Shown piece after piece: positions 1-64,000 of a DNA stretch of 64,000 bases. The notes below the pieces were generated by a model. The model did not search any database, was not told where the DNA came from, and saw only the letters and a list, made by a program, of their open reading frames with translations. Each line of letters starts with the position of its first letter. Position 1 is the stretch's first letter. Source of the stretch: Burkholderiaceae bacterium (GTDB lineage Bacteria; Pseudomonadota; Gammaproteobacteria; Burkholderiales; Burkholderiaceae_C); assembly GCA_026125795.1 (NCBI GenBank), contig JAHCKM010000005.1, positions 372,001 through 436,000 of the forward strand, in the 5' to 3' direction. A program made the translations under genes and the position numbers.

Positions 1-2
1 CG

Positions 3-860
3 ACTGAGGTCTCGGTGCGAGGCGAGGTTGGGTGGGCATTTGATGCGGGGACCGTGGCTACACTGGTGTACGGCCGGGAGGGCAACAACTTCCAATCTGT
101 CGAACGGACCTACGCGCCGCTCTACGGCGTGACGATCGACTGGCGCCCGAATGAGAGAACCCGAATCAGCGCAGAGGGTCTTCATCGCTATTTTGGAACT
201 GGCCACCTGGCTTCGTTCAGTTACCGCTTTCCGCGCTGGGCCGTGATGGCCACGTCCAGTCGGTCGTCTACGACGCCCGGCATGGATCGGACGCCAGCGA
301 CGGGCCAGAGCTCGGCGTTTGACGTGCTATTTCTTCAACTGGCATCGATCGAGCCTGACGAGGCGAGGCGCCGCATCCTGGTTCAGGATCTTCTCGTGCG
401 TAACGGCATCGATCCCGTGCAGCCGTTGGTCTCCGGGCTTGCAACGTCTAGCGTGCTGTTGACCGAACGGCACGAACTCGCAGTATCCTGGACCGGGGTG
501 CGAGACACTGTGACGTTCGGTGTTGGTCGGGCCGATTCTGAACGACTGGACACTCTGGTCAGCCTGACGCTAGGCGACGACTTCCGCGTGGCGGATCGCG
601 TCGAACAGTTCGGCGCCCAGTTCGCCTGGATGAGGCGGCTGACGCCGCTCGACACCGCGACGCTGAGCGCATACTGGACTCGCGCCGAAACCAAGCTTCC
701 CCCAGCGCAAGCGACAACGCACAACCTGCAGGTCCAGTGGACCAGAGCAGTGAGTCCTCGTTCCACGATCGCTTTCACGCTCCTACATCAGACCTTCGAT
801 TCGACCACAGCCGACTACAAGACCAACGTGCTGACCTGCACCTGGCGCACGGCATTCTGA
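3..860 (+). CDS. Exosortase-A-type EPS outer-membrane beta-barrel protein (5' truncated)
   Basis: The frame is open at the left edge, so the N-terminus lies outside the window; 285 residues and a TGA stop are visible. The visible part consists of alternating polar and aromatic beta-strand-like segments and ends in a terminal Phe (TCTWRTAF), typical of Gram-negative outer-membrane barrels. In position and appearance it fits the PEP-CTERM/exosortase-A associated outer-membrane family (TIGR03016) that usually precedes the XrtA-type deacetylase found 18 bases downstream. The inferred role is an outer-membrane component of polysaccharide export. The family call rests on context and fold pattern rather than a catalytic motif, so another porin-like barrel is possible. 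Confidence 0.6.
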   Translation, partial: TEVSVRGEVGWAFDAGTVATLVYGREGNNFQSVERTYAPLYGVTIDWRPNERTRISAEGLHRYFGTGHLASFSYRFPRWAVMATSSRSSTTPGMDRTPATGQSSAFDVLFLQLASIEPDEARRRILVQDLLVRNGIDPVQPLVSGLATSSVLLTERHELAVSWTGVRDTVTFGVGRADSERLDTLVSLTLGDDFRVADRVEQFGAQFAWMRRLTPLDTATLSAYWTRAETKLPPAQATTHNLQVQWTRAVSPRSTIAFTLLHQTFDSTTADYKTNVLTCTWRTAF

Positions 861-878
861 CGTGTTCTCAGCTCTTCA

Positions 879-1748
879 ATGAAAGAGTCCTCACTGTTGC
901 GGCACTCGACCGCAACCATCAATGCGTTGACGATCGATGTGGAGGACTACTTTCAGGTGTCTGCCTTTGCGCCCCATGTGCCGCGCAACGAGTGGGATTC
1001 GCGGGAATGTCGAGTGGAGCGCAACGTCGACCGAATCCTGACCTTGCTTGACGAACACCGCACGCGAGCCACGTTCTTCACGCTGGGTTGGGTCGCCGAG
1101 CGCTATCCGGCGCTGGTACGCAGAATCGTTTCCGCAGGGCATGAACTGGCAAGCCACGGCTACGGCCACGAAAGAGCCAGCGACCTGTCTGTTGATCGAT
1201 TTTTCAGTGACGTCGATCAAGCCAAGAAGATTCTGGAGGACGTAGGCGGGGTCTTGGTGCGCGGCTATCGGGCCCCCAGCTTCTCCATTGGAGCCGGCAA
1301 TCTGTGGGCGTTCGACGTGCTCGCTCGCACGGGCTATGCCTACAGTTCCAGCATCTTTCCGATCCGCCACGATCACTATGGCATGCCGGATGCGCCGCGC
1401 TTCGCGCACAGGCTGTCCAGCGGACTGCTGGAGATTCCTGCGACAACCGTGCGACTGATCGGCACGAATCTGCCGGCAAGCGGAGGCGGCTACTTTCGAT
1501 TGCTTCCTTACCGCGTCTCGCGCTGGATGATCAGGCGGGTCAACCTCGTCGATCAACAGGCTGCGATCTTCTACTTTCATCCGTGGGAGATCGACCATAC
1601 GCAGCCGCGAATTGCGGGGATCAATGCGAAGACCCGCTTTCGGCACTACGTGAACCTGCACCGAGTCGAATCACGACTCGAGCGGTTGCTTGCCGACTTC
1701 CGCTGGGACCGCGTCGACAGGGTCTTCATTGATCGCCCCGTCCATTGA
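879..1748 (+). CDS. XrtA-type polysaccharide deacetylase (NodB fold plus DUF3473-like tail)
   Basis: A 289-residue NodB-family carbohydrate esterase expected to remove N-acetyl groups from an exported polysaccharide. Visible motifs in order: LTIDVEDYFQ (about residues 17-26, first metal/catalytic Asp pair), RATFFTLGWVAERYP, HELASHGYGHE (metal-binding histidines), RGYRAPSFSI, and FYFHPWEID near residue 230. The VEDYFQ variant of the first motif and the C-terminal extension after the HPWE motif are characteristic of the exosortase-A-associated deacetylase family (TIGR03006). There is no signal peptide, so it may act on the cytoplasmic side. It starts at ATG 879 and is followed 12 bases later by the FemAB-like gene, the usual order in these loci. 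Confidence 0.88.
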   Translation: MKESSLLRHSTATINALTIDVEDYFQVSAFAPHVPRNEWDSRECRVERNVDRILTLLDEHRTRATFFTLGWVAERYPALVRRIVSAGHELASHGYGHERASDLSVDRFFSDVDQAKKILEDVGGVLVRGYRAPSFSIGAGNLWAFDVLARTGYAYSSSIFPIRHDHYGMPDAPRFAHRLSSGLLEIPATTVRLIGTNLPASGGGYFRLLPYRVSRWMIRRVNLVDQQAAIFYFHPWEIDHTQPRIAGINAKTRFRHYVNLHRVESRLERLLADFRWDRVDRVFIDRPVH

Positions 1749-1760
1749 CCGAGTTGCGCG

Positions 1761-2795
1761 GTGACGATCCGGCGCTTGACTTCGACTGATGCAGCCGCCA
1801 GGGCGCGTTGGGATGCCTTCGTTCTCGAGCAACCCGAGGCGACTTTCTTTCACCGAGCCGGTTGGCAAGCGGTGCTCGAGAAAGTCTTCGGTCATGCCAC
1901 CCACTACCTCTATGCAGAGCGCAACGGTGAAATCACGGGCATCTTGCCGCTGGCGCAAGTCAAGACGATGCTGTTCGGTCATGCGCTGGTCAGCCTGCCG
2001 TTCGCCGTGTACGCGGGCACGGTCGCGGTCGACGAGGCAACAGCGATGTCTTTGGAGAATGAAGCAGAGCGCATCGGCCGCGAACTCGGCGCGGAGCACC
2101 TCGAATTGAGGCAGTTGTCACGGCACCATCCGGGCTGGCCCCGGCAAGACGTTTACGTGACGTTTCGCAAGCAGATCCTTGGCGACGACGAGGCAAATCT
2201 GTTGGCTATACCACGCAAGCAGCGGGCAATGGTGCGCAAGAGCATCAAGAACGGACTCACGTCCGGTTTCGACGATCGAGTGGACCGGTTCTTTGGGCTG
2301 TTTGCAGACAACGTGCACCGACACGGTACACCGGCCCTGCCGAAACGGTACTTCCAGGCCCTGCGCGACACCTTCGGTCATGACTGCAGCATCCTGACGG
2401 TCGTGTCGCCCAAAGGTCTGCCACTGTCCAGTGTGCTCAGTTTCTACTTTCGCGACGAGATCCTGCCCTACTACGCAGGCGATGACGTCTCGGCGCGGGA
2501 CCTGGCGGCCAACGACTTCAAGTATTGGCAACTGATGCGCCACGCTTGCACACGCGGCATCAAGGTTTTCGATTACGGCCGCAGCAAGGTCGGAACAGGA
2601 CCGTATGCCTTCAAGAAGAACTGGGGATTCGAGCCGCAGCCGCTGCACTACGAGTACCAGCTGTACAAACGTGACAGGGTCCCTTCAAACAACCCATCAA
2701 ACCCGAAGTACAAGTTGATGATCGAGGCGTGGCGTCGGTTGCCTTTGCCGGTGGCCAACTGGCTGGGGCCGTTCGTCGTGAGAGGTTTGGGGTGA
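1761..2795 (+). CDS. FemAB-related protein of exosortase-A EPS loci
   Basis: A 344-residue GNAT/FemAB-fold protein with the family's FFHRAGWQAVLEKVFGH segment near the start and a second acyltransferase-like half around FDYGRSKVGTG-PYAFKKNWGFE. FemAB relatives transfer aminoacyl or acyl groups to amino sugars or peptidoglycan precursors; the PEP-CTERM-associated subgroup (TIGR03019) sits between deacetylase and stp1 as here, but its substrate is not established. The start is GTG at 1761, 12 bases after the deacetylase stop. Coupling to the deacetylase suggests, as inference, acylation of the amine that the deacetylase exposes. Confidence 0.85.
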   Translation: MTIRRLTSTDAAARARWDAFVLEQPEATFFHRAGWQAVLEKVFGHATHYLYAERNGEITGILPLAQVKTMLFGHALVSLPFAVYAGTVAVDEATAMSLENEAERIGRELGAEHLELRQLSRHHPGWPRQDVYVTFRKQILGDDEANLLAIPRKQRAMVRKSIKNGLTSGFDDRVDRFFGLFADNVHRHGTPALPKRYFQALRDTFGHDCSILTVVSPKGLPLSSVLSFYFRDEILPYYAGDDVSARDLAANDFKYWQLMRHACTRGIKVFDYGRSKVGTGPYAFKKNWGFEPQPLHYEYQLYKRDRVPSNNPSNPKYKLMIEAWRRLPLPVANWLGPFVVRGLG

Positions 2796-2802
2796 GTCGC
2801 AG

Positions 2803-4047
2803 ATGGCCCGGATTCTGTTCCTCGCGCATCGATTGCCGTATCCCCCCGACAAGGGCGACAAGGTTCGCTCGTTTCATCTGCTGAAGCATCTGACGCAGCA
2901 ACACGAAGTGCACCTGGGTACCTTTGTCGACGATCCAGCCGACACTGCGCATCTCTCAATCGTCCGCAGCATGTGCGCCGGCCTGCACGCACCGCTGCTC
3001 AGCCCGCGCATTGCTCGGCTGCGGAGCCTGGCTGGGTTGATAAGCCGTGAACCGCTTACGTTGGCGTACTACCGTGATGATTCGATGCGCCGTTGGGTCG
3101 AAGACACGACTCGGCGCTTGCGATTCGATGCTGCAATGGTCTTTTCCTCGGCTATGGCGCAGTTCGCCGCCGCCGGCTTACCGACGTTCGTGGACTTCGT
3201 TGATGTCGATTCGGCCAAATGGACGGAGTATGGTGCGCGGCAGCGCTGGCCGCTGTCGTGGATCTACCAGCGAGAAGGCAGGTTGTTGCTCGAGTATGAG
3301 CGTCGCCTTGCCAAGCAGGCGCGCGGAGCGTATCTGGTGACGAAGAAAGAAGTCGCGCTCTTCGAATCGCTGGCTCCTGATTGCGCCGGCATGACGCGCG
3401 CAGTGAGCAACGGAGTCGACGCCGAATACTTCGTGGTCGACACAGCGCGTCCGACGCCGTTTGCACCGAGTGAGCTACCGGTGGTGTTCACCGGGGTGAT
3501 GGACTACTGGCCCAACGTCGATGCAGTGAAGTGGTTCGCTGCGGAAGCGCTTCCCGCCTTGCGTCGGCGCTGGCCCGGGCTTCGGTTCCATGTGGTTGGA
3601 CGGAATCCAACGCCGGCAGTGCGAGCGCTCGTCGGTCAAGGAGTGAACGTGACCGGAGCAGTGCCCGACGTGCGACCGTTCCTGCAGCACGCCGCAGTCG
3701 TGGTTGCTCCGCTTCGGCTGGCGCGCGGCGTGCAGAACAAGATCCTCGAGGCCATGGCAATGGAACGACCCGTGGTGGCCGCATCGCAGTGCCTGGATGC
3801 CATCGATGCCGTCAGTGGGCGAGACGCGGTGAGCGCAGACAGCGGCGAGGACTATGTGGCCGCGATCAGCGGCCTGCTCGAGAGTCCCCGGATTGCATCA
3901 GCCATCGGCGCTTCAGCGCGTGATTTTGTCGTGTCTAGATATAGCTGGTCGGCGCGGCTGCGCGAGTTGGACGCAGAACTGGATCAGGTGGTGTCGCCTC
4001 GAGGCGCCGAGCATGGGGCGGTCAGGAAGAATTTCACAACAGCGTGA
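2803..4047 (+). CDS. Exosortase-A EPS sugar transferase 1 (GT4, stp1 type)
   Basis: A 414-residue GT-B glycosyltransferase. The N-terminus ILFLAHRLPYPPDKGDK is the signature of the TIGR03087 stp1 family. The C-terminal nucleotide-sugar domain carries VVFTGVMDYWPNVDAV, then VVVAPLRLARGVQNKILEAM, the GT4 donor-binding region. It acts in the cytoplasm on the growing lipid-linked glycan. Seven bases separate it from the FemAB-like gene, so co-transcription is likely. In exosortase-A loci I know, the exosortase gene commonly lies just downstream; here a 233-base gap leads directly to the amidotransferase. Confidence 0.88.
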   Translation: MARILFLAHRLPYPPDKGDKVRSFHLLKHLTQQHEVHLGTFVDDPADTAHLSIVRSMCAGLHAPLLSPRIARLRSLAGLISREPLTLAYYRDDSMRRWVEDTTRRLRFDAAMVFSSAMAQFAAAGLPTFVDFVDVDSAKWTEYGARQRWPLSWIYQREGRLLLEYERRLAKQARGAYLVTKKEVALFESLAPDCAGMTRAVSNGVDAEYFVVDTARPTPFAPSELPVVFTGVMDYWPNVDAVKWFAAEALPALRRRWPGLRFHVVGRNPTPAVRALVGQGVNVTGAVPDVRPFLQHAAVVVAPLRLARGVQNKILEAMAMERPVVAASQCLDAIDAVSGRDAVSADSGEDYVAAISGLLESPRIASAIGASARDFVVSRYSWSARLRELDAELDQVVSPRGAEHGAVRKNFTTA

Positions 4048-4280
4048 ATGCCGGTACTGCGCCCTCGGCTGGCAAACGCGCCGACCAAGCACGAGTTTGG
4101 GGGGCTGCGGCGATTTCGTGAGCATTGGCATCATCGGCAGGGCAGGAGCCGGCGCAGAATGCGCATTGGCCGGCGCAGCGGCGCCCTTGGACCCGTGGCC
4201 AGCCAGCCAAGCAATGACCACAATGTGCCAACGACCCTCGAACAAGCCGGCCGGCAGCGCATGACGCTGGCCTGAGAACC
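4048..4280. other. Intergenic gap where exosortase would be expected; no gene seen
   Basis: The gap of 233 bases separates stp1 from the amidotransferase, unusually long for this strand run. A 75-codon frame beginning directly after the stp1 stop has an Arg/His-rich composition unlike its neighbours and I do not accept it. No exosortase-like transmembrane or catalytic segment can be read in any frame, and no clear terminator hairpin with a T-run is present. It may hold a promoter for the 4281-8584 genes or be the scar of a lost gene. Confidence 0.5.
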
Positions 4281-6239
4281 ATGTGCGGCATTACCGGTAT
4301 TTTCGATACGCGAGGCGCGCGCGAAGTACAAGGCTCTGTACTGGCGCGGATGAACGACGCCCAGTTCCACCGGGGCCCGGACGAGGGGAGCCTGCACGTC
4401 GAACCGGGCCTCGGCTTCGGCCATCGGCGACTGTCCATCATTGATGTGGCAACCGGCCAGCAGCCGCTCTTCAACGAGGACCGCTCCGTTGTGATCGTCT
4501 TCAACGGCGAAATCTACAATTATCAAGAGCTGATCCCAGAACTGCAGGCGCTCGGTCACGTGTTTCGCACGAGGAGCGATACCGAATGCATCGTGCACGC
4601 CTGGGAGGCGTGGGGCGAAGCATGCGTGCAACGCTTGCGTGGCATGTTTGCCTTTGCGCTATGGGATCGCAACCAACAGACACTGTTCATGGCGCGGGAC
4701 CGGCTTGGCGTCAAGCCGCTTTTCTACTCGATGCTTCCCGATGGCATGTTGCTCTTTGGCAGCGAGCTCAAGTCCGTGCTTGCGCACGGGGCCCTTCAGC
4801 GGGATGTCGATCCCCTGGCCATTGAGGAGTACTTCGCGCTCGGCTATGTCGCTGAACCCCGCACGGTCTTTCGACAGGCGCGCAAGCTCGCGCCGGGCCA
4901 CTTGCTCGTGTGGCGCCGCGGAGAGCCCGAGCCGCAGCCTCGTGAATACTGGGACGTGACCTTCTCGCTCGACAACCCCATCGGGGTCGAAGATGCCTGC
5001 GAGGAACTGCAGCGCAGACTTCGGGAGTCGATCAAGCTGCGGCTCGTTTCCGAGGTGCCACTTGGCGCATTCTTGTCCGGCGGTGTCGATTCGAGTTCGG
5101 TCGTGGCCGTCATGGCCGGTCTTTCCGATAGGCCGGTACGCACCTGTTCGATCTCGTTTGACGACCCGAGGTTCAACGAGTCGCAGTTCGCACAAGTTGT
5201 CGCCGACCGGTATCGAACCGACCATCACGTCGAGACAGTCGAAAGCGACGATTTCAATCTTGTCGACACCCTGGCGCACCTCTACGACGAACCCTACGCG
5301 GACAGTTCCGCCATTCCGACCTATCGCGTGTGCCAGCTCGCTCGCAAGCGCGTGACCGTTGCGCTTTCGGGTGATGGGGGCGACGAGTCATTCGGAGGGT
5401 ACCGACGCTATCGAATGCACATGATGGAGGAGCGCATGCGTGCGATGTTGCCGCATGGCTTGCGCAGGCTTGTCTTCGGCACGCTGGGTCGTCTATACCC
5501 CAAGGCGGACTGGGCGCCGCGGGTGTTTCGCGCCAAAACCACCTTCGAAGGCATGTCGCGCTCTTCAGTGGAAGCGTATTTCCACTCGATGAGCATCCTG
5601 CGCGGCCCGATGCGCGATCAGCTCTTCAGCGCGCGCCTCAAGCGGGAGCTGGGCGGCTATGACGCACGCACGGTCTTCGAACGACATGCGGCCAAGGCCC
5701 GAACCGAGGATCCGCTTGCGCTGATTCAGTATCTGGATCTGAAGACTTACCTCGTTGGCGACATCAACACCAAAGTTGATCGCGCCAGCATGGCTCACTC
5801 GCTCGAGGTGCGCGAACCGCTGATGGACCATCCGCTGGTGGAGTGGCTGGCGACGCTTCCGTCCGGCTTGAAGCTGCACGGGAGCGAAGGCAAGTTCCTG
5901 CTGAAGAAAGCTATGGAGCCTTCGCTGCCCCACGAGATCCTGTACAGGCCAAAGATGGGGTTCGCAGTGCCGCTGGCCCAGTGGTTCCGTGGACCGCTGC
6001 GGCAGCGGGTGAAGGACTGCGTGCTGGGTGAGCCGCTGTTGTCGACCGGTTGGTTCGACGCGGGGTACCTGCGGCATCTGGTCGAAGCTCACCACAACGG
6101 CAGCCGCGACTACAGCGCCCCTCTGTGGACGCTCCTGATGTTCGACGCCTTCCTACGCAAGACGTTCCACGCTCGATCCGAGCCAACCGCGACGATGGCC
6201 GCCAACAGCGCGAGGACGACGGCATCTGCCGTGGCCTGA
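4281..6239 (+). CDS. XrtA-type asparagine-synthase-like amidotransferase, class II glutaminase intact
   Basis: A 652-residue AsnB-fold enzyme. It begins MCGITGIFD, so Cys2, the nucleophile of class II glutaminase domains, becomes N-terminal once Met is removed. The glutaminase domain continues with FHRGPDEG and FNGEIYNY. The synthetase domain has the PP-loop AFLSGGVDSSSVV (about residues 260-272) and ALSGDGGDESFGGY. Length and motifs match the exosortase-A amidotransferase family (TIGR03108) rather than housekeeping AsnB. It probably transfers glutamine-derived nitrogen to a carboxylate of a sugar or acyl substituent; the acceptor is unknown. The next gene follows after 15 bases with a good GGAGG site. 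Confidence 0.9.
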   Translation: MCGITGIFDTRGAREVQGSVLARMNDAQFHRGPDEGSLHVEPGLGFGHRRLSIIDVATGQQPLFNEDRSVVIVFNGEIYNYQELIPELQALGHVFRTRSDTECIVHAWEAWGEACVQRLRGMFAFALWDRNQQTLFMARDRLGVKPLFYSMLPDGMLLFGSELKSVLAHGALQRDVDPLAIEEYFALGYVAEPRTVFRQARKLAPGHLLVWRRGEPEPQPREYWDVTFSLDNPIGVEDACEELQRRLRESIKLRLVSEVPLGAFLSGGVDSSSVVAVMAGLSDRPVRTCSISFDDPRFNESQFAQVVADRYRTDHHVETVESDDFNLVDTLAHLYDEPYADSSAIPTYRVCQLARKRVTVALSGDGGDESFGGYRRYRMHMMEERMRAMLPHGLRRLVFGTLGRLYPKADWAPRVFRAKTTFEGMSRSSVEAYFHSMSILRGPMRDQLFSARLKRELGGYDARTVFERHAAKARTEDPLALIQYLDLKTYLVGDINTKVDRASMAHSLEVREPLMDHPLVEWLATLPSGLKLHGSEGKFLLKKAMEPSLPHEILYRPKMGFAVPLAQWFRGPLRQRVKDCVLGEPLLSTGWFDAGYLRHLVEAHHNGSRDYSAPLWTLLMFDAFLRKTFHARSEPTATMAANSARTTASAVA

Positions 6240-6254
6240 AGCCCGGAGGCTCTC

Positions 6255-7469
6255 GTGCGTGTCCTGCATGTGCTCGACCACTCGATTCCGCTGCACAGCG
6301 GCTACACGTTCCGGACGCTCGCTCTGTTGCGCGAACAGCGCCGTCTCGGATGGGAAACATTCCATCTGACAAGCCCGAAACACTCCGTGCCGTGCGCAGA
6401 AGAGGAGATCGTCGACGGCTGGCATTTCTATCGAAGCGACCCGGTGCGAGCACAGGCGCTCCCTGGGTTTGCAGAGTTGACCTTGATGCGAGATTTGCAG
6501 GCACGCCTTGCCACGGTGGCGCAGGCAGTGCGGCCGGATGTGATCCACACGCACTCGCCGGTGCTCAACGCCATACCGGCGTTGCGCGTCGGACGCGACC
6601 TTGGCATACCGGTTGTCTACGAAGTGCGTGCCTTCTGGGAGGATGCCGCCGTGGACCATGGCACGACCACCGAAGGCAGTCTGCGATACCGCATGACAAG
6701 GCGACTGGAGACCTATGCGCTGCGGCGCGCGGCCCACGTTTTCACCATTTGCGAGGGACTGCGCGGCGACATCGTGGCACGCGGTATCCCGCCTCGGAGA
6801 GTGACCGTCATACCCAATGCCGTCGATCCGGAGACCTTCGGGCCGGGCGGTGAGCGGGATTCGGACCTTCAGGCGGAGCTTGGATTGAACGGTGCGACGG
6901 TGGTCGGATTTGTCGGTTCGTTCTACGCATATGAAGGATTGGATATCTTGCTGGATGCGCTCCCCCGGCTGATTGCCGCGCGTCCCGACGTGCGCGTGAT
7001 GCTGGTGGGGGGTGGTCCACAGGAGGCCGCGCTGAAGTTGCAGGCCCATGCACTGGGTCTGGCCGAAAAGGTGGTTTTCGTCGGCCGCGTGCCTCATGCT
7101 CACGTGCAGGCGTACTACGACCTGATCGATGTGCTTGCGTATCCGCGCCGTTCCATGCGGCTGACGGAGCTCGTCACGCCCCTGAAGCCGTTGGAAGCCA
7201 TGGCGCAAGGGCGAATGCTGGTGGCCAGCGACGTCGGTGGACACCGCGAGCTCATCCGCCACGGCGTGACCGGACAACTGTTTCGTGCGGGTGACCCGTC
7301 GGCGCTGACCGAAGCCATCCTGCAGTTGCTTGGGCGTCGTGCCGAATGGCAGTTGATCCGTAGCGCCGCCCGGCGCTTCGTGGAACAAGAGCGAAACTGG
7401 AGCCACGCAGCGGCGAAGTATGTGGAACCCTTTCGTGCCTTGCGGCGCGTTGAGAAAGCGACCGCATGA
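6255..7469 (+). CDS. Exosortase-A-associated glycosyltransferase (GT4)
   Basis: A 404-residue GT-B glycosyltransferase opening with VRVLHVLDHSIPLHSGYTFR, the hallmark of the TIGR04063 (Daro_2409-like) PEP-CTERM/exosortase-A glycosyltransferases. The C-terminal donor domain shows GFVGSFYAYEGLDILLDA and an LVTPLKPLEAMAQG segment with the GT4 EX7E-type glutamates. The start is GTG at 6255, chosen because GGAGG lies about seven bases upstream (CCCGGAGGCTCTC). It overlaps the next glycosyltransferase by four bases. Cytoplasmic; donor sugar unknown. Confidence 0.88.
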   Translation: MRVLHVLDHSIPLHSGYTFRTLALLREQRRLGWETFHLTSPKHSVPCAEEEIVDGWHFYRSDPVRAQALPGFAELTLMRDLQARLATVAQAVRPDVIHTHSPVLNAIPALRVGRDLGIPVVYEVRAFWEDAAVDHGTTTEGSLRYRMTRRLETYALRRAAHVFTICEGLRGDIVARGIPPRRVTVIPNAVDPETFGPGGERDSDLQAELGLNGATVVGFVGSFYAYEGLDILLDALPRLIAARPDVRVMLVGGGPQEAALKLQAHALGLAEKVVFVGRVPHAHVQAYYDLIDVLAYPRRSMRLTELVTPLKPLEAMAQGRMLVASDVGGHRELIRHGVTGQLFRAGDPSALTEAILQLLGRRAEWQLIRSAARRFVEQERNWSHAAAKYVEPFRALRRVEKATA

Positions 7470-8584
7470 TCGGGGAGGCATCGTTCGCGGGGCTTCGAAT
7501 TGGTTTGGTCGGTCCCATTCCGCCACCCGCGGGTGGCATGGCGATGCAGACGGCCCAACTCGCCGAACTGCTGCGCGCCGCGGATTCCGTAGTCGAGGTC
7601 GTGCCCAACAACTGCCCATATCGTCCGGCTTGGGTCGCTCGGTGGCCGGGCTTCCGCGCACTGTTTCGGCTGATGCCGTACTTCTTGGCCTTGTGGCGCA
7701 TGGCCGGGCGCAGCGACTTGATCCACCTGATGGCCAATTCCGGCTGGTCGTGGCATCTGTTTGCGGTGCCGGCGATCTGGATAGGTTGGCTGCGCCGCGT
7801 GCCTGTGGTCGTGAACTATCGCGGCGGCGAGGCGTCCGGCTTCCTGGCAAGTTGTGCCGGACTGGTGCGATTCAGCATGCGCCGGGCAAGCAAGCTCGTC
7901 GTGCCGTCGGGCTACCTACAGGAAATCTTCGCCGAGTATGGTATGAGCAGCGACATCCTGCCCAACGTTGTCGATCTCACTCGTTTCCGGCCTTCAGACG
8001 CATGGCCGCCCCCTGACCCTGTTCTGCTGGTGGCCCGCAATCTCGAACCCTTGTATGACAACGCTAGCGCGCTGCGGGCCTTTGCAAGAGTGCGCGAGCG
8101 CTGGCCTAAGGCCATGCTGATCATCGCCGGGACCGGACCGCAAGCCAACGAGTTGCGCGATCTTGCCGATGAACTTGGCCTGGCCGGTACGGTGAGCTTT
8201 GTCGGACGCCTCGATCGCGACGCCATGGCGGCGCTCCTGCGCGGCGCCAGCGTTGCGCTGAACCCGAGCCTTGCTGACAACATGCCCAACTCCGTGTTGG
8301 AGGCACTGGCTAGTGGGATTCCGGTGGTGAGCACCGCCGTCGGCGGAGTGCCCTACATGGTGGAGAACGGGCGAACCGCCCTGCTGGTGCCGCCACGGGA
8401 TGACAAAGCAATGGGCGACGCCGTGATGCGCCTGCTCGCAGATGGCGCGCTGGCCCGGCGTCTCGCCGCAGCCGGGCTCCAATCGGTGCGCGGCAATGCC
8501 TGGGACCAGGTCGCGCCCAAGCTGGCCGCTCTCTATCGCAGCGTGCTCGGTTCGAGGTTACAAGGTGCGGCCAATCCCATCTGA
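7466..8584 (+). CDS. GT4 glycosyltransferase
   Basis: A 372-residue GT-B enzyme starting with the ATG of an ATGA overlap with the preceding glycosyltransferase. RIGLVGPIPPPAGGMAMQT is the N-terminal acceptor-domain loop. VVNYRGGEA and the donor-domain region SLADNMPNSVLEALASGIPV give the GT4 EX7E motif. It lacks the TIGR04063 N-terminal signature and looks like a general EPS glycosyltransferase. Tight coupling implies that it acts in the same assembly sequence. Specificity cannot be read from the sequence. Confidence 0.85.
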   Translation: MIGEASFAGLRIGLVGPIPPPAGGMAMQTAQLAELLRAADSVVEVVPNNCPYRPAWVARWPGFRALFRLMPYFLALWRMAGRSDLIHLMANSGWSWHLFAVPAIWIGWLRRVPVVVNYRGGEASGFLASCAGLVRFSMRRASKLVVPSGYLQEIFAEYGMSSDILPNVVDLTRFRPSDAWPPPDPVLLVARNLEPLYDNASALRAFARVRERWPKAMLIIAGTGPQANELRDLADELGLAGTVSFVGRLDRDAMAALLRGASVALNPSLADNMPNSVLEALASGIPVVSTAVGGVPYMVENGRTALLVPPRDDKAMGDAVMRLLADGALARRLAAAGLQSVRGNAWDQVAPKLAALYRSVLGSRLQGAANPI

Positions 8585-8621
8585 GACCGGTGACACAGCC
8601 ATCTCGGTCACGCGGCCGGTC

Positions 8622-9980
8622 ATGAACCGAAGCCTCTACACCCGGCTCGTGTCAGGGGTCATCTTTCCTTTGCAGGAACGTCTGAAGCGACACGATACGG
8701 TGGCAGTTCGCCGCTCGCTGGAGCGTTCGCAGTGGTGGCCGGCGCAACGGCTGCGCGAATATCAGATCGATCGGCTGCGCACGTTGCTGGTCGAAGCCGG
8801 GCGTGCAGTGCCGTACTACCGTGATCTGTTCGAACGCATCGGCTTCGAGCCAAGGCAGGTGTGCAGCGTCGAGGACCTGCGGCGCCTGCCGTTTCTGGAC
8901 AAGGCCACGATCCGATCGCACACCGAGGCGTTGAAGCACCCGGAGGCGCGCGGATTGGCGCGCTTCAACACCGGCGGCAGCTCGGGCCAGCCGCTGGTAT
9001 TCTTCATCGGTCGGGAGCGCGTGAGTCACGACGTGGCCGCCAAGTGGCGCGCCACGCGCTGGTGGGGCGTGGACATCGGCGACCCCGAGATCGTGGTCTG
9101 GGGATCGCCGATCGAGCTGGGTGCGCAGGATCGGGTGCGCCAGCTGCGCGACACCGCGATGCGCACGGAGTTGCTGCCAGCTTTCGACATGAGCGAGTCC
9201 AACCTGGATGCGATGGTGCGCAAGGTGCGCCGGCGCCGCCCTCGCATGTTGTTCGGCTATCCGTCGGCGCTCAGCCGCCTGGCCCGCCACGCGCAACGGC
9301 GCGGCCAGTCGATGAACGATCTGGGCATCCGCGTGGCCTTTTGCACCAGCGAACGCCTCTACGATGATCAGCGCGCCACGATCTCGCAGGTGTTCGGATG
9401 CCGTGTCGCCAACGGCTACGGCGGCCGCGATGCCGGCTTCGTTGCACACGAGTGCCCGCATGGCGGGATGCACATCACCGCCGAAGACATCGTCGTCGAG
9501 CTGATCGATCGCGATGGCGTGCCTGCGGCCGAGGGGCAGCCCGGCGAGGTCGTGGTCACGCACCTGGCGACGAGCGAGTTCCCGTTCATCCGCTATCGCA
9601 CCGGCGATGTCGCCGTGCTCGGCGCGCGACGCTGCCCGTGCGGGCGTGGCTTGCCGCTACTCGAGGAGATCCAGGGTCGGACTACGGACTTCGTCTATGC
9701 CGCAGACGGCACCGCGATGCACGCGCTGGCGCTGATCTACATCCTGCGCGACCTTCCCGGCCTGGACAGCTTCAAGATCGTGCAGCACGACCTCCTGCAT
9801 GTCTGCGTGCAACTGGTGCCGGGCCCCGGTTTCGATCCGGCGTGCGCGGAGGTGATCCGGTGCGGGTTCCACCAGCGCCTTGGCGAGGGCGTGCGGGTGC
9901 AGATCGACCGTGTCGCGGCGATCGAGCCGGAGCGTTCGGGCAAATTCCGCTATGTTGTCAGCCACGTGGCGGCGAGTTGA
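8622..9980 (+). CDS. PaaK/CapK-like AMP-dependent (phenylacetate-CoA ligase-like) enzyme
   Basis: A 452-residue adenylate-forming protein of the phenylacetate-CoA ligase/CapK group. It has the phosphate-binding loop FNTGGSSGQPLVF (about residues 120-132), FPFIRYRTGDVAVLG, and a CPCGRGLP cysteine segment typical of PaaK relatives. The start is ATG 8622; a longer in-frame version would run back into the upstream glycosyltransferase. CapK-like proteins are common in capsule/EPS loci but their reaction is unsettled; activation of an acyl substituent for polymer decoration is the usual guess. It precedes the O-ligase-like gene by 14 bases. Confidence 0.8.
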   Translation: MNRSLYTRLVSGVIFPLQERLKRHDTVAVRRSLERSQWWPAQRLREYQIDRLRTLLVEAGRAVPYYRDLFERIGFEPRQVCSVEDLRRLPFLDKATIRSHTEALKHPEARGLARFNTGGSSGQPLVFFIGRERVSHDVAAKWRATRWWGVDIGDPEIVVWGSPIELGAQDRVRQLRDTAMRTELLPAFDMSESNLDAMVRKVRRRRPRMLFGYPSALSRLARHAQRRGQSMNDLGIRVAFCTSERLYDDQRATISQVFGCRVANGYGGRDAGFVAHECPHGGMHITAEDIVVELIDRDGVPAAEGQPGEVVVTHLATSEFPFIRYRTGDVAVLGARRCPCGRGLPLLEEIQGRTTDFVYAADGTAMHALALIYILRDLPGLDSFKIVQHDLLHVCVQLVPGPGFDPACAEVIRCGFHQRLGEGVRVQIDRVAAIEPERSGKFRYVVSHVAAS

Positions 9981-9994
9981 CTCCGCGATCGGCC

Positions 9995-11305
9995 ATGCGC
10001 GACATCGTCATCGTTGCCATCGTCGTGATCTGCGCGCTGACCGCGCTCCGGCGGCCCTGGGTCGGCGTGGTGCTGTGGACATGGCTCAGCCTCATGAACC
10101 CGCACCGCTTCACGTACGGCTTCGCGTTCGACGCGCCGCTGGCGGCGATGGCCGCGGGAAGCACGCTGGTGGGCTTCGTGCTGACCAAGGACAAGAGTTC
10201 GCCGGTGAAGGGCACGCCGGTGGTCTGGATGCTGATCTTCATGGTCTGGTTCACGCTTTCGTGGCTTGCCGGCATGAACGTGGCCGGCGACTACGAGCAG
10301 TGGAACAAGGTCATGAAGATCGACGTGATGATCATCGTCGGCATGGCGTTGTTGCACAGCAAGCTGCACATCATGACGCTGTGCTGGGTATGTGTCGGTT
10401 CGCTCGCCTTGCTCGGCGCCAAAGGCGGCCTGTTCACCATCGCCACCGGCGGCAGCTATCGCGTATGGGGCCCGCCGGGGAGTTTCATCGCCGACAACAA
10501 CGAATTCGCGCTGTCGCTGGTCATGACCATTCCGCTGCTGCGCTTCCTGCAGCTGCAGCTTCGCGAGGGCTGGCCCCGGCATGCGATGACGGTCGTGATG
10601 CTGTTGTGCGCGGCCTCGGCCCTGGGATCCCAATCGAGAGGCGCGCTGCTCGCGATCAGCGCGATGGCGCTAGTGCTCTGGTGGCGCGGCAACAAGCGAC
10701 TGGTTGGCGGCGTGCTCATGCTGCTCGCTGGCGCGGCGCTGGTCGCGTTCATGCCGGACAGCTGGAGCGACCGGATGTCCACGATCCAGGAGTACTCCGA
10801 GGACCGGTCGGCGATGGGGCGCATCAGTGCGTGGTGGGTGGCCTGGGGCATCGGCAAGACGCACCTCCTCGGGGTGGGATTCGATCCGGCCCGCCCGGAT
10901 CTTTTCGCGATCCACTCGCCGTATCCCGACTACGTGCACGCTGCGCACAGCATCTATTTCCAGGTCATGGGCAACCACGGCATGATTGGCTTCTTCATCT
11001 TCCTGGGCATCTTCGTCAGCACGTTCATCTGGGCCGGCCGGCTGCGCAAGGAAGGCCTCGTGCACGAGCGCGCAAAGTGGTGCGGCGAGCTCGGCGCCAT
11101 GGCACAGGTGTCGCTGGTCGGCTATGCGGTGGGCGGAGCCTTTCTCAGCTTGGCGTACTTCGACCTGCCGTACAACATCATGATGATGGTGGTTCTGGCG
11201 CGGGTTTGGACTCGGCAGCGCGCCTGGGAAAAGGAGCCCCAGAACATCGCTCCCGACCACTTCCTGTTCCGTTGGTTGGCGCCACGCCGCGCCGGCAGCC
11301 CATGA
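9995..11305 (+). CDS. Exosortase-A-associated O-antigen ligase/polymerase-like membrane protein
   Basis: A 436-residue polytopic inner-membrane protein with roughly ten hydrophobic segments. The start MRDIVIVAIVVICALTALRR and WTWLSLMNPHRFTYGFAF match the putative O-glycosylation ligase of exosortase-A loci (TIGR03097). A periplasmic loop carries MGRISAWWVAWGIGKTHLLG and YVHAAHSIYFQVMGNHG, the Wzy_C/WaaL-type region with conserved Arg and His. It either polymerises repeat units (Wzy role) or ligates glycan to an acceptor. The stop overlaps the next start (ATGATGA). Confidence 0.87.
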   Translation: MRDIVIVAIVVICALTALRRPWVGVVLWTWLSLMNPHRFTYGFAFDAPLAAMAAGSTLVGFVLTKDKSSPVKGTPVVWMLIFMVWFTLSWLAGMNVAGDYEQWNKVMKIDVMIIVGMALLHSKLHIMTLCWVCVGSLALLGAKGGLFTIATGGSYRVWGPPGSFIADNNEFALSLVMTIPLLRFLQLQLREGWPRHAMTVVMLLCAASALGSQSRGALLAISAMALVLWWRGNKRLVGGVLMLLAGAALVAFMPDSWSDRMSTIQEYSEDRSAMGRISAWWVAWGIGKTHLLGVGFDPARPDLFAIHSPYPDYVHAAHSIYFQVMGNHGMIGFFIFLGIFVSTFIWAGRLRKEGLVHERAKWCGELGAMAQVSLVGYAVGGAFLSLAYFDLPYNIMMMVVLARVWTRQRAWEKEPQNIAPDHFLFRWLAPRRAGSP

Positions 11306-12294
11306 TGCGCGGCCTGTTCGCGTTGGCGGCGGGCAGCGGGCGGCGAGCGCGGCTGTCGATCCTCGTGTTCCACCGGGTCTTGCCTCGCCCGGACCCGGTC
11401 TTTCCTGAAGAGGTCGACTTCGATCGCTTCGACACGATCTGCTCGTGGGTGCGCGATTGGTTCAATGTGCTGCCGCTGGACGAAGCCGCGCGGCGGCTCG
11501 CCGAAGGCACGCTGCCCTCGCGCGCGCTGGCCATCACATTCGACGACGGGTACAGCGACAACCGGCTCCACGCCGCACCGATCCTGCGGCGCCACGGGTT
11601 GCCCTGCACCTTCTTCATCGCCACCGGCATGCTCGACGGCGGGCTGATGTGGAACGACACGCTGATCGAAGCGATGCGGCACACGCGATTGCCCCAACTG
11701 GACCTGCGCGCCGTGCACCCGGAACTGGGCGAGCATGCGTTGGATGATCCGGCATCGAGGCGGCGCGCCATCGATCGCACGATCGGTGCGCTCAAGTACC
11801 TCGAGCCCGGCATCCGCCGCGATCGTGTGCAGGCCGTGGCGCGCGCGGCCCAGGTGGAACCCGCCCGCGACCTGATGATGAGCTCGCAGCAGGTTCGCGA
11901 GCTGCGGTCGATGGGCATGCAGATCGGCGCCCACACGATCACGCACCCGATACTGGCCAGCATGACCGACGAAAGCGCTCGCGCGGAGATCGTCGACAGC
12001 CGCCGCCACCTCGAAGCGATTCTCGGCGAGCCGGTGCGGTTATTCGCCTATCCGAACGGCAAGCCCGGCGGTGACTACGACGCGCGCCATGTCGAGATGG
12101 TCCGCGAGGCCGGCTTCGCAGCGGCCGCGTCGACCGTCTGGGGCGTGTCGACGAGGGGCTCCGACCGCTTCCAGTTGCGCCGCTTCTCGCCGTGGGACCG
12201 CAGCAGGCTGCGCTTCGGGCTGCGCATGCTCGGCAACATCGTTAAGCCCGAGGCTCCCGTTCACACGCCCGCGAACGCCGGCCTACACGCCTGA
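11302..12294 (+). CDS. Polysaccharide deacetylase (NodB domain)
   Basis: A 330-residue enzyme of carbohydrate esterase family 4 type. ILVFHRVLPRPDP near residue 20, the catalytic ITFDDGYSDN near residue 80, and GAHTITHPILASM (metal histidines) near residue 215 are all present, as is FAYPNGKPGGDYD. The ATG lies inside the stop of the ligase-like gene; a second ATG is three bases on. No clear signal peptide. It differs from the XrtA-type deacetylase at 879 and likely acts on a different acetylated residue or step. Confidence 0.88.
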   Translation: MMRGLFALAAGSGRRARLSILVFHRVLPRPDPVFPEEVDFDRFDTICSWVRDWFNVLPLDEAARRLAEGTLPSRALAITFDDGYSDNRLHAAPILRRHGLPCTFFIATGMLDGGLMWNDTLIEAMRHTRLPQLDLRAVHPELGEHALDDPASRRRAIDRTIGALKYLEPGIRRDRVQAVARAAQVEPARDLMMSSQQVRELRSMGMQIGAHTITHPILASMTDESARAEIVDSRRHLEAILGEPVRLFAYPNGKPGGDYDARHVEMVREAGFAAAASTVWGVSTRGSDRFQLRRFSPWDRSRLRFGLRMLGNIVKPEAPVHTPANAGLHA

Positions 12295-13250
12295 TGGTCG
12301 AAGTCTTCTTCACCATCGATGTCGAGGTGTGGTGCGACGGCTGGCAGGACATCGATGCCCGATTTCCCGCGGCATTCGAACGCTACATCTACGGTCCCGG
12401 CCGTCAGGGCGGGTTGCCCGACCAACTGCAGATCCTGCGCGACCACGGCCTGATGGCGGTGTGCTTCGTGGAACCGCTGTTCTCGGGCCGGTTCGGCGCC
12501 GCGCCTCTCGAGGAGGTCGTGGGCCTGATCCGTGACGCCGGCCACGAGGTGCAGATGCACCTGCACACCGAGTGGGTCGACGAGGCGCGGGTTCCGATGC
12601 TGCCGGCCGTGCGGCGCAAACGGCAGCACCTGCGCCATTTCGACCGGGCCGAGCAGTGCGCGCTCGTGCGGCAGGGGATCGCTATGCTGCAGGGCGCCGG
12701 CGCCCTACGCCCCACGGCCTTTCGGGCAGGCAGCTTCGCGATGAACGCCGACACGCTGGCGGCATTGGCCGACAACGGGATCGCCATCGATTGCAGCTAC
12801 AACGCTAGCACTATGGGGCCCAGCAGTGGCGTCTGTCCGGGCGAGACGCTCGACCAGGCGCGGCAGCTCGGACCGGTGCTGGAGCTGCCGATGACCGTCT
12901 ATGCCGATGGGCGAGGTCTGCGCCACACGCAGCTCACGGCCTGTTCCTGGGGTGAGCTTCAGGCATTGCTGTGGCAGGCTGCCGACCGCGGCCACGGGCA
13001 GTTCGTCGTGCTGTCCCACAACTTCGAACTGCTGACTCCCGGACTGCAGCGCGTCGACCCGATCGTGTTGCGCCGACTGCGCCGACTGGCCGCCTTTCTC
13101 GATCGGCACCGGGATCGCTTTCGCGTTCGCGGACTGCTCGGCGATGCGCCAACACCGCCGAGCGCTGCGCCACGCCACCTGCGCTCGCCGCTGTGGCGAA
13201 CCGGTGCGCGGGTGCTGGAGCAGGCCTGGCGCCGGACCTACTCGCGCTGA
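12294..13250 (+). CDS. WalW-like member of the polysaccharide deacetylase superfamily
   Basis: A 318-residue NodB-fold relative. It begins VEVFFTIDVEVWCDGW, with the Asp of motif 1 in an IDVE context, and has HEVQMHLHTEWVDEA, resembling WalW-type LPS-locus proteins (HLHPEW) rather than the classic H(S/T)xxHP motif. FRAGSFAMN and VVLSHNFELLTPG complete the barrel. The altered metal motif means deacetylase activity is not assured. Its ATG overlaps the preceding stop by one base (TGATG), so the two barrel proteins are translationally coupled. Confidence 0.75.
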   Translation: MVEVFFTIDVEVWCDGWQDIDARFPAAFERYIYGPGRQGGLPDQLQILRDHGLMAVCFVEPLFSGRFGAAPLEEVVGLIRDAGHEVQMHLHTEWVDEARVPMLPAVRRKRQHLRHFDRAEQCALVRQGIAMLQGAGALRPTAFRAGSFAMNADTLAALADNGIAIDCSYNASTMGPSSGVCPGETLDQARQLGPVLELPMTVYADGRGLRHTQLTACSWGELQALLWQAADRGHGQFVVLSHNFELLTPGLQRVDPIVLRRLRRLAAFLDRHRDRFRVRGLLGDAPTPPSAAPRHLRSPLWRTGARVLEQAWRRTYSR

Positions 13251-13254
13251 GTTG

Positions 13255-14739
13255 ATGCTCTTCACGACGCCCGCCTTCATCCTGCTCTTTCTGCCGATCA
13301 CGCTGGCCGGCTACTACCTGCTCGGGCGCCGCTGGCACCTTGCTGCAGCGGGCTGGTTGCTCGCGGCCTCGCTGTTCTTCTACGGCTACTGGATGCCGGA
13401 GTTCACGCTGCTGCTGGTGGCGTCGATCTCGTGCAACTTCGCGATCGGCCGCCATATCGCCGATCGAGCGCACCAGGGCGCCAAGCCGGCCGCGAAGCGG
13501 TGGATGATCCTCGGCATTGCCCTCAACCTCGGCCTGCTGGCGTACTTCAAGTACGCCAATTTCTTCGTCGACAACCTCAATGCGCTGGTCGGCGGCGATT
13601 GGCACATCGGCCGCATCATCCTGCCGATCGGCATCTCATTCTATTCATTCACGCAGATTGCATTCCTGGTCGATGCCCACGAAGGCAAGGTCCGCGAAAC
13701 CAATCCGATCCACTACGGACTGTTCGTGACCTACTTCCCGCATCTGGTCGCCGGCCCGGTGCTGCACCACGCACAGATGATGCCGCAGTTCGCCGACACG
13801 GCGGTGTATCGACCGCGCGCCGGTCCGCTGTTGGCCGGCGCCGCCATCTTCGCGCTGGGGCTGTTCAAGAAGGTGGTGCTGGCCGACGGCCTCGCACCCT
13901 ACGCGGATGCCGTCTTCTCGCCTGCCGATGCCGGTCGTCTGCCGGGCACCACGGAAGCCTGGCTCGGCGCGGTGGCCTACACGCTGCAGCTCTATTTCGA
14001 CTTCTCCGGGTACTCCGACATGGCGATCGGGCTGTCGCACATGTTCGGCATCCGGTTGCCTTTCAACTTCAACTCGCCCTACCAGGCGCGCAACATCTCG
14101 GACTTCTGGCGGCGCTGGCACATTTCGCTGTCCACCTTCCTGCGCGACTATCTCTATGTTCCGCTGGGCGGCAATCGCAATGGACCGGTGCGCCGATACC
14201 TGAACCTGGCCGCGACGATGTTGCTGGGTGGCCTGTGGCACGGTGCGGGTTGGACGTTCGTGGTTTGGGGCGGGTTGCATGGCCTCTATTTGATGGTCAA
14301 CCATGGCTGGCGCGCATGGATCGGCGAAGCGCGACAGGCGCGCCTCGAGGGTTCGCGCGCATATGGCGTCTCGAGCTGGCTGCTCACGCTGCTCGCGGTC
14401 GTGGTGGCGTGGGTCTTCTTCCGCGCCGAGACATTTTCCGGAGCGGGGCGCATGCTGCAGGCGATGGCAGGCTTCGGCGCGAGTGAGCCGGTTCAGGTGC
14501 AGTTGTGGAATGCCGGCCTGTCCGTTCGCACGGGCGCGCTGTGGTGCGGGCTGCTGGGTGCCCTTGCCCTGCTGGCACCGAACAGCAACCGCATCGGCGA
14601 CGCGCTGCTGCGCACCCTGACTCGGCCCGTGCGCTGGCGGCCCGCCCTCGGGGGTGCCGCCAGCGTGGCGATCGCCATGCTGCTGTTGATCAACACGGCG
14701 CGCGACTCGGTCAGCGCCTTCATCTACTTCAACTTCTGA
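13255..14739 (+). CDS. MBOAT O-acyltransferase (AlgI-like)
   Basis: A 494-residue polytopic membrane protein. LQLYFDFSGYSDMAIGLSHM, NFNSPYQARNISDFWRRWH and the active-site His segment GGLWHGAGWTFVVWGGLHG are the classic AlgI/DltB-type MBOAT motifs. It should pass an acetyl or other acyl group across the inner membrane for O-acylation of the exported polymer. I chose ATG 13255, four bases after the previous stop, because the upstream in-frame extension lies inside the previous gene and is not membrane-like. The following SGNH-type gene overlaps its stop (TGATG), as in alginate algI/algX/algJ partnerships. Confidence 0.92.
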   Translation: MLFTTPAFILLFLPITLAGYYLLGRRWHLAAAGWLLAASLFFYGYWMPEFTLLLVASISCNFAIGRHIADRAHQGAKPAAKRWMILGIALNLGLLAYFKYANFFVDNLNALVGGDWHIGRIILPIGISFYSFTQIAFLVDAHEGKVRETNPIHYGLFVTYFPHLVAGPVLHHAQMMPQFADTAVYRPRAGPLLAGAAIFALGLFKKVVLADGLAPYADAVFSPADAGRLPGTTEAWLGAVAYTLQLYFDFSGYSDMAIGLSHMFGIRLPFNFNSPYQARNISDFWRRWHISLSTFLRDYLYVPLGGNRNGPVRRYLNLAATMLLGGLWHGAGWTFVVWGGLHGLYLMVNHGWRAWIGEARQARLEGSRAYGVSSWLLTLLAVVVAWVFFRAETFSGAGRMLQAMAGFGASEPVQVQLWNAGLSVRTGALWCGLLGALALLAPNSNRIGDALLRTLTRPVRWRPALGGAASVAIAMLLLINTARDSVSAFIYFNF

Positions 14740-15842
14740 TGGGTCGGCGAATCGGTTGGGTCGCTGTGGGTGCGCTGGCGCTGGTTGCCGCGCTCGAGCT
14801 GCTGTTTCGGCTGTTGCCGACATCGTCGGCCACGGCGACCGGGTATTACATCGATCCCATGATCCTCACCTACCCGCCGGGTCATCGCTGGCGGGTGGCC
14901 ACCGGCTGGGACCTGCGCAATGCGCAGACCGTGCGTGCCAACAACTTCGGATTTGTCAGCGAACGCGATTTCGTTGCCGATCCGCAGGCGGTGGCCGTGA
15001 TCGGCGACAGCTTCGTGGAGGCGTCGATGCTCGAGCCGGCCCATCGGCCGGCGGAGCAACTGGCCGACGCGCTGTCGCGCTCCAGGCCGGTCTACGGCAT
15101 GGGCGTGCCGGGTTCCGCTTTGCTCGACTATGCAGAGCGCATCTGCATGGCCGCCAAGCGCCTCGATGTGCGCGACTACGTGGTCGTGTTGGAGGCCAGC
15201 GACGTGCGCCAATCGCTGTGCGGTTCGGGCAATATCCATGGTCCTTGCCTCGATCGGCAGACTTTGGCGCCGAGCACCGAGCTGCATCCTGCGCCCACGC
15301 CGCTCAAGCGACTGGTGCGCCACAGCGCTCTGGCCCAGTACGTCTTCAGTCAGCTCAAGCTCGATTCGCGCCGGCTGCTGGACAATGCCTTCGTGCGGGC
15401 AGTGCCGCAGGAGCCGCCGGCGCCACCGCAGGCAGCGCCCGTGGCCGGCGCTGCCGATGCCCAAGGGCCGACCCCTGCGCAACTGCAGCAGGTTCAGGCG
15501 CTTGCACAGGCCTTCCTGGCTCGAGCGGAGCCGTGTGTGCGCGGCCGCATGGTGCTGGTCGTCGACGGGCGCCGGGAGCGCGATGCGCCGGCCGTGGAGC
15601 GGCCGTTGGTGCGTGAGATCCGCGCCGAACGGCGGGCCTTCATCGAGCTGCTGCGAGCACGCAATTCACCCCACATGATCGTCATCGATGCGGACCCCGT
15701 CTATCGCGAGCACACCACGAGGTCGCCCCTGTCGATCGTGGTTGGTCCGTACGACGAGCACCTGAATCGCATCGGCGTGAATCTGCTGATGAGCGCAGCC
15801 GCACGCGCGCTGCAAGGCGACGCCCAAGCCCGAGGCCCTTGA
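14739..15842 (+). CDS. AlgX/AlgJ-like SGNH-type O-acetylation partner
   Basis: A 367-residue protein with an N-terminal signal-anchor (IGWVAVGALALVAALELLF) placing it in the periplasm. VAVIGDSFVEASML near residue 85 is the GDS block of SGNH hydrolases; the corresponding C-terminal Asp/His is likely in GPYDEHLNRIGVNLL. A Pro/Ala-rich stretch (QEPPAPPQAAPVAGA) interrupts the domain around residue 230. Its TGATG overlap with the MBOAT gene strongly suggests that it completes acyl transfer to the polysaccharide in the periplasm. It could instead be an esterase. Confidence 0.8.
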   Translation: MGRRIGWVAVGALALVAALELLFRLLPTSSATATGYYIDPMILTYPPGHRWRVATGWDLRNAQTVRANNFGFVSERDFVADPQAVAVIGDSFVEASMLEPAHRPAEQLADALSRSRPVYGMGVPGSALLDYAERICMAAKRLDVRDYVVVLEASDVRQSLCGSGNIHGPCLDRQTLAPSTELHPAPTPLKRLVRHSALAQYVFSQLKLDSRRLLDNAFVRAVPQEPPAPPQAAPVAGAADAQGPTPAQLQQVQALAQAFLARAEPCVRGRMVLVVDGRRERDAPAVERPLVREIRAERRAFIELLRARNSPHMIVIDADPVYREHTTRSPLSIVVGPYDEHLNRIGVNLLMSAAARALQGDAQARGP

Positions 15843-15870
15843 AGCCGCTGCGCGGCACTGCAGCGCGGCT
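15843..15870. terminator. GC-rich dyad between convergent genes
   Basis: The 44-base gap between the convergent SGNH and kinase genes contains nested inverted repeats: GCCGC-TGC-GCGGC, an overlapping GCAGC-GCG-GCTGC, and outer AGCCGC/GCGGCT arms. Position suggests a bidirectional terminator, but no T-run follows on either strand, so function is unproven. Confidence 0.3.
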
Positions 15871-15886
15871 GCGCACAGTGGCCGAC

Positions 15887-16750
15887 TCAGATGCGGTCCA
15901 GTGTCAGCAGCAGCCGGTCCATCCGCTCGCGCACCCAAGGACCGTAGTTGCGCTTCAGGTAGCGAAAGACGAGGGCGTATATCGGCGTCAGGGCATGGTA
16001 GTCGGCCAGGGCCAGACCGAGTTCCCGACAGGCATGGCTCTTCAGGCTGCGCAAGGCCGCGAAATCGGCGCGCCGCATCTCCAGCAGGCGCGCCGGGTCG
16101 TCCGCCAGCGAAAGCTCGAGCGTGAACAGATCGAGGCCCGGCAGCGCCGCCGCGCCGAAATCCTCCCAGTCGAAGATGACCACGCCGTCGGGCTCGCGGC
16201 GTGCGATGTTGTTGAGCACGAAGTCGCAGTGCTGCGGCATGTCGGGTAGCTCAAGCGCGAGATTCATCATTGCGCCCGACAGCCAGCGCCGCGCCAGCGA
16301 AGCCAGCGCGCCGTTCTCGAAGTACTGGGCCATGGGCCGCGCAAGCTGCCGATTGGTGACCGCCATCGGCACCGCGGCCGGGTGCACACCATGCATGGCC
16401 TCGAAGTACGCCTCCAAATGCTCCAGCAAGGCGGTTCCCCGATCGCTTTGCACAACCTCGCGTGGCGTGAAACCCAGCGCATCGACAGCCGCGCAAGCGA
16501 TGATCTCGAACTCCTCGGCCTGGATATAGCCGACGAACGGCGGCGCAAAGTCGGGATAGCGGAGGCTGGCTTCCTGGCTGCGCGCGGCCTCCTGCGCAAG
16601 CGACTGGGTCTGCGAGAACTTGACGTAGCGTTCGGCGCGGCCGTCGCGCGTGAGCAGCAGCCAGACACAGGCGCCACGGGTGAGATTGACGCTGTAGGCG
16701 AACGGATGCGCGGTGTCGAACCACCCCTTATCGTTCAGCGCACCCAGCAC
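15887..16750 (-). CDS. Aminoglycoside-phosphotransferase-like small-molecule kinase
   Basis: A protein of about 287 residues with the APH/choline-kinase fold. The catalytic loop is MPQHCDFVLNN (HxDxxxxN pattern) and the metal-binding motif is VIFDWEDFG. It likely phosphorylates a sugar, amino alcohol or similar precursor; the substrate is unknown. The start is uncertain: GTG 16750 leaves five bases after the methyltransferase stop, while TTG 16762 would overlap it. The same frame stays open far upstream, but there it is antisense-like Arg-rich sequence. It follows two methyltransferase genes on the same strand and probably shares their transcript. Confidence 0.72.
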   Translation of the reverse strand: MLGALNDKGWFDTAHPFAYSVNLTRGACVWLLLTRDGRAERYVKFSQTQSLAQEAARSQEASLRYPDFAPPFVGYIQAEEFEIIACAAVDALGFTPREVVQSDRGTALLEHLEAYFEAMHGVHPAAVPMAVTNRQLARPMAQYFENGALASLARRWLSGAMMNLALELPDMPQHCDFVLNNIARREPDGVVIFDWEDFGAAALPGLDLFTLELSLADDPARLLEMRRADFAALRSLKSHACRELGLALADYHALTPIYALVFRYLKRNYGPWVRERMDRLLLTLDRI

Positions 16751-16755
16751 GCGGT

Positions 16756-17409
16756 TCAGCAAGGCCGTTGCGCCCAGAAGAACAGTTGACCCTGCTGCAG
16801 ACCGCCCAGACCGAGCCGGGCCAGAGCGAGCCGCAACACGTAGCCGAGCCGCGAATGGTGGCCGCGTGTCGCGCGTATCGCTCGGAGGAATTCGGCGCGC
16901 GCAGCGACCGGCTCGGAGGGAATCAATCCCATCGGTGCCTGGATGTTCGGCTGCACGTACCAAACCGCCGAGGCCACGAAGCCCGCGCCTTGCAGCGCCA
17001 GCGAGCAACCCACGGGACGGCCGAAGAAGCGGGCGGGATGCAGGGCGGCTCGCCAGCCGCGCCCGTTGGCCAACCCGCGCAGCGTGCACGAGTGCTCCAT
17101 GTGGCCGACGATGAATCCGCCGGGGCGCAGCAGCGACAAAGCGCGGCGCAGCGTACCTACTGCCTCCTCAGGATCGCCGGCATCGAGATCGAGCCCGGGT
17201 GTGGCCACGACGTCGAAGTGCGCTGCGCCACCGCCCAGCGCGCGCCACGACTCGGCGTGGGTGCAGTTGCCGGTCCATCCCGCTTTCAATAGATCGGCCA
17301 TGTCCGTCTTGCCGACGACGAGCATGTCACCGGCGCCGGTGGGCAGCGGCAGGCGGTACAGCAGGCGCAGGCGGGCGTCGTCCTCGGCGAAGGGGAAGTT
17401 CGCATCCAC
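16756..17409 (-). CDS. Methyltransferase-like protein of the kinase operon
   Basis: A 217-residue protein resembling class I SAM-dependent methyltransferase folds in its second half: VGTLRRALSLLRPGGFIVGHMEH is the usual post-motif strand with the LRPGG turn. A classic GxGxG SAM loop is not obvious (AGDMLVVGKTDMADLLKAG sits where it would be), so SAM binding is uncertain. ATG start; 39 bases follow the upstream methyltransferase. The role is probably in precursor or polymer methylation, but I cannot name the substrate. Confidence 0.6.
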   Translation of the reverse strand: MDANFPFAEDDARLRLLYRLPLPTGAGDMLVVGKTDMADLLKAGWTGNCTHAESWRALGGGAAHFDVVATPGLDLDAGDPEEAVGTLRRALSLLRPGGFIVGHMEHSCTLRGLANGRGWRAALHPARFFGRPVGCSLALQGAGFVASAVWYVQPNIQAPMGLIPSEPVAARAEFLRAIRATRGHHSRLGYVLRLALARLGLGGLQQGQLFFWAQRPC

Positions 17410-17448
17410 CGCGGTAATCGGCCTGATCCGTCTTGCGGGTCGACGGCG

Positions 17449-18204
17449 CTATTGGCGCGATGCGACCACGATCACGTCGGGAGCGATCGCCGCCAACCAC
17501 GGTGCGCCGAAGCGTGCCTCGTTGCGCCGGGCAAGCTCGCCGTCCGGCTCGGTGCCGGTCATGAGCCGGTCGCGGTACATCCATGCACCGATGGGCTGCA
17601 GCGCCGAGATGCGCAGCCCATGACGGCGCAACAACCGCCGCAGCTTCGGCAGGTGCAGGTCCATGCCACCGGTTCCGCCGCCGGTCAGCCGTTGTGTCCA
17701 CACGAACAGGGCATGCGGATTGCGATGGCTGTTGATCACCAGGTGGCCACCGGGCGCCAGGCGCCGCACCAGCGCCCGCAGCACTGCATCGCGCAGACTT
17801 TCCTGCGCGTTGCCGAAGAACCTGAACGACGTGATCAGATCGAATGTGCCGAGATCGGGGTCTTCCGAGGTGAGGTCGACGCGTTCGAACCGGGTGCGGG
17901 GGCACTTGCGGCGGGCCTCCTGCAGCATGGTGGGCGAGATGTCCACGCCGACCGACTGCTCCGCCAGCGGGGCGACCGTCTCCGTGATGCGGCCTGTGCC
18001 GCACGCAAAGTCGAGATGGCGTTTCGGACCGTGGGGGAACAGGCGGCGCACGATGCTCGGAAGATGACGGCGCTCCCAGGTGGCCATGTACCGATCGAAC
18101 GGCGCCTCGGCCAGGTGACTGTCGTAGTGGGCGCCCTTCGCCAGGTGGACCGCACGGTAGTCTTCGGCTTCGGCTTCGGCTTCGGAACGGGGCGGGGCGG
18201 TCAT
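17449..18204 (-). CDS. Class I SAM-dependent methyltransferase
   Basis: A 251-residue enzyme with a clear SAM-binding motif HLDFACGTGRITETVAPLA (about residues 64-82), the acidic motif II in SVGVDISPTML, and ALVRRLAPGGHLVINSHR. ATG 18204 is preceded by GAGGA (CACGAGGATCTC), which decides this start over an upstream in-frame one. Codons for Glu-Ala are repeated just after the start (SEAEAEAEDY), a small hexanucleotide expansion. Target unknown. Confidence 0.82.
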   Translation of the reverse strand: MTAPPRSEAEAEAEDYRAVHLAKGAHYDSHLAEAPFDRYMATWERRHLPSIVRRLFPHGPKRHLDFACGTGRITETVAPLAEQSVGVDISPTMLQEARRKCPRTRFERVDLTSEDPDLGTFDLITSFRFFGNAQESLRDAVLRALVRRLAPGGHLVINSHRNPHALFVWTQRLTGGGTGGMDLHLPKLRRLLRRHGLRISALQPIGAWMYRDRLMTGTEPDGELARRNEARFGAPWLAAIAPDVIVVASRQ

Positions 18205-18395
18205 GAGATCCTCGTGTGCGTCCGGTGCCTGATTAGGCTGCGGCACCGGTCGAGAAAGTATGCACGGCGCGATTCGGTTCCCACCCGCCCAGTCGGGTGC
18301 AGAGCCTTCACATCGGCCCGGATTACGCCGAATGTGGCGCGCTTCGCACGGTCGGGGCGCCGGTGGCCTTGCGGCGGTGCGGCCGCCGCGCGTCC

Positions 18396-18806
18396 CTACC
18401 CTCGGGTGATCGGCGGCGGCCCCAGCGTCTGCAGCCGCTGTCGCCCAGCGGCATAGACCTTGGCCATCTGCGGGTTCTCTGCGCAGCGCCTGGCCTGCAC
18501 CTCCGGCTCCGCGAGCAGCACGAGGATCCTGCAGTCCATGCGACGACAGATCTCCGGTGCCGAGTCATGAATGCTGCATCCGGCTTCGCCGAGATACACG
18601 CATGCGCCGTCGGGCGTCCGGTCGAGCACCGGGTAGCCGTTGTCGAGGTGCCATCGGTAGGCGTGCGGGTCATCGCGGGGTCCGAGGAAGACCCGGTCGT
18701 GCCTGCAGCAGGCGGTGCAACTCCCGCACGGGACCGATGCGGGGTTGCGCGAAGCAGCCTGGAGCTGCTCGCGCGTCCACGGCCTCAATGGGTGCGCAGG
18801 AACCAA
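18396..18806 (-). CDS. YkgJ-type cysteine-cluster protein
   Basis: A protein of about 136 residues with the CxxCxxCC core VPCGSCTACCRHDRVFLG and later cysteines GACVYLGEAGCSIHD and APEICRRMDCRI, the arrangement of the CxxCxxCC zinc/iron-cluster family (YkgJ). The start is TTG 18806, overlapping the end of the upstream lipoprotein gene by 22 bases; a later TTG is also possible. Function is unknown; the family is suggested to bind metal. 191 non-coding bases separate it from the methyltransferase downstream, with no obvious site in them. Confidence 0.7.
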   Translation of the reverse strand: MVPAHPLRPWTREQLQAASRNPASVPCGSCTACCRHDRVFLGPRDDPHAYRWHLDNGYPVLDRTPDGACVYLGEAGCSIHDSAPEICRRMDCRILVLLAEPEVQARRCAENPQMAKVYAAGRQRLQTLGPPPITRG

Positions 18807-20287
18807 GCGTTGGAGGCGGAGCGCGGGAAATAGACCACGCCCTTCAACTGTGGCACCAGCAACCAGCGCGAATAGACGTTCTGCTCGCTGCCGAGCGGCG
18901 CGCCCGGTGACACCCCGGCGCCACCGGTGGTCGACAGATCGGTGACCGCCAGCGTGGCCGCGTCGATGCGGAACACACGGCCGCCACCGGCCGCTTGCCG
19001 CACCAGATAGGCATCGATTTCGGGCACGTAGACCATCCCCGAGGAATAGGGATGGGAGCCGCTACTGGCGCCCAGCGCGCGCGCCGAACGCATCGCGTCG
19101 GCGGCGGCAGACGCCGGCATCGGCACACGGGTCCACGCGCCGGAATCCAGGTCGCACAAGTGCGGGTCGGGCGATCCGACACCGAGCAGCCACAGCAGGC
19201 GGTTGCGGCGGGTATCGACGGCGGTGGCGCCCATCGCGGCGCTGTTCAATTCGTCGGGCAGGTTGCTCAGGACCTCCCAGGCGCCACCAATTCCGGTCGT
19301 GGCCGGCGTGAAGCGCCAGATCTTCGGATACGCCAAGGTGTAGATGCGTTCGGTCACCGGGTCCTTGGTGGCCGCCCAGGCGATCGACGGCGTCCAGCCT
19401 CCGAAGGACCCGCCGATGCACAGACCGAAGGTGCCGGCGGGATCCCATGCCCCCTGGCCGCGCGGCCGCGAGGTGTCGAAGCCTTCCACGGTCTCGAATG
19501 CCGATCCGATCGGTGAGACCGAGCCACCCAGACGGAGGGCCCGGTTCTGACGCTCGAGAAACTGCTGGCCGTAGTAGCTGTGCGTCGAGACCGGCGTACC
19601 GTCGAGGTAGCGCGCCCTGCTGGCATCAATGGCGGGGGGCGACGAGGAGATGTTGACGACGTTGCCGCTGCTTCCGGCGAACCACTCGACCCAGGCCGGC
19701 GCGTCGGCCAGCAGGTCGATGGTGCACACTTCGTTGCCGTAGTAGTCGCCGTGGCCGCCGTTGGCGGCGCTCCAGACATTGCTGCTGCGGGTGTCGATCG
19801 ACAGACCGCACCAGGCGTCCAACCGCGCATTCGGTCCGACGATCGCCGATGCACCGTTGGTGTTCTTGGCCTCACGCGAGGGAACCAGCAGGCTCATCGC
19901 GCTGCCCGGAATCTCGCGCCATTCGCTCACCGCCTGACCTCGGCGCCATGCGGGCATCGCGGTCTCCGACAGCGGCGGCGTGGAGGGCGCAGGAGCAGCG
20001 GGTGGAGGCGGTGCCGGCGGTGTCGGAGCGGGCGGCGTCGGAGCCGGCGGGATGGGGGCCGGTGTCGGAGCCGGCGGCGTGGGAGCCGGTGTGGAGGGGG
20101 GTGTCGGATCGGGCGTCGGGTCCGGAGAAGAGGCGCCCGGCGCCGGGGTCGGTGCAGGCGAGGCGGCCGTACTAGGCAACTCGGTGCCTTCGTCGCTCGA
20201 ACCTCCGCATGCAGCCAGCTTGGATGCGACCATCCAGAGCGCACCGACCTGCAGGAGCTGCCGGCGCCGTGTGATCACTGACCGCAT
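18785..20287 (-). CDS. Twin-arginine-type lipoprotein with Pro-rich linker and kelch-like beta-propeller
   Basis: A 500-residue protein. The N-terminus has twin arginines (TRRRQLLQ), a hydrophobic stretch and the lipobox KLAAC-GG, so it is probably a Tat-exported lipoprotein. Residues about 40-110 are a Pro/Thr/Ala-rich linker of PTPPA-type repeats. The C-terminal ~390 residues show kelch/galactose-oxidase-like blade repeats, including NGGHGDYYGNE and MGATAVDTRRNRLLWLLG. It is clearly related to the protein at 47972-49468 (shared GGHxDYxGNE and PAWV). ATG 20287 is chosen because it directly precedes the signal sequence. Possible roles are glycan binding or oxidation at the surface; none is demonstrated. 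Confidence 0.78.
   Translation of the reverse strand: MRSVITRRRQLLQVGALWMVASKLAACGGSSDEGTELPSTAASPAPTPAPGASSPDPTPDPTPPSTPAPTPPAPTPAPIPPAPTPPAPTPPAPPPPAAPAPSTPPLSETAMPAWRRGQAVSEWREIPGSAMSLLVPSREAKNTNGASAIVGPNARLDAWCGLSIDTRSSNVWSAANGGHGDYYGNEVCTIDLLADAPAWVEWFAGSSGNVVNISSSPPAIDASRARYLDGTPVSTHSYYGQQFLERQNRALRLGGSVSPIGSAFETVEGFDTSRPRGQGAWDPAGTFGLCIGGSFGGWTPSIAWAATKDPVTERIYTLAYPKIWRFTPATTGIGGAWEVLSNLPDELNSAAMGATAVDTRRNRLLWLLGVGSPDPHLCDLDSGAWTRVPMPASAAADAMRSARALGASSGSHPYSSGMVYVPEIDAYLVRQAAGGGRVFRIDAATLAVTDLSTTGGAGVSPGAPLGSEQNVYSRWLLVPQLKGVVYFPRSASNAWFLRTH
19981..20165. repeat. Low-complexity repeat encoding the Pro-rich linker
   Basis: An imperfect tandem array with a 15-base period (GGAGCCGGCGGCGTC-like on the plus strand) inside the lipoprotein gene, encoding PAPTP/PTPPA units on the minus strand. 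Such arrays change length easily by slippage, so linker length may vary between strains. Confidence 0.8.
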
Positions 20288-20390
20288 AGAACCCTCCGAT
20301 GCGCGCATTGTCCCCCGCGCTTCGGGGATCCCGTTCAAGCAACCGTAGGGTTTGTGGCAACGCGTAACACCCGGCGTGCCGCGGTGGGTC

Positions 20391-22217
20391 TCATGCGTAC
20401 TTGTTCGCGATGTGCGTCGAGTCCTTGCGGCTGGATTGCGCAAGCGGCGCATCGGCACAGCGCACCCACTCGACGATGGTTGCCGCGGCGGCGTCCTTCC
20501 ATTCGCGGCGGGAAAACGTGTGATCCGCATCGGCCAGATCGCGGCGCACCAGCCGGGGCGAGTCGAGCAGGCCCGACCAGGCGGCCGAGGCCGCGGTCAC
20601 TTCATCGAACTCCCGGGCGATGTAGTCCTGGCCGCTCATCAGCAGCAGGGCGCGCCCCTTGAAGCGGCTCAGGCCCGCAGCGGTCTTGGCGTGCAACGGC
20701 AATCGCGCCATGTCTTCATCGGCAGCGGCAAGCCGGTCGGCCTTGAACCGGCGCCGGCCCTGCACGAAATCATGCAGCGCCCGAACGAAGGAGCGCACCG
20801 ACTCCTTGACGTCGACCCGCAGCGAGAACAGCTTGCGCCAGAAGTCGGGCGAGCGCAGGCGATCGAGGTAGTAGCGCTTGATGATCACTTGCGCCTGGCC
20901 TTCGGCGGATCGAACCCACGGGTTGATCAGCACTGCGCCGCCGACGCGCGGATCCTGCCAAGCGTAGAAGAGGATGCCGGAGGCCGATTCGCACTCGCCG
21001 ATCAACACCACGTCGCGCACATCGGGCCGGTTGCGCAGCAGCGCATCCACGGCGGCGCGGATGTCGGCTGAAGATTGCTGGAACCCGAGGTGAACGCCGC
21101 TGCTGTCGCCCATGCCGCGCAGGTCGAAACGAAGCACCGGATGGCCTTGCGCAGCCAGCAGCCGCGCCAGGTTGACGAATTGCCGATGCGCACCCACCCG
21201 GTACTGCGGCCCCCCCGCCACGACGATCACGACGCCGCGATGGCCTGGGGAATCGGATTCACGGTGCAAGCACCCCACCAGGCGCTCGCCGGCGCACTCG
21301 AACACCACGAGCCGCTCGGGCTGCTCGCCAGCCGCGGCGATAGCTGGGGGCGTGTCGCCTGCCGGCGCCGTTGCCGGCCATTTGCCGCACGCCGCCTGTG
21401 TGGCCTCGATCAACTCGGGAGCGAGCTCGCGCTCGTGCACATGCCAGAACGCCGGGCCCGCGACGGCCGACGCCTGGGTCTCGATGCCGCGCGCATGCAA
21501 CCGCTGCAGAGGCGCGGCCGATGCAGGCGCCAGTTCGGCAGCCGCTCCCTGCGGCACGACCTCGAACCAATCCAGCGCGACCGAGGCCGGCACCGCGCCC
21601 GGGTCGAACACGAGCCCATCGAGCTGGGTGGCGAGCGCGGGAGATACTTCGTACCCGGACACCTCCACGATCTGCCCTTGCTCCGACAACTTGCGCAACT
21701 CGGCGGTGGAGGTCGAGCGCGACGACTGCTGCATCTCGGCCGCCATTCGAATGCGCAGGAACTGGGTGTAGAAGGTCTTGCCCGAAAGGACCGGCTGCCA
21801 CAGCAGCAGCCGCTTCACCCCGCTGCGCGCCTGCGCGATCTGCAGCGCCATGACGGCGCCGAGCCGGATGCCCAGCACTGCGCGACAGCCGCCGCCGTGG
21901 TGGTCGAGCCAGTCGGCTCCCACCAGCATGTCGGCGCGCCATCCGTCCCACGTGGCTTCGGAGAACTCGCCCGCGCTGTCGCCTGTGCCGAACGGGTCGA
22001 CCAGCAAGGTGCCGATGCCCAACCCGGCGAGCCGACGCGCCTGCAACGAGACCATCGACCGGCAGCGGTTCATCTCCTCGGCGAACGCCGCGGCCACCAG
22101 CAAGCCGCCTCTGGCCGCAGTGTCGCTCGCCGGCGGGTAGTACAGGGCGCCCAAGATGCCGCGCTCGCCCTGGAGCGACAGCGCGAGGGGACCCAGCGAA
22201 TCGCCAGCGTTACTCAT
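20391..22217 (-). CDS. Fused exosortase-A hydrolase 2 - hydrolase 1 (tandem alpha/beta hydrolases)
   Basis: A 608-residue protein made of two alpha/beta-hydrolase halves. Residues 1 to about 290 resemble exosortase-A hydrolase 2 (TIGR03101): LLVDPFGTGDSAGEF and the elbow VLGIRLGAVMAL, where Arg replaces the usual Ser. Residues about 300-608 resemble hydrolase 1 (TIGR03100): VAGGPQYRVGAHRQFVNLAR, RFDLRGMGDSSG, elbow GECES (Cys409 at the nucleophile position), SGQDY (Asp530) and DADHTF (His566). The linker is Ala/Pro-rich. These are normally two adjacent genes. Only the second half has a plausible triad. It likely acts on acyl or thioester intermediates of EPS synthesis, and lies 61 bases downstream of an ACP gene. 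Confidence 0.85.
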   Translation of the reverse strand: MSNAGDSLGPLALSLQGERGILGALYYPPASDTAARGGLLVAAAFAEEMNRCRSMVSLQARRLAGLGIGTLLVDPFGTGDSAGEFSEATWDGWRADMLVGADWLDHHGGGCRAVLGIRLGAVMALQIAQARSGVKRLLLWQPVLSGKTFYTQFLRIRMAAEMQQSSRSTSTAELRKLSEQGQIVEVSGYEVSPALATQLDGLVFDPGAVPASVALDWFEVVPQGAAAELAPASAAPLQRLHARGIETQASAVAGPAFWHVHERELAPELIEATQAACGKWPATAPAGDTPPAIAAAGEQPERLVVFECAGERLVGCLHRESDSPGHRGVVIVVAGGPQYRVGAHRQFVNLARLLAAQGHPVLRFDLRGMGDSSGVHLGFQQSSADIRAAVDALLRNRPDVRDVVLIGECESASGILFYAWQDPRVGGAVLINPWVRSAEGQAQVIIKRYYLDRLRSPDFWRKLFSLRVDVKESVRSFVRALHDFVQGRRRFKADRLAAADEDMARLPLHAKTAAGLSRFKGRALLLMSGQDYIAREFDEVTAASAAWSGLLDSPRLVRRDLADADHTFSRREWKDAAAATIVEWVRCADAPLAQSSRKDSTHIANKYA

Positions 22218-22278
22218 GGGGCGACCATCGCGGCGCGCGCACCGGTGCGCGCGCTCTTGGACATCAGCCCGGGCGCAC

Positions 22279-22515
22279 TCACGCGATGCCCTGGTTCTTC
22301 AAGTGCGCCAGGATCGCTGGCACGGAGTTGAGCTCGCCGAACTGCTCGACTTCGACGTAAACGCCGAACTCGTGCTCCAGCGCCATCAGCAGATTGATGT
22401 GGCCCAGCGAGTCCCACTGCTTCAGATCCTGGTCGCGCGTGGTTTCGCCGATGTCGGAAGGCGACACCTTCAGTGTCGCCGCGATCACGTTGCGAAGGCG
22501 TTCGAAGGTGCTCAT
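22279..22515 (-). CDS. Acyl carrier protein (FkbH partner)
   Basis: A 78-residue acyl carrier protein. The phosphopantetheine site is Ser36 in KQWDSLGHINL, followed by the acidic helix LEHEFGVYVEVEQF. The start is the ATG that overlaps the FkbH stop by four bases (ATGA), which excludes a longer 161-codon frame running antisense-like into FkbH. It should carry the acyl group that FkbH loads. A second, different ACP lies at 56409-56660. Confidence 0.92.
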   Translation of the reverse strand: MSTFERLRNVIAATLKVSPSDIGETTRDQDLKQWDSLGHINLLMALEHEFGVYVEVEQFGELNSVPAILAHLKNQGIA

Positions 22516-24359
22516 GGTCGTTCGGGCCCGTTGATCTCGATCGGATAGGCGTCGGCGCGATGGGGCGGCGCGGCGACGAGATCGCGCAACCAACGCCCAT
22601 CGGGTCGAAGCTGGAAGCCCTCCGACGCCAGGAAGTCCTTCACCAGCTCGTTCTTCGGCGTGGGCAGGTACTCGGCGGCAAGCTGCACGACTCCGTCGGC
22701 GGCCAGGCGGCGCATCACTGCATGCAGGAATGCGCTTTCGGCTTGCCGCCCGATCACCCGGCACGACATCAGGAACGAATCGATCCGCGCCGATCGCGCA
22801 TCGTTGCGCTCGCGCTCGATCAGCGCCAGTCCCACCGTGCCGCTGTTGCCGAAGACATCCGACAGCGAGAAATCGAACACCGACCAGTCGGAGCTGTGCA
22901 TGTACGCATTCAGCCGCGCCTCGTCGTACCGCCGGGTGGTGAGGTTGAACTGGTTGGTCTTCTGCGTGAGCTGCGCGAGCCGGGCCAGGTGCGTGGGGGC
23001 GTCAAGGTGCACGCTCATGCGCATGCCCAGGCGGCTCAGGTAGTCGCCGCCCGAGCTCTGGGCTTCCTGCTGCAGTTCCCTGCGCAGCCGCTCCTGGGCG
23101 TACATCCCCGTCTTGCCGAAGTCCTCGGCGGTCAGCGAGAGGACCTCCAGCCGTGCCACCTGATCGAGCACCTGCGCCGCGACGGCGGGCCGTGCGGGCA
23201 CCTGCACGACCTCGACTTGCGGCAGCTCCTGGCGCACCGCTTCGCACTCGTGGGGGCTGTCGTCGACGAAGATGAAGGACTCCAGTCCGAGATTCAGCTC
23301 CTCGGCCAACGACCTCAGATTGGCCGGCTTGGGAAGCCAGTTGACCCGCCGCGCGGCAAAGTCCCTGTCGCGCAACACCATGTGAGGATGCTGCTCCAGC
23401 ACCTGCGCCACATCGGCCGGATTGTTCTTGCTGCACATCGCCACGATCAGACCGCGCTGCTGGAAGTCGAGCACGCGCCGCTGCAGATCCATGTAGGCAT
23501 TGCCGGGATAGTCCGGGCCGAGCTGAATGCCATCGATCCCGTCCTCGCCGACGATGCCGCCCCACAGCGTGTTGTCGGCATCGAGCACCAGCACCTTGGC
23601 CTTCGGTTTGAGTTTGGCCGCGCCCACCGCCACGATGCGCCGCGCCACATCGCGCGCGCCGGCGGCGCCGAACGGAAAGCGGGCCGAATACCAGAACCGC
23701 CGGTCGAAGAAGGCCTCGCGCCCGATGTCGCTCAGCGCATCGTCCAGGTCCAGCAGCAGCGATGCGGGGGCGTGGTTGCGCAGCCACCGCCCGAGCTCGG
23801 TCTTGAAGCCCGCCCACCACTTCGACTCCGAGACCTCGGCCTGGGTCTCGAAGAGGCCCAGCACGGGTGGTGCCAGGCGGGGCAGGAACGTGACCACCAG
23901 ATGTCCGATGTCGTGGGCGCGAAACCCCGAGATGATCTCCTGGGCGCGCTGCAGGCCTTCTCGTGCGATCTGGGCGGCCTGGTCCTGTTCGACCGGGCGT
24001 GCGAGCCGCGGGTGCAGATCCTCGCGCTGCAGCAGCAGCACCGTGACATGAGGCCGGTGCGCCACGAGCATCGATCGAGAATCGGCTTCCTGCAACGCCA
24101 AGCCGTAGGGGGCGTGGTAGCTCCGGTGGTCCAGACCCTCGGCGGCGGCAGCCAACGCCAACCACGGTTCGAGCAGATCGCTCGTGTAGGTATGCACGAA
24201 CGCCAGCCGCAGCGGGGGTGCCTGCGGCGCCAAGGACCGTGCATGCGAGGCCACTTGCTGCGCCTGCGCCGGTGTCGCCGGGGCGCAACCGGCCGCCAAT
24301 TCGGCCCGCAGTTGCGGCAAGGACATCGCGGATAGCAGTCGGTCGATACCAGAAGTCAT
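22512..24359 (-). CDS. FkbH-like HAD-family acyl-loading protein
   Basis: A 615-residue protein with an N-terminal SGNH-like region followed by a HAD phosphatase domain: KVLVLDADNTLWGGIVGEDG (about residues 256-275, DxDxT nucleophile motif), AMCSKNN (motif II) and FIFVDDSPHECEAV (motif III). The C-terminal quarter (QTNQFNLTTRRY type) is the GNAT-like tail seen in FkbH. Known FkbH proteins turn 1,3-bisphosphoglycerate into glyceryl-ACP. ATG 24359 is taken; an upstream in-frame CTG/TTG extension has no family resemblance. It is translationally coupled to the ACP and divergent from the MaoC-SDR gene. Confidence 0.9.
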   Translation of the reverse strand: MTSGIDRLLSAMSLPQLRAELAAGCAPATPAQAQQVASHARSLAPQAPPLRLAFVHTYTSDLLEPWLALAAAAEGLDHRSYHAPYGLALQEADSRSMLVAHRPHVTVLLLQREDLHPRLARPVEQDQAAQIAREGLQRAQEIISGFRAHDIGHLVVTFLPRLAPPVLGLFETQAEVSESKWWAGFKTELGRWLRNHAPASLLLDLDDALSDIGREAFFDRRFWYSARFPFGAAGARDVARRIVAVGAAKLKPKAKVLVLDADNTLWGGIVGEDGIDGIQLGPDYPGNAYMDLQRRVLDFQQRGLIVAMCSKNNPADVAQVLEQHPHMVLRDRDFAARRVNWLPKPANLRSLAEELNLGLESFIFVDDSPHECEAVRQELPQVEVVQVPARPAVAAQVLDQVARLEVLSLTAEDFGKTGMYAQERLRRELQQEAQSSGGDYLSRLGMRMSVHLDAPTHLARLAQLTQKTNQFNLTTRRYDEARLNAYMHSSDWSVFDFSLSDVFGNSGTVGLALIERERNDARSARIDSFLMSCRVIGRQAESAFLHAVMRRLAADGVVQLAAEYLPTPKNELVKDFLASEGFQLRPDGRWLRDLVAAPPHRADAYPIEINGPERP

Positions 24360-24520
24360 GGACGGGAAGGGGTGGCAACGTGGAAGCACTCCACAGTGCG
24401 CGAGAGGCTTCTGACTCGGCCGGCGAGCCTAGCATGCAGGGGGGTGGCGGTCAGCTCCGCGGCCGAGGGGGTGCCAAATCCTGCAGCGGCAGCGCCCATC
24501 GATGATGTCATGATCGCCAC
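24360..24520. promoter_or_regulatory. Divergent intergenic region between FkbH and MaoC-SDR operons
   Basis: These 161 bases separate two divergent transcription units that probably belong to one acyl-group pathway, so a bidirectional promoter is expected. I see no convincing -35/-10 pair. TCATGAT about ten bases before ATG 24521 is a weak -10-like element. Confidence 0.35.
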
Positions 24521-25987
24521 ATGCATGCCGCTTTTGACGCCACCGGCCGGGCGCTTGGCGATGTCACGTTCAACGACCGCGACCAGCAGCGCTTCGCGAT
24601 GCATTCGCGCGACCGCAATCCGATGCACGTCGATGCCACGGTCGCGCGACGCACGCTGACCGGGCGGCAGGTCGTACACGGCATTCACGTGTTGATCCAG
24701 GCGTTGGATCGCGTCCGGATGCCGAAGGCACCGCGAAGCCTCGGCGTGTCCTGCTCGTTCGCCAATCCGGTCGGCATCGGCGATCCGGTGCGATTCATCC
24801 AGACCGACGACACCGATGCGGACGGCATCCGGATCGTCGCGACGGTCCGTGGGCTTGTCTGCACGCAGGTGGAAATCGCCAGGGCCCCCACTGCGCCGGC
24901 CAGCACCCCGGTTGCAGTACCGCACGGCACCGCCGCCGACGAGGTCATCGGCGAGCTGGCCGATCCGCTCGATTGCGATCCGGCGGCGCTGCAAGGAGCG
25001 ACCTTCGTGCTGCCACCGCGGCACGATGGTCTTGCCGAGGAGTTTCCGCGTGCCGCAGCGCTGGTTGGAGCGCCGGCGTTGAGCGCACTGGCCGGGCTGT
25101 CTTACTTCGTGGGCATGGTGTGCCCGGGCCTGCACTCGATGTTCTCGTCGCTTCAGTTGCGCATTGAGCCCGAGTCGCGCGGTGCGCTTCGGTTCGAGGT
25201 CAAGCGCTGGGATCCGCGGTTTCGTCTGTTCACGATCGCCTTCTCGGGTGCGGTGAGCGGAGAGCTCCGGGCGTTCCGGCGCCCGCAGCCGCAGGTGCAG
25301 CCGAGCGCCGCCACGGCCGCCGCCGCCGTGCGGCCGCAGGAGTTCGGCCGCATGCGCGCTCTCGTGATCGGCGGCTCGCGTGGGCTGGGCGAAGTGTGCT
25401 GCAAGCTCGTCTGCGGCGGCGGCGGTTGGGCATGCATCACCTATGCGAAAGGTCGCGACGATGCGGTTGCGGTGGCTCACGATGTCAACCAGCTCGGGCG
25501 CGGGCGCTGCGAGGTCGCCGAACTGGATCTGGGCGGGCCCTTTCGCGGCATGTCCACAGTCGATGCGGCATCGGTGAACTGCGTGTTCTATTTCGCGACC
25601 CCGCACATCCACTCCAAACGGCTGGAGCTGTTCTCCCGAGCGGCGTTCGATGGGTTCTCGGGCTTCTATCTCGATCGCTTTCATGAGCTTTGCATGTGGC
25701 TGGAAGGCGCGAAGCGCGATGCGCCTGCGCTGGTCTATCTGCCTTCGACCGTCTTCATCGACGAGCGGCCCAAGGGCATGACCGAATACGCGATGGTGAA
25801 GGCCGCGGCCGAGATCCTCGCTGCCGACCTGAACCGGAGCCTTTCGAAAGTGAGAGTGATCCACAGCCGCCTGCCTCGCCTGGCCACCGACCAGACCGCC
25901 AGCATCCTCGGCCTGCAGAGCGCGTCGAACCTCGACACGATGCTCGACGTGGTGCGCCGGATGGCCACCGCGATCGAAGCGCGATAG
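24521..25987 (+). CDS. MaoC-like double-hotdog dehydratase fused to short-chain reductase
   Basis: A 488-residue two-domain protein. Residues 1 to about 255 form two hotdog-like halves: HSRDRNPMHVDATVARR (residues 28-44, the MaoC D-x4-H hydratase motif) and VHGIHVLIQ, then a second half around GLHSMFSSLQLRIEP. A linker rich in Ala and Pro leads to an SDR domain: ALVIGGSRGLGEVCC (about residues 280-294, NAD(P) loop) and the TEYAMVKAAAE Tyr/Lys motif near residue 424. Together these could carry out hydration/dehydration and keto reduction of an ACP-bound acyl group. It is divergent from FkbH-ACP and followed five bases later by an acyltransferase gene. Confidence 0.85.
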   Translation: MHAAFDATGRALGDVTFNDRDQQRFAMHSRDRNPMHVDATVARRTLTGRQVVHGIHVLIQALDRVRMPKAPRSLGVSCSFANPVGIGDPVRFIQTDDTDADGIRIVATVRGLVCTQVEIARAPTAPASTPVAVPHGTAADEVIGELADPLDCDPAALQGATFVLPPRHDGLAEEFPRAAALVGAPALSALAGLSYFVGMVCPGLHSMFSSLQLRIEPESRGALRFEVKRWDPRFRLFTIAFSGAVSGELRAFRRPQPQVQPSAATAAAAVRPQEFGRMRALVIGGSRGLGEVCCKLVCGGGGWACITYAKGRDDAVAVAHDVNQLGRGRCEVAELDLGGPFRGMSTVDAASVNCVFYFATPHIHSKRLELFSRAAFDGFSGFYLDRFHELCMWLEGAKRDAPALVYLPSTVFIDERPKGMTEYAMVKAAAEILAADLNRSLSKVRVIHSRLPRLATDQTASILGLQSASNLDTMLDVVRRMATAIEAR

Positions 25988-25992
25988 ACGGC

Positions 25993-27237
25993 ATGCTTGC
26001 CGCCGGATCCCAGCCTCAAAGCGAGCCCGAGCGTGACCTCGAGGTGAGCGATGGAGCGACGAGGTGGTGGGAACTGCTCGACTTCTCGTCTGCGGAGCGC
26101 CGCACACAATCATTGCGATGCGCGCGCACGATCGCCCCGAAAACCGGGCCGGGTGCGCGATCGTTCGACCTCGAGTGGAAGCTGGGGCCGGATCCGGACT
26201 GGTCCAGGGTTCGCGTCTATGTGTTGCGTGAAGGCCCTGTCGCGCGAGGGTTGGCGATGTTCATCCTGCGCGACTGGCCTCTGGTCTTCCGGCTCGGCGA
26301 AATCGCGATCGGTTCCGCCCGGCTCGACCGATGGACGACGGTCGGCGATGTGCACATCGATCCGGGTCTCGATGTCGATGCCCGGGCCGCTGCAGCGGCG
26401 CAATTGCTCAGCGCGGTTCTCGCCAGCCTTCGGTCCAGTGAGGCGCTGTTCTTCGAGGGTCTGCCGGTGACGCGACCGACCTACGGGTTGCTTGCCGCCA
26501 ACAACCGGCGCACGAACGCCCTCACGATTCAGATGGGGGCAGCTTACGATCACCAATTCATCGCTTTCCCGCCATCGTTCGAGGAGTACCTGCAGCAACT
26601 CGGCTCGCGCTCCCGGCAGAGCCTCAAGTACAGCGCTCGCAAGCTCGACAAGGACATGGACGGTCAGGTGCAGCTGGTGAAGTTCGCCGATGCCGAGGGG
26701 GCGATCCGGTTTCTGACCGACGCCGCTGCGATCTCACGCAAGACCTATCAGACCAAGCTCCTCGGGCTGGGCATCCGTGACGACTCGAAGGCGAGGGCTC
26801 GCTTGAGCCAGGCGGCGGCCAAGGGCTGGTTGCGCAGCTACATCCTCTACTGCAAGGACACCCCCGCCGCGTTCATGCTGGGCTTCGACTACGGCGGCTG
26901 CTACTACTACGACGATGTCGGCTACGACCCCGACTACGCCAAATGGTCGGTCGGCTCGGTGCTGCAGATTAAGGTGATCGAGGAGATCATGGGTTCACAG
27001 CCCCGGATCGAACACTTCGATTTCTCCACGGGCTTCGGTCAGCACAAGGGGCGGTTCGGCAACGAGGAACAACGCGAAGTCAACTTGCTGGTGCTTCGGC
27101 GCACCGCGCGAAACCAGGTTCTCGCATCCGCCTATCGTTGCGCCGAGTGGTTCGGATCCACCGTCGTGTCGGGCCTCGATCGACTCGGCGTGAAAGGCTG
27201 GCTGAAGAACCTCGTACGCGGCCGCGGGCGCGTCTGA
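25993..27237 (+). CDS. FemAB/CelD-like GNAT acyltransferase
   Basis: A 414-residue protein of the double-GNAT (FemAB/BcsL-CelD) type. SRQSLKYSARKLDKDM in the middle is the typical FemAB-like basic helix. GYDPDYAKWSVGSVLQIKVIE and HFDFSTGFGQHKGRFGN form the second GNAT half with its acyl-donor loop. ATG 25993 sits five bases after the MaoC-SDR stop; a longer frame overlaps that gene and is rejected. The neighbourhood predicts transfer of the FkbH/ACP-made acyl group to an amino sugar. Confidence 0.82.
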   Translation: MLAAGSQPQSEPERDLEVSDGATRWWELLDFSSAERRTQSLRCARTIAPKTGPGARSFDLEWKLGPDPDWSRVRVYVLREGPVARGLAMFILRDWPLVFRLGEIAIGSARLDRWTTVGDVHIDPGLDVDARAAAAAQLLSAVLASLRSSEALFFEGLPVTRPTYGLLAANNRRTNALTIQMGAAYDHQFIAFPPSFEEYLQQLGSRSRQSLKYSARKLDKDMDGQVQLVKFADAEGAIRFLTDAAAISRKTYQTKLLGLGIRDDSKARARLSQAAAKGWLRSYILYCKDTPAAFMLGFDYGGCYYYDDVGYDPDYAKWSVGSVLQIKVIEEIMGSQPRIEHFDFSTGFGQHKGRFGNEEQREVNLLVLRRTARNQVLASAYRCAEWFGSTVVSGLDRLGVKGWLKNLVRGRGRV

Positions 27238-27250
27238 AGGCCGAAGCAGC

Positions 27251-27898
27251 GTGTTCGCGATCGACCGCCTGACGACCGAATTCCGCCAACGAGGCCTGCC
27301 CGGTCTCGGCAGGTTGCTGCTAACGTGTCTGGCCCGGCGCAGGGAGGACCTGCTGTTCGACATCGGCCTGACCGGTTTGCCCGACGCGGCAGATCCTCTC
27401 CCGCGTGTCGTGTTCATCGATCGGGCCAACGTCGGCGATGCGAGCGTGGCCGCGGTCGCGCGGCAGGTGTTCGTCGGGGACAACGTGCCTTACCGTGCCG
27501 GCGTCGAAAGCAGCGACATGCTGTGCGCGGTTCTCGACAGCCAAGGTGCCCTCGCGTGCTACGGCTTCGTGTTGTTCCGCACGCACTACAAGCGGATCCT
27601 GGGCGTTGCCGACGATGTCCCGCTGATCGCCAACTGCTTCACCGTGCCGGCCGCCCGCGGGCGCGGCCTGTATGTGCGCATGCTCCGGGACCTGTGCCGC
27701 GAACTGGCGCGGCGCGGCCACACCCGAGCGGCGATCAGTTGCGAGCCGGGCAACGTGGCGTCACGGCGCGGCATCGCTCGTGCCGGCTTCAGCGGTCTGA
27801 CACACATCCGGTCGACCACGATCCTGTGGCGTCTGATCGTGGCCCGGCGCGTGCAGCGCTACGCGCTGTGGCAACTGGCAAACGGGTCGGCAACCTGA
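27251..27898 (+). CDS. GNAT-family N-acyltransferase
   Basis: A 215-residue protein with a GNAT fold: IANCFTVPAARGRGLYVRML contains the acetyl-CoA pyrophosphate loop (ARGRGLY), followed by AAISCEPGNVASRRGIARAGF, the typical motif B region. GTG start at 27251, 13 bases after the previous stop. Its stop lies three bases from the stop of the convergent methyltransferase gene, leaving no room for a terminator. It probably acylates an EPS sugar. Confidence 0.8.
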   Translation: MFAIDRLTTEFRQRGLPGLGRLLLTCLARRREDLLFDIGLTGLPDAADPLPRVVFIDRANVGDASVAAVARQVFVGDNVPYRAGVESSDMLCAVLDSQGALACYGFVLFRTHYKRILGVADDVPLIANCFTVPAARGRGLYVRMLRDLCRELARRGHTRAAISCEPGNVASRRGIARAGFSGLTHIRSTTILWRLIVARRVQRYALWQLANGSAT

Positions 27899-27901
27899 GC
27901 G

Positions 27902-28633
27902 TTACTGGTCCGGCACGAAACGAAGCACGACACCGGCGCGATGCGATGCGATCTCGCGCCAACGCGGATCGCGGCGAAACAAGCCGATGTGCGCCGGGTC
28001 GGCGTAGATCACGTACGCATCGCGCGGCTGCGCGCGCAGACTGCGCATGAGCCGGTCGATCACGACGCCCATGACGGTCGGGCCGAAAGGGTTGTAGAAG
28101 TAGCACACCAGCGGCATCGGAGGCGGTTCGAAATCGACCGCGTCGATATGCACGCACTCCACGGCTTTCGCTCGTCGTGCACGGTCCTCGTGCGCGATGT
28201 TGTCGATCGCCACGGCATGAAGCTCCTGCGCGAACTCGACCCCGACGACCTTCAGGAACGGTCGCCGCGCCGCGACCATCAGCACACGCCCCTTTCCTGC
28301 GCCGAAGTCGATGAAGCAGAACTCCTCGACCGCCGGCGGCAGAAGATCGAGGAAATCCTCGACCACGTGTACCGCGGTCGCCTGGTAGCGATTACCGTGC
28401 ATGGCGTTGCGCGATCGGATGCTCAACGCGCCGATCTCGAGGATGCCGCCTGTATCGACGCCGATCGACTTGTCGAACCAGCGTGAACGGTTGTCGCTTG
28501 CCTTCATGCGCGCGACGACTCTCGACCACCCGATGTAGTGGCCGACATTCTTCGCCACGACAGCGGTGAACCCCGCCGGCCCATCTCGGTGCCAGGAGGT
28601 GATCAAGCGTTGAACGATCGATTTGGCGGGCAT
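27902..28633 (-). CDS. SAM-dependent methyltransferase-like protein
   Basis: A 243-residue class I methyltransferase-like protein. FCFIDFGAGKGRVLMVAARR (about residues 106-125) is the SAM-binding loop; VVGVEFAQELHAVA follows, and YFYNPFGPTVMGVVIDRL replaces the usual NPPY-type motif IV. The N-terminus LITSWHRDGPAGF is shared by EPS-locus proteins of unknown function. ATG start. It is about 190 bases downstream of an acyltransferase gene on the same strand. Confidence 0.75.
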   Translation of the reverse strand: MPAKSIVQRLITSWHRDGPAGFTAVVAKNVGHYIGWSRVVARMKASDNRSRWFDKSIGVDTGGILEIGALSIRSRNAMHGNRYQATAVHVVEDFLDLLPPAVEEFCFIDFGAGKGRVLMVAARRPFLKVVGVEFAQELHAVAIDNIAHEDRARRAKAVECVHIDAVDFEPPPMPLVCYFYNPFGPTVMGVVIDRLMRSLRAQPRDAYVIYADPAHIGLFRRDPRWREIASHRAGVVLRFVPDQ

Positions 28634-28825
28634 CCGCTGCTATCCGGCTCAACCCCGGGCCTGCGGACCCGCTCGCGCCAATGCCACCGGGCACTGCCCA
28701 GCCACGATACAGGAGGGGCGGTGGCGGTGGTTCCCCCTAGGTCCGTGGCGGCCGATGGGCGCGCCGCCCGGCGTCGGCCGCCTCCAGGCCGGGCGCTGCG
28801 CCGGGGCTGGCGCCGGCGCCGGGCG
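28634..28825. other. GC-rich intergenic spacer with dyads
   Basis: The spacer of 192 bases lies between two minus-strand genes. It contains the perfect palindrome GGCGCCGGCGCC (28809-28820) just beyond the acyltransferase stop, set in a longer run of GC-rich partial repeats. This could act as a transcript-end hairpin, but no T-run follows. No open frame with coding character was found. Confidence 0.35.
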
Positions 28826-29674
28826 TCAGATGTCCAGGGCCATCAGTTCGCTATAGACGTCGCGCACCTGAGCGTGCGTGAGTCCTCGCGTCAGCGCGAG
28901 CTTCGGTTGCAGGCGCACGGCGCGATGCGACAGCGGCGGGGCTTGTTGGAGGAACCGCCCCTCGATGCGGGAAACCAAGAGGCCTCGCCGCAAGAGATGC
29001 TGCCGCAGCATGTGGCCGTGGCGCGAGGCGAGCTGAGGGTCGCTCACGTGCGTGAGCAGGGCACACGGCATCTTCTTCCAGCGGCCGGTCTTGTAGATCG
29101 CCAGCACGCCTTCGGGGCCGGCACCAAAGGCCACGAAGTTCAGCCACGGCAGATGCCGATGCGCTTCGAACTCGGCGCGCGCAGTCCCGCTCAATCGGGC
29201 AGCGATCGCTTCGGGTCGTGCCTCGACGAATTCGCCGCGCAGCCGCCACGGCCGTGCGAGGTTGGGAAAGTAGAGCAGGCGGTCGTCGAGCAGTTCGAAC
29301 CGCAGGCCGAGAAAGACCTGCGTGACCTTCGGATTGGGCGTGAACATCGTGAAGTGATACCCGCGCTGGCGTTGGATCGCCAGCACCAAGCCGATGCTCG
29401 CATGGCGGTGGCTGTCCAGCACGCACCAGCTGTGCGGATTGCAGAAGCGTTCGACGCGGCCGTCGATGACCTGCTCTGAATACAGGGCCAGCAACACCCC
29501 GGCGAGTTCGCCTTGAGGCGTGCGCAACTGCATCCCCAGGTTCGGCGGATCGGCACACCACCGCTGCTGCATGGCCTGGGCCCACGCTGCGGGCGAAATG
29601 CGCCGGTTGAGGTGCGCATGGAGGAACCGACTGACGGACTCGATGTCGGCTTGCTGGATTGGCTCGACGCTCAT
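28826..29674 (-). CDS. GNAT-like acyltransferase of unknown substrate
   Basis: A 282-residue protein. Its first half reads like a GNAT domain (LNRRISPAAWAQAMQQRW, then VLDSHRHASIGLVLAIQRQR and FTPNPKVTQVFLGLRFEL, the last resembling motif B). The second half shows no motif I recognise. The ATG overlaps the flippase stop (ATGA), so the flippase and this protein are made together. A role in decorating the lipid-linked unit before or after export is the simplest inference. Confidence 0.6.
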   Translation of the reverse strand: MSVEPIQQADIESVSRFLHAHLNRRISPAAWAQAMQQRWCADPPNLGMQLRTPQGELAGVLLALYSEQVIDGRVERFCNPHSWCVLDSHRHASIGLVLAIQRQRGYHFTMFTPNPKVTQVFLGLRFELLDDRLLYFPNLARPWRLRGEFVEARPEAIAARLSGTARAEFEAHRHLPWLNFVAFGAGPEGVLAIYKTGRWKKMPCALLTHVSDPQLASRHGHMLRQHLLRRGLLVSRIEGRFLQQAPPLSHRAVRLQPKLALTRGLTHAQVRDVYSELMALDI

Positions 29675-31194
29675 GGCGTTTCAGGATTGCGGCTGCGCGC
29701 CCAGGCTCTACGCGCGAGATCCATCAGCGACTGCTCGACGCCCGGCGGTCGGCCGACCGCGAACCACAACAACATGAGAACCGCGGGATAGACCACCGCA
29801 CAGATCGCGCCATCGATCAGCAGGCGCAAGAGTGCGGTCTCGATCCAATGCGGTGAGAAGCTGCCCATCAGCGCTGCCATCGTCGCCGCCGCGAACGCCG
29901 GTCGCCACAGTGCCGACCACAGGGCGCCGAAGCCGAGCAAGCCGGCGCGTGCCACCAGCGCCATCATGAACGGCACCATGACCAGGGCGACTGCAGCGCG
30001 CGCCATCGCCACGCCCTCGGCGCCCGCCTCGCGCACGGCCCAGAGCAACAGCGGCACCACCGCGGCGAACTCGACCCAGGACTGCACGGCCGAAAGGCGC
30101 GTCTTGCCGGCCACCCAGAGCGGGACTTCCAGCACGAGCGCCACGGCCGACACGCCGCCGAAGAGGGCCAGCCAGCGCATCAATGGGGCCGCATCGGGCC
30201 ATCGGTCCCCCAGCACCACCGTCACCACATCGGCGGCCAGGCACGACAGCGTGATCGCAACGAACAGGCAGATCGCCGACACGATCGAGAAGCTGGACAG
30301 CACCGTGCGCGAATATTCGTCGGGCAGGCCGACGATCTTGGTCAGCGTGGGGAACATCGCACGGCGCACCGGCATGACGATCTCGCTGGTCGGCAATGTG
30401 GCGATTTCGTTCACCACATGGTAACTGCCCATCGCCGTGGTGCCGACCTGCGCGCCGACCACGAACTCATCGCACCGGCGGTTCAGGTACGAGCCGAGGC
30501 GCGAGATCATCAACCATTGCGAGAAGGCCCAGATCTGCCGAAACCGCGCCAACGACAGCCGCGGGCGATAGGGGTGCATGTGGTAGCTGAGCCATGCCGC
30601 CAGTATCGATGCGACGATGGAGCCGACGACCAGCGCCCAGTGATTGCGCAGCACGACGGCCGAACCCACAACCGCCGCAAAACCGAGCAGCTTGCTCAAC
30701 AACGTGAATCGAAACTCCTTGGCGAAGTCGAGTTCCTTGCGAAACGCCACTACGCCGATGTTTTGCAACGACTCGATCGGTGCTCGCAGCGCGATCCACC
30801 AGACCACGGCCAGGGCCCTCGGTTCGTCGAAGTAGTCGGCCACCAGGGGCGCGGCGCCGACCATGCACACCCCGATGAACAGGCCCTGCAGGACCTGGAT
30901 CGTCCAGGCGGTGTCGAAGTGCTCACGGGTGTTGTGGCCGGGTCGCATCAACGCGAGATCCACGCCCGCGTAGGAGATGGTCTCCAGCAGACCGTAAGCC
31001 AGGAGAGCCATCGCGACCAAGCCGAAATCCTCCGGCGCGAGAAGGCGCGCCAGGATCATCGTGCTGACGAATCCGATCAGCCGCATCGCCCACCGTGCGG
31101 CAATCATCCAGATCGAGCCGCTGACCATGTGCGTCATGGTCTGCTTCGAGGGCCCTGCGCCGGGTGGCGTATCGAACGGTTGTTGGTTCTGCAT
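29671..31194 (-). CDS. Wzx-type polysaccharide flippase (MOP superfamily), copy 1
   Basis: A polytopic protein of about 507 residues with roughly 12-14 membrane segments. ARLLAPEDFGLVAMALLAYG, RPGHNTREHFDTAWTIQVLQ and FRKELDFAKEFRF are the conserved N-terminal features of the polysaccharide-transporter group. It should flip undecaprenyl-linked repeats across the inner membrane. I prefer ATG 31194; GTG 31212 adds six residues and neither has a convincing ribosome site. It is clearly homologous to the second flippase at 38197-39681. A GT4 gene lies about 100 bases upstream. Confidence 0.88.
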   Translation of the reverse strand: MQNQQPFDTPPGAGPSKQTMTHMVSGSIWMIAARWAMRLIGFVSTMILARLLAPEDFGLVAMALLAYGLLETISYAGVDLALMRPGHNTREHFDTAWTIQVLQGLFIGVCMVGAAPLVADYFDEPRALAVVWWIALRAPIESLQNIGVVAFRKELDFAKEFRFTLLSKLLGFAAVVGSAVVLRNHWALVVGSIVASILAAWLSYHMHPYRPRLSLARFRQIWAFSQWLMISRLGSYLNRRCDEFVVGAQVGTTAMGSYHVVNEIATLPTSEIVMPVRRAMFPTLTKIVGLPDEYSRTVLSSFSIVSAICLFVAITLSCLAADVVTVVLGDRWPDAAPLMRWLALFGGVSAVALVLEVPLWVAGKTRLSAVQSWVEFAAVVPLLLWAVREAGAEGVAMARAAVALVMVPFMMALVARAGLLGFGALWSALWRPAFAAATMAALMGSFSPHWIETALLRLLIDGAICAVVYPAVLMLLWFAVGRPPGVEQSLMDLARRAWARSRNPETP

Positions 31195-31291
31195 CCCACT
31201 CACATGCGGCACGAGGCAGCGCGAACCCGGGTCGGCCGTGCTCCGCGCGCCGCTTGGAAGACGTTACTGCGACACGAAGGCGCGCGGCCGC

Positions 31292-32581
31292 TCAGGTGCC
31301 CGCCAATCCGGTGCTCACCGTGCGTTCCCGTTGTCCTTCGACCACGCCATTCAGGCATGCGGCGAGGTCCACCGTGCGTGCGCGCCGCGAGTGCAGGTCC
31401 GCCAGCTGTCGCTCGGTGCCGGCCAGCGTACCGGTGCGCACGCCATCGATGAAGGCGGTCAGTTTCGCGGCGATGTCATTGACATTCGCCAGATCGCAGA
31501 TCATGCCGGTGTGCGAGGCGCGCATCGCCGCCGCTGTGTCGCCGGCCGGGTCGGTGAGCGCCAGGATCGGCCTGCCTGCCCGCATGTATTCGTAGAGCTT
31601 GGCGGGAATCTGCTGATTCGCTAGCGCCGCCTGGAACAGGAGCAGGCCATCGGCGTGGAGCATCTCCTTCAGCGCCTCGCGGTAGTCAACCGGCGGGGCC
31701 AGCTCCACGATGTCGTCGATGCGCGCCTTGGCGAGAATGGGCCGATAGACGTCGTCCGATGCGGTGGCGCGCAGCACGAACCGCACGTTGGAGGCGTTCA
31801 GCACGCCGCTGGCCTTGAGCCGCTCCAATGCGGCGAAGAAGCAGCGCGGGTCGCGTTCGTGCGGATAGAGGATGCCGCTATGGATCAACCGCAATGGCCC
31901 TCCGGCGGTCGCCGGCGGCCGCGCAGCCCGCTCGGCGTCGCGGAAGTTCTCCTCGTCGAAGCCGTTCTCGATGATCGCCCAGCGCGAAGCGGGCAGATCG
32001 GCATAGCGCTGCGCGTACATCTGCAGCGCGCCGCTGGTGGTGAAGATCGCTTTCGAGCAGGCGTGGACCGTGTCCGACTCGAGGCGGCGGTTGAAGCGCC
32101 AGATCGCAGGATCGGGCGGGTAGTCCGGATCGGTCATGTGGTCGCGAAAGTCGGCCAGCCACGGCAACCCGGTCGTGCGCTGGAGGCTACGGGCGATCAT
32201 GTGCGCGGTGGCGATGGGAAACGTGCTCATCAGCGCATCGGGCCTATGCTCGCGAATCAGCCGCAAGCCGCGGCGCACGCCGTCGAACCACCAGCTGCAC
32301 CACCGGTCGGGCATCGCAAGGCGCGCCGGAAAGTACCCGAAGATCGACAGGTGCCGCGCGCTGTCGAGCGCAAACGCGCGCTCGACCCGCACGCCTGCCG
32401 GAATCTCGGCCAGCTGGCCATCGGTGGCGCGTTCGTAGGCCCTCGGGTTGACCGTCAGGATCAGCGGCTCCCAGCCGAGCTCGCGCAGATAGGTCGAGAA
32501 CTTCAAGGTGCGTTGCACTCCGCTGCTCCCGGCCACCGGCGGATAGTGGTATGCAACGATCAGCACGCGGCGCATCGGCAT
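31292..32581 (-). CDS. GT4-like glycosyltransferase
   Basis: A 429-residue GT-B glycosyltransferase. The N-terminus VLIVAYHYPPVAGSSGVQR is typical of wcaI-like EPS transferases. LRLIHSGILYPHERDP starts the donor domain, and ANQQIPAKLYEYMRAGRPIL gives the conserved Pro-x-Lys-x-x-Glu-Tyr motif of this subgroup. ATG 32581 is used because an upstream in-frame extension is Arg-rich and unlike the family. First gene of the minus-strand run that continues with the flippase. Confidence 0.85.
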   Translation of the reverse strand: MPMRRVLIVAYHYPPVAGSSGVQRTLKFSTYLRELGWEPLILTVNPRAYERATDGQLAEIPAGVRVERAFALDSARHLSIFGYFPARLAMPDRWCSWWFDGVRRGLRLIREHRPDALMSTFPIATAHMIARSLQRTTGLPWLADFRDHMTDPDYPPDPAIWRFNRRLESDTVHACSKAIFTTSGALQMYAQRYADLPASRWAIIENGFDEENFRDAERAARPPATAGGPLRLIHSGILYPHERDPRCFFAALERLKASGVLNASNVRFVLRATASDDVYRPILAKARIDDIVELAPPVDYREALKEMLHADGLLLFQAALANQQIPAKLYEYMRAGRPILALTDPAGDTAAAMRASHTGMICDLANVNDIAAKLTAFIDGVRTGTLAGTERQLADLHSRRARTVDLAACLNGVVEGQRERTVSTGLAGT

Positions 32582-33011
32582 GTCAGCGTCTCGGGCGCGT
32601 GTTCGGCCGGCATGCAGACGCGGATCGGTCGCCACGCCGCCGCCGGACTATCCGATGCGCCGGGTGCGCGCGGCTCTCCGGCCGGCCGGCAAAACCTGGT
32701 CAGTGGCGGGGCAGCCGGCAGGTCGAGAAGTCGATCGGCGCTCGGGAGTCATCGGGAGACTTGGTGGCACGTTTGCGCAAGCGCGAGAAGTATGCCGTAG
32801 GTGCAGGCGGCGAACCCGGCCCTGCGCCTGACCGCGGGGGTGTGCGCGGTCTCATGCGGCAGTTCCGCACAGGCGCTTGCGGCACCACGAGTTCCGATCG
32901 GTTCGAGCGGTGGGCCGGTGAGGCACGCCACCCCTAGCAAGGGGAGCGTGACACGGTGCAAACTCCATAGAATCTGCGCCACCGGGGCGGCCGCCCCGGC
33001 GGATTGGCTCG
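32582..33011. other. 430-base divergent intergenic region
   Basis: This region lies between the divergent GT4 and TPR genes and should hold promoters for both. Reading frames here are Arg/Pro-rich and shifted relative to one another, with no coding resemblance. On the plus side GTGACA (32948-32953) and TAGAAT (32968-32973) form a weak -35/-10 pair with a short 14-base spacer. An 18-base palindrome follows at 32982-32999. No terminator was seen. Confidence 0.45.
32982..32999. promoter_or_regulatory. Perfect 18-base palindrome upstream of TPR gene
   Basis: CCGGGGCGGCCGCCCCGG is fully self-complementary and lies 12 bases before ATG 33012, just after a TAGAAT element. It could be an operator or a 5'-UTR hairpin that hides the ribosome site. 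GC richness makes chance dyads more likely here, so the call is tentative. Confidence 0.4.
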
Positions 33012-33686
33012 ATGAACCCTACGCACCCACGAATGCGCTGGCTGGGCTGGCTGCGGTCGATCGCAGGCCGGTTCGCCTGCGCGCTGACCGCAGCCACGGC
33101 TTGGGCAGACCCGTTCAACGTGTCGAATCCCACGGCCGGAGAGATGGCGCGACTGCCGGAGTACTGTCCCTACACGGTGGGCTATCACCGCGGCGGGCCG
33201 GCGGATCCCGTGCGCGCCGACTGGCTCGCCAAGCTCGGGCCAACGCTGGCCCACGTGCATCACTACTGCTGGGCACTCTTGATGGTGCACCGGTCGCAGT
33301 TCGGTGGCGTGACACCGGAGGTGCGCGCCGCCTTGCTGCGGCGTGCCATCTCCGACATTCACTACGTGCTGCGCAACGGCGAGTCCGATTTCGTGCTGCT
33401 TCCCGAGCTGTTCTATCGCCTGGGCACCTACCACGCCGCACTGGGCGAGTGGCCGCTGGCGGTCGAGTTCCTCGATCGTTCGCGCGAGAGCAAGCAGGAC
33501 TACTGGCCTCCCTACGTTGAGCTGGCGAGCGTCAATCTGCAACTTGGCCGTCGCCAGCAAGCGATCGACATCCTCAAGGAGGGCCTGCGCGTGATGCCCA
33601 ACGAAAGGCAACTCAACGAAGCACTGCGCCGAGTCGAAACCACGCCACCCGACGGCAAGGCGGTACCTCTGTCGAGCCTGCACTGA
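33012..33686 (+). CDS. Periplasmic TPR-like protein
   Basis: A 224-residue protein with an N-terminal signal peptide (basic MRWLGWLR start, hydrophobic core, likely cleavage after ATAWA before DPFN). The C-terminal part contains tetratricopeptide-like helices: LFYRLGTYHAALGEWPLAVE, PPYVELASVNLQLGRRQQA and IDILKEGLRVMPNERQLNEA. The segment MARLPEYCPYT-VG is distinctive but unknown to me. It precedes a large lipoprotein gene by 96 bases and may be a periplasmic scaffold for polymer secretion (inference). Confidence 0.75.
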   Translation: MNPTHPRMRWLGWLRSIAGRFACALTAATAWADPFNVSNPTAGEMARLPEYCPYTVGYHRGGPADPVRADWLAKLGPTLAHVHHYCWALLMVHRSQFGGVTPEVRAALLRRAISDIHYVLRNGESDFVLLPELFYRLGTYHAALGEWPLAVEFLDRSRESKQDYWPPYVELASVNLQLGRRQQAIDILKEGLRVMPNERQLNEALRRVETTPPDGKAVPLSSLH

Positions 33687-33782
33687 GCCGAAGCGGCAGC
33701 GGCGTGACCGCGGATGCACGCGATGATGAGGCTGTGACATTGGCTTGCATGGCGCGGGTTCGATTCGGGGACACTGCACTGC

Positions 33783-36065
33783 ATGAAGCGAGATTCAGAC
33801 CAGTCCGCCGAGCCGGGGCTCGGGCAAGCGCAACCCACGCCTGACGATCGACGGCGAAGGTTGCTCCTGGCCTTCGGCATGGGCACCGTGTGCCTGGCCG
33901 CTTGCGGCGGCGGGAGCGAGGCGGCCCAAGGCGCCGCGCCACTCGAGGGCACACCCGATCCCTCGCCGGCACCGACCCCGCCGGCACCGACCCCGCCGGC
34001 ACCGACACCGCCGGCACCGACACCGCCGGCACCCACGCCACCCGCGCCCACCCCACCGTCGCCCCCGGCGGAACCGGGCGCTCCGGCTCCGGCCCCGACC
34101 GGCGCGAGGCAGTTTTCGCTGATATCGACCAGCGCCGAAGCCGCGGCCCCATTTGTGGTCGGATTCCCGTTCCGCCAAGGTGACATCCCGAGCGGGCAGC
34201 ACATTGCGGCATCGATCCCTGGGTTTCAGGCCACCGTCAAGAACCGCTGGCCCGACGGCAGCGTGAAGTTTGCCGTGCTGGCCGGCAGGGCCGCGCTGCA
34301 AGCCGCAACGCCTCTGGCGGTGTCGCTTTCAGCGACCTCCACGGCGCCGAGCGGCAACACGCTCGGCACCGCCGACCTGCGTGCCACCGGGATCACAGCA
34401 TCGATCGCCTGCGGATCGTACGGCTCGGTGTCGTGGGCGGGCGCCGACTGGGACACGCCGACGCAAACCTGGATCGCAGGGCCGCAGATGTCGTCGTGGA
34501 TCTATCGGCGCGCCATCGGCAGCGACCCGCACCTGGTGGCCTGGCTTGAGGTACGGCTGTTTGCCGGAGGGGCCGTGGAGGTCTTGCCGTGGGTGGAAAA
34601 CGGCTACCTGATGGTCGCCGCGCCGGGCGCCAAGAGCGCGACCTATTCCTTCACCCTCGGAGGATCGCAGCGCTTCTCGGCCGACATCGCGCTGCTGAAC
34701 CATCAGCGCACGCCGCTCGTGTCGGGCACAGCGCTGTCGCATTGGCTCGCAGCAGCCCCGCTGGTCGCCGTCAAGCATGACAGTGCCTACTTCCAGAGCA
34801 CGCGGCTGGTGCCGAGCTATTGGGCCAACGTGGCGGTCAACGCCAATGTGGTCACCAGCCAGCCTGCATCGTTCACTCCACTGCAGCAAGGCAGCTTTCC
34901 CAACGGCATCGGCACAGGCGGCTACAGCCCGTCGATCGGGATCCTTCCCGAATGGGATGTGCTCTATCTGACCTCCACCGCCTCGCAACTGTGGTCCACG
35001 GTGCAGCGCAACGGCTACAGCGCCGGGCGTTACGGCATCCACTATCGCGACGAGACCACCCACCGTCCCGCGCGCATGTCGGCATATCCCAACCTGTGCA
35101 TCGACGGCAGCTCCGGCGTGACGAACACCGGCGCCTCGTCCACCAACAGCTACACGCCGAGCGCATCGGGGACCCGGCCGCCGGGCTACACGAACACGCA
35201 TGCACCTGCGATGGGCTACGTCGCTTACTTGATCACGGGGCGGATGTATCACCTGGAAACAGCCCAATTCCAGGCGGTACTGCATTTCCTGAAGAATCCC
35301 GACGCCCAGCGCAACTTCGCCGCCGGCGTCATGCGCAGCAACTCCGGCGCGAACACCACGCGCGGCGCCGCCTGGGCGCTGCGCAGCTTGGCGCAAGCCT
35401 GTGCGATCACACCCGACGGTGACAACCTGCAGGCCGAGTTCTCCGCCAGCATGGAGGCGAACATCAACTTCTATCACGCCCGGTACGTGGCACGCGCGCA
35501 CAACCCGCTGGGGTTCGTGACCCCGTATTCCGACTACACGGATGGCGACGGCGTGTACCTGGAAGCCACCTGGATGCAGGACTTCTTCACCGCCGCGATG
35601 GGGTACACGAAGTCATTGCGGTTGCCACTGTCGAGCGGCGTGCTCGCCAAGCTCGACCAGTTCTTCGCCTGGAAAGCCACCAGCATCGTGGGGCGCTTCG
35701 GCACAGCCGGCGCCAACGAATTCCTCTACCGCGACGCGGCGCCCTACACCATTGCCATCGCTCCCACCGATAGCCCGGATTTCGAAGGCGGTTCGGGCCC
35801 GTGGTACTCGAATTGGGGCCAGGTGTACACCGCCACCTTCGCCGGTGCATCGCCAGGGCCGCGGGCCGAAGGCGACCTGCGAGGTTCGTACTTCCCCGAC
35901 GCGACCTCGTACTGGGGCAACCTGCAGCCGGCCCTCGCATACGCGGTCGAGCACGGCGTGACCGGTGCGCAGGCTGCGTACAACCGGATGACGGCGGCCT
36001 CGAACTGGAGCCAACTGCGCGACTGGTTCGATGTGGAACCGGTCTGGAGCGTGCGGCCGCGTTAA
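33783..36065 (+). CDS. Large twin-arginine-type lipoprotein with PAPTP linker and RIFT-barrel-like N-domain
   Basis: A 760-residue protein. The N-terminal DDRRRRLLLAFGMG and lipobox LAAC-GGG suggest a Tat-exported lipoprotein. Residues about 58-100 are PAPTP repeats. PFVVGFPFRQGDIPSGQ and VKNRWPDGSVKFAVLAG resemble the N-terminal RIFT-barrel domain of PcRGLX/YetA-like proteins, a group related to exo-acting polysaccharide lyases. The remaining ~550 residues are helix-rich (HLETAQFQAVLHFLKN, GAAWALRSLAQACAI), compatible with an alpha-toroid. It may therefore bind or trim polysaccharide. Its TAA shares a TTAA with the stop of the convergent lyase gene. Confidence 0.68.
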   Translation: MKRDSDQSAEPGLGQAQPTPDDRRRRLLLAFGMGTVCLAACGGGSEAAQGAAPLEGTPDPSPAPTPPAPTPPAPTPPAPTPPAPTPPAPTPPSPPAEPGAPAPAPTGARQFSLISTSAEAAAPFVVGFPFRQGDIPSGQHIAASIPGFQATVKNRWPDGSVKFAVLAGRAALQAATPLAVSLSATSTAPSGNTLGTADLRATGITASIACGSYGSVSWAGADWDTPTQTWIAGPQMSSWIYRRAIGSDPHLVAWLEVRLFAGGAVEVLPWVENGYLMVAAPGAKSATYSFTLGGSQRFSADIALLNHQRTPLVSGTALSHWLAAAPLVAVKHDSAYFQSTRLVPSYWANVAVNANVVTSQPASFTPLQQGSFPNGIGTGGYSPSIGILPEWDVLYLTSTASQLWSTVQRNGYSAGRYGIHYRDETTHRPARMSAYPNLCIDGSSGVTNTGASSTNSYTPSASGTRPPGYTNTHAPAMGYVAYLITGRMYHLETAQFQAVLHFLKNPDAQRNFAAGVMRSNSGANTTRGAAWALRSLAQACAITPDGDNLQAEFSASMEANINFYHARYVARAHNPLGFVTPYSDYTDGDGVYLEATWMQDFFTAAMGYTKSLRLPLSSGVLAKLDQFFAWKATSIVGRFGTAGANEFLYRDAAPYTIAIAPTDSPDFEGGSGPWYSNWGQVYTATFAGASPGPRAEGDLRGSYFPDATSYWGNLQPALAYAVEHGVTGAQAAYNRMTAASNWSQLRDWFDVEPVWSVRPR
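33965..34055. repeat. 15-base tandem repeats encoding PAPTP linker
   Basis: About six near-identical units of the form GCCGGCACCGACCCC, each encoding PAPTP/PPAPT. The first copies are almost identical at DNA level and later ones drift, typical of slippage-prone arrays. Linker length is likely polymorphic. Confidence 0.85.
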
Positions 36066-38200
36066 GCCGCAGCGCCGCTGCGCCCCGGCGCGAAGCCGCG
36101 GCGGCGCAGCGCGCGCCCCACGAGCGCTGCGCACGTCACGAACCATGCGCCGGCGAGCATCCAGGAGCGTTGCCGGCGCTCTGCAATGGCGGGGCGAAAC
36201 CGCGGGAACTCGGTCCGGATCGAGTCGCCCGCTCGCTCGATCGCAGCCACTTCGCGGCTGACCGCGTCGGGCGCGGCCAGAGCGATCGCTCTGCGGCCTG
36301 CAGGTTCGTCGATCGCCAGTTCAGCGCCGCGGCGGGTGAGGGTGACGCTCCGATCGTCCGGAAGCGGCACTTGGAGCGTCCACTCCAGCGGCCCGTTAAA
36401 GCGCAGCATGCGGGCACGCCGGGCGGTGGTGCTGTCGGCGGACGAAAGCGCCAGCGTGGTCAGCGCCCAACCGGCCGGCACCCGCAGGTCGACGGCGGGT
36501 GCCGGAGACACTCTGCGGTCGTGTGCCACCCAGCCGCCGAAGGGCTCGCGGCTGCCGCGCAATGGCCGGGCCTCGATGCCGGGAGCGCCCTCCACGGCAA
36601 GGCTTACGCCGATCGGACTGCCCTCCCGGTGCAGCACGAATGCACGCTCGCCCGCCGCGGCCTGCGATGTCTCCGGCGCACCGGTCCATAGCACGCGCAG
36701 CGGCCGACGCTGCGGATCTTCGAACGAGTCCAGCACGATCCAGCAGCTGATCCGCCACTGGATGATCTGGCGCCGCACGCGCGGACCCTCGTGCGTGACC
36801 CGCTCGAGATCCAGCAGCCGCAGTCCGGTATCCTCTGCCTGCGCCAGCAGCGTCGTGTGACGGCGGCTCTGCGCGGCTTCGCCAATGACATGCGGGCCGT
36901 TGCCGCCGACCCAACCCACGACCCGCGCGGCATCGTTGTCGCTGTTGGGCCAGTATCCCGTGTTCGTGCTCCAGTCGACGCCGCTGGCCCAGATCAGCAG
37001 GCTTAGTTCCTGCGCCCGGGCATGCCCGTTCTGCGAGAACCAGCCCCAAGGCACGGCTGTCTGGATGCCGACACCGCCGGGCCCCTCGCGATCCCACCAG
37101 ATCGATTGCCCGGACAGCGGCAGCGTCAGCGTGTACGAAGGTCTGTCCTGCAGCCGGCGCGACCAGCCGTCGGCGTCAGGCTCGACCAGGGCGGGCAGGC
37201 GCCAGGAGTAGCGGTAGGTGTTGCCCACCGGTGGCAGCGAGCCATCGGGCCGCTGCATCATGGCCAGCACCCGGCGCGTCGCTTCATGTGCCTGCTGCCA
37301 ACGAGGCGGCACCGGCAGGCCCATTGCCTCCAGCAGCCGCACCACATAGCCGCTCAGCACCACGCCGTGGAAGTGGTACCCCGCCGAATGCTCCAGCACA
37401 CCGCCATCGGCGGCGATGTACATCGGCAGTTGCTTGTCCAGCCGCTGCAAGGCCAGTTCGCGGCGCGCCTCGATGCCGGGCAGTCCCGGGAAAGCCGCCG
37501 CGAGCTGCAGCAAGGCGATGTTCTGCATCACGCCGTGGTTCGTGGCGGCGATGAAGTGCGCTGGCGCGGACAACAGTGCCGCGGTGCGCTGCGCCAGCAG
37601 ATGGACATCGTGCGCCAGCGATTCGTCGGCCGCGGATCGGGCATGACGCCAGAACCGCGCCAGCACCGCGGCGCGGTTGGCCACCGCGTGTGCATTGAAC
37701 TCCAGGCTGGCGGGAAACCAGGCGCCGGCTTCGTATGCGATGAAGCCGCGAAGGTAGTGCGTCGCCGCTGCCAGGAACGCGGGATCAGGATCGTACTCGT
37801 AAGCTCGCAGCAGCAGGTCCGGCACGATGAGACTAGCCAGAAAGACCTGCTGGACCGGCACGCCGAGCTCGAGATGCGAAGGAGAGAATGCCGTGGCGAT
37901 CGGTACCGCGGGCAAGGCCGGCAGCACGAGTTCGCCCTGCAGGATGCGGCGCGCCGCCAGCACCGCAGCATCGCCGTGCAACGGGTGATCGGTCATCATC
38001 GATGCGCTGGCCACCGCACCCAACACGGCATCCGAGGGAACCTGGCGATGGCCCCGCACCACCTCGGCATCGACGACTCCCGGGTCGACGCGCAAGTGGT
38101 GCCATAGCGGCCACCAGACCACGAGATTGCCCACTCCCAGCAGCAGCGTGGTGATGGCGATGCCAACCACGAGGCCCGTGCGGCCCCGCTCGGCCCTCAT
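36062..38200 (-). CDS. Membrane-anchored heparinase II/III-like polysaccharide lyase
   Basis: A 712-residue protein. An N-terminal anchor (LVVGIAITTLLLGVGNLVVW) and a C-terminal hydrophobic segment (WMLAGAWFVTCAALVG) suggest that the enzyme faces the periplasm. AATNHGVMQNIALLQLA matches the conserved Asn/His helix of heparinase/alginate lyases, and DGGVLEHSAGYHFHGV carries the expected Tyr-His pair. The second half is a beta-sandwich-like domain. It likely cleaves or edits uronic-acid-containing polymer. ATG 38200 overlaps the flippase stop (ATGA); a much longer frame through the flippase gene is an antisense artefact. Confidence 0.82.
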   Translation of the reverse strand: MRAERGRTGLVVGIAITTLLLGVGNLVVWWPLWHHLRVDPGVVDAEVVRGHRQVPSDAVLGAVASASMMTDHPLHGDAAVLAARRILQGELVLPALPAVPIATAFSPSHLELGVPVQQVFLASLIVPDLLLRAYEYDPDPAFLAAATHYLRGFIAYEAGAWFPASLEFNAHAVANRAAVLARFWRHARSAADESLAHDVHLLAQRTAALLSAPAHFIAATNHGVMQNIALLQLAAAFPGLPGIEARRELALQRLDKQLPMYIAADGGVLEHSAGYHFHGVVLSGYVVRLLEAMGLPVPPRWQQAHEATRRVLAMMQRPDGSLPPVGNTYRYSWRLPALVEPDADGWSRRLQDRPSYTLTLPLSGQSIWWDREGPGGVGIQTAVPWGWFSQNGHARAQELSLLIWASGVDWSTNTGYWPNSDNDAARVVGWVGGNGPHVIGEAAQSRRHTTLLAQAEDTGLRLLDLERVTHEGPRVRRQIIQWRISCWIVLDSFEDPQRRPLRVLWTGAPETSQAAAGERAFVLHREGSPIGVSLAVEGAPGIEARPLRGSREPFGGWVAHDRRVSPAPAVDLRVPAGWALTTLALSSADSTTARRARMLRFNGPLEWTLQVPLPDDRSVTLTRRGAELAIDEPAGRRAIALAAPDAVSREVAAIERAGDSIRTEFPRFRPAIAERRQRSWMLAGAWFVTCAALVGRALRRRGFAPGRSGAAA

Positions 38201-39681
38201 GGCGTGCCGCGCGCGCGCCGCACTCGCAGTGTTTCGCGCAGGCGATCGAACACGGCCACCTCCACGCCTTGGGGGCGGCCCGCCATCCACCAGAGGGTCG
38301 CCGCGGCGGCGGCGTAAACCAAGGCACCGAGCAACGACCCCGCAATGAGCCAGCCCACGGCATCGAGCACCCCGGCATCGGGCCGCTGCCCGGGAAGCAC
38401 CGCGTGCAGCGCAAGGCCCATCAGCGCGCTCGCGATCATCGGGCGGAGCAGCGCGCCGAAATAGGTCAGCGGGCTGAGGCCGAGCGTGCGTGCGAGGATC
38501 GGCACGCTTACCGCTAGGCTGCCGAGCGCGGCGATGACCTCGGCGTAGGCCGCGCCGAGCACGCCATGGCGGGCCGTCAACGTCCACAGGCACAGCAGCA
38601 GCAAGAGCATGCGCACCACCAGCGTGACCGCGCCGAGGCTGGGCTTGCCCAGCGCCTGGTAGGCCGACATGTTGTTGGAGGTCAGTGCCGAGACGGCTCC
38701 GGCGAAAGACAGGATCTGGATCACCGGCACTGCTTCGGGCCACTTCTGGCCGAGCAGGATGCGCACGATCTGTGGCGCCAGCAAAGCCACCCCCACGCTC
38801 ACCGGCATCACCAGCAGGAAGATCGCCGCCGTGGCCTCGACACAGGTCTTGCGGAATGCGTCCATGTTGTCGGTCAAGCGCGAGAAGCCGGGGAACATCG
38901 CGCGATTGACCGGTGCGACGAGTTCGGTATGCGGCAGATTCGCGATCTCGGCGCCCACGGTGTAGGCACCCAGGCTCTGCGCGCCGAACATCCGGCCGAT
39001 CACGAAGTGCGGAGCGCGGGTCATCAGCACCAGGGCCAGATTGCCCAGCACGATCCAGCCAGAGAACGAGAACAACTCGCGCGCATGTACCAGTGCCGGC
39101 CGCGGCCGGAACGGCTCCATGGCGTAGCTCAGCGCCACCCCGGCGATCCGCCCCGCCGCCATGCCCACGACCAGGGTCCAGTACGAGCGAAAGATCCAAA
39201 CCGCGATCATGGTCACCGCGAAGGAGATGACGCGCTTGGACGCCATCAGGCGGAACTCCCGGCCGAAGTCCATGCTGCGCCGGAAGTTCACGATGCCGAT
39301 GTTCTCGAAGCCCGCGGTCAGCCAGATCAGGCCGATCGCCAGCATCACGGGCGTCACCCGCGGATCGCCATAAAACCGCGCAGCGGGCCAGGCCAGCGCG
39401 ATCGTGACCGCGGCGCCGGCAGCGGCCATCAGCAGGTTCAGCGTCCAGGCCGTGTCGTAGTGTTCCCGGGTCGGGTCCTTCTTCTGGATCAGCGCGACGT
39501 CGAAGCTGAAGGAAGTGGCCAGTTCGATCAGCGCGATCACCGACATGGCCATCGCGATGAGGCCGAAGTCGGCGGGCAGCAGCACACGTGCCAGCACGAC
39601 CGTGCTCACGATGCCGATCGAGCGGTCGAACAGGCGAAACAGCACCATCCACGCGGCGCCCTTGGCGATGGCGGCCTTCAT
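38197..39681 (-). CDS. Wzx-type polysaccharide flippase (MOP superfamily), copy 2
   Basis: A 494-residue multi-pass membrane protein. LARVLLPADFGLIAMAMSVI, QKKDPTREHYDTAWTLNLL and NFRRSMDFGREFRLMASKR align with the same positions in the flippase at 29671-31194, so the two are paralogues. ATG 39681 is taken because the upstream in-frame residues are Arg-rich and not membrane-like. Four-base overlap with the lyase gene suggests co-production of export and polymer-trimming functions. It presumably flips a lipid-linked repeat unit. Confidence 0.88.
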   Translation of the reverse strand: MKAAIAKGAAWMVLFRLFDRSIGIVSTVVLARVLLPADFGLIAMAMSVIALIELATSFSFDVALIQKKDPTREHYDTAWTLNLLMAAAGAAVTIALAWPAARFYGDPRVTPVMLAIGLIWLTAGFENIGIVNFRRSMDFGREFRLMASKRVISFAVTMIAVWIFRSYWTLVVGMAAGRIAGVALSYAMEPFRPRPALVHARELFSFSGWIVLGNLALVLMTRAPHFVIGRMFGAQSLGAYTVGAEIANLPHTELVAPVNRAMFPGFSRLTDNMDAFRKTCVEATAAIFLLVMPVSVGVALLAPQIVRILLGQKWPEAVPVIQILSFAGAVSALTSNNMSAYQALGKPSLGAVTLVVRMLLLLLCLWTLTARHGVLGAAYAEVIAALGSLAVSVPILARTLGLSPLTYFGALLRPMIASALMGLALHAVLPGQRPDAGVLDAVGWLIAGSLLGALVYAAAAATLWWMAGRPQGVEVAVFDRLRETLRVRRARGTP

Positions 39682-39734
39682 TCGCACGGGTTTGCTCGTC
39701 GCTACCGGGGGGCGCCAGCGCCGAAGCTGACCGG

Positions 39735-40634
39735 TCAGATCGCTTCGCAGCGCACGCTTCGGAATCCCAGTGCACCGGGGTCGGTGTCGCCCGGTCGCAT
39801 GAACGCCGCGATGCCGGCGCCATCGCCCAGGTTGCTGATCAGCGGGTGCACCGCAGTGCAGGCGAGCGTGCCATTGACCCACCAGCGCACAGTGTTGGCG
39901 GCGCGGTGCAACTCGGCCACCCACACGTCGCCGTCGCGCGGGCCGGCGACCTGCCCGGTGTTGACGCCGATCACGGTGAAACCGCTCGGCCCGCCGTCCA
40001 GGTCAACGATGTCGGCGGCACCCTGCGCGCTCCACAGGCATTCGATCCATCGGTGGTTGCCGCCTGCCGTCGTGCGGCAGCCGAGGATGATCTCGATCTC
40101 GTGATTGGCACTCGGGCTGTAGCCGCTCGCGCGGTAGACGACCGCCGTGACGCGCATGTTGCCCGAGCTGATGCCGGGCACGAACGCGAAGCTGTCGTTG
40201 TAGTCGATGACGGGGGCAGCGGCGTGCTGCGCAATCAGGGTTGTCGTGCCGGAGGCGCGCGCCACGCGCATGCTCGCGAGATTGCCGGGAGCGACGTTGC
40301 CGCCGACACCCTGGGTGTTGTTGCTCCAGACGCCGCCTACGGATAGCGGGTCTTCTGCGGAGGCCGCGGAGAAATCGATGAAGTACCCGCCCGGCCCGGG
40401 TGTGGTAGCCGGCGGCGCGGGTGCCGGCCCGGGTGCAGGAGCCGCCGGTGCGGGTGAAGGCGCGGGTGCAGGGGCCGCCGGTACGGGTGAAGGCGCGGGT
40501 GCAGGGGCCGCCGGTGCGGGTGCAGGCGTCGGCGCCGAGGCAGTCGCTTGCGTGTCGTTTCCGCCACCGCACGCCGCGATCGACAACCAGGCGGCACCGG
40601 TGGCGGAGGTCTTCAGGAAGATTCGTCGTTTCAT
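39735..40634 (-). CDS. Twin-arginine-type lipoprotein with Ala/Pro linker and LamG-like jelly roll
   Basis: A 299-residue protein. The N-terminus KRRIFLKTSATGAAW-LSIAAC is a textbook twin-arginine signal with a lipobox. Residues about 33-80 are an APAPSPAPAAP repeat. The rest looks like a concanavalin/laminin-G jelly roll: YFIDFSAASAEDP, VTAVVYRASGYSPSANHEIE and VWVAELHRAANTVRWWVNG. Such domains bind or cleave glycans. It is 53 bases upstream of the flippase gene on the same strand. Confidence 0.72.
   Translation of the reverse strand: MKRRIFLKTSATGAAWLSIAACGGGNDTQATASAPTPAPAPAAPAPAPSPVPAAPAPAPSPAPAAPAPGPAPAPPATTPGPGGYFIDFSAASAEDPLSVGGVWSNNTQGVGGNVAPGNLASMRVARASGTTTLIAQHAAAPVIDYNDSFAFVPGISSGNMRVTAVVYRASGYSPSANHEIEIILGCRTTAGGNHRWIECLWSAQGAADIVDLDGGPSGFTVIGVNTGQVAGPRDGDVWVAELHRAANTVRWWVNGTLACTAVHPLISNLGDGAGIAAFMRPGDTDPGALGFRSVRCEAI
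40431..40529. repeat. Three 33-base repeats encoding the Ala/Pro linker
   Basis: Units begin at 40431, 40464 and 40497 and differ by only a few bases; each encodes 11 residues of the APAPSPAPAAP type on the minus strand. The period matches the protein repeat exactly. Confidence 0.85.
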
Positions 40635-40730
40635 GCTAGGCGCAATTCTCGCTCGTGTGCACCGATCGATTCGCAGCGGCGAGAGCCATGCAAGAGGTGG
40701 ACGGCGCCGTTTCGGCTCTCGTGCCGCGTG

Positions 40731-42035
40731 TCAACGCAGATCGCCGAGCGCACGCTCCGCGGCGACCTCGCCGCTCCTGTAGCTGTCGTCGGTCCAGTAG
40801 TATGCCCAGTCACCGTAGCGTCCGCAGTGGCGAATGCCGATGTCGTCGAGAAAGCCATGCACGATACGCAGCGCCTCGGGCCGGTCGTGGTCGAAGATGA
40901 TGTTCGCGTAGTCGATCAAGCGAGCTTCCTCCAGCACGATCCGGTCATCCTCCCGCAGTAGCCCCACACGCTTCAGATCCCGGATCACCGGTTGCACGTA
41001 GTCGGCCGGTGACCCGGCGAGTGGCAGGTACTTCTTCGAGAAGTAGACCTCCGCCTGCACGGCACCGCAGCCCGGCGGCGCGTTGTGCGGTGACATCAGG
41101 TGCGGGCTGCTCGTGCGCGAGAACACGATGTCGCGATCGTAGTAGTAGCTGATGTGCGCCGGCGTGAGATCCGGGCGCTGCACACCGACATTGACCAGCA
41201 CGCAACCCGAACAAGCCAGGCGGTCGGCTGCCGCACGCACGTCGTCAGGCGCGCCCGCGATGCGCGGCACGAGTTCGGGCAGCGGGATCGACGAGACCAG
41301 CGCATCGTAGTGTGCTTGCACTCCGTTGGCGAAGGTCAAGAGCGCCCGCTTGGTGTCGATCCGCACGACCTCGTGCGAGAGCTTCATCGCCACATCGCGC
41401 GCCCACTTCTCGAGGTAGCTCATGAAGCCGCCGCGAGATGGATAGCGAAAGCCGGTGATGTAGTGGACGCTGCTTGTTGCCGGTGCGAGCGCGCCGCGCA
41501 GCACCTCCTCGAGCGACGGCCGGTACATGCGCGGGCCGATCCAGTCGGTGGTCAGGTTGCGCGGCGAAGTGGTGTGGTACTTCTCCGTGTACTGGACCGG
41601 GAAGTTCTCTGCGAAGTAACGACCGTAGGCGTTGACGAGCCAGTCTTCGTAGTTCCGCACATCGGTCTGGAGCAGGCTCTGCCTGGCGAAGTCATCGATG
41701 ACCTTGGCCATGACATCGACCGGCAGGCCGTGCATGTTGGTCTGTACCGGATGCGGCAGCCGATGGCCCTTCCAGTGGTTCTCGAGCTTGTACTGCACCG
41801 TCTCGAACCGACCGTCCACCGCGTCGGCCAGCAATGCCTGAATGCGCTCGTCCTTGGTGAACGAGACATGCGGCCCCTTGTCGAACGTGAAGCCCGAGGG
41901 AGACCGGAACGACACGGTCTGCCCGCCAAAGAACGATGCCTTGTCGTACAGCACCACATCGACGGGACTTCCGACAAGTCGATGAGCGGCACCGAATGCC
42001 GCCATGCCGGTCCCCAATACTGCGATCTTCTTCAT
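40731..42035 (-). CDS. FAD-dependent oxidoreductase/mutase-like protein of EPS operon
   Basis: A 434-residue flavoprotein-like enzyme. IAVLGTGMAAFGAAHRL is the FAD-binding Rossmann loop, and VVLYDKASFFGGQTVSF continues the dinucleotide domain. FDKGPHVSFTKDERIQALLA and ALVSSIPLPELVPRIAG resemble the protoporphyrinogen-oxidase/UDP-galactopyranose-mutase superfamily. It could oxidise or isomerise a nucleotide sugar or lipid-linked sugar. It starts four bases after the epimerase stop and ends a four-gene operon. The substrate is not readable. Confidence 0.75.
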   Translation of the reverse strand: MKKIAVLGTGMAAFGAAHRLVGSPVDVVLYDKASFFGGQTVSFRSPSGFTFDKGPHVSFTKDERIQALLADAVDGRFETVQYKLENHWKGHRLPHPVQTNMHGLPVDVMAKVIDDFARQSLLQTDVRNYEDWLVNAYGRYFAENFPVQYTEKYHTTSPRNLTTDWIGPRMYRPSLEEVLRGALAPATSSVHYITGFRYPSRGGFMSYLEKWARDVAMKLSHEVVRIDTKRALLTFANGVQAHYDALVSSIPLPELVPRIAGAPDDVRAAADRLACSGCVLVNVGVQRPDLTPAHISYYYDRDIVFSRTSSPHLMSPHNAPPGCGAVQAEVYFSKKYLPLAGSPADYVQPVIRDLKRVGLLREDDRIVLEEARLIDYANIIFDHDRPEALRIVHGFLDDIGIRHCGRYGDWAYYWTDDSYRSGEVAAERALGDLR

Positions 42036-42039
42036 GGCG

Positions 42040-42975
42040 TCAGAACCCCGGCTGCCTTCGGTAGTGGTCGATGGTGCCTCGCAGACCTTCTTCGAGCCCG
42101 ATGCGGGGCGACCAACCGATGTCGGCGAAAGTCTGATCGACTTGGGCCACCGCGGTCGGCTCCATCGGGCGGTCGGGAAGGGCACCGACCTCCGGCAGGA
42201 TGGTCGGGGACACGAGTCTGCAGATAGTCGTCACGAGGTCCAACGTGGATATCAGCGACCCGGACCCGAGATCCACCGTCTTGCCGAGTGCGCCCTCGGC
42301 CACGGCCAGGCGAGCGAACCCGTCGGCGACATCCTCGGCGTGAATCCAATCGACGAGGCGGCGGCCGCTCGTGATTTTGGGCGCCTCGCCGTTGAGCAAA
42401 GTGCAGATGGTGTATGGGACCAGCTTCGTGAGATCGTGCTGTCCCGGTCCATAGACCATGAAGACCCGCGCCGTGGTGGTCGGCACGCCGTAGATCCTGT
42501 GAAACATCCGAACGTATGCCGAGCTCGCCCACTTTGCCGCGGCATACGGCGAAGTCGGCGTCGAGTCGGCCGACGTGCCGGCAGGCTCCATGAACGAGCC
42601 GGTCATCACGAAGCGCCGGCATCCGCGTTCGGCGACCGCAGTCAGCAGGTTGACGGTGGTCTGCAGATTGCTGCGAAAAGCAGGCAGCAGATGCTTCAGG
42701 TCCGGTGCGCCTTGCACGTGACCGGCCAGGTGGAAGACGTAGTCCGGTCGGATTCGATCAACCAGCTGCTCGACCGCAAGGGCGTCCGACAGATCGACCG
42801 ACCAATGCTGAACCCGATCGATGCTCGCCTGCGCGCGGCGGCTGGCCGAGTGCACCGCCACGCCCACAGCCGCGAGCCGGATGCAGAGATGGCTGCCGAT
42901 GAAGCCGGCGCCCCCCGTCACGAGTGCGACCGACCCTGCCGGCGGCGCGACGGCGACGGCGTCGTGCCCGCTCAC
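42040..42975 (-). CDS. NAD-dependent nucleotide-sugar epimerase/dehydratase (extended SDR)
   Basis: A 311-residue extended SDR. VALVTGGAGFIGSHLC is the NAD-binding loop, SPYAAAKWASSAYVRMF contains the YxxxK catalytic motif, and ARVFMVYGPGQHDL is typical of sugar epimerases and 4,6-dehydratase relatives. GTG start at 42975, overlapping the DUF4910 stop by four bases (GTGA). With the neighbouring C-methyltransferase it may help build a branched deoxysugar. Confidence 0.85.
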   Translation of the reverse strand: MSGHDAVAVAPPAGSVALVTGGAGFIGSHLCIRLAAVGVAVHSASRRAQASIDRVQHWSVDLSDALAVEQLVDRIRPDYVFHLAGHVQGAPDLKHLLPAFRSNLQTTVNLLTAVAERGCRRFVMTGSFMEPAGTSADSTPTSPYAAAKWASSAYVRMFHRIYGVPTTTARVFMVYGPGQHDLTKLVPYTICTLLNGEAPKITSGRRLVDWIHAEDVADGFARLAVAEGALGKTVDLGSGSLISTLDLVTTICRLVSPTILPEVGALPDRPMEPTAVAQVDQTFADIGWSPRIGLEEGLRGTIDHYRRQPGF

Positions 42976-44264
42976 GTCACCGCCTCCAGCAGCCCGGCCT
43001 CGCGCGCCGCATCGGCGGCTTGTGCCACCAGCGAGAACTCGATGTTCGCTCGCCGTGCGATCGATAGCAGGTCACGGGTGCCGTCGGACTGGTTGAGCAC
43101 CCACAGCAGCGCATGTTCGAACTGGCTGGGGTTGCGCCCCGAAGCGTTCCGGTACAACCCGCGCGGTCCGAGCCGGGGCTCGCACTTGGGCAACAGGTTG
43201 CGGTAGCGGCGATTGCGTTCGAGAACTGCGCAGATGCGCTCGCACAGTCGCAGCGAAGCACCGAGCGAATGTGCAGTCACGAACTCGAGGTCGTCCGCCG
43301 AGCTGTGGTACTCGGCATAACGCCCGTTGGGCGTGCGCGTCAGTCGGCCGACCGGCAGATCGAACCCGGGCGAACAGAACTGACGCTCGTCGTAGCCGTA
43401 TGGGGCGAAGTCCTCGGTCGACCCGGCCTGGCCCAGCACGAACTCGACGACGCGGTCAACCTCCGCATTGCCGCGCCGGCTGCGCTTGTACACGAAGGGA
43501 CCCCGATCGCCGAGCGAAGCCAGCACGAGCCCGTGGCGGATCCGATGGACTCGCGACTCGTTGAGCGCCAACCAGGTGATCGAGCCGATGGTGGTCGGCG
43601 CGAAAACGAAGCGGTAGGTGAGCGAGCGCGTGCGCTCGGCGAGTGAGCGGGCCAGGTGCGCGGCGACGGCGATCGCCGACAGATTGTCGTTGGCCAGCGA
43701 GGGATGGCACACGTGGGTCCATACGAGGACTTCGTCGCTCGACTCCCCCTCCAGCACGACCTCGCCCAGGCTCATCGAACCGGGCGCCAGCGTGGAATCG
43801 ATGCAGACCTCGTATTGGCCTTCGCGAAGAGACTGCAGCGCCTCGTGCGTCAGGCAGAAGCCCCAGGTCTCGCGGTAGTAGCTGGTGCGGTACGGAATCC
43901 ATCTCGGATGTTCCGGCAGGGTGAACAGGTGCGGGCGCAGTTCTTCGAGCGACATGCGGGCTCGCACCGGCATCGAATAGCTCACCAGATGAAGGTTGTG
44001 GCGCTGGAGATCCACCACCCGCTCGCCGGCGGCGTTCTTGATCCAGGCGTCGCGCACGTTCCACTCTTGCGGGACTTCCCAGTCGAACACCTTGGTGCCC
44101 GAGGGCACCTCGAGTCGCTGCAGCGGCACGAGCTGCTCGATGGCATCGAGCGTCTTGCGTGTGCCTGCGCCCGTGATGCTGCGGCACAGCGGGAAGAGCT
44201 CGCGTACGAAGGCATGCAATCGCGCGCCGATGTCGCCTTCCGACGCGCCGGCGTCGACAGCCAT
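42972..44264 (-). CDS. DUF4910 family protein (aminopeptidase-like fold)
   Basis: A 430-residue protein. FPLCRSITGAGTRKTLDAIE near the start and VLVWTHVCHPSLANDNLSAI near residue 190 are the signature blocks of DUF4910, which has an M28-like zinc peptidase fold with a winged-helix tail. The HPSLANDN motif supplies metal ligands. Members often sit in sugar-biosynthesis and glycosylation loci; the reaction is not established. The start codon overlaps the methyltransferase stop by one base, and its own stop overlaps the epimerase start. Confidence 0.83.
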   Translation of the reverse strand: MAVDAGASEGDIGARLHAFVRELFPLCRSITGAGTRKTLDAIEQLVPLQRLEVPSGTKVFDWEVPQEWNVRDAWIKNAAGERVVDLQRHNLHLVSYSMPVRARMSLEELRPHLFTLPEHPRWIPYRTSYYRETWGFCLTHEALQSLREGQYEVCIDSTLAPGSMSLGEVVLEGESSDEVLVWTHVCHPSLANDNLSAIAVAAHLARSLAERTRSLTYRFVFAPTTIGSITWLALNESRVHRIRHGLVLASLGDRGPFVYKRSRRGNAEVDRVVEFVLGQAGSTEDFAPYGYDERQFCSPGFDLPVGRLTRTPNGRYAEYHSSADDLEFVTAHSLGASLRLCERICAVLERNRRYRNLLPKCEPRLGPRGLYRNASGRNPSQFEHALLWVLNQSDGTRDLLSIARRANIEFSLVAQAADAAREAGLLEAVT

Positions 44265-45562
44265 CACGCGATGACCTGCACGGTCGGAATCGGCACGACA
44301 AACTTGCCGCCCCAACTGCGGATGATGCTCATCTGGTCGATGATCTCGTCTTTCAGGTTCCAGGGCAGCAGGAACAGATAGTCGGGGCGCGTCTCGCGGA
44401 TTCTGTCGGGCGCATGGATCGGAATGCGCGTGCCGGGTAGGAAGTTGCCTTGCTTGTGCGGGCTGCGGTCGACCGTGTAGTCGATCAAATCGGTGCGAAT
44501 GCCGCAATAGTTGAGCAAGGTGTTGCCCTTGCCGGGCGCGCCGTAGGCCGCGATCTGCTTGCCGCGCCGCTTGGCGGCGATTAGGAACTCCAGAATGGCC
44601 CGCTTGGACTCCTTCACGCGTTCGCCGAAATCACGGTAGTAGCCAAGATCGAAATGACCGGCCCGCTGTTCGCGCTCGCGCATCGCGGCCACGCGCGGGT
44701 TTATCGCCTTGGAGGCGTCGCCGCCATGGCACGCGTAGATACGGATCGAGCCGCCGTGCGTGGAAATGTCGTCCACGTCGAACATCGTCATGCCGTGATG
44801 CTCGAACACCTTCTCGACGGTCGTGAACGACAAGTACGAGAAGTGCTCGTGGTAGATCGTGTCCCAGTAGTTGCGCCCAATCAGATGCAACAATTGCGGA
44901 AACTCCATCGTCACGATACCTTCCGGCGCGAGAAGTGTCTTAATGCCGCCCACGAAATCGTTGATGTCCGGCACGTGCGCCAGCACGTTGTTGCCGAGGA
45001 TCAGGTTCGCCGGGCCGTGCGATTCGCGCACTCGTGCCGCGCAGTCACGACCGAAGAACTCGACCAGACTCGGGATGCCCTTGGCGATGGCGATCTCGGC
45101 GGTGTTCTCGGTCGGCTCGATGCCGAGTACGGGCACGCCGGCGCGCTTGAAGTACTGCAGCAGGTAGCCATCGTTGCTGGCGATCTCGACCACACGGCTG
45201 CCGGACCCGAGCCCAAAGCGCGGCGTCATCATCTGCACATACGCTTCGGCATGGCGAAGCCAGGTGTCGGAGAAGCCGGAGAAGTAGCCGTATTCGGCGT
45301 CGAAGATCTCCTCGCGTGCCACGTAGGCGGGCAACTGCACCAGAAAGCACGCATCGCACACGTATACGTGTAGTGGATAGATCGACTCGGCGTGGTCGAA
45401 GCGCGCCGGCGTCACGTGTCGCTGGCAAAGCGGACTGGTGCCGAGATCCACGAACGTGTGGCGCAGCCTGGCGCCGCAGAACCGGCAGGCGTAGCCGTGC
45501 GCGGGTGTCGCGCAGGCTCCGGGGGAGTTCGCGGCTTGCATGTCGGTCTTGGCTGCGGTCAC
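44264..45562 (-). CDS. NovU/TylC3-like sugar C-methyltransferase
   Basis: A 432-residue three-domain enzyme. The N-terminal zinc region has ACRFCG and later VYVCDACFLVQLPAY. The SAM domain has RVVEIASNDGYLLQYFK (about residues 127-143). The active-site region is YHEHFSYLSF, and a C-terminal Rossmann-like domain starts at QIAAYGAPGKGNTLLNYC. This is the layout of C-methyltransferases that add a branch methyl to 4-keto-deoxysugars. GTG 45562 is used; ATG 45541 is an alternative. It heads the operon 45562 to 40731. Confidence 0.87.
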   Translation of the reverse strand: MTAAKTDMQAANSPGACATPAHGYACRFCGARLRHTFVDLGTSPLCQRHVTPARFDHAESIYPLHVYVCDACFLVQLPAYVAREEIFDAEYGYFSGFSDTWLRHAEAYVQMMTPRFGLGSGSRVVEIASNDGYLLQYFKRAGVPVLGIEPTENTAEIAIAKGIPSLVEFFGRDCAARVRESHGPANLILGNNVLAHVPDINDFVGGIKTLLAPEGIVTMEFPQLLHLIGRNYWDTIYHEHFSYLSFTTVEKVFEHHGMTMFDVDDISTHGGSIRIYACHGGDASKAINPRVAAMREREQRAGHFDLGYYRDFGERVKESKRAILEFLIAAKRRGKQIAAYGAPGKGNTLLNYCGIRTDLIDYTVDRSPHKQGNFLPGTRIPIHAPDRIRETRPDYLFLLPWNLKDEIIDQMSIIRSWGGKFVVPIPTVQVIA

Positions 45563-45810
45563 CGATGGATCCGGGGTCGGAAGGGCAGAACTTTTATCAC
45601 AACGTCGCTGGCGACAGGTCGTCTTCGGCGTGCAAATCGCTTACGCGGCGCCGTTGCGCTGCGTGAACGTCGACTGCTTCACAGGTGTTCGCATCAGCGA
45701 GCCGTGGACATGCCCCGCGTTTCGATGCCGGCGCGTACAAGTTGATGGCCGCGCAGATCCTGCGGGGTAGCATCGTGGCTTTGCGTGTGCGCTGGCGGGC
45801 GGGGTTGCTA
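45563..45810. promoter_or_regulatory. Divergent intergenic region with small dyad
   Basis: These 248 bases lie between the divergent C-methyltransferase and quinoprotein genes. A dyad GTCGC-TG-GCGAC sits at 45604-45615. On the minus strand GTGATAAAAG, just inside it, could serve as a -10 for the sugar operon. No convincing -35 was seen, so this is a candidate only. Confidence 0.35.
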
Positions 45811-47961
45811 ATGCGTTCGAAACTGCTGTCTTGGCGTGGGCTGGCGGTGGGCGTCGCCGTGCTGATCGGTGGCATGGCCGCACTCGCTGCGGCGGTGCCC
45901 GACGTGCGATGGCGCCTCGATGTCATCGGCCTGAAGCTCGGCGGACACCTGCCGGAGGTGCCTGCACTCGACCTGGCACGGTGGCTGATGCCCGGCAGCC
46001 CGGTCTATCTGGGCCAACTCAACACCCACTCGACCACGGCCGAGTCCGGCATCCTCAACGTGTTCACCGATGACGCCGCCTACGCCAAGCGCGGCGAAGA
46101 GCACTATCGCCGCGTATGTGCCGCCTGCCACGGCCTCGAAGGTGGCGGTGGGTCGGCACCGAGCCTGCAGGCCTTCATCGAGCGCGCATCCGACTGGGCG
46201 TTCTTTTCGACCGCGAAGTGGGGCCGCAAAGACACCGCCATGGCTCCCCAGCCGTTAAGCGAGCGGGAGATCTGGGAGGTGCACTCCTATCTGAGCGTGA
46301 AGGGCCGCGCCTGGGCCCGCGAGGCGGCGCGCAAGAGGGCCAGTGTGGCGCCGAAGATCGATGTGCCGTTCACCCGGTTGCTCAATGCCGCCGAGCATCC
46401 CGAGGACTGGCTCATGTATTCGGGCGATCTGCTGGCCCATCGACACAGTCGTCTCGACCAGATCAATCGCCACAACGTGCACAACCTGCGCGTGGCCTGG
46501 GCGGCGCAATTGCGGCCGGCGACGAAGCCCCTCGCAGCGACGCCGCTGGTGGTCAACGGCATCATGTTCGTAACCGAGGCGCCCGACGGTGTGGTGGCGC
46601 TCGATGCGCGCAACGGGCGCGAGTTGTGGCGCTTCACGCGCGCGATCGATGCGTCGAAGCTGCCAGTGTGCTGCGGCGCGTTCAACCGGGGCGTCGCGGT
46701 GCTCGGCTCGCGTGTCTTCGTTGCCACGCTCGATGCCTGGCTCATTGCGCTCGATGCGGCCACCGGCAGGCGCCTGTGGGAGGTGCAGGTAGCGGACTAT
46801 CGCGCCGGCTATTCGATGACCACGGCGCCGTTGGTGCTCGACGGTCAGGTCGTTGTCGGCGTGGCCGGTGGTGAAACCGGCATCCGCGGCTTCCTGGCCG
46901 CGTTCTCGGTGGCCGACGGCAAGCGCTTGTGGCAGTTCGACACCGTGCCAGGCCCCGGCCAGCCAGGGCACGACACCTGGGCCGGCGACTCCTGGAAAAC
47001 CGGCGGCGCTTCAACCTGGAGCCTCGGCGCCTACGACCCGAAACTCGACATCCTCTACTGGTCAACCGGAAACCCGTGGCCGCCTTTCGACAACCGCAGC
47101 CGCCAGGGCGACAACCTCTACTCAAACTCCATCATCGCGTTGGCGCCCAAGACCGGCAAGCTGTTGTGGCACTTCCAGTTGACGCCGGCTGACGTGCACG
47201 ACTGGGATGCCACGCAGCAGCTCATCCTTGCCGACATCACTTGGCAGGGAGAAAAGATCCCGGCAGCTCTGATGGCGAGCCGCAATGCCTTTTACTACGC
47301 GCTCGATCGCCGCACCGGGAAGTTCCTCTACGGTCGGCCGTTCGTCAAACAGACATGGGCCAAAGGGCTCGATGCGAAAGGGCATCCAATCCGCGAGCCG
47401 GACACCCTGCCCACCGAAGACGGCAACCTCGTGTACCCGTGGTTGCACGGCGGCACCAACTGGTGGCCGCCGTCGTACGACGCCAAGCGCCACCTGCACT
47501 TCGTGCCGACGGTCGATGCGGCGACGCTGTACTTCCGCGTGGACCAGAAGCTCAAGCCCGGCACGATGACGATGCGCGGCACGACCCTTCTGGCCACCAA
47601 CCGCCCGGCGGTCATGGCGGTGAAGGCGTTGGATCCGGATACCGGCGCCGAGCGGTGGGCGACGCGGCTGGACCAAGGGGACTTCCACCAATACGCGCGC
47701 ATCACGGGTCTGTTGTCCACCGACGGCGGTCTCGTCTTCGCCGGCTTCATGGAGCGGCTGAGCATCCTCGACGCCGACAACGGCAAGGAGCTGTGGACGT
47801 TTCGCCCGGGGGCTCTCGTCAATGCGGGCCCGGCGGCCTACGCGATCGACGGCGTGCAGTACTTCGCGATCATTGCCGGCAACGTGCTCTACGCGTTCTC
47901 GTTGCCACCGCACGAGGCTCCGGCTGCGGCGAGCGCCGCGGCGCCGCCGGCCGGCCGCTGA
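45811..47961 (+). CDS. Cytochrome c - PQQ-dependent dehydrogenase fusion (quinohaemoprotein)
   Basis: A 716-residue protein from ATG 45811, chosen because a signal-anchor follows (GLAVGVAVLIGGMAALAAAV); in-frame starts at 45685 and 45745 are possible. An N-terminal cytochrome c domain has CAACHG (about residues 103-108) and a possible axial Met near 144. The eight-bladed PQQ propeller begins near residue 195: the vicinal Cys pair PVCCGAF (about 287-288), WSTGNPWPPF, ADVHDWDATQ and LWTFRPGALV. Known quinohaemoproteins oxidise alcohols or sugars in the periplasm, but their cytochrome domain is usually C-terminal. A role in oxidising an EPS component is inference. Confidence 0.85.
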   Translation: MRSKLLSWRGLAVGVAVLIGGMAALAAAVPDVRWRLDVIGLKLGGHLPEVPALDLARWLMPGSPVYLGQLNTHSTTAESGILNVFTDDAAYAKRGEEHYRRVCAACHGLEGGGGSAPSLQAFIERASDWAFFSTAKWGRKDTAMAPQPLSEREIWEVHSYLSVKGRAWAREAARKRASVAPKIDVPFTRLLNAAEHPEDWLMYSGDLLAHRHSRLDQINRHNVHNLRVAWAAQLRPATKPLAATPLVVNGIMFVTEAPDGVVALDARNGRELWRFTRAIDASKLPVCCGAFNRGVAVLGSRVFVATLDAWLIALDAATGRRLWEVQVADYRAGYSMTTAPLVLDGQVVVGVAGGETGIRGFLAAFSVADGKRLWQFDTVPGPGQPGHDTWAGDSWKTGGASTWSLGAYDPKLDILYWSTGNPWPPFDNRSRQGDNLYSNSIIALAPKTGKLLWHFQLTPADVHDWDATQQLILADITWQGEKIPAALMASRNAFYYALDRRTGKFLYGRPFVKQTWAKGLDAKGHPIREPDTLPTEDGNLVYPWLHGGTNWWPPSYDAKRHLHFVPTVDAATLYFRVDQKLKPGTMTMRGTTLLATNRPAVMAVKALDPDTGAERWATRLDQGDFHQYARITGLLSTDGGLVFAGFMERLSILDADNGKELWTFRPGALVNAGPAAYAIDGVQYFAIIAGNVLYAFSLPPHEAPAAASAAAPPAGR

Positions 47962-47971
47962 GAGTTCGCGT

Positions 47972-49468
47972 CTATAGCGGAACCTTGTAGACGAAGGTCG
48001 GTCCGGTGGTCGACTCGGTGTAGACCAGCGCGGCGTTGCCGTCTCCCATGTCGTCTATCATCCTGACCTTGGTGAACGTACCCTGCGTCACGCCCTCCAT
48101 CTGCGTCGGGGGTGTGCCGGCGCCGCGCAGGTATTGCGGGCCCAGCGTCTCCCAACTCCACGCACCGGCTGGGTTGTAGGCGCGATTGGTGGTCACCGGA
48201 ATGCGCAGCCGCCGCATGGCGCCGCCGAGGAAGAACGGTTCGGCGAGCAAGACGGACTGGGAGGGCGCGTGGTAACAGGCTGACATCACGCGGTTGGGCA
48301 TGGAATTGACGCCGACTCGGTCGCGGTTGCCATACTCGGGCAAACTCCAGCGCCCACTGGGGTCCCAATTGAAGCCATCGTTGGGCAGGACCACGCGCAC
48401 GAATCGCTGCGCATCGTCATCGAGCCGCTTGACGTAGATTTCGTTGCGCGTGCAGATCCCCACGATCAGCAGGCGCACATCCGGATCGTGTGCCACGACC
48501 ATGAACGCCCCGGGGAACCATGACCAGTTCGACGACTGCGTGAAATACGCCCCCTTGTACGTGGGGTTCGTGCGGGTCAGGCCATACATGTTGTTCGTGA
48601 GCGTAGGCGGGCACGACCAGATGTCTCCGGTCACCGGGTCCAGTGCGCTCACGCAAAAGTGCCAGCCTGAAGCATCAGCACCCTGCGGGAGGCCGGCGAA
48701 TCGCCCATGGTCCACCCGCCAGGGGTTCACGGCGGCGTTGTAGGTCGGCGGGGTCGAGCCGGGGATGGCATCGGCAAGCACCTGCCGCGCCTCGTTGCGA
48801 TCGAACGAAACGGTCTGCAGAACCGTGCCGCCATCGCCGCTGGTCACCGAGTTCTGCATCGGGAACCAGATGCGCCCGGCGCCGGCACCGACCTCGACAT
48901 AGTGCGGGTAGCCCGCGGTGTGCATCGCGCGGCTGCGGCCGTCTCCGAAGACCGCAGCTGCGATCGAGGTCTGATAGTTCGCCGAGATGTTCCAGTTGTC
49001 GGCCAGACCGTCGCCGTTGCCGTCCATCCATCGCCATGGCAGTCCAACGCCGGGCGGAGACAGGTGCGGGTTCGGATGAGGCGTCGGCCCGGCGGATACC
49101 GCAGGGTAGAGGGGATCTCCGAGCGGAGTGGGCTCGCACAGCCGAACCCATGCGGGCTGCTCCTCGGACAGGCGCAAGCCATAACACTCGTTGCCGGCAT
49201 AGTCGGCGTGGCCACCGCTCGCGCACAGCAGATACTCGCGCCGCGCTTGATCGACGCACGCCCCGGTCCATGCCGTGGCAAGGCTCGCATGGTTGGACAG
49301 GAGACTGGGAAAGCCTGCTGCAGCGGCCGGCTTGCGCGAATCGAGCGTTCGGCCCTCTCCCGCAGCGATGGTGGTCCACGCACCCGGCGCCAGGTTGCGC
49401 CACCATGCCGGCACCGCGCCGGCCGGCGCGATGCGCACGCCGAACGGCGCGGATGCAGAACGGGTCAT
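47972..49468 (-). CDS. Kelch/galactose-oxidase-like beta-propeller, paralogue of 18785-20287
   Basis: A 498-residue protein with blade-like repeats. CASGGHADYAGNECYGLRL and PAWVRLCEP align with NGGHGDYYGNE and PAWVEWF of the lipoprotein at 18785. VSALDPVTGDIWSCPPTL and MVVAHDPDVRLLIVG are further blades. ATG 49468 has a good GGAAGGAAGAGG site a few bases upstream. No signal peptide or lipobox is visible, which contrasts with its paralogue. It is convergent with the quinoprotein gene, ten bases apart. Function unknown. Confidence 0.7.
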   Translation of the reverse strand: MTRSASAPFGVRIAPAGAVPAWWRNLAPGAWTTIAAGEGRTLDSRKPAAAAGFPSLLSNHASLATAWTGACVDQARREYLLCASGGHADYAGNECYGLRLSEEQPAWVRLCEPTPLGDPLYPAVSAGPTPHPNPHLSPPGVGLPWRWMDGNGDGLADNWNISANYQTSIAAAVFGDGRSRAMHTAGYPHYVEVGAGAGRIWFPMQNSVTSGDGGTVLQTVSFDRNEARQVLADAIPGSTPPTYNAAVNPWRVDHGRFAGLPQGADASGWHFCVSALDPVTGDIWSCPPTLTNNMYGLTRTNPTYKGAYFTQSSNWSWFPGAFMVVAHDPDVRLLIVGICTRNEIYVKRLDDDAQRFVRVVLPNDGFNWDPSGRWSLPEYGNRDRVGVNSMPNRVMSACYHAPSQSVLLAEPFFLGGAMRRLRIPVTTNRAYNPAGAWSWETLGPQYLRGAGTPPTQMEGVTQGTFTKVRMIDDMGDGNAALVYTESTTGPTFVYKVPL

Positions 49469-49691
49469 GGCCTCTTCCTTCCAACTTGTGAGCTGCACCG
49501 GGTGCCGAACGCCGACCCCGCGCGCCTGCTGCGAACAATCATGATACGGTCAAGCCACCGCCATGCGGACCGCGCCTACATTGGTGCGCGAGCGAGTGAA
49601 AGAAGTGCAAGCCGACGTCATGTTCGGTAGGGCACGTCATCCGTCGGTCGGGATTGCGACTACCATCGGCGTCGAATCGAGGGTATCGAGT
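49469..49691. other. Divergent gap between beta-propeller and small lipoprotein genes
   Basis: These 223 bases contain the ribosome site of the minus-strand gene at one end and GAGGGTATCGAGT before the plus-strand ATG at the other. A short in-frame extension of the lipoprotein reads back to 49563 but has no signal-like features. No clear promoter boxes or dyads were seen. Confidence 0.35.
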
Positions 49692-50129
49692 ATGGCCGAC
49701 AGGGCACCATCGAAGTCGCTCACGCGCCGCGCCGTATTGGCGGCTGGCACTTTCGCCGTCATGGGCTGCAGTGGCGGCGGCGACGGAGTTGACGTTCCAG
49801 AGAGCGGTGCAGGCGACTCGACATCGGGCTCCGGAGGCGGCGGCACCGGTGGTGGCACTGGGGGCGGCAACGGCGGAGGTGGGGATGACAACGGGTCACC
49901 CGTCTGGTCGACCGTGCCGACGGTCACGTTCACGGTAGGCGTTCCTGCGGTGTTCTCTATCGCTGCATTCGTCACGGAGCCGGATGGCGACCCGCTCACG
50001 ATCACCCACAGCGGATCGCTGCCGAATGGCGTCACCTTCGATGCGGCCAACAAGCGTTTCGTCTACGACGGCTCTGGGGTGGCGCAGTCGACCGGTGGTC
50101 ACGTGCTTACCGCGGACGATCTCCAGTAA
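49692..50129 (+). CDS. Small twin-arginine-type lipoprotein with Gly-rich linker and Ig-like domain
   Basis: A 145-residue protein. LTRRAVLAAGTFAVMGC is a twin-arginine-like signal with lipobox. A Gly/Ser/Asp-rich linker (GTGGGTGGGNGGGGDDNG) follows. The C-terminal part PAVFSIAAFVTEPDGDPLTI and SLPNGVTFDAANKRFVYDG matches the putative-Ig/cadherin-like repeat found in surface proteins. One domain only, shorter than usual, so it may be a remnant. ATG 49692 is chosen because it leads directly into the signal. Its end overlaps the convergent membrane-protein gene by 23 bases. Confidence 0.62.
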   Translation: MADRAPSKSLTRRAVLAAGTFAVMGCSGGGDGVDVPESGAGDSTSGSGGGGTGGGTGGGNGGGGDDNGSPVWSTVPTVTFTVGVPAVFSIAAFVTEPDGDPLTITHSGSLPNGVTFDAANKRFVYDGSGVAQSTGGHVLTADDLQ

Positions 50130-51426
50130 CACCCGAGCTCGGTTCGCAGCCGCCGGCAAGTGTCGGTTCCTGGATCTTCCGGAGCCATACCTCGCGCCAG
50201 AAGAAGAGATCGTGCTGCGCGCTGAAGCCGAGCGTCTCGCCCGCATAGTCAACGCCTTTGAGAAGGATGCAGGGCGTCTTCATCTGCAGCATCTGGCCGT
50301 GCACGTCATCGATGATGCGCTCGACACGCGCGAGGACCGTGTGCGTCGAGCCGCAGAACTTGAGCTGATCGCCGTCGAACCACAGGCCGCGGTGCTTGTT
50401 CCTTTCGTTGAGCGTGCCAGCGATCTCGATGGCGCTGCGGACATGCACGGAGTCGCCGGGCTCGAGCGGGGTCGGCTCGATCAAAGCGGCGGGCTGTGGG
50501 TACCTCGGCAGCGCCGGCCATCCCGTACCGCCGCGGATCGCCTGGGCCCAGTTGAACAGGCGCGTGGCCATCGCAACGATCCAGGTGCGCAGCGTCACGT
50601 TGCCCGCGACCAGTGGCCGGATGTCCTTGCCGAGCTCATGTGGACGCATCGGCGTGCTGGCTGCATGCAGATGGGTGAACTGACAGTGGAAGCGCTCCCG
50701 CATATGGCCCTCGTGCGGCTGCATGCCGCGCGAAGCCAGCACGCAGCCGCTCGAGGTCGAGGTCGGCCGCAGCGCGAGCTCACCGGGGCGGCGCAACCAC
50801 TCGGTGCGCCACATCAGGTAGCAGCGGGCCTGGCAATGACCATGGTCGTCGCCGTCGCAACGCAGATCGGACAGCAGCACGCAGCCTCGCAAACGGCGCA
50901 TCACGCGCGTGCGGCCGTAGTCGAGGATCTTGTCCACCGAACGAAAGACTTGGGCCTTTTGGCCGCAGTACCGAACCATCTCGGCCTGGAAAGGCATGCC
51001 GCCGAGACATCCGTTCTCGTCGAGCGTCTCGAGGATCTCCGGCAAGCTGCGCACTTCGACCGCGTCGCCGACCAGAAAGTCGTGCCCGAGCAGCATGCGC
51101 GCTGCCAAGCGCCTCGCTGCGCCGGCGCGGAAGCCCTCCGCCCGGGTCAAAGCCTCGGCGCTGCGAGATGCATTCGCCTCGCGGTAGAGATCGGGTGCGC
51201 CGCTGTGCGCCCGGCGGTGGCGCGCAAGCACGATGCCGCCGCTGCTCACGATGGCAAGACACACTAAGGCCGCGCCGATGAGCATGGCGGCCAGCCAGTG
51301 CACGAGGGGCAGTTTCGACCATGCGATCAGCATGGCGCCCGAGGTAGTCAGGAAGGCTGCCGCGATGGCAGCCGAAGCAATCGTCTTCAGGTAGCTGGCG
51401 CGATCCATCGAGGCGGGGTCATTCAT
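50107..51426 (-). CDS. Membrane protein with internal repeat and Cys-rich motif, unknown function
   Basis: A 439-residue protein that I cannot name. Two transmembrane segments lie at about residues 14-36 and 42-68. Two related blocks follow, about 120-212 and 324-417. Block 1 has VEVRSLPEILETLDENG, MVRYCG and LRCDGDDHGHCQARC...WRTEWLRR; block 2 has VHVRSAIEIAGTLNERN, LKFCG and FFWREVWLRK. Cysteines of the CDG..CQARC motif are absent from block 2. Between them lies FHCQFTHLHAAS. I recall unnamed soluble proteins with this layout in other bacteria. ATG 51424-51426 is assumed; ATG at 51475-51477 is possible. Confidence 0.65.
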   Translation of the reverse strand: MNDPASMDRASYLKTIASAAIAAAFLTTSGAMLIAWSKLPLVHWLAAMLIGAALVCLAIVSSGGIVLARHRRAHSGAPDLYREANASRSAEALTRAEGFRAGAARRLAARMLLGHDFLVGDAVEVRSLPEILETLDENGCLGGMPFQAEMVRYCGQKAQVFRSVDKILDYGRTRVMRRLRGCVLLSDLRCDGDDHGHCQARCYLMWRTEWLRRPGELALRPTSTSSGCVLASRGMQPHEGHMRERFHCQFTHLHAASTPMRPHELGKDIRPLVAGNVTLRTWIVAMATRLFNWAQAIRGGTGWPALPRYPQPAALIEPTPLEPGDSVHVRSAIEIAGTLNERNKHRGLWFDGDQLKFCGSTHTVLARVERIIDDVHGQMLQMKTPCILLKGVDYAGETLGFSAQHDLFFWREVWLRKIQEPTLAGGCEPSSGVTGDRPR

Positions 51427-51510
51427 CGCAGCGGCGGCACCCGGATTGTCGAAGTTACGCGGGGAGGGTCGCGGCATTCGGTAGCGGTCGTGCCAAGCGG
51501 GCGCGACGAT

Positions 51511-52431
51511 TTAGCGCGGGAGAAAGCGGCCCTTCAATTCCTGCACCAGTTCGGCCCGGTCCCAACGCATCTGGTGCAGAAGGTCGCCCGCCAGTACCAG
51601 CCTGTCGGCGACGCCGAGCGGGCCGCGGGCGAGCATGCCGAAACGAAACGACAGTCGCCGCCAACGGTCCAGCCCGATCCGCTTGCTCGCTTGCGGCGCG
51701 TAGTAGGCCTGCTGGTGCGAGGAGTCGTGGCGCGACCAACTCGACGACGCCGGGTGATAGCGGCGGTAGAAGCGGATCTCTGGCAACACGCAGAACTTGC
51801 CCTGCAATGCCATCTCGCCGAGGAAATCGACGTCCGATGCGGGATGGCCGGCGATGAGGCGGGTCTTCAGCATGGCCTCTCGACGCAGCAGACCGAGGTG
51901 GGCGTTGCACAGACCGATCAGGCGATACAGAGCGCGCCAGCGCTCACGCGCTGATTCCTGTTCGAGCGCGAGGTCGTCGGCGTAGTCCTCGATCTTCTCG
52001 CCGGCAGCGTCGATGAGACGTGTCCTCGGATAGCAGAGCACGACGTCGGGGCGCGCCTGCAGCACCGCCACCGCTTCCTTCAAGAACTCGGGATGCCAAT
52101 GATCGTCGGCGGTGGACCACTTGTGGTAGCCGCCCGTGCACAGCGAGAACACATAGCGGAAATTGCCCGGACCGCCGACGTTCTCGCTGCGACGCACATA
52201 GCGTACGCGCCGGTCCAGGGCTGCATAGTGGCGGCAGATCGACTCCGTGCCGTCGGTGGATGCGTTGTCGGAGATCACGAACTCGAAGTCGCCGTAGCTC
52301 TGCGACAACAGAGATTCGATCGCCTGCGCGATGTAGCGTTCACAGTTGTAGGCCGGCATTGCTAGGCTGACCGGCGGCGCCTTGCCATGGATGACCACCG
52401 CGGATGCGGCGACTGCAGCGGGGGGGGTCAT
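51511..52431 (-). CDS. GT2 family glycosyltransferase
   Basis: A 306-residue GT-A glycosyltransferase. VSLAMPAYNCERYIAQAIES and FVISDNASTDGTESICRHY form the nucleotide-binding part; STADDHWHPEFL supplies a DxD-like motif (ADDH). No membrane helices, so it is cytoplasmic. ATG 52431 overlaps the rfbF stop by four bases; the much longer frame continuing upstream is antisense-like. Last gene of the minus-strand run that starts at 61282. Confidence 0.87.
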   Translation of the reverse strand: MTPPAAVAASAVVIHGKAPPVSLAMPAYNCERYIAQAIESLLSQSYGDFEFVISDNASTDGTESICRHYAALDRRVRYVRRSENVGGPGNFRYVFSLCTGGYHKWSTADDHWHPEFLKEAVAVLQARPDVVLCYPRTRLIDAAGEKIEDYADDLALEQESARERWRALYRLIGLCNAHLGLLRREAMLKTRLIAGHPASDVDFLGEMALQGKFCVLPEIRFYRRYHPASSSWSRHDSSHQQAYYAPQASKRIGLDRWRRLSFRFGMLARGPLGVADRLVLAGDLLHQMRWDRAELVQELKGRFLPR

Positions 52432-53219
52432 CTGGCCGCGGACCCGTTGCGCCAGACCATCCACGGGCACGGGCCCTGCGCCTCCATGCGGTCGAGTGCG
52501 ATCTTGTCCTTGAAGGTGTCCATCGCGGCCCAGAAACCCTCGTGCTTGCGGGCGTGCAGTTTGCGCTGCCCGAGCAGTCGATTGAACGGCTGCTCGACGA
52601 GCTCCTCGCCGCCGCGCATCGCATCGAAGACCTCGGGGCGCAGACAGAAGAAGCCGCCGTTGACCCATACGTCTGACTTGTTCATCGATTCGAGTCGCTG
52701 CACGTGGCCATCCTCGCCGATGACCACAGTGTGGAAACTCTGGGCTGGGCGCACGGCCAGGAAGCTCGCCGTGGCTCCGCTGCGCTCGAAGTCGTCGACC
52801 GCCGCGCGCAGATCGAGGTCGGACAGGCCATCGGAGTAGTTCGCGAGGAACATCGGTTCCTCGCGCAGCAGGTGCCGCACCCGCATGAGCCGCTGCCCGA
52901 GATTCGAGTGCATGCCGGTATCCACGAAGGTGATGCGCCAGTCGTGCGCTTCTTCGCCGATCATCTCGACCTTCTGGTCGGCCAGCGACAGCGTGAAATC
53001 GCCCGACATGCAATCGCGATAGTTCAGGAAGTACTCGCGGATCATGTCGCCCCGGTAGCCCAGGCACAGGATGAAGTCCTTGTGCCCGAAGTGCGCGTAG
53101 TAGCGCATCAGGTGCCAGATGATCGGGCGATAGCCGACCGTGACAAGCGGCTTGGGAATGGTCGCCGAGTGCTCGCGCAGGCGCGTGCCGAGGCCACCGC
53201 AGAACAGAACGACTTTCAT
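52428..53219 (-). CDS. rfbF: Glucose-1-phosphate cytidylyltransferase
   Basis: A 263-residue nucleotidyltransferase. VVLFCGGLGTRLREHSATIP followed by KPLVTVGYRPI is the NTP-binding loop with the catalytic Lys. HFGHKDFILCLGYRG and NYRDCMSGDFTL are distinctive for CDP-glucose synthases, and GGFFCLRPEVFD closes the sugar-binding part. It makes CDP-glucose from CTP and glucose-1-phosphate, the entry to CDP-deoxysugars. No CDP-glucose 4,6-dehydratase of standard type is next to it, so the next step must be elsewhere or be done by one of the SDRs in this window. Confidence 0.9.
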   Translation of the reverse strand: MKVVLFCGGLGTRLREHSATIPKPLVTVGYRPIIWHLMRYYAHFGHKDFILCLGYRGDMIREYFLNYRDCMSGDFTLSLADQKVEMIGEEAHDWRITFVDTGMHSNLGQRLMRVRHLLREEPMFLANYSDGLSDLDLRAAVDDFERSGATASFLAVRPAQSFHTVVIGEDGHVQRLESMNKSDVWVNGGFFCLRPEVFDAMRGGEELVEQPFNRLLGQRKLHARKHEGFWAAMDTFKDKIALDRMEAQGPCPWMVWRNGSAAR

Positions 53220-53240
53220 GTCGGTTCTCGCTCGTGGGTC

Positions 53241-54575
53241 CTAGCGTCCAATGCCGTCGTAGCGCGCCAGCGCCTCGGGCTGGAGCATGCGACGCCCGTC
53301 GATGACCAGCGGAGGTGCGCTGCGGCCGGCCAGCAGCTCCGGCACGCGGCGGAACTCGTCCCAGCGCGTCACCAGCAATGCCGCGTCGACATCGCGCAGG
53401 GCTTCCTCCAGCGATTCGGCGTACCGCACCTGTGCCGGCATCACCGCGCGTGCCGCCGGCACGGCGATAGGGTCGTAGGCGATTACGCTTACATCGCGCT
53501 CGACCAGCATGCGGGCGATGGCGATCGCAGGTGATTCGCGAACGTCGTCGGTGCCCTCCTTGAAGGCTAGGCCGAGCAGTGCAACCGACGCGCCGGCCAG
53601 CGACCGCAGGCCGGCCTCCAGCTTCGCGAGCATGCGCTGCGGTTGAGCCGCGTTGGTGGCGATCACCGCATCGAGCAGTCGCATCGGCTCCCCGTGTGCC
53701 GCACCGTGTGCCGACAGCGCCTTCGTGTCCTTGGGCAGGCAACTGCCGCCATAGCCGCAGCCGGCCCAAAGGAACGAGGTGATCGGGGCTCTTACCTGCC
53801 GGCCGTCTTCGAGAGTCGGCGTGAAGTAGCGCGCAAGGTGCACCCCGCGCATCACATCGGCGACATCGACATCGCCGAGGGCCGTGCAAAGGTTGCCGAT
53901 CTCGTTGGAGAATGAGACCAACGTGGCCAGCACGGAGTTTGATGTGTACTTGATCATCTCGGCGGTCTTGTTATTCGTGGCCATCTTGGGCGTCTGGCCG
54001 AACGGCGCGTAGACGCGCTGCTGCACCTCGATGCTGCGCTGGTCGATGCCGCCGAGCACGATGCGGTCGGGCCGCATGAAGTCGTCGATCGCGACTCCCT
54101 CGGTCAGGAACTCTGGGTTCATGCCCACGCCGAAATCCACGCCTGCTTTCTTTCCGGAGACGCGCTCCAACTCCGGCAGCACCACGTCATCGGTGGTGCC
54201 CGGCACGACCGTGCTTTTCACCACGACGACGTGGTAGGTGGTCTTGTCGCGCAGGACGGCTCCGATCTCGCCAGCCACCTGGCGCACGTAGCGCAGGTCG
54301 ATGCGCTGGCCGTCGAACGGTGTGCCGACGGCGATGAACGTGATGTCGCTGTCGTGCACCGCCGCGCGCAAATCGGTGGTGGCGCGAAGCGAGGTGCCTA
54401 CGTGCTGTGCCAGCAGTGCCGGTAGGCCTTTTTCATGGATCGGCGGCTCGCCGCGATTGATGCGCTCGACCTTGTCAGCATCAACATCGACGCAGGTGCA
54501 GTCGTGACCAATGGCTGCGAAGCAGGCGCCGGAAACGAGCCCGACGTAGCCTGTACCGATCACTGAAATGCGCAT
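53241..54575 (-). CDS. ugd: UDP-glucose 6-dehydrogenase (UDP-glucose/GDP-mannose dehydrogenase family)
   Basis: A 444-residue enzyme. ISVIGTGYVGLVSGACFAAI is the NAD loop; TFIAVGTPFDGQ, MNPEFLTEGVAIDDFM and the catalytic-Cys motif GCGYGGSCLPKDTKAL are complete. It should oxidise UDP-glucose to UDP-glucuronate in the cytoplasm. ATG 54575 shares a base with the upstream SDR stop (TGATG); GTG 54578 would add one residue. The adjacent decarboxylase-like SDR could use the product. Confidence 0.93.
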   Translation of the reverse strand: MRISVIGTGYVGLVSGACFAAIGHDCTCVDVDADKVERINRGEPPIHEKGLPALLAQHVGTSLRATTDLRAAVHDSDITFIAVGTPFDGQRIDLRYVRQVAGEIGAVLRDKTTYHVVVVKSTVVPGTTDDVVLPELERVSGKKAGVDFGVGMNPEFLTEGVAIDDFMRPDRIVLGGIDQRSIEVQQRVYAPFGQTPKMATNNKTAEMIKYTSNSVLATLVSFSNEIGNLCTALGDVDVADVMRGVHLARYFTPTLEDGRQVRAPITSFLWAGCGYGGSCLPKDTKALSAHGAAHGEPMRLLDAVIATNAAQPQRMLAKLEAGLRSLAGASVALLGLAFKEGTDDVRESPAIAIARMLVERDVSVIAYDPIAVPAARAVMPAQVRYAESLEEALRDVDAALLVTRWDEFRRVPELLAGRSAPPLVIDGRRMLQPEALARYDGIGR

Positions 54576-55702
54576 CACAACTCCGCGGCTTCGGGATTGT
54601 GGTGATACCAGACCAGCGAGCGGCGCAGTCCCTCGTCGAGGTCGATGGCAGGACGGTAACCGAGATGAGAGCGTGCCTTGTCGATGTTCGGACAGCGCCG
54701 GTTGGGGTTGTCGACCAGGTAGTCCTCCTCGGGGTTTGGTCTGCTGACGAAGCGGCCGCGGTAGTTGAACAGATCACGGCCAATCTGGATCGTCTTGCGG
54801 GCCAGGTCGGCCATCGAGATCTCGGGCGTTTCGGTGCCGATGTTGTAAGGCTCACCGGCATGGCCATTGACCAGCACTTTGTAGTAGCCGGTGATCGCAT
54901 CGGCCGAATAGCAGAACGTGCGGGTCGGCTTGCCGTCAGAGTACATGACGATGTCGTGCCCGGCGATCACCTCGCGGGCGAAATCGGAGATCACGCGCCG
55001 GTCGGTGATCTTCAGGCCCGGGCCGTAGTTGTTGAAGGGCCTCGCCATCCTGGTGGGAATTCCGTGCTGTTGGGCGAACACCACGCAAAGGGTTTCGCCG
55101 AACCGCTTGGATTCGTCGTAGCAGGCGCGAGGACCGGTGCACGACACCAGCCCGCGGTAGGTCTCGGGCGTGGGGATCGAATCCGCGGTCGGGTCGCCGT
55201 AGATTTCGCTCGACGAGTAGAAGAGGAAGCCTTCGAGTGGCTTGCCCCGATCCGACTGGCGGACACTGTATTCGAGCAGGTTGCGCAGGCCGTTAATATT
55301 GGCGTCGATCGTCTTGAGCGGATGCTTGCGGTAGAAGGGCGGCGACGCGATGCCCGCCGCATGAATGATCCAGTCGAGATCCGGCATCCGCTCGGGCAAT
55401 AGAAGGATGAGGTCCCGCTGTTCGAGCGTGAGGTGGGGCGTTCCCGATAGTTGGGTCAACCACGTGGGAGTGCCGCGAATGAAGCTGTCCCAGACCGTCA
55501 CGCGGATGGGCTGATCGCGCCCGCTCGTGGCGTTAAAGTGCAGGGCCGCCTGCACTAGGTAGTAGCCGAGAAAGCCGGCGCCGCCGGTAATCAGCAGGCT
55601 CTTGCCTGCCATCCGGTCGAACTCTTCCGTCAGGTTGCCGCAAATGAAGTCGAGGTCTTGGCGGAGCAGTTCGCTCAACGTGGGCAGGTGGGGGTGGGTC
55701 AT
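54575..55702 (-). CDS. UDP-glucuronate decarboxylase-like SDR with N-terminal extension
   Basis: A 375-residue extended SDR. SLLITGGAGFLGYYLVQAAL is the NAD loop at about residue 35, after an unusual N-terminal helix (LSELLRQDLDFICGN). ACYDESKRFGETLCVVFAQ holds the YxxxK motif, and ARPFNNYGPGLKITDRRVIS plus YSDGKPTRTFCYSADAITG resemble UDP-glucuronate decarboxylase. Next to ugd this predicts UDP-xylose synthesis. The extension, and rfbF nearby, leave a different nucleotide-sugar substrate possible. ATG 55702 lies 28 bases after the PIG-L stop. Confidence 0.8.
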   Translation of the reverse strand: MTHPHLPTLSELLRQDLDFICGNLTEEFDRMAGKSLLITGGAGFLGYYLVQAALHFNATSGRDQPIRVTVWDSFIRGTPTWLTQLSGTPHLTLEQRDLILLLPERMPDLDWIIHAAGIASPPFYRKHPLKTIDANINGLRNLLEYSVRQSDRGKPLEGFLFYSSSEIYGDPTADSIPTPETYRGLVSCTGPRACYDESKRFGETLCVVFAQQHGIPTRMARPFNNYGPGLKITDRRVISDFAREVIAGHDIVMYSDGKPTRTFCYSADAITGYYKVLVNGHAGEPYNIGTETPEISMADLARKTIQIGRDLFNYRGRFVSRPNPEEDYLVDNPNRRCPNIDKARSHLGYRPAIDLDEGLRRSLVWYHHNPEAAEL

Positions 55703-55730
55703 GGCATGGAACGGAGCGAGGCCGAATGGG

Positions 55731-56384
55731 TCAGAGCGCGATACGGATTTTCCGGCTGAAGAAGGCTTCCGCATACCCTTCAGGCGCATTGCATTCGATG
55801 CCGCGAAGCCTTGCTAGCGCCTGAAACGTCTCAGGTGAGAACCATGCACGCGAACGCTGGCTGGGAAAGCAGTCCACCAGCACTTCGCACTTGCGCTGCA
55901 GCTGCGCGCGGCTGAGGGGCACGAAGACGTTGGGCGCCGACAGGTCTCCGTCGAACTTGGGGATCTCGTACTCCAGGATCAGGTGATCGCGAAACGCGTT
56001 CCAGGTCAGTTCGTTGATCAAGCGGTGATCCTGGTGCAGGTCGTGGCGGCAGTGGGTCAGGATGAGATCCGGCGCATGGCGCTTCAAGCCCTCGACGCAG
56101 TCCTTCAGGCCTGCACCGCTGTGGGGGAAGTAGCTTCCGGGAAACCGCTCCACCCGTATTTCGAGCTTGCCCGAGCCGTTGAGCAGTCTGGCGGCCGCCG
56201 CGCGCGTCTCGGCCTCGCGCGCATCGTCGGCACTGAAGGTCACCCAGACGAAACGCGCCTGCGGATAGCGTTGGGCCAGACGCATGACGGTTCCGCCGCA
56301 CCCGATTTCGATGTCGTCGCTGTGCGCGCCGAGCAACAGGATGCTCGGCTCGGTCGCCGGCAGGTCGAGGATGTGTGGAACCAT
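55731..56384 (-). CDS. PIG-L family N-deacetylase
   Basis: A 217-residue LmbE/PIG-L protein. LLLGAHSDDIEIGCGGTVM carries the metal motif (HSDD in place of the usual HPDD), and THCRHDLHQDHRLINELTW supplies the second zinc histidine. Family members remove acetyl groups from GlcNAc-type substrates, including lipid- or nucleotide-linked ones. It sits between the nucleotide-sugar genes and an ACP gene, so it probably exposes an amine for later acylation or formylation. Confidence 0.88.
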   Translation of the reverse strand: MVPHILDLPATEPSILLLGAHSDDIEIGCGGTVMRLAQRYPQARFVWVTFSADDAREAETRAAAARLLNGSGKLEIRVERFPGSYFPHSGAGLKDCVEGLKRHAPDLILTHCRHDLHQDHRLINELTWNAFRDHLILEYEIPKFDGDLSAPNVFVPLSRAQLQRKCEVLVDCFPSQRSRAWFSPETFQALARLRGIECNAPEGYAEAFFSRKIRIAL

Positions 56385-56408
56385 CGCGATGGGGTCACGA
56401 CGCCGAAG

Positions 56409-56660
56409 TCATCGCGCCAGCTTGTTGTTCACGAACGCCAGGAGGGTGCCCACGGTCTCGAAGATCGACCCGTCGACCTCATCGTCTTCGATCTGCAGGC
56501 CGAGTCTTTCCTCGAATGCGGTCAACAAAGCCACAACACCCATCGAGTCGAGCTCCGGCAGCGCCCCGAGCAGCCGGGTGTTCTCGTTGAATGCCGCCGC
56601 GCGTGGGCCGAGATTGAGTGTCTGCTGCAGGAGATTGATCAGTTGGTTTGCGGTTTGCAT
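56409..56660 (-). CDS. Acyl carrier protein of exosortase-A EPS type
   Basis: An 83-residue carrier protein. Ser39 in ALPELDSMGVVALL is the phosphopantetheine site; the following helix FEERLGLQIEDDEVDGSIFE is acidic as usual. It differs clearly from the FkbH-associated ACP (DSLGH). Its neighbours are the PIG-L enzyme and an Asn-synthase-like gene. An acyl-CoA ligase and PLP decarboxylase of the same system follow on the other strand at 61596. Confidence 0.9.
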   Translation of the reverse strand: MQTANQLINLLQQTLNLGPRAAAFNENTRLLGALPELDSMGVVALLTAFEERLGLQIEDDEVDGSIFETVGTLLAFVNNKLAR

Positions 56661-56725
56661 TTGAGTAACTCACGAAGCGCTTCGTTCGACAAGGCTGCAA
56701 CGCACAGTTGCGGCGAAGGGCGCCT

Positions 56726-58453
56726 TCACTCGCGCAGGCGGAACTGCGGCGCGTGGCCCTGCAGCCACTGCTCCAGCATCATCAGGATCCAGATCATCTC
56801 GCCGTAGTAACCAGGGTGCTGCTGCAATCGTTCGTTGACCAGGGTGCGAATGAAACCCGGCCGCACGATCCCGCGGCCCGTGAGATGGCCGAGCGATTCG
56901 AGGGCGAGTCGTTGAAGCGCCGGGTGGCGAGTCAGCCACACCCCGAACGGCAACCCGAACCCCTGCTTCTTCTTGGTCAAGATCTCCTCGGGTAGGAAGC
57001 CGCGCAGGGCTTCCTTGAAAAACCAGCGCAGCTTGAGTCCGCGCAGTTTGTAGGACTGCGGCAGACGCAGCGAGAAACGGAGCAGTCGATCATCCAGGAA
57101 GGGGAACGACACGTCCACGCCGGCGAGCCGTGCGGTCTCGCAGACCTTAGGCAGGTCGCTGTCGGACAACGTGAAGCGCCAATCGAAAGCCAGGTTGCGG
57201 TTCAGTTCGCGCGCGTGGCGTGCACTGTTCCACACGTCACGCTGCAGTCGCGCCGGCGCATCGGGGTCCACGGCCGCGAGAAGGGTCGGTGTCAAAACCT
57301 CGGAGGTGCCCAGCCGGAGCAGCAGGTTGTAGATCTGCAACCGGTCCGGCATCGGGATCTTGGCCTGCTCAACATAGCTGCGGCCCTTCTTAAGCCCTGG
57401 CAACGATCCGAGCGCCGTGCGTTCTAGGAGCGGTTCGATGAGGCGGCGTCGCACGAAGCTCGGCGCGAGCAGGTACCAGCCGAACAAACGCTGCTTCGCA
57501 TAACGCGTGTTGCCGCCGAAGAGTTCGTCGCCGCCGTCACCGGCCAGCAGGCGCATTGCGCCCTGCTCGCCGGCCACCTTGGCGCAGTAATACGCCGGCA
57601 GGGCCGACGAGTTGCCGAACGGCTGGTCGTACGCGCACGCGACCGCTCCGATGCTGCGTACCAGGTCTTCCGGCGTGACGTAGTACTCGGTGTGCCTTGT
57701 CTTGAAATGCTTCGCCGCGATCCGTGCGAATGCCATCTCGTCGTAGCCCTTGGCGTCGAACCCGATCGAGTAGGTGTTCGCGGGCACACCGGCGGCCAGA
57801 CCGATCATCCCCGCCACCGTCGAGCTGTCGGTTCCGCCGCTGAGGAAGCAGGCCGGTTGGCCGTCGCCCAAGTTTGTTTCGACCGCGGTGCGGATCAAGT
57901 TGCGGAACTCGTCGCGCAACGCCTCGAACGACGGTGCCGATCGCGGTTCCTCGAAGGCGGGTACCCAGTAGGGCGCCACAGTCAATCGCCCCTCTTCGAA
58001 CCATGCGAAGTGGCCGGGGGGTAGTCGATAGACACCTTCGAAAATCGTGCGCGGCGAAGGGATGCAATGGAAGAAGAGGTAGTCGAAGATCGCCTGGGGA
58101 TCGATAGCCGCCGCCGCAGACCAGGCATCCGCCCGGCGCGCGAACAGCAGCTGTCCGCCTTCGACGCGGTAGCACAGCGAGTGGACCGCGAAGCGATCGA
58201 CGACGAGGAGGGTTCTGCCGCGGCTCGCATCCCGAACGGCGAGGGCGAACCTGCCGCGGGCACGCTTGGCCAGACGGAACGCGGCGTCGCACCCTTCAGC
58301 CAGCGCGGCGCGCCAGGGTGCCAGCGGATCGCCGGTCTGCGTGCCGTCCACCACCGGGTCGCCGACCAGCAGGTCTGCGGCAGCGGACGGCGCAGCGACA
58401 TGGGGCGGCGCGACGGTCGAGTCACCCTGTTGGTGTTCGAGGGAAGTGGCCAT
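56726..58453 (-). CDS. Asparagine-synthase-like protein lacking the catalytic Cys2
   Basis: A 575-residue AsnB-fold protein. The synthetase domain is intact: ACFLSGGTDSSTVAGM (PP-loop, SGGTDSS about residues 205-211), LLAGDGGDELFGGNTRY and KKKQGFGLPFGVW. The N-terminal domain keeps the glutaminase-like fold (RGRFALAV, LLVVDRFAVHSLCYR) but starts MATSLEHQQ with no Cys2, so it cannot use glutamine directly. Relatives of this kind form amide or beta-lactam bonds using other amines. ATG 58453 overlaps the stp2 gene end by 32 bases. With the ACP 65 bases downstream, it may act on a carrier-bound substrate. Confidence 0.85.
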   Translation of the reverse strand: MATSLEHQQGDSTVAPPHVAAPSAAADLLVGDPVVDGTQTGDPLAPWRAALAEGCDAAFRLAKRARGRFALAVRDASRGRTLLVVDRFAVHSLCYRVEGGQLLFARRADAWSAAAAIDPQAIFDYLFFHCIPSPRTIFEGVYRLPPGHFAWFEEGRLTVAPYWVPAFEEPRSAPSFEALRDEFRNLIRTAVETNLGDGQPACFLSGGTDSSTVAGMIGLAAGVPANTYSIGFDAKGYDEMAFARIAAKHFKTRHTEYYVTPEDLVRSIGAVACAYDQPFGNSSALPAYYCAKVAGEQGAMRLLAGDGGDELFGGNTRYAKQRLFGWYLLAPSFVRRRLIEPLLERTALGSLPGLKKGRSYVEQAKIPMPDRLQIYNLLLRLGTSEVLTPTLLAAVDPDAPARLQRDVWNSARHARELNRNLAFDWRFTLSDSDLPKVCETARLAGVDVSFPFLDDRLLRFSLRLPQSYKLRGLKLRWFFKEALRGFLPEEILTKKKQGFGLPFGVWLTRHPALQRLALESLGHLTGRGIVRPGFIRTLVNERLQQHPGYYGEMIWILMMLEQWLQGHAPQFRLRE

Positions 58454-59699
58454 TCGCAATTGTGAATGAACGATCGGAAGCGTCTTCGGGTGCCGGGGCC
58501 GGTTTGTGCCGCATTGACGCGATCGCCACCTCAATGCTCGGTGCCCCGGGGTCGCGCCCGAGCAATTGTTGGTACAGATCGCCGTACCGCAGGACCATGC
58601 CGTCGAGGTCGAAATGCGTCAGCGCGCGAGCCCGGGCGGCCCGGGCGTCACGCGCGAGCAAGGCCGGGTCGAGCAGATAGGCCTCGAGGCGCCGTGCCAG
58701 CGCCTCGGCGTCGCCGGGCGAGAAGAGGCCGCCCCCGTGACCATCGACGACGAGTTCCATGTTGCCTCCCACTGCAGTTGCCAGGGTCGGCAGTCCGCTG
58801 GCCATCGCTTCGAGCAAGGTGTTGGAGATGCCCTCGTTCAGCGAGGGCAGCACGAACACCTGCATCGCCCGCAACCATTCAGCCACGTCGTGGCGTGCCC
58901 CGGCGAAATGAACCAGGTCGGCGATCGCGCGCGCGTCTGCACGCCGCGCAAGATCCGCGCGCTCGGGACCATCGCCCACGATGAGCAGACGGACTGCCGC
59001 GCGAGCGCCTGGACTGCGCTCGACCAGGCGTGCAACGGCGTCGATCAACGTGCCCTGATCCTTTATCCGTCGCAAGCGCCCCACCGTGCCCACGACGAAG
59101 CGGCCAGGCTGCGGCATGTGGCTCGGCGGCAGATCCAATGCGGCTCTCGGCGCACCAGGCATGAAGTGGTTGGCATCGACACCGTTGCAGATTGTCGTGA
59201 TCCGCTCAGCGTTCACGCCGATGCGGCTAGTCAAGAAGGCAGCGAGATCGCGTGAGACGGTGACATATCTGGTCACCAGCGGAGAGTGCAGCCGGCGCAG
59301 GATTGCCGGCTTCCAGCGCTGGCCGTCGAGGTTGTCCACGTCCCAGCCGTGCTCACCCTGGATGCGCACCGGCACTCCGGCCAGCAGGGAAGGGAGCAAC
59401 GCATCCAGCCCTGACAGATTCCGGGCGTGCACGATGTCCGGCCGCCAGCGCCGGCACAGTGCGTAGATCTGGCGGCGCACCCGCATGGCGCCGACTCGGG
59501 AGCGATGCAACGCGACGATCTCGACGTCGCGCCGGATTATGCGTTGGCGGAATTCGGTGAAGTCCTCGATGCAGACCACGGCGTGTCGGATCGATTCGTG
59601 AGGCAGTCGATTGATCAGGTTGACCAGGCCGTTTTCCATGCCACCGATCACGAGATGGTGAATCACGTGCATGACGAGCGGCCGAGCATCGCAGGTCAT
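58422..59699 (-). CDS. Exosortase-A EPS sugar transferase 2 (GT4, stp2 type)
   Basis: A 425-residue GT-B glycosyltransferase. The N-terminus VMHVIHHLVIGGMENGLVNL followed by INRLP matches the TIGR03088 stp2 family. TVGRLRRIKDQGTLIDAVAR begins the donor domain and SLNEGISNTLLEAMASGLP is the GT4 EX7E motif. ATG 59699 overlaps the upstream fusion gene by four bases; the long frame extending to 60779 is antisense-like. Its distance from stp1 (about 54 kb) differs from compact exosortase loci. Confidence 0.88.
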   Translation of the reverse strand: MTCDARPLVMHVIHHLVIGGMENGLVNLINRLPHESIRHAVVCIEDFTEFRQRIIRRDVEIVALHRSRVGAMRVRRQIYALCRRWRPDIVHARNLSGLDALLPSLLAGVPVRIQGEHGWDVDNLDGQRWKPAILRRLHSPLVTRYVTVSRDLAAFLTSRIGVNAERITTICNGVDANHFMPGAPRAALDLPPSHMPQPGRFVVGTVGRLRRIKDQGTLIDAVARLVERSPGARAAVRLLIVGDGPERADLARRADARAIADLVHFAGARHDVAEWLRAMQVFVLPSLNEGISNTLLEAMASGLPTLATAVGGNMELVVDGHGGGLFSPGDAEALARRLEAYLLDPALLARDARAARARALTHFDLDGMVLRYGDLYQQLLGRDPGAPSIEVAIASMRHKPAPAPEDASDRSFTIANGHFPRTPTG

Positions 59700-61282
59700 G
59701 GCCAACCGAGGCAGACTCTCTGAAAACTGCGGTCGCCGAACTGCCAACTGATGCCGACGCGACGCACGTCGAATCGGGCGACGCTGGCGATGTTGACCCC
59801 GCCGTACGCAGACAGGCAAGCCGAATAGCCGGCCTCCTTGACGAGTTCCAGCCGATCGGCGGTCATGTGCTCCCGCCCACCATACGGATACCCCAGGATC
59901 GGGTCGTGCACGTCGAGTTCGCGGCGCAGACAGTCTCGCGAGCGCACCAACTCCTCGCGAACGACAGTCTCCGGTTCTGCCGCGCAGTCGATGTGTTCGA
60001 CCGTATGCGAACCGAACGTGAAGCCCCACGTTCGCATGCGGCGCATCTGATCCCAGGTCATCTTCGCGATCGGTCCGTTGCCTCGGCGCATGTCGTGTGG
60101 AAAGGGCTTGTCGCTGTCGACGATGCCGGTCGAGACGAAGAAAGCAGCAGGGAGACGATTGCGGCGCAGGATCGGCGCTGCGAACCGATAGTTGTCGAGA
60201 TAGCCATCGTCGAAGGTCACCGCGACTATCGGCCGCGATGATCGCGGGATCGGTTGCATCGCCACCACTTCTTCGATTGGCACCGCTCGACAGTGCTCGG
60301 CGACCCAGCGCATTTGACGTTCGAACTGCGCGATGCCGGCGGTGAGGTTGTCGCGTGCGTCGTCGCTGACCCGGTGGTACAGCAAGACGACGACCCGTGG
60401 CGCGGCGGCACTCGCCAACCCCGCCCGATGGGCGATCAGCGCGCTGCTCGCCAGGCACGCCTTGAGGCCACGCTTGAACACCGGCTCGATGGCCGGCGCG
60501 GCCAGGCGGCGTGACAGCGTGGCCTGCTGAGCGAGAGTCGGCTTGCGGAAGGTTCGCGCGCCCCCCGAGGGCTGCTGCATCGGCCGCGCTTGTCCTGCCA
60601 GCATGTCGGCGGCAGCCTGGTTCACGAGGCTGATCGCCACCTCGTCGAGTCCGATCTGCAATCCGCGCACATCGGAGTGCTTCTCCCGCGGCACTTCGCC
60701 GCGAGCGAGAAGCGGTCCCGTGTCGAGGCCTTCGTCCACCACATGCACGCTGCAACCGATGCTGTCTTCTCCGTGCCAAAGCTCCCAGAACGCCGGCGGC
60801 ATGCCACGAAAGTCGGGCAAGCGCCCCTTATGGAGGTTGATGGTGCCCAGCCGCGGCATCGAGAACAACTCGCGCTTGAGGATCGGCGCCGCCAGAGACA
60901 GGCCGAGGTCCGCAGCGAAGTCGCGCACGGCCGACAGGCTCTGCGGCTCGTGAAGATCGGGCACTCTGAGAATGCGCAGATTGCGCATTCGCGCGAGTGC
61001 CTCCGGCGCATACTCGTCGCCCGGGCGGCGCGTGGCGCCAGCATCGACCGGGCGTGGGGCCGTGAGCCTGCGCCAGACATCGTGCATCTGGTACGGGATC
61101 CAGCGCAGTCCGTTGCGACGCAGGTTCGACCACTGACTGCGCAGCAAGCGCCCGATCGATCGCCTGGGCGAATGCACCATCACCAGCCAATCGCAATCCC
61201 CCAAGTGCCGGTCGAGCTCGACGATGCCCATTCGCACCGAGTAGGCGAGATCTCCGGTGAATACGACCAGGCGTTTGGTCAC
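59696..61282 (-). CDS. Formyltransferase - polysaccharide deacetylase fusion
   Basis: A 528-residue protein. Residues 1 to about 245 are a formyltransferase domain: INLHKGRLPDFRG (residues 148-160) is the N-x-H...LPxxRG folate-formyltransferase signature and VVDEGLDTGPLL carries the Asp. Residues about 295-528 are a NodB deacetylase: VVLLYHRVSDD, VTFDDGYLDN (catalytic Asp 358/359), GSHTVEH (His426, His430) and LGYPYGG. GTG 61282 has a good upstream GGGAAGG. The fusion suggests N-deacetylation followed by N-formylation of the same amino sugar, an inference. Overlaps stp2 by four bases. Confidence 0.87.
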   Translation of the reverse strand: MTKRLVVFTGDLAYSVRMGIVELDRHLGDCDWLVMVHSPRRSIGRLLRSQWSNLRRNGLRWIPYQMHDVWRRLTAPRPVDAGATRRPGDEYAPEALARMRNLRILRVPDLHEPQSLSAVRDFAADLGLSLAAPILKRELFSMPRLGTINLHKGRLPDFRGMPPAFWELWHGEDSIGCSVHVVDEGLDTGPLLARGEVPREKHSDVRGLQIGLDEVAISLVNQAAADMLAGQARPMQQPSGGARTFRKPTLAQQATLSRRLAAPAIEPVFKRGLKACLASSALIAHRAGLASAAAPRVVVLLYHRVSDDARDNLTAGIAQFERQMRWVAEHCRAVPIEEVVAMQPIPRSSRPIVAVTFDDGYLDNYRFAAPILRRNRLPAAFFVSTGIVDSDKPFPHDMRRGNGPIAKMTWDQMRRMRTWGFTFGSHTVEHIDCAAEPETVVREELVRSRDCLRRELDVHDPILGYPYGGREHMTADRLELVKEAGYSACLSAYGGVNIASVARFDVRRVGISWQFGDRSFQRVCLGWP

Positions 61283-61595
61283 GGCCTTCCCTGTGCCTCC
61301 AGCGCGGGCTTGTCGAATGTCGTCAAGGGTGGCGTCACGCGGGCTTTTCGAGCACGCGATTCTGTAGGGTGAGCGAGCGGTGCGCCACCACTGCTATTGA
61401 GGGTGACTGTTGCATAGCTCCCACGAATGCGAAGAGCGCGTGGGCAGGGGATCGCGAAGCGGCGTGCCCTGCAAAACCCGGTCGAGCAGGGGCTGCGCAC
61501 GACTGTGTCATCGTGCGCAGCCCCTCGAACGGAATGCACGACGACCTCGAAGCCCGTGCCATACTTTTCAGTCCGTCGTCGAGCCAAGCACCGAT
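61283..61595. other. 313-base divergent intergenic region
   Basis: This region separates the formyltransferase-deacetylase gene from the acyl-CoA ligase gene, so it should contain promoters for both large transcription units. Its main feature is a perfect 14-base-pair inverted repeat at 61489-61524. CCATACTTTTC, about 25 bases before ATG 61596, is a possible -10 region. No coding frame with family resemblance was found. Confidence 0.45.
61489..61524. repeat. Perfect 14-bp inverted repeat with 8-base loop
   Basis: Left arm GGGGCTGCGCACGA (61489-61502), loop CTGTGTCA, right arm TCGTGCGCAGCCCC (61511-61524), no mismatch. No T-run follows on either strand, so a simple terminator is unlikely. It lies 71 bases before the acyl-CoA ligase start, suiting a regulator-binding site or a leader-RNA hairpin. 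Confidence 0.8.
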
Positions 61596-63251
61596 ATGCC
61601 AATCGCAGAAGCTCATCTCCTGCACGAACTCGTGAGCGCGGCGGCGCATCGTATCCCCGAGTCCATCGCCGTCACATGCGGCTCGGAGCGGCTCAACTAC
61701 GAACGGCTCTGGGATGCGACGCACAATTTCGGCGGCGCCCTGCCTAAGGTCGGTCTCCGGCGGGGAGATCGAGTCGGCATCTTCCTGGAGAAGCGGTTCG
61801 AGGCGGTAATCGCGTCTTTCGGTGCTGCTGACGCCGGCACAGCTTTCGTGCCGATCAATCCGGTGCTGAAACCGAAGCAGGTGGCGTACATCTTGCGCGA
61901 TTGCAGCGTGCGCGTGCTTGTCACTTCTCCAGAGCGGCTGGAGGCTCTTGCCCCGGAACTTCAGGCCTGCGCATCGCTGCGATGCATCGTCGTGACCGGG
62001 AGCGTCGATCGTGTGGCTCGGCTGCCTGGCTGTGAACTGATCGGATGGCCTGAACTGCTCGCTCTTGGGCAAGGGCATAGGCACCGGGTAGTCGATGCCG
62101 ACATGGTTGCGATCTTCTACACGAGCGGATCGACCGGGCGTCCGAAAGGCGTTGTGCTGTCCCACCGAAACATGGTGGTCGGGGCGAAGAGCGTCGCAAC
62201 CTACCTTGAGAACCATTACGGCGACACGCTGTTGGCCGCGTTGCCGTTGTCATTCGATGCAGGCTTCAGCCAACTGACGACAGCCTTTCATGCCGGTGCA
62301 CGTGCGGTGCTGCTGAACTATCTAGTGCCGCGCGATGTGCTCATGGCGATGGGGCGAGAGCATGTAACGGGAATCACAGCGGTGCCTCCGCTGTATATCC
62401 AACTCTCCCAGTTGGAGTGGCCGCGTGCAGTCACCGACCACCTGCGCTATTTCGCGAACACCGGTGGGCGCATGCCGCGCGAGACGTTGTCGTTACTCCG
62501 GCAGCGCGCACCGAATGCCAAGCCGTTCTTGATGTACGGGCTGACGGAGGCATTCCGCTCCACCTACCTGCCACCGGACCAGGTCGACCGCCGGCCCGAT
62601 TCGATCGGCAAGGCAATACCGAACGCGGAGATATTGGTGTTGCGGGAAGACGGCACTGAGTGCACGGCCAACGAACCGGGCGAACTGGTTCACCGAGGTG
62701 CCCTGGTGGGCATGGGGTACTGGGGTGACCCGGACAAAACGGCGGAACGCTACAGACCCCTGCCCATCGGCGTGGGGGGGCGCGAAGCAGGGCTACCACT
62801 ACCAGAGATGGCGGTCTTCTCGGGCGATACGGTGCGCCGAGATCCAGACGGCTTCCTGTACTTCGTCGGACGGCGCGACGAGATGATCAAGACATCGGGC
62901 TATCGCGTCAGCCCGACCGAGGTGGAGGAAGTCCTTTACGCCATCAAGAAGGTGGGTGAGTGTGCTGCGTTCGGTGTCGAGCACCCTGTGCTTGGCCAGG
63001 CGATCTGCGTGATCGTTACCTCTCCCGATGGTGGTACCTCGATTGACGCAGCCGACGTGCTGCGCGATTGCCGCATTCGTATGCCTGCCTATATGGTTCC
63101 CTCGAAGGTGATCGTCGTGCCGGGTCCCCTGCCTCGAAACCCGAACGGCAAGATTGACCGTAAGGCGTTGTCCGCGGAGTTCGCACAGCTCGTCGCTGAC
63201 GACTGGCGAGGAAACGGCGCTGGCTTGTTGCATCAAGGGGCGCGGAAGTGA
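61596..63251 (+). CDS. Acyl-CoA ligase (AMP-forming), exosortase-A-associated type
   Basis: A 551-residue adenylate-forming enzyme. FYTSGSTGRPKGVVLSHRN is the P-loop (about residues 175-193), MYGLTEAFRST the A5 motif, DTVRRDPDGFLYFVGRRDE the A7/A8 region, and NPNGKIDRKAL contains the A10 catalytic Lys. Length and neighbours match TIGR03098. It activates a carboxylic acid, possibly an amino acid, for transfer to CoA or to the ACP at 56409. ATG 61596; the longer in-frame extension crosses the hairpin region. Overlaps the decarboxylase by four bases (GTGA). Confidence 0.92.
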   Translation: MPIAEAHLLHELVSAAAHRIPESIAVTCGSERLNYERLWDATHNFGGALPKVGLRRGDRVGIFLEKRFEAVIASFGAADAGTAFVPINPVLKPKQVAYILRDCSVRVLVTSPERLEALAPELQACASLRCIVVTGSVDRVARLPGCELIGWPELLALGQGHRHRVVDADMVAIFYTSGSTGRPKGVVLSHRNMVVGAKSVATYLENHYGDTLLAALPLSFDAGFSQLTTAFHAGARAVLLNYLVPRDVLMAMGREHVTGITAVPPLYIQLSQLEWPRAVTDHLRYFANTGGRMPRETLSLLRQRAPNAKPFLMYGLTEAFRSTYLPPDQVDRRPDSIGKAIPNAEILVLREDGTECTANEPGELVHRGALVGMGYWGDPDKTAERYRPLPIGVGGREAGLPLPEMAVFSGDTVRRDPDGFLYFVGRRDEMIKTSGYRVSPTEVEEVLYAIKKVGECAAFGVEHPVLGQAICVIVTSPDGGTSIDAADVLRDCRIRMPAYMVPSKVIVVPGPLPRNPNGKIDRKALSAEFAQLVADDWRGNGAGLLHQGARK

Positions 63252-64000
63252 GCGACATCCCCGTCCACAGCAAGCCACTCGTCGAATCGACTGCGACCGG
63301 TGAGCTGCTCATCGGCGGCCAACGACTTACGAGGCTCGTGGAGCGAGCCGGCCGCACGCCGTTTTACGCCTACGATCGACGCCTGATTCGCTCACGTGTC
63401 GCGGAACTGCGTGAGACGTTGCCCGCCGGTACGAAGCTCCACTATGCGATGAAGGCGAACCCTTTTGTGCCATTGGTCTGCTTCATGTCGCAGCTGGTCG
63501 ATGGCATTGACGTGGCCTCTGCGGGTGAACTCAACGTTGCCCTCAACGCCGGGGCCGATCCCGCTGAGGTGAGTTTTGCCGGGCCGGGTAAGTCGGAAGC
63601 GGAACTGAGCCAAGCGGTAGCTTCGGGTGTCTTGATCAACGTCGAGTCCCAGCGCGAATTGCGTCTGCTGGCTAGCGTTGCCGATCGGCTCGGCATCGCT
63701 CCGCGTGTGGCCCTGCGAGTCAATCCGGGCTTCGAGCTGAAGGGCTCGGGCATGAAGATGGGTGGCGGGCCCAAGCAGTTCGGCATCGATGAAGAAGACA
63801 TTCCCGAGGCGCTCGCGGACATTCGGGCGCTTGGGCTTGCCTTCGAAGGCTTTCACCTGTTCGCAGGCTCGCAGAATCTGCGTGCCGACGCTGTGTGCGA
63901 GGCGCAGAGGCAGGCGTTTGCGCTGGCGAGGCGGCTGGCTGTTCATGCACCGGCGCCCGTGCGGGTGCTCAACCTCGGTGGTGGTTTTGGTATCCCGTAC
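63248..64000 (+). CDS. PLP-dependent decarboxylase, exosortase-A-associated type (3' truncated)
   Basis: The first 251 codons of an alanine-racemase-fold (group IV) decarboxylase; the window ends before the stop. GTG 63248 overlaps the ligase stop. TPFYAYDRRLIRSRV, KLHYAMKANPFVPLV (PLP-binding Lys in YAMKAN), GIDVASAGELNVAL, FAGPGKSE and VLNLGGGFGIPY are the expected blocks, matching TIGR03099. Relatives decarboxylate diaminopimelate, ornithine or lysine, and BtrK decarboxylates a carrier-bound amino acid. Coupling to the ligase suggests an amine-bearing acyl precursor. Confidence 0.92.
   Translation, partial: MSDIPVHSKPLVESTATGELLIGGQRLTRLVERAGRTPFYAYDRRLIRSRVAELRETLPAGTKLHYAMKANPFVPLVCFMSQLVDGIDVASAGELNVALNAGADPAEVSFAGPGKSEAELSQAVASGVLINVESQRELRLLASVADRLGIAPRVALRVNPGFELKGSGMKMGGGPKQFGIDEEDIPEALADIRALGLAFEGFHLFAGSQNLRADAVCEAQRQAFALARRLAVHAPAPVRVLNLGGGFGIPY

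Follow-up and report, generated by a model that had tools for sequence, protein, structure and literature searches.

A conserved FkbH, acyl carrier protein and MaoC-SDR unit in a Burkholderiaceae exopolysaccharide locus, with a possible role in C3-acyl decoration of surface glycans

The window analysed here, the whole stretch of 64,000 nucleotides from a Burkholderiaceae genome of 6.57 Mb (G000, contig 5), contains a conserved unit composed of an FkbH-type loader, a stand-alone acyl carrier protein (ACP) and a fused MaoC-SDR protein. This widely scattered module most probably produces a C3-acyl-ACP, with exchangeable acyltransferases as its partners. The chances are about even that its product is a C3 hydroxyacyl-ACP, lactyl-ACP, destined for decoration of a surface polysaccharide. 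The genes concerned are as follows.

12294..13250, plus strand: deacetylase-like protein, with 44% identity to the copy in locus L053 (DUF2334 below cut-off)
13255..14739, plus strand: MBOAT membrane O-acyltransferase, DltB/AlgI-like (PF03062, E 4.1e-36; TIGR04091, E 4.5e-51, below cut-off)
20391..22217, minus strand: fused XrtA-associated hydrolases 2 and 1, 608 aa (TIGR03101 and TIGR03100 above cut-off)
22279..22515, minus strand: stand-alone ACP, 78 aa (PF00550; Ser36 attachment site by position)
22512..24389, minus strand: FkbH-type loader, 625 aa (HAD-IIIC domain and FkbH C-terminal part; TIGR01686)
24521..25987, plus strand: fusion of a MaoC hotdog, a second hotdog-like part and an SDR, 488 aa (PF01575; SDR fold)
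25993..27237, plus strand: FemAB/GNAT-type transferase, a lineage-specific addition (PF13480 above gathering)
27251..27898, plus strand: small GNAT (GNAT215), a lineage-specific addition (PF00583 above gathering)
27902..28633, minus strand: methyltransferase-like protein, a lineage-specific addition (Pfam matches below cut-off)
28826..29674, minus strand: tandem-GNAT-fold transferase, 282 aa, a recurrent module partner (assigned by fold)
56409-56660: second ACP of the window
61617-63176: TIGR03098 ligase of the window

The sequence-only reading had grouped the five genes between 22279 and 27898 into one acyl-decoration module, and all five were found as intact open frames at or near the positions it gave, with two limits corrected: the ACP is a protein of 78 aa and not a 161-aa ORF, and the FemAB/GNAT-type gene starts at 25993, not 25690. 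The ATG of the ACP gene overlaps the FkbH stop (ATGA), and the FemAB/GNAT-type gene starts 5 bases past the MaoC-SDR stop. On the minus strand the order is FkbH, ACP and fused hydrolase 2/1, the hydrolase gene starting 61 bases past the ACP stop. The MBOAT and deacetylase-like genes lie 7.8 kb and 9.3 kb from FkbH, respectively; past MaoC-SDR, the tandem-GNAT gene follows at a distance of 2.8 kb. The placement of these genes in an exopolysaccharide locus was borne out, as curated families associated with XrtA/PEP-CTERM exopolysaccharide loci are present nearby above cut-off, namely TIGR03006, TIGR03019, TIGR03108, TIGR03100 with TIGR03101 (fused) and TIGR03098.

The FkbH protein belongs to family TIGR01686 (E 1.1e-84, 284.3 bits against a cut-off of 146.65), and its residues D270, D272, D376, D377 and C543 are identical in 54/54 aligned sequences, an alignment which took in PKS and L094-L113 sequences. 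The ACP is recognised by PF00550 above gathering, and Ser36, already named as its attachment residue, holds that position in all 31 aligned sequences. MaoC and R-specific hydratases are marked by an Asp-x4-His dyad; the MaoC part of the fusion has the hotdog domain (PF01575 above gathering) with this dyad (D31/H36), kept in all 54 sequences with letters at these positions, two others having gaps. Classical SDR enzymes are marked by a glycine-rich nucleotide motif and a Ser-Tyr-Lys set, both of which are present in the SDR part (G284/G288/G290; S409 in 56/56, Y423 in 55/56 and K427 in 56/56 sequences). The structure model of the fusion (pLDDT 91.2) gives SDR fold matches, and the second hotdog is drawn from predicted secondary structure, as the fold-library rows cover nearly only the SDR part. 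No NCBIfam model, SDR models included, matches the protein at cut-off.

Conservation of the unit was followed in 80 of the 108 MaoC-SDR relatives obtained from a scan of named genome contigs. Twenty of these (L094-L113), in which the match covers the MaoC part only, were left out of neighbour counts; five of them (L094, L097, L099, L102, L109) have FkbH among the matches listed. The 60 counted loci are L032-L093 minus the PKS records L086 and L089, with L032 and L033 being additions to the sample, and 42 of them are flank-complete, with 4 kb or more of sequence on either side. The sample contains some kinship, with L036 and L060 coming from one MAG and L058/L065, L062/L064 and L066/L074 being near relatives. 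Neighbour gene models were made with a simple script, and ftsZ and flg type names were given by eye. Going by the titles of their records, the matches listed include Acidobacteria, Nitrospinae, Omnitrophota, Mycobacterium and alpha-, beta-, gamma- and deltaproteobacteria, among others.

Among the matches listed, FkbH lies within 5 kb of MaoC-SDR in 36 of the 42 flank-complete loci, as does the ACP (36/42), while over all 60 loci each was found within this distance in 47. Full-length MaoC-SDR occurs in three of 200 genomes of the window's order (G000, G143 and G015), and in G143 and G015 it adjoins FkbH and ACP. In 369 genomes of the class, MaoC-SDR was found in four (E 1e-25) and FkbH in 25 (E 1e-30; 24 above cut-off), with FkbH in none of 14 control genomes. 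All four MaoC-SDR genomes of the class have it linked to FkbH, with match-to-match gaps of 939, 116, 1472 and 1469 bases, the MaoC-SDR match spanning only part of the model in each. The chance of such 4/4 linkage is 1.7e-5, a figure that is weaker than it appears with about three independent genomes, since the loci of G357 and G399 are almost identical. Identities of FkbH and MaoC-SDR are also correlated among the matches listed (44 protein pairs, one from the window and the others from 43 loci; Pearson r 0.60, with 0/2000 permutations as high), less so by rank (Spearman 0.30). The co-occurrence elsewhere that had been proposed as a check is thus present for FkbH, ACP and MaoC-SDR, which together constitute the conserved unit.

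The two transferases placed beside this trio do not share its distribution. Homologs of FemAB, GNAT215 and the methyltransferase-like protein were found within 5 kb in 0/60 loci (phmmer, E 1e-3; among the matches listed), and, own genome included, FemAB occurs in 7/200 genomes of the order (E 1e-20) and GNAT215 in 1/200 (E 1e-10). A five-gene module is therefore not supported and was rejected, its FkbH, ACP and MaoC-SDR core standing and FemAB and GNAT215 falling away. The XrtA hydrolases were also considered as a rule for the module and rejected, hydrolase 1 being above cut-off in 29/200 genomes of the order, of which only G000 and G015 have full-length MaoC-SDR; in G015 the two genes are about 200 kb apart.

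The neighbours that do recur are variable. Among the matches listed, genes within 5 kb in the 42 flank-complete loci include MBOAT (15/42), AAC(3)-like transferases (9/42; the L035 copy is PF02522), OafA-like proteins (8/42), tandem GNAT (8/42), deacetylase-like proteins (8/42, recurring in loci with a close FkbH type) and XrtA hydrolases (6/42). At least one of MBOAT, AAC(3)-like, OafA-like or tandem GNAT is present within 8 kb in 29 of the 42, and none of these four types in the other 13, among the matches listed. Compact sets of FkbH, ACP, AAC(3)-like, OafA-like, deacetylase-like and MaoC-SDR genes are seen in L053 and L066. A search of the window's genome for an AAC(3)-like transferase found none, an empty result which alone shows little. 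Pfam gave only DUF2334, below cut-off, for the deacetylase-like protein, so its activity is a guess.

The tandem-GNAT gene had been omitted from the set proposed earlier. The fold of its 282-aa product resembles glucosamine N-acetyltransferases among other GNATs. In L034, the closest relative by MaoC-SDR among the matches listed (57% over the alignment), this gene directly follows the MaoC-SDR gene on the opposite strand, which suggests that in the window the three intervening genes arrived by insertion or replacement. In 30 genomes searched, tandem GNAT was found in two, G000 and G015, both with MaoC-SDR, and not in G143, though this has MaoC-SDR as well. A search for the TIGR03098 ligase covered 30 genomes, G143 and the 29 that have hydrolase 1, and 26 of them have the ligase above cut-off. 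Tandem GNAT is not obligatory, being absent within 5 kb in 34/42 flank-complete loci among the matches listed. By eye, L033 and L068 adjoin flagellar genes and L053 ftsZ-like genes, not EPS genes, so a single polymer is unlikely to be the acceptor in every case.

A pathway can be proposed for the unit, in which the C3 source and the use of the ACP come from family knowledge. FkbH would move the glyceryl group of 1,3-bisphosphoglycerate onto the stand-alone ACP. The MaoC part would then strip the C3 hydroxyl of glyceryl-ACP, with the enol tautomerising to pyruvyl-ACP, and the fused SDR part would reduce the 2-keto group to give the putative product lactyl-ACP. Finally, an acyltransferase may pass the lactyl group to an amino or hydroxyl group of an XrtA-type exopolysaccharide sugar; in the window this would most likely be the tandem-GNAT protein (28826-29674), and possibly the FemAB or MBOAT protein. 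The acyltransferase, deacetylase-like and polysaccharide genes found as neighbours fit acyl decoration of a surface glycan, and to this extent the earlier proposal of acyl decoration is supported, its choice of two transferases as partners being unsupported.

That proposal had also noted the lack of a ketosynthase, and none was found among the scanned window proteins with family models, nor was a PKS-type ketosynthase found in the 52 window gene models (E 1e-3) with a query that is unreliable for FabH-type enzymes. The same PKS-type query gave none in 621 neighbour genes within 7 kb, and none near the module in L032-L113 outside L086 and L089, in both cases among the matches listed. These neighbour genes so far lend no support to the suggestion of a longer acyl group. 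The window, with its 52 gene models and this PKS-type query, also does not have the ketosynthase that comes next in a PKS loading module.

Such an arrangement does exist elsewhere. In two Paenibacillus records a PKS of more than 3000 aa opens with MaoC-hotdog, SDR and FkbH, followed by KS-DH-KR-MT-ACP (domains by NCBIfam for L086 only), with an ACP-like stretch seen by eye between FkbH and KS that has no Pfam report. A 4656-aa protein of G148, which belongs to the window's order, likewise opens with MaoC-hotdog, SDR and FkbH. In these three PKSs the hotdog-SDR-FkbH N-terminus lies ahead of the first KS, which is the loading-module position, and the fused versions probably make polyketide starters. 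Oxazolomycin and bryostatin are examples of products with lactyl starters from FkbH loading modules. A broader reading, somewhat less likely than not, is that of a widespread, mobile C3 cassette making lactyl-ACP from the 1,3-bisphosphoglycerate of glycolysis, which feeds interchangeable transferases that lactylate surface glycans and which in PKS-fused form supplies a starter. Under it, lactylation would often follow deacetylation, with the transferases being tandem GNAT, AAC(3)-like, OafA and MBOAT.

The unit can be compared with several known systems. Like the PKS FkbH loading modules (L086, L089, L127), it has FkbH, hotdog/dehydratase, SDR/ketoreductase and carrier functions to build a C3 starter; unlike them, these are separate proteins in a polysaccharide locus where no PKS-type ketosynthase was found. 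The Dlt system consists of the ligase DltA, the carrier DltC and the MBOAT protein DltB. As there, a loader, a carrier and an MBOAT would decorate an extracellular polymer, but FkbH replaces the adenylating ligase and a C3 hydroxyacyl group replaces D-Ala. FkbH chemistry itself is already in print: the available text of PMC7489565 has FkbH forming glyceryl-ACP, a table in that of PMC7901079 gives the loading reaction as 1,3-bpg + ACP to D-lactate-ACP, and FkbH loading modules are thereby in the literature too. The glyceryl-ACP routes to methoxymalonyl-ACP and tetronates share the FkbH-like enzyme, stand-alone ACP and 1,3-bisphosphoglycerate, but their later steps use either dehydrogenases together with a methyltransferase or a FabH-like enzyme, where the present unit has MaoC-SDR (PMC7489565, same text). 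In Campylobacter jejuni, too, an FkbH gene accompanies surface-glycan genes and a glyceric-acid-type acyl group is found on a sugar, this being dimethylglyceric acid on the pseudaminic acid of flagellin (PMC3068675); the fkbH-domain gene cj1302, compared among strains in a flagellar-glycan paper (PMC7099621), may underlie this group, and the portions of both papers available name no MaoC-SDR. What had been called a candidate undescribed module is thus familiar in its FkbH chemistry. The stand-alone combination of FkbH-ACP with MaoC-SDR in glycan loci was not found in the open-licence literature searched, and neither was biochemistry of any module member.

Other explanations were weighed against the lactyl reading. 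With the same module and target, the product could instead be acrylyl, 3-hydroxypropionyl or a modified glyceryl group, which is possible but rather unlikely: with its two hotdogs the fusion could carry out more than one round of reaction, and the methyltransferase-like protein (27902-28633) could O-methylate the acyl group in the manner of the dimethylglyceric acid reported in the accessible part of PMC3068675. Against this, the methyltransferase-like protein has no homolog within 5 kb in the 60 loci, and clusters present in at least 4 of 61 loci (by eye) add one further SDR (4 loci) and no second dehydratase, both among the matches listed.

It is less probable still that MaoC-SDR uses a ligase- or FAS-derived acyl-ACP (e.g., 3-hydroxyacyl), with FkbH having another role in the cluster. 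FkbH is absent within 5 kb in six of the 42 flank-complete loci among the matches listed (L044, L076, L078, L080, L081 and L072, in the last of which it is at 5.3 kb), and in L078, where no FkbH was found, MaoC-SDR and ACP are accompanied by an AMP-forming ligase beside the ACP. MaoC-SDR may therefore accept other acyl groups, and the window has its own TIGR03098 ligase and second ACP. The pairing of FkbH with MaoC-SDR in the other 36 of the 42 loci (among the matches listed) and in the three PKS fusions speaks against this explanation. The least probable alternative is a small diffusible metabolite as product rather than a polysaccharide decoration; the starters probably made by the PKS versions would suit it, as would the adenylation-domain and NRPS models that also match the TIGR03098 ligase below their cut-offs, but the PKS-type ketosynthase is missing from all 52 window gene models and 621 neighbour genes, and the genes that recur nearby are those for polysaccharides and acyltransferases (among the matches listed).

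Should the lactyl reading be true, acylation of surface glycans would have a source of carbon linked to glycolysis, and a route that uses a carrier protein but no chain extension. It would also provide a probable function for a MaoC-SDR fusion which falls below every NCBIfam cut-off, and would link polysaccharide decoration to polyketide starter chemistry.

The MaoC-hotdog, SDR and FkbH components of the module are also found, in that N-terminal order, at the start of PKS proteins in two Paenibacillus records (L086, L089) and in a locus of genome G148 (L127), with no acyltransferase domain among the Pfam matches listed for these proteins.

L086 9992-19525: PKS, starting MaoC-hotdog, SDR, FkbH
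L089 9950-19420: PKS, same order
L127 3051-17018: PKS, same order

In genomes G357 and G399, which hold nearly the same locus, a gene for a 175-aa protein, resembling hexapeptide-repeat acyltransferases by eye, is placed between the ACP and MaoC-SDR-like genes (L116 8005-8532, L117 7085-7612).

Two further features of the window are as follows.

20391-22217: XrtA-associated hydrolases 2 and 1, as a single fused 608-aa protein
56409-63251: grouped genes for a second ACP, a protein resembling asparagine synthase, a formyltransferase-deacetylase-like fusion and a TIGR03098 ligase

The hydrolase fusion is matched by long single open frames in relatives including L034 (closest by MaoC-SDR), L060 and L070, whereas in L039 and L068 each hydrolase has a gene of its own. 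The second ACP is AsbD/AmcB-like, with a match below cut-off, and TIGR03098 is an XrtA-associated acyl-CoA ligase; this group is perhaps a second carrier-protein system.

A Methylococcales MAG carries the module outside an EPS locus, near ftsQ/ftsA/ftsZ-like genes (names by eye).

L053 8-3113 and 7876-14506: module, together with genes for AAC(3)-like, OafA-like and deacetylase-like proteins

In L033 and L068, one of them from a Nitrosomonas, the module is accompanied by the tandem GNAT and adjoins flagellar flg genes (again named by eye), an arrangement which suggests a role in flagellin glycan decoration there.
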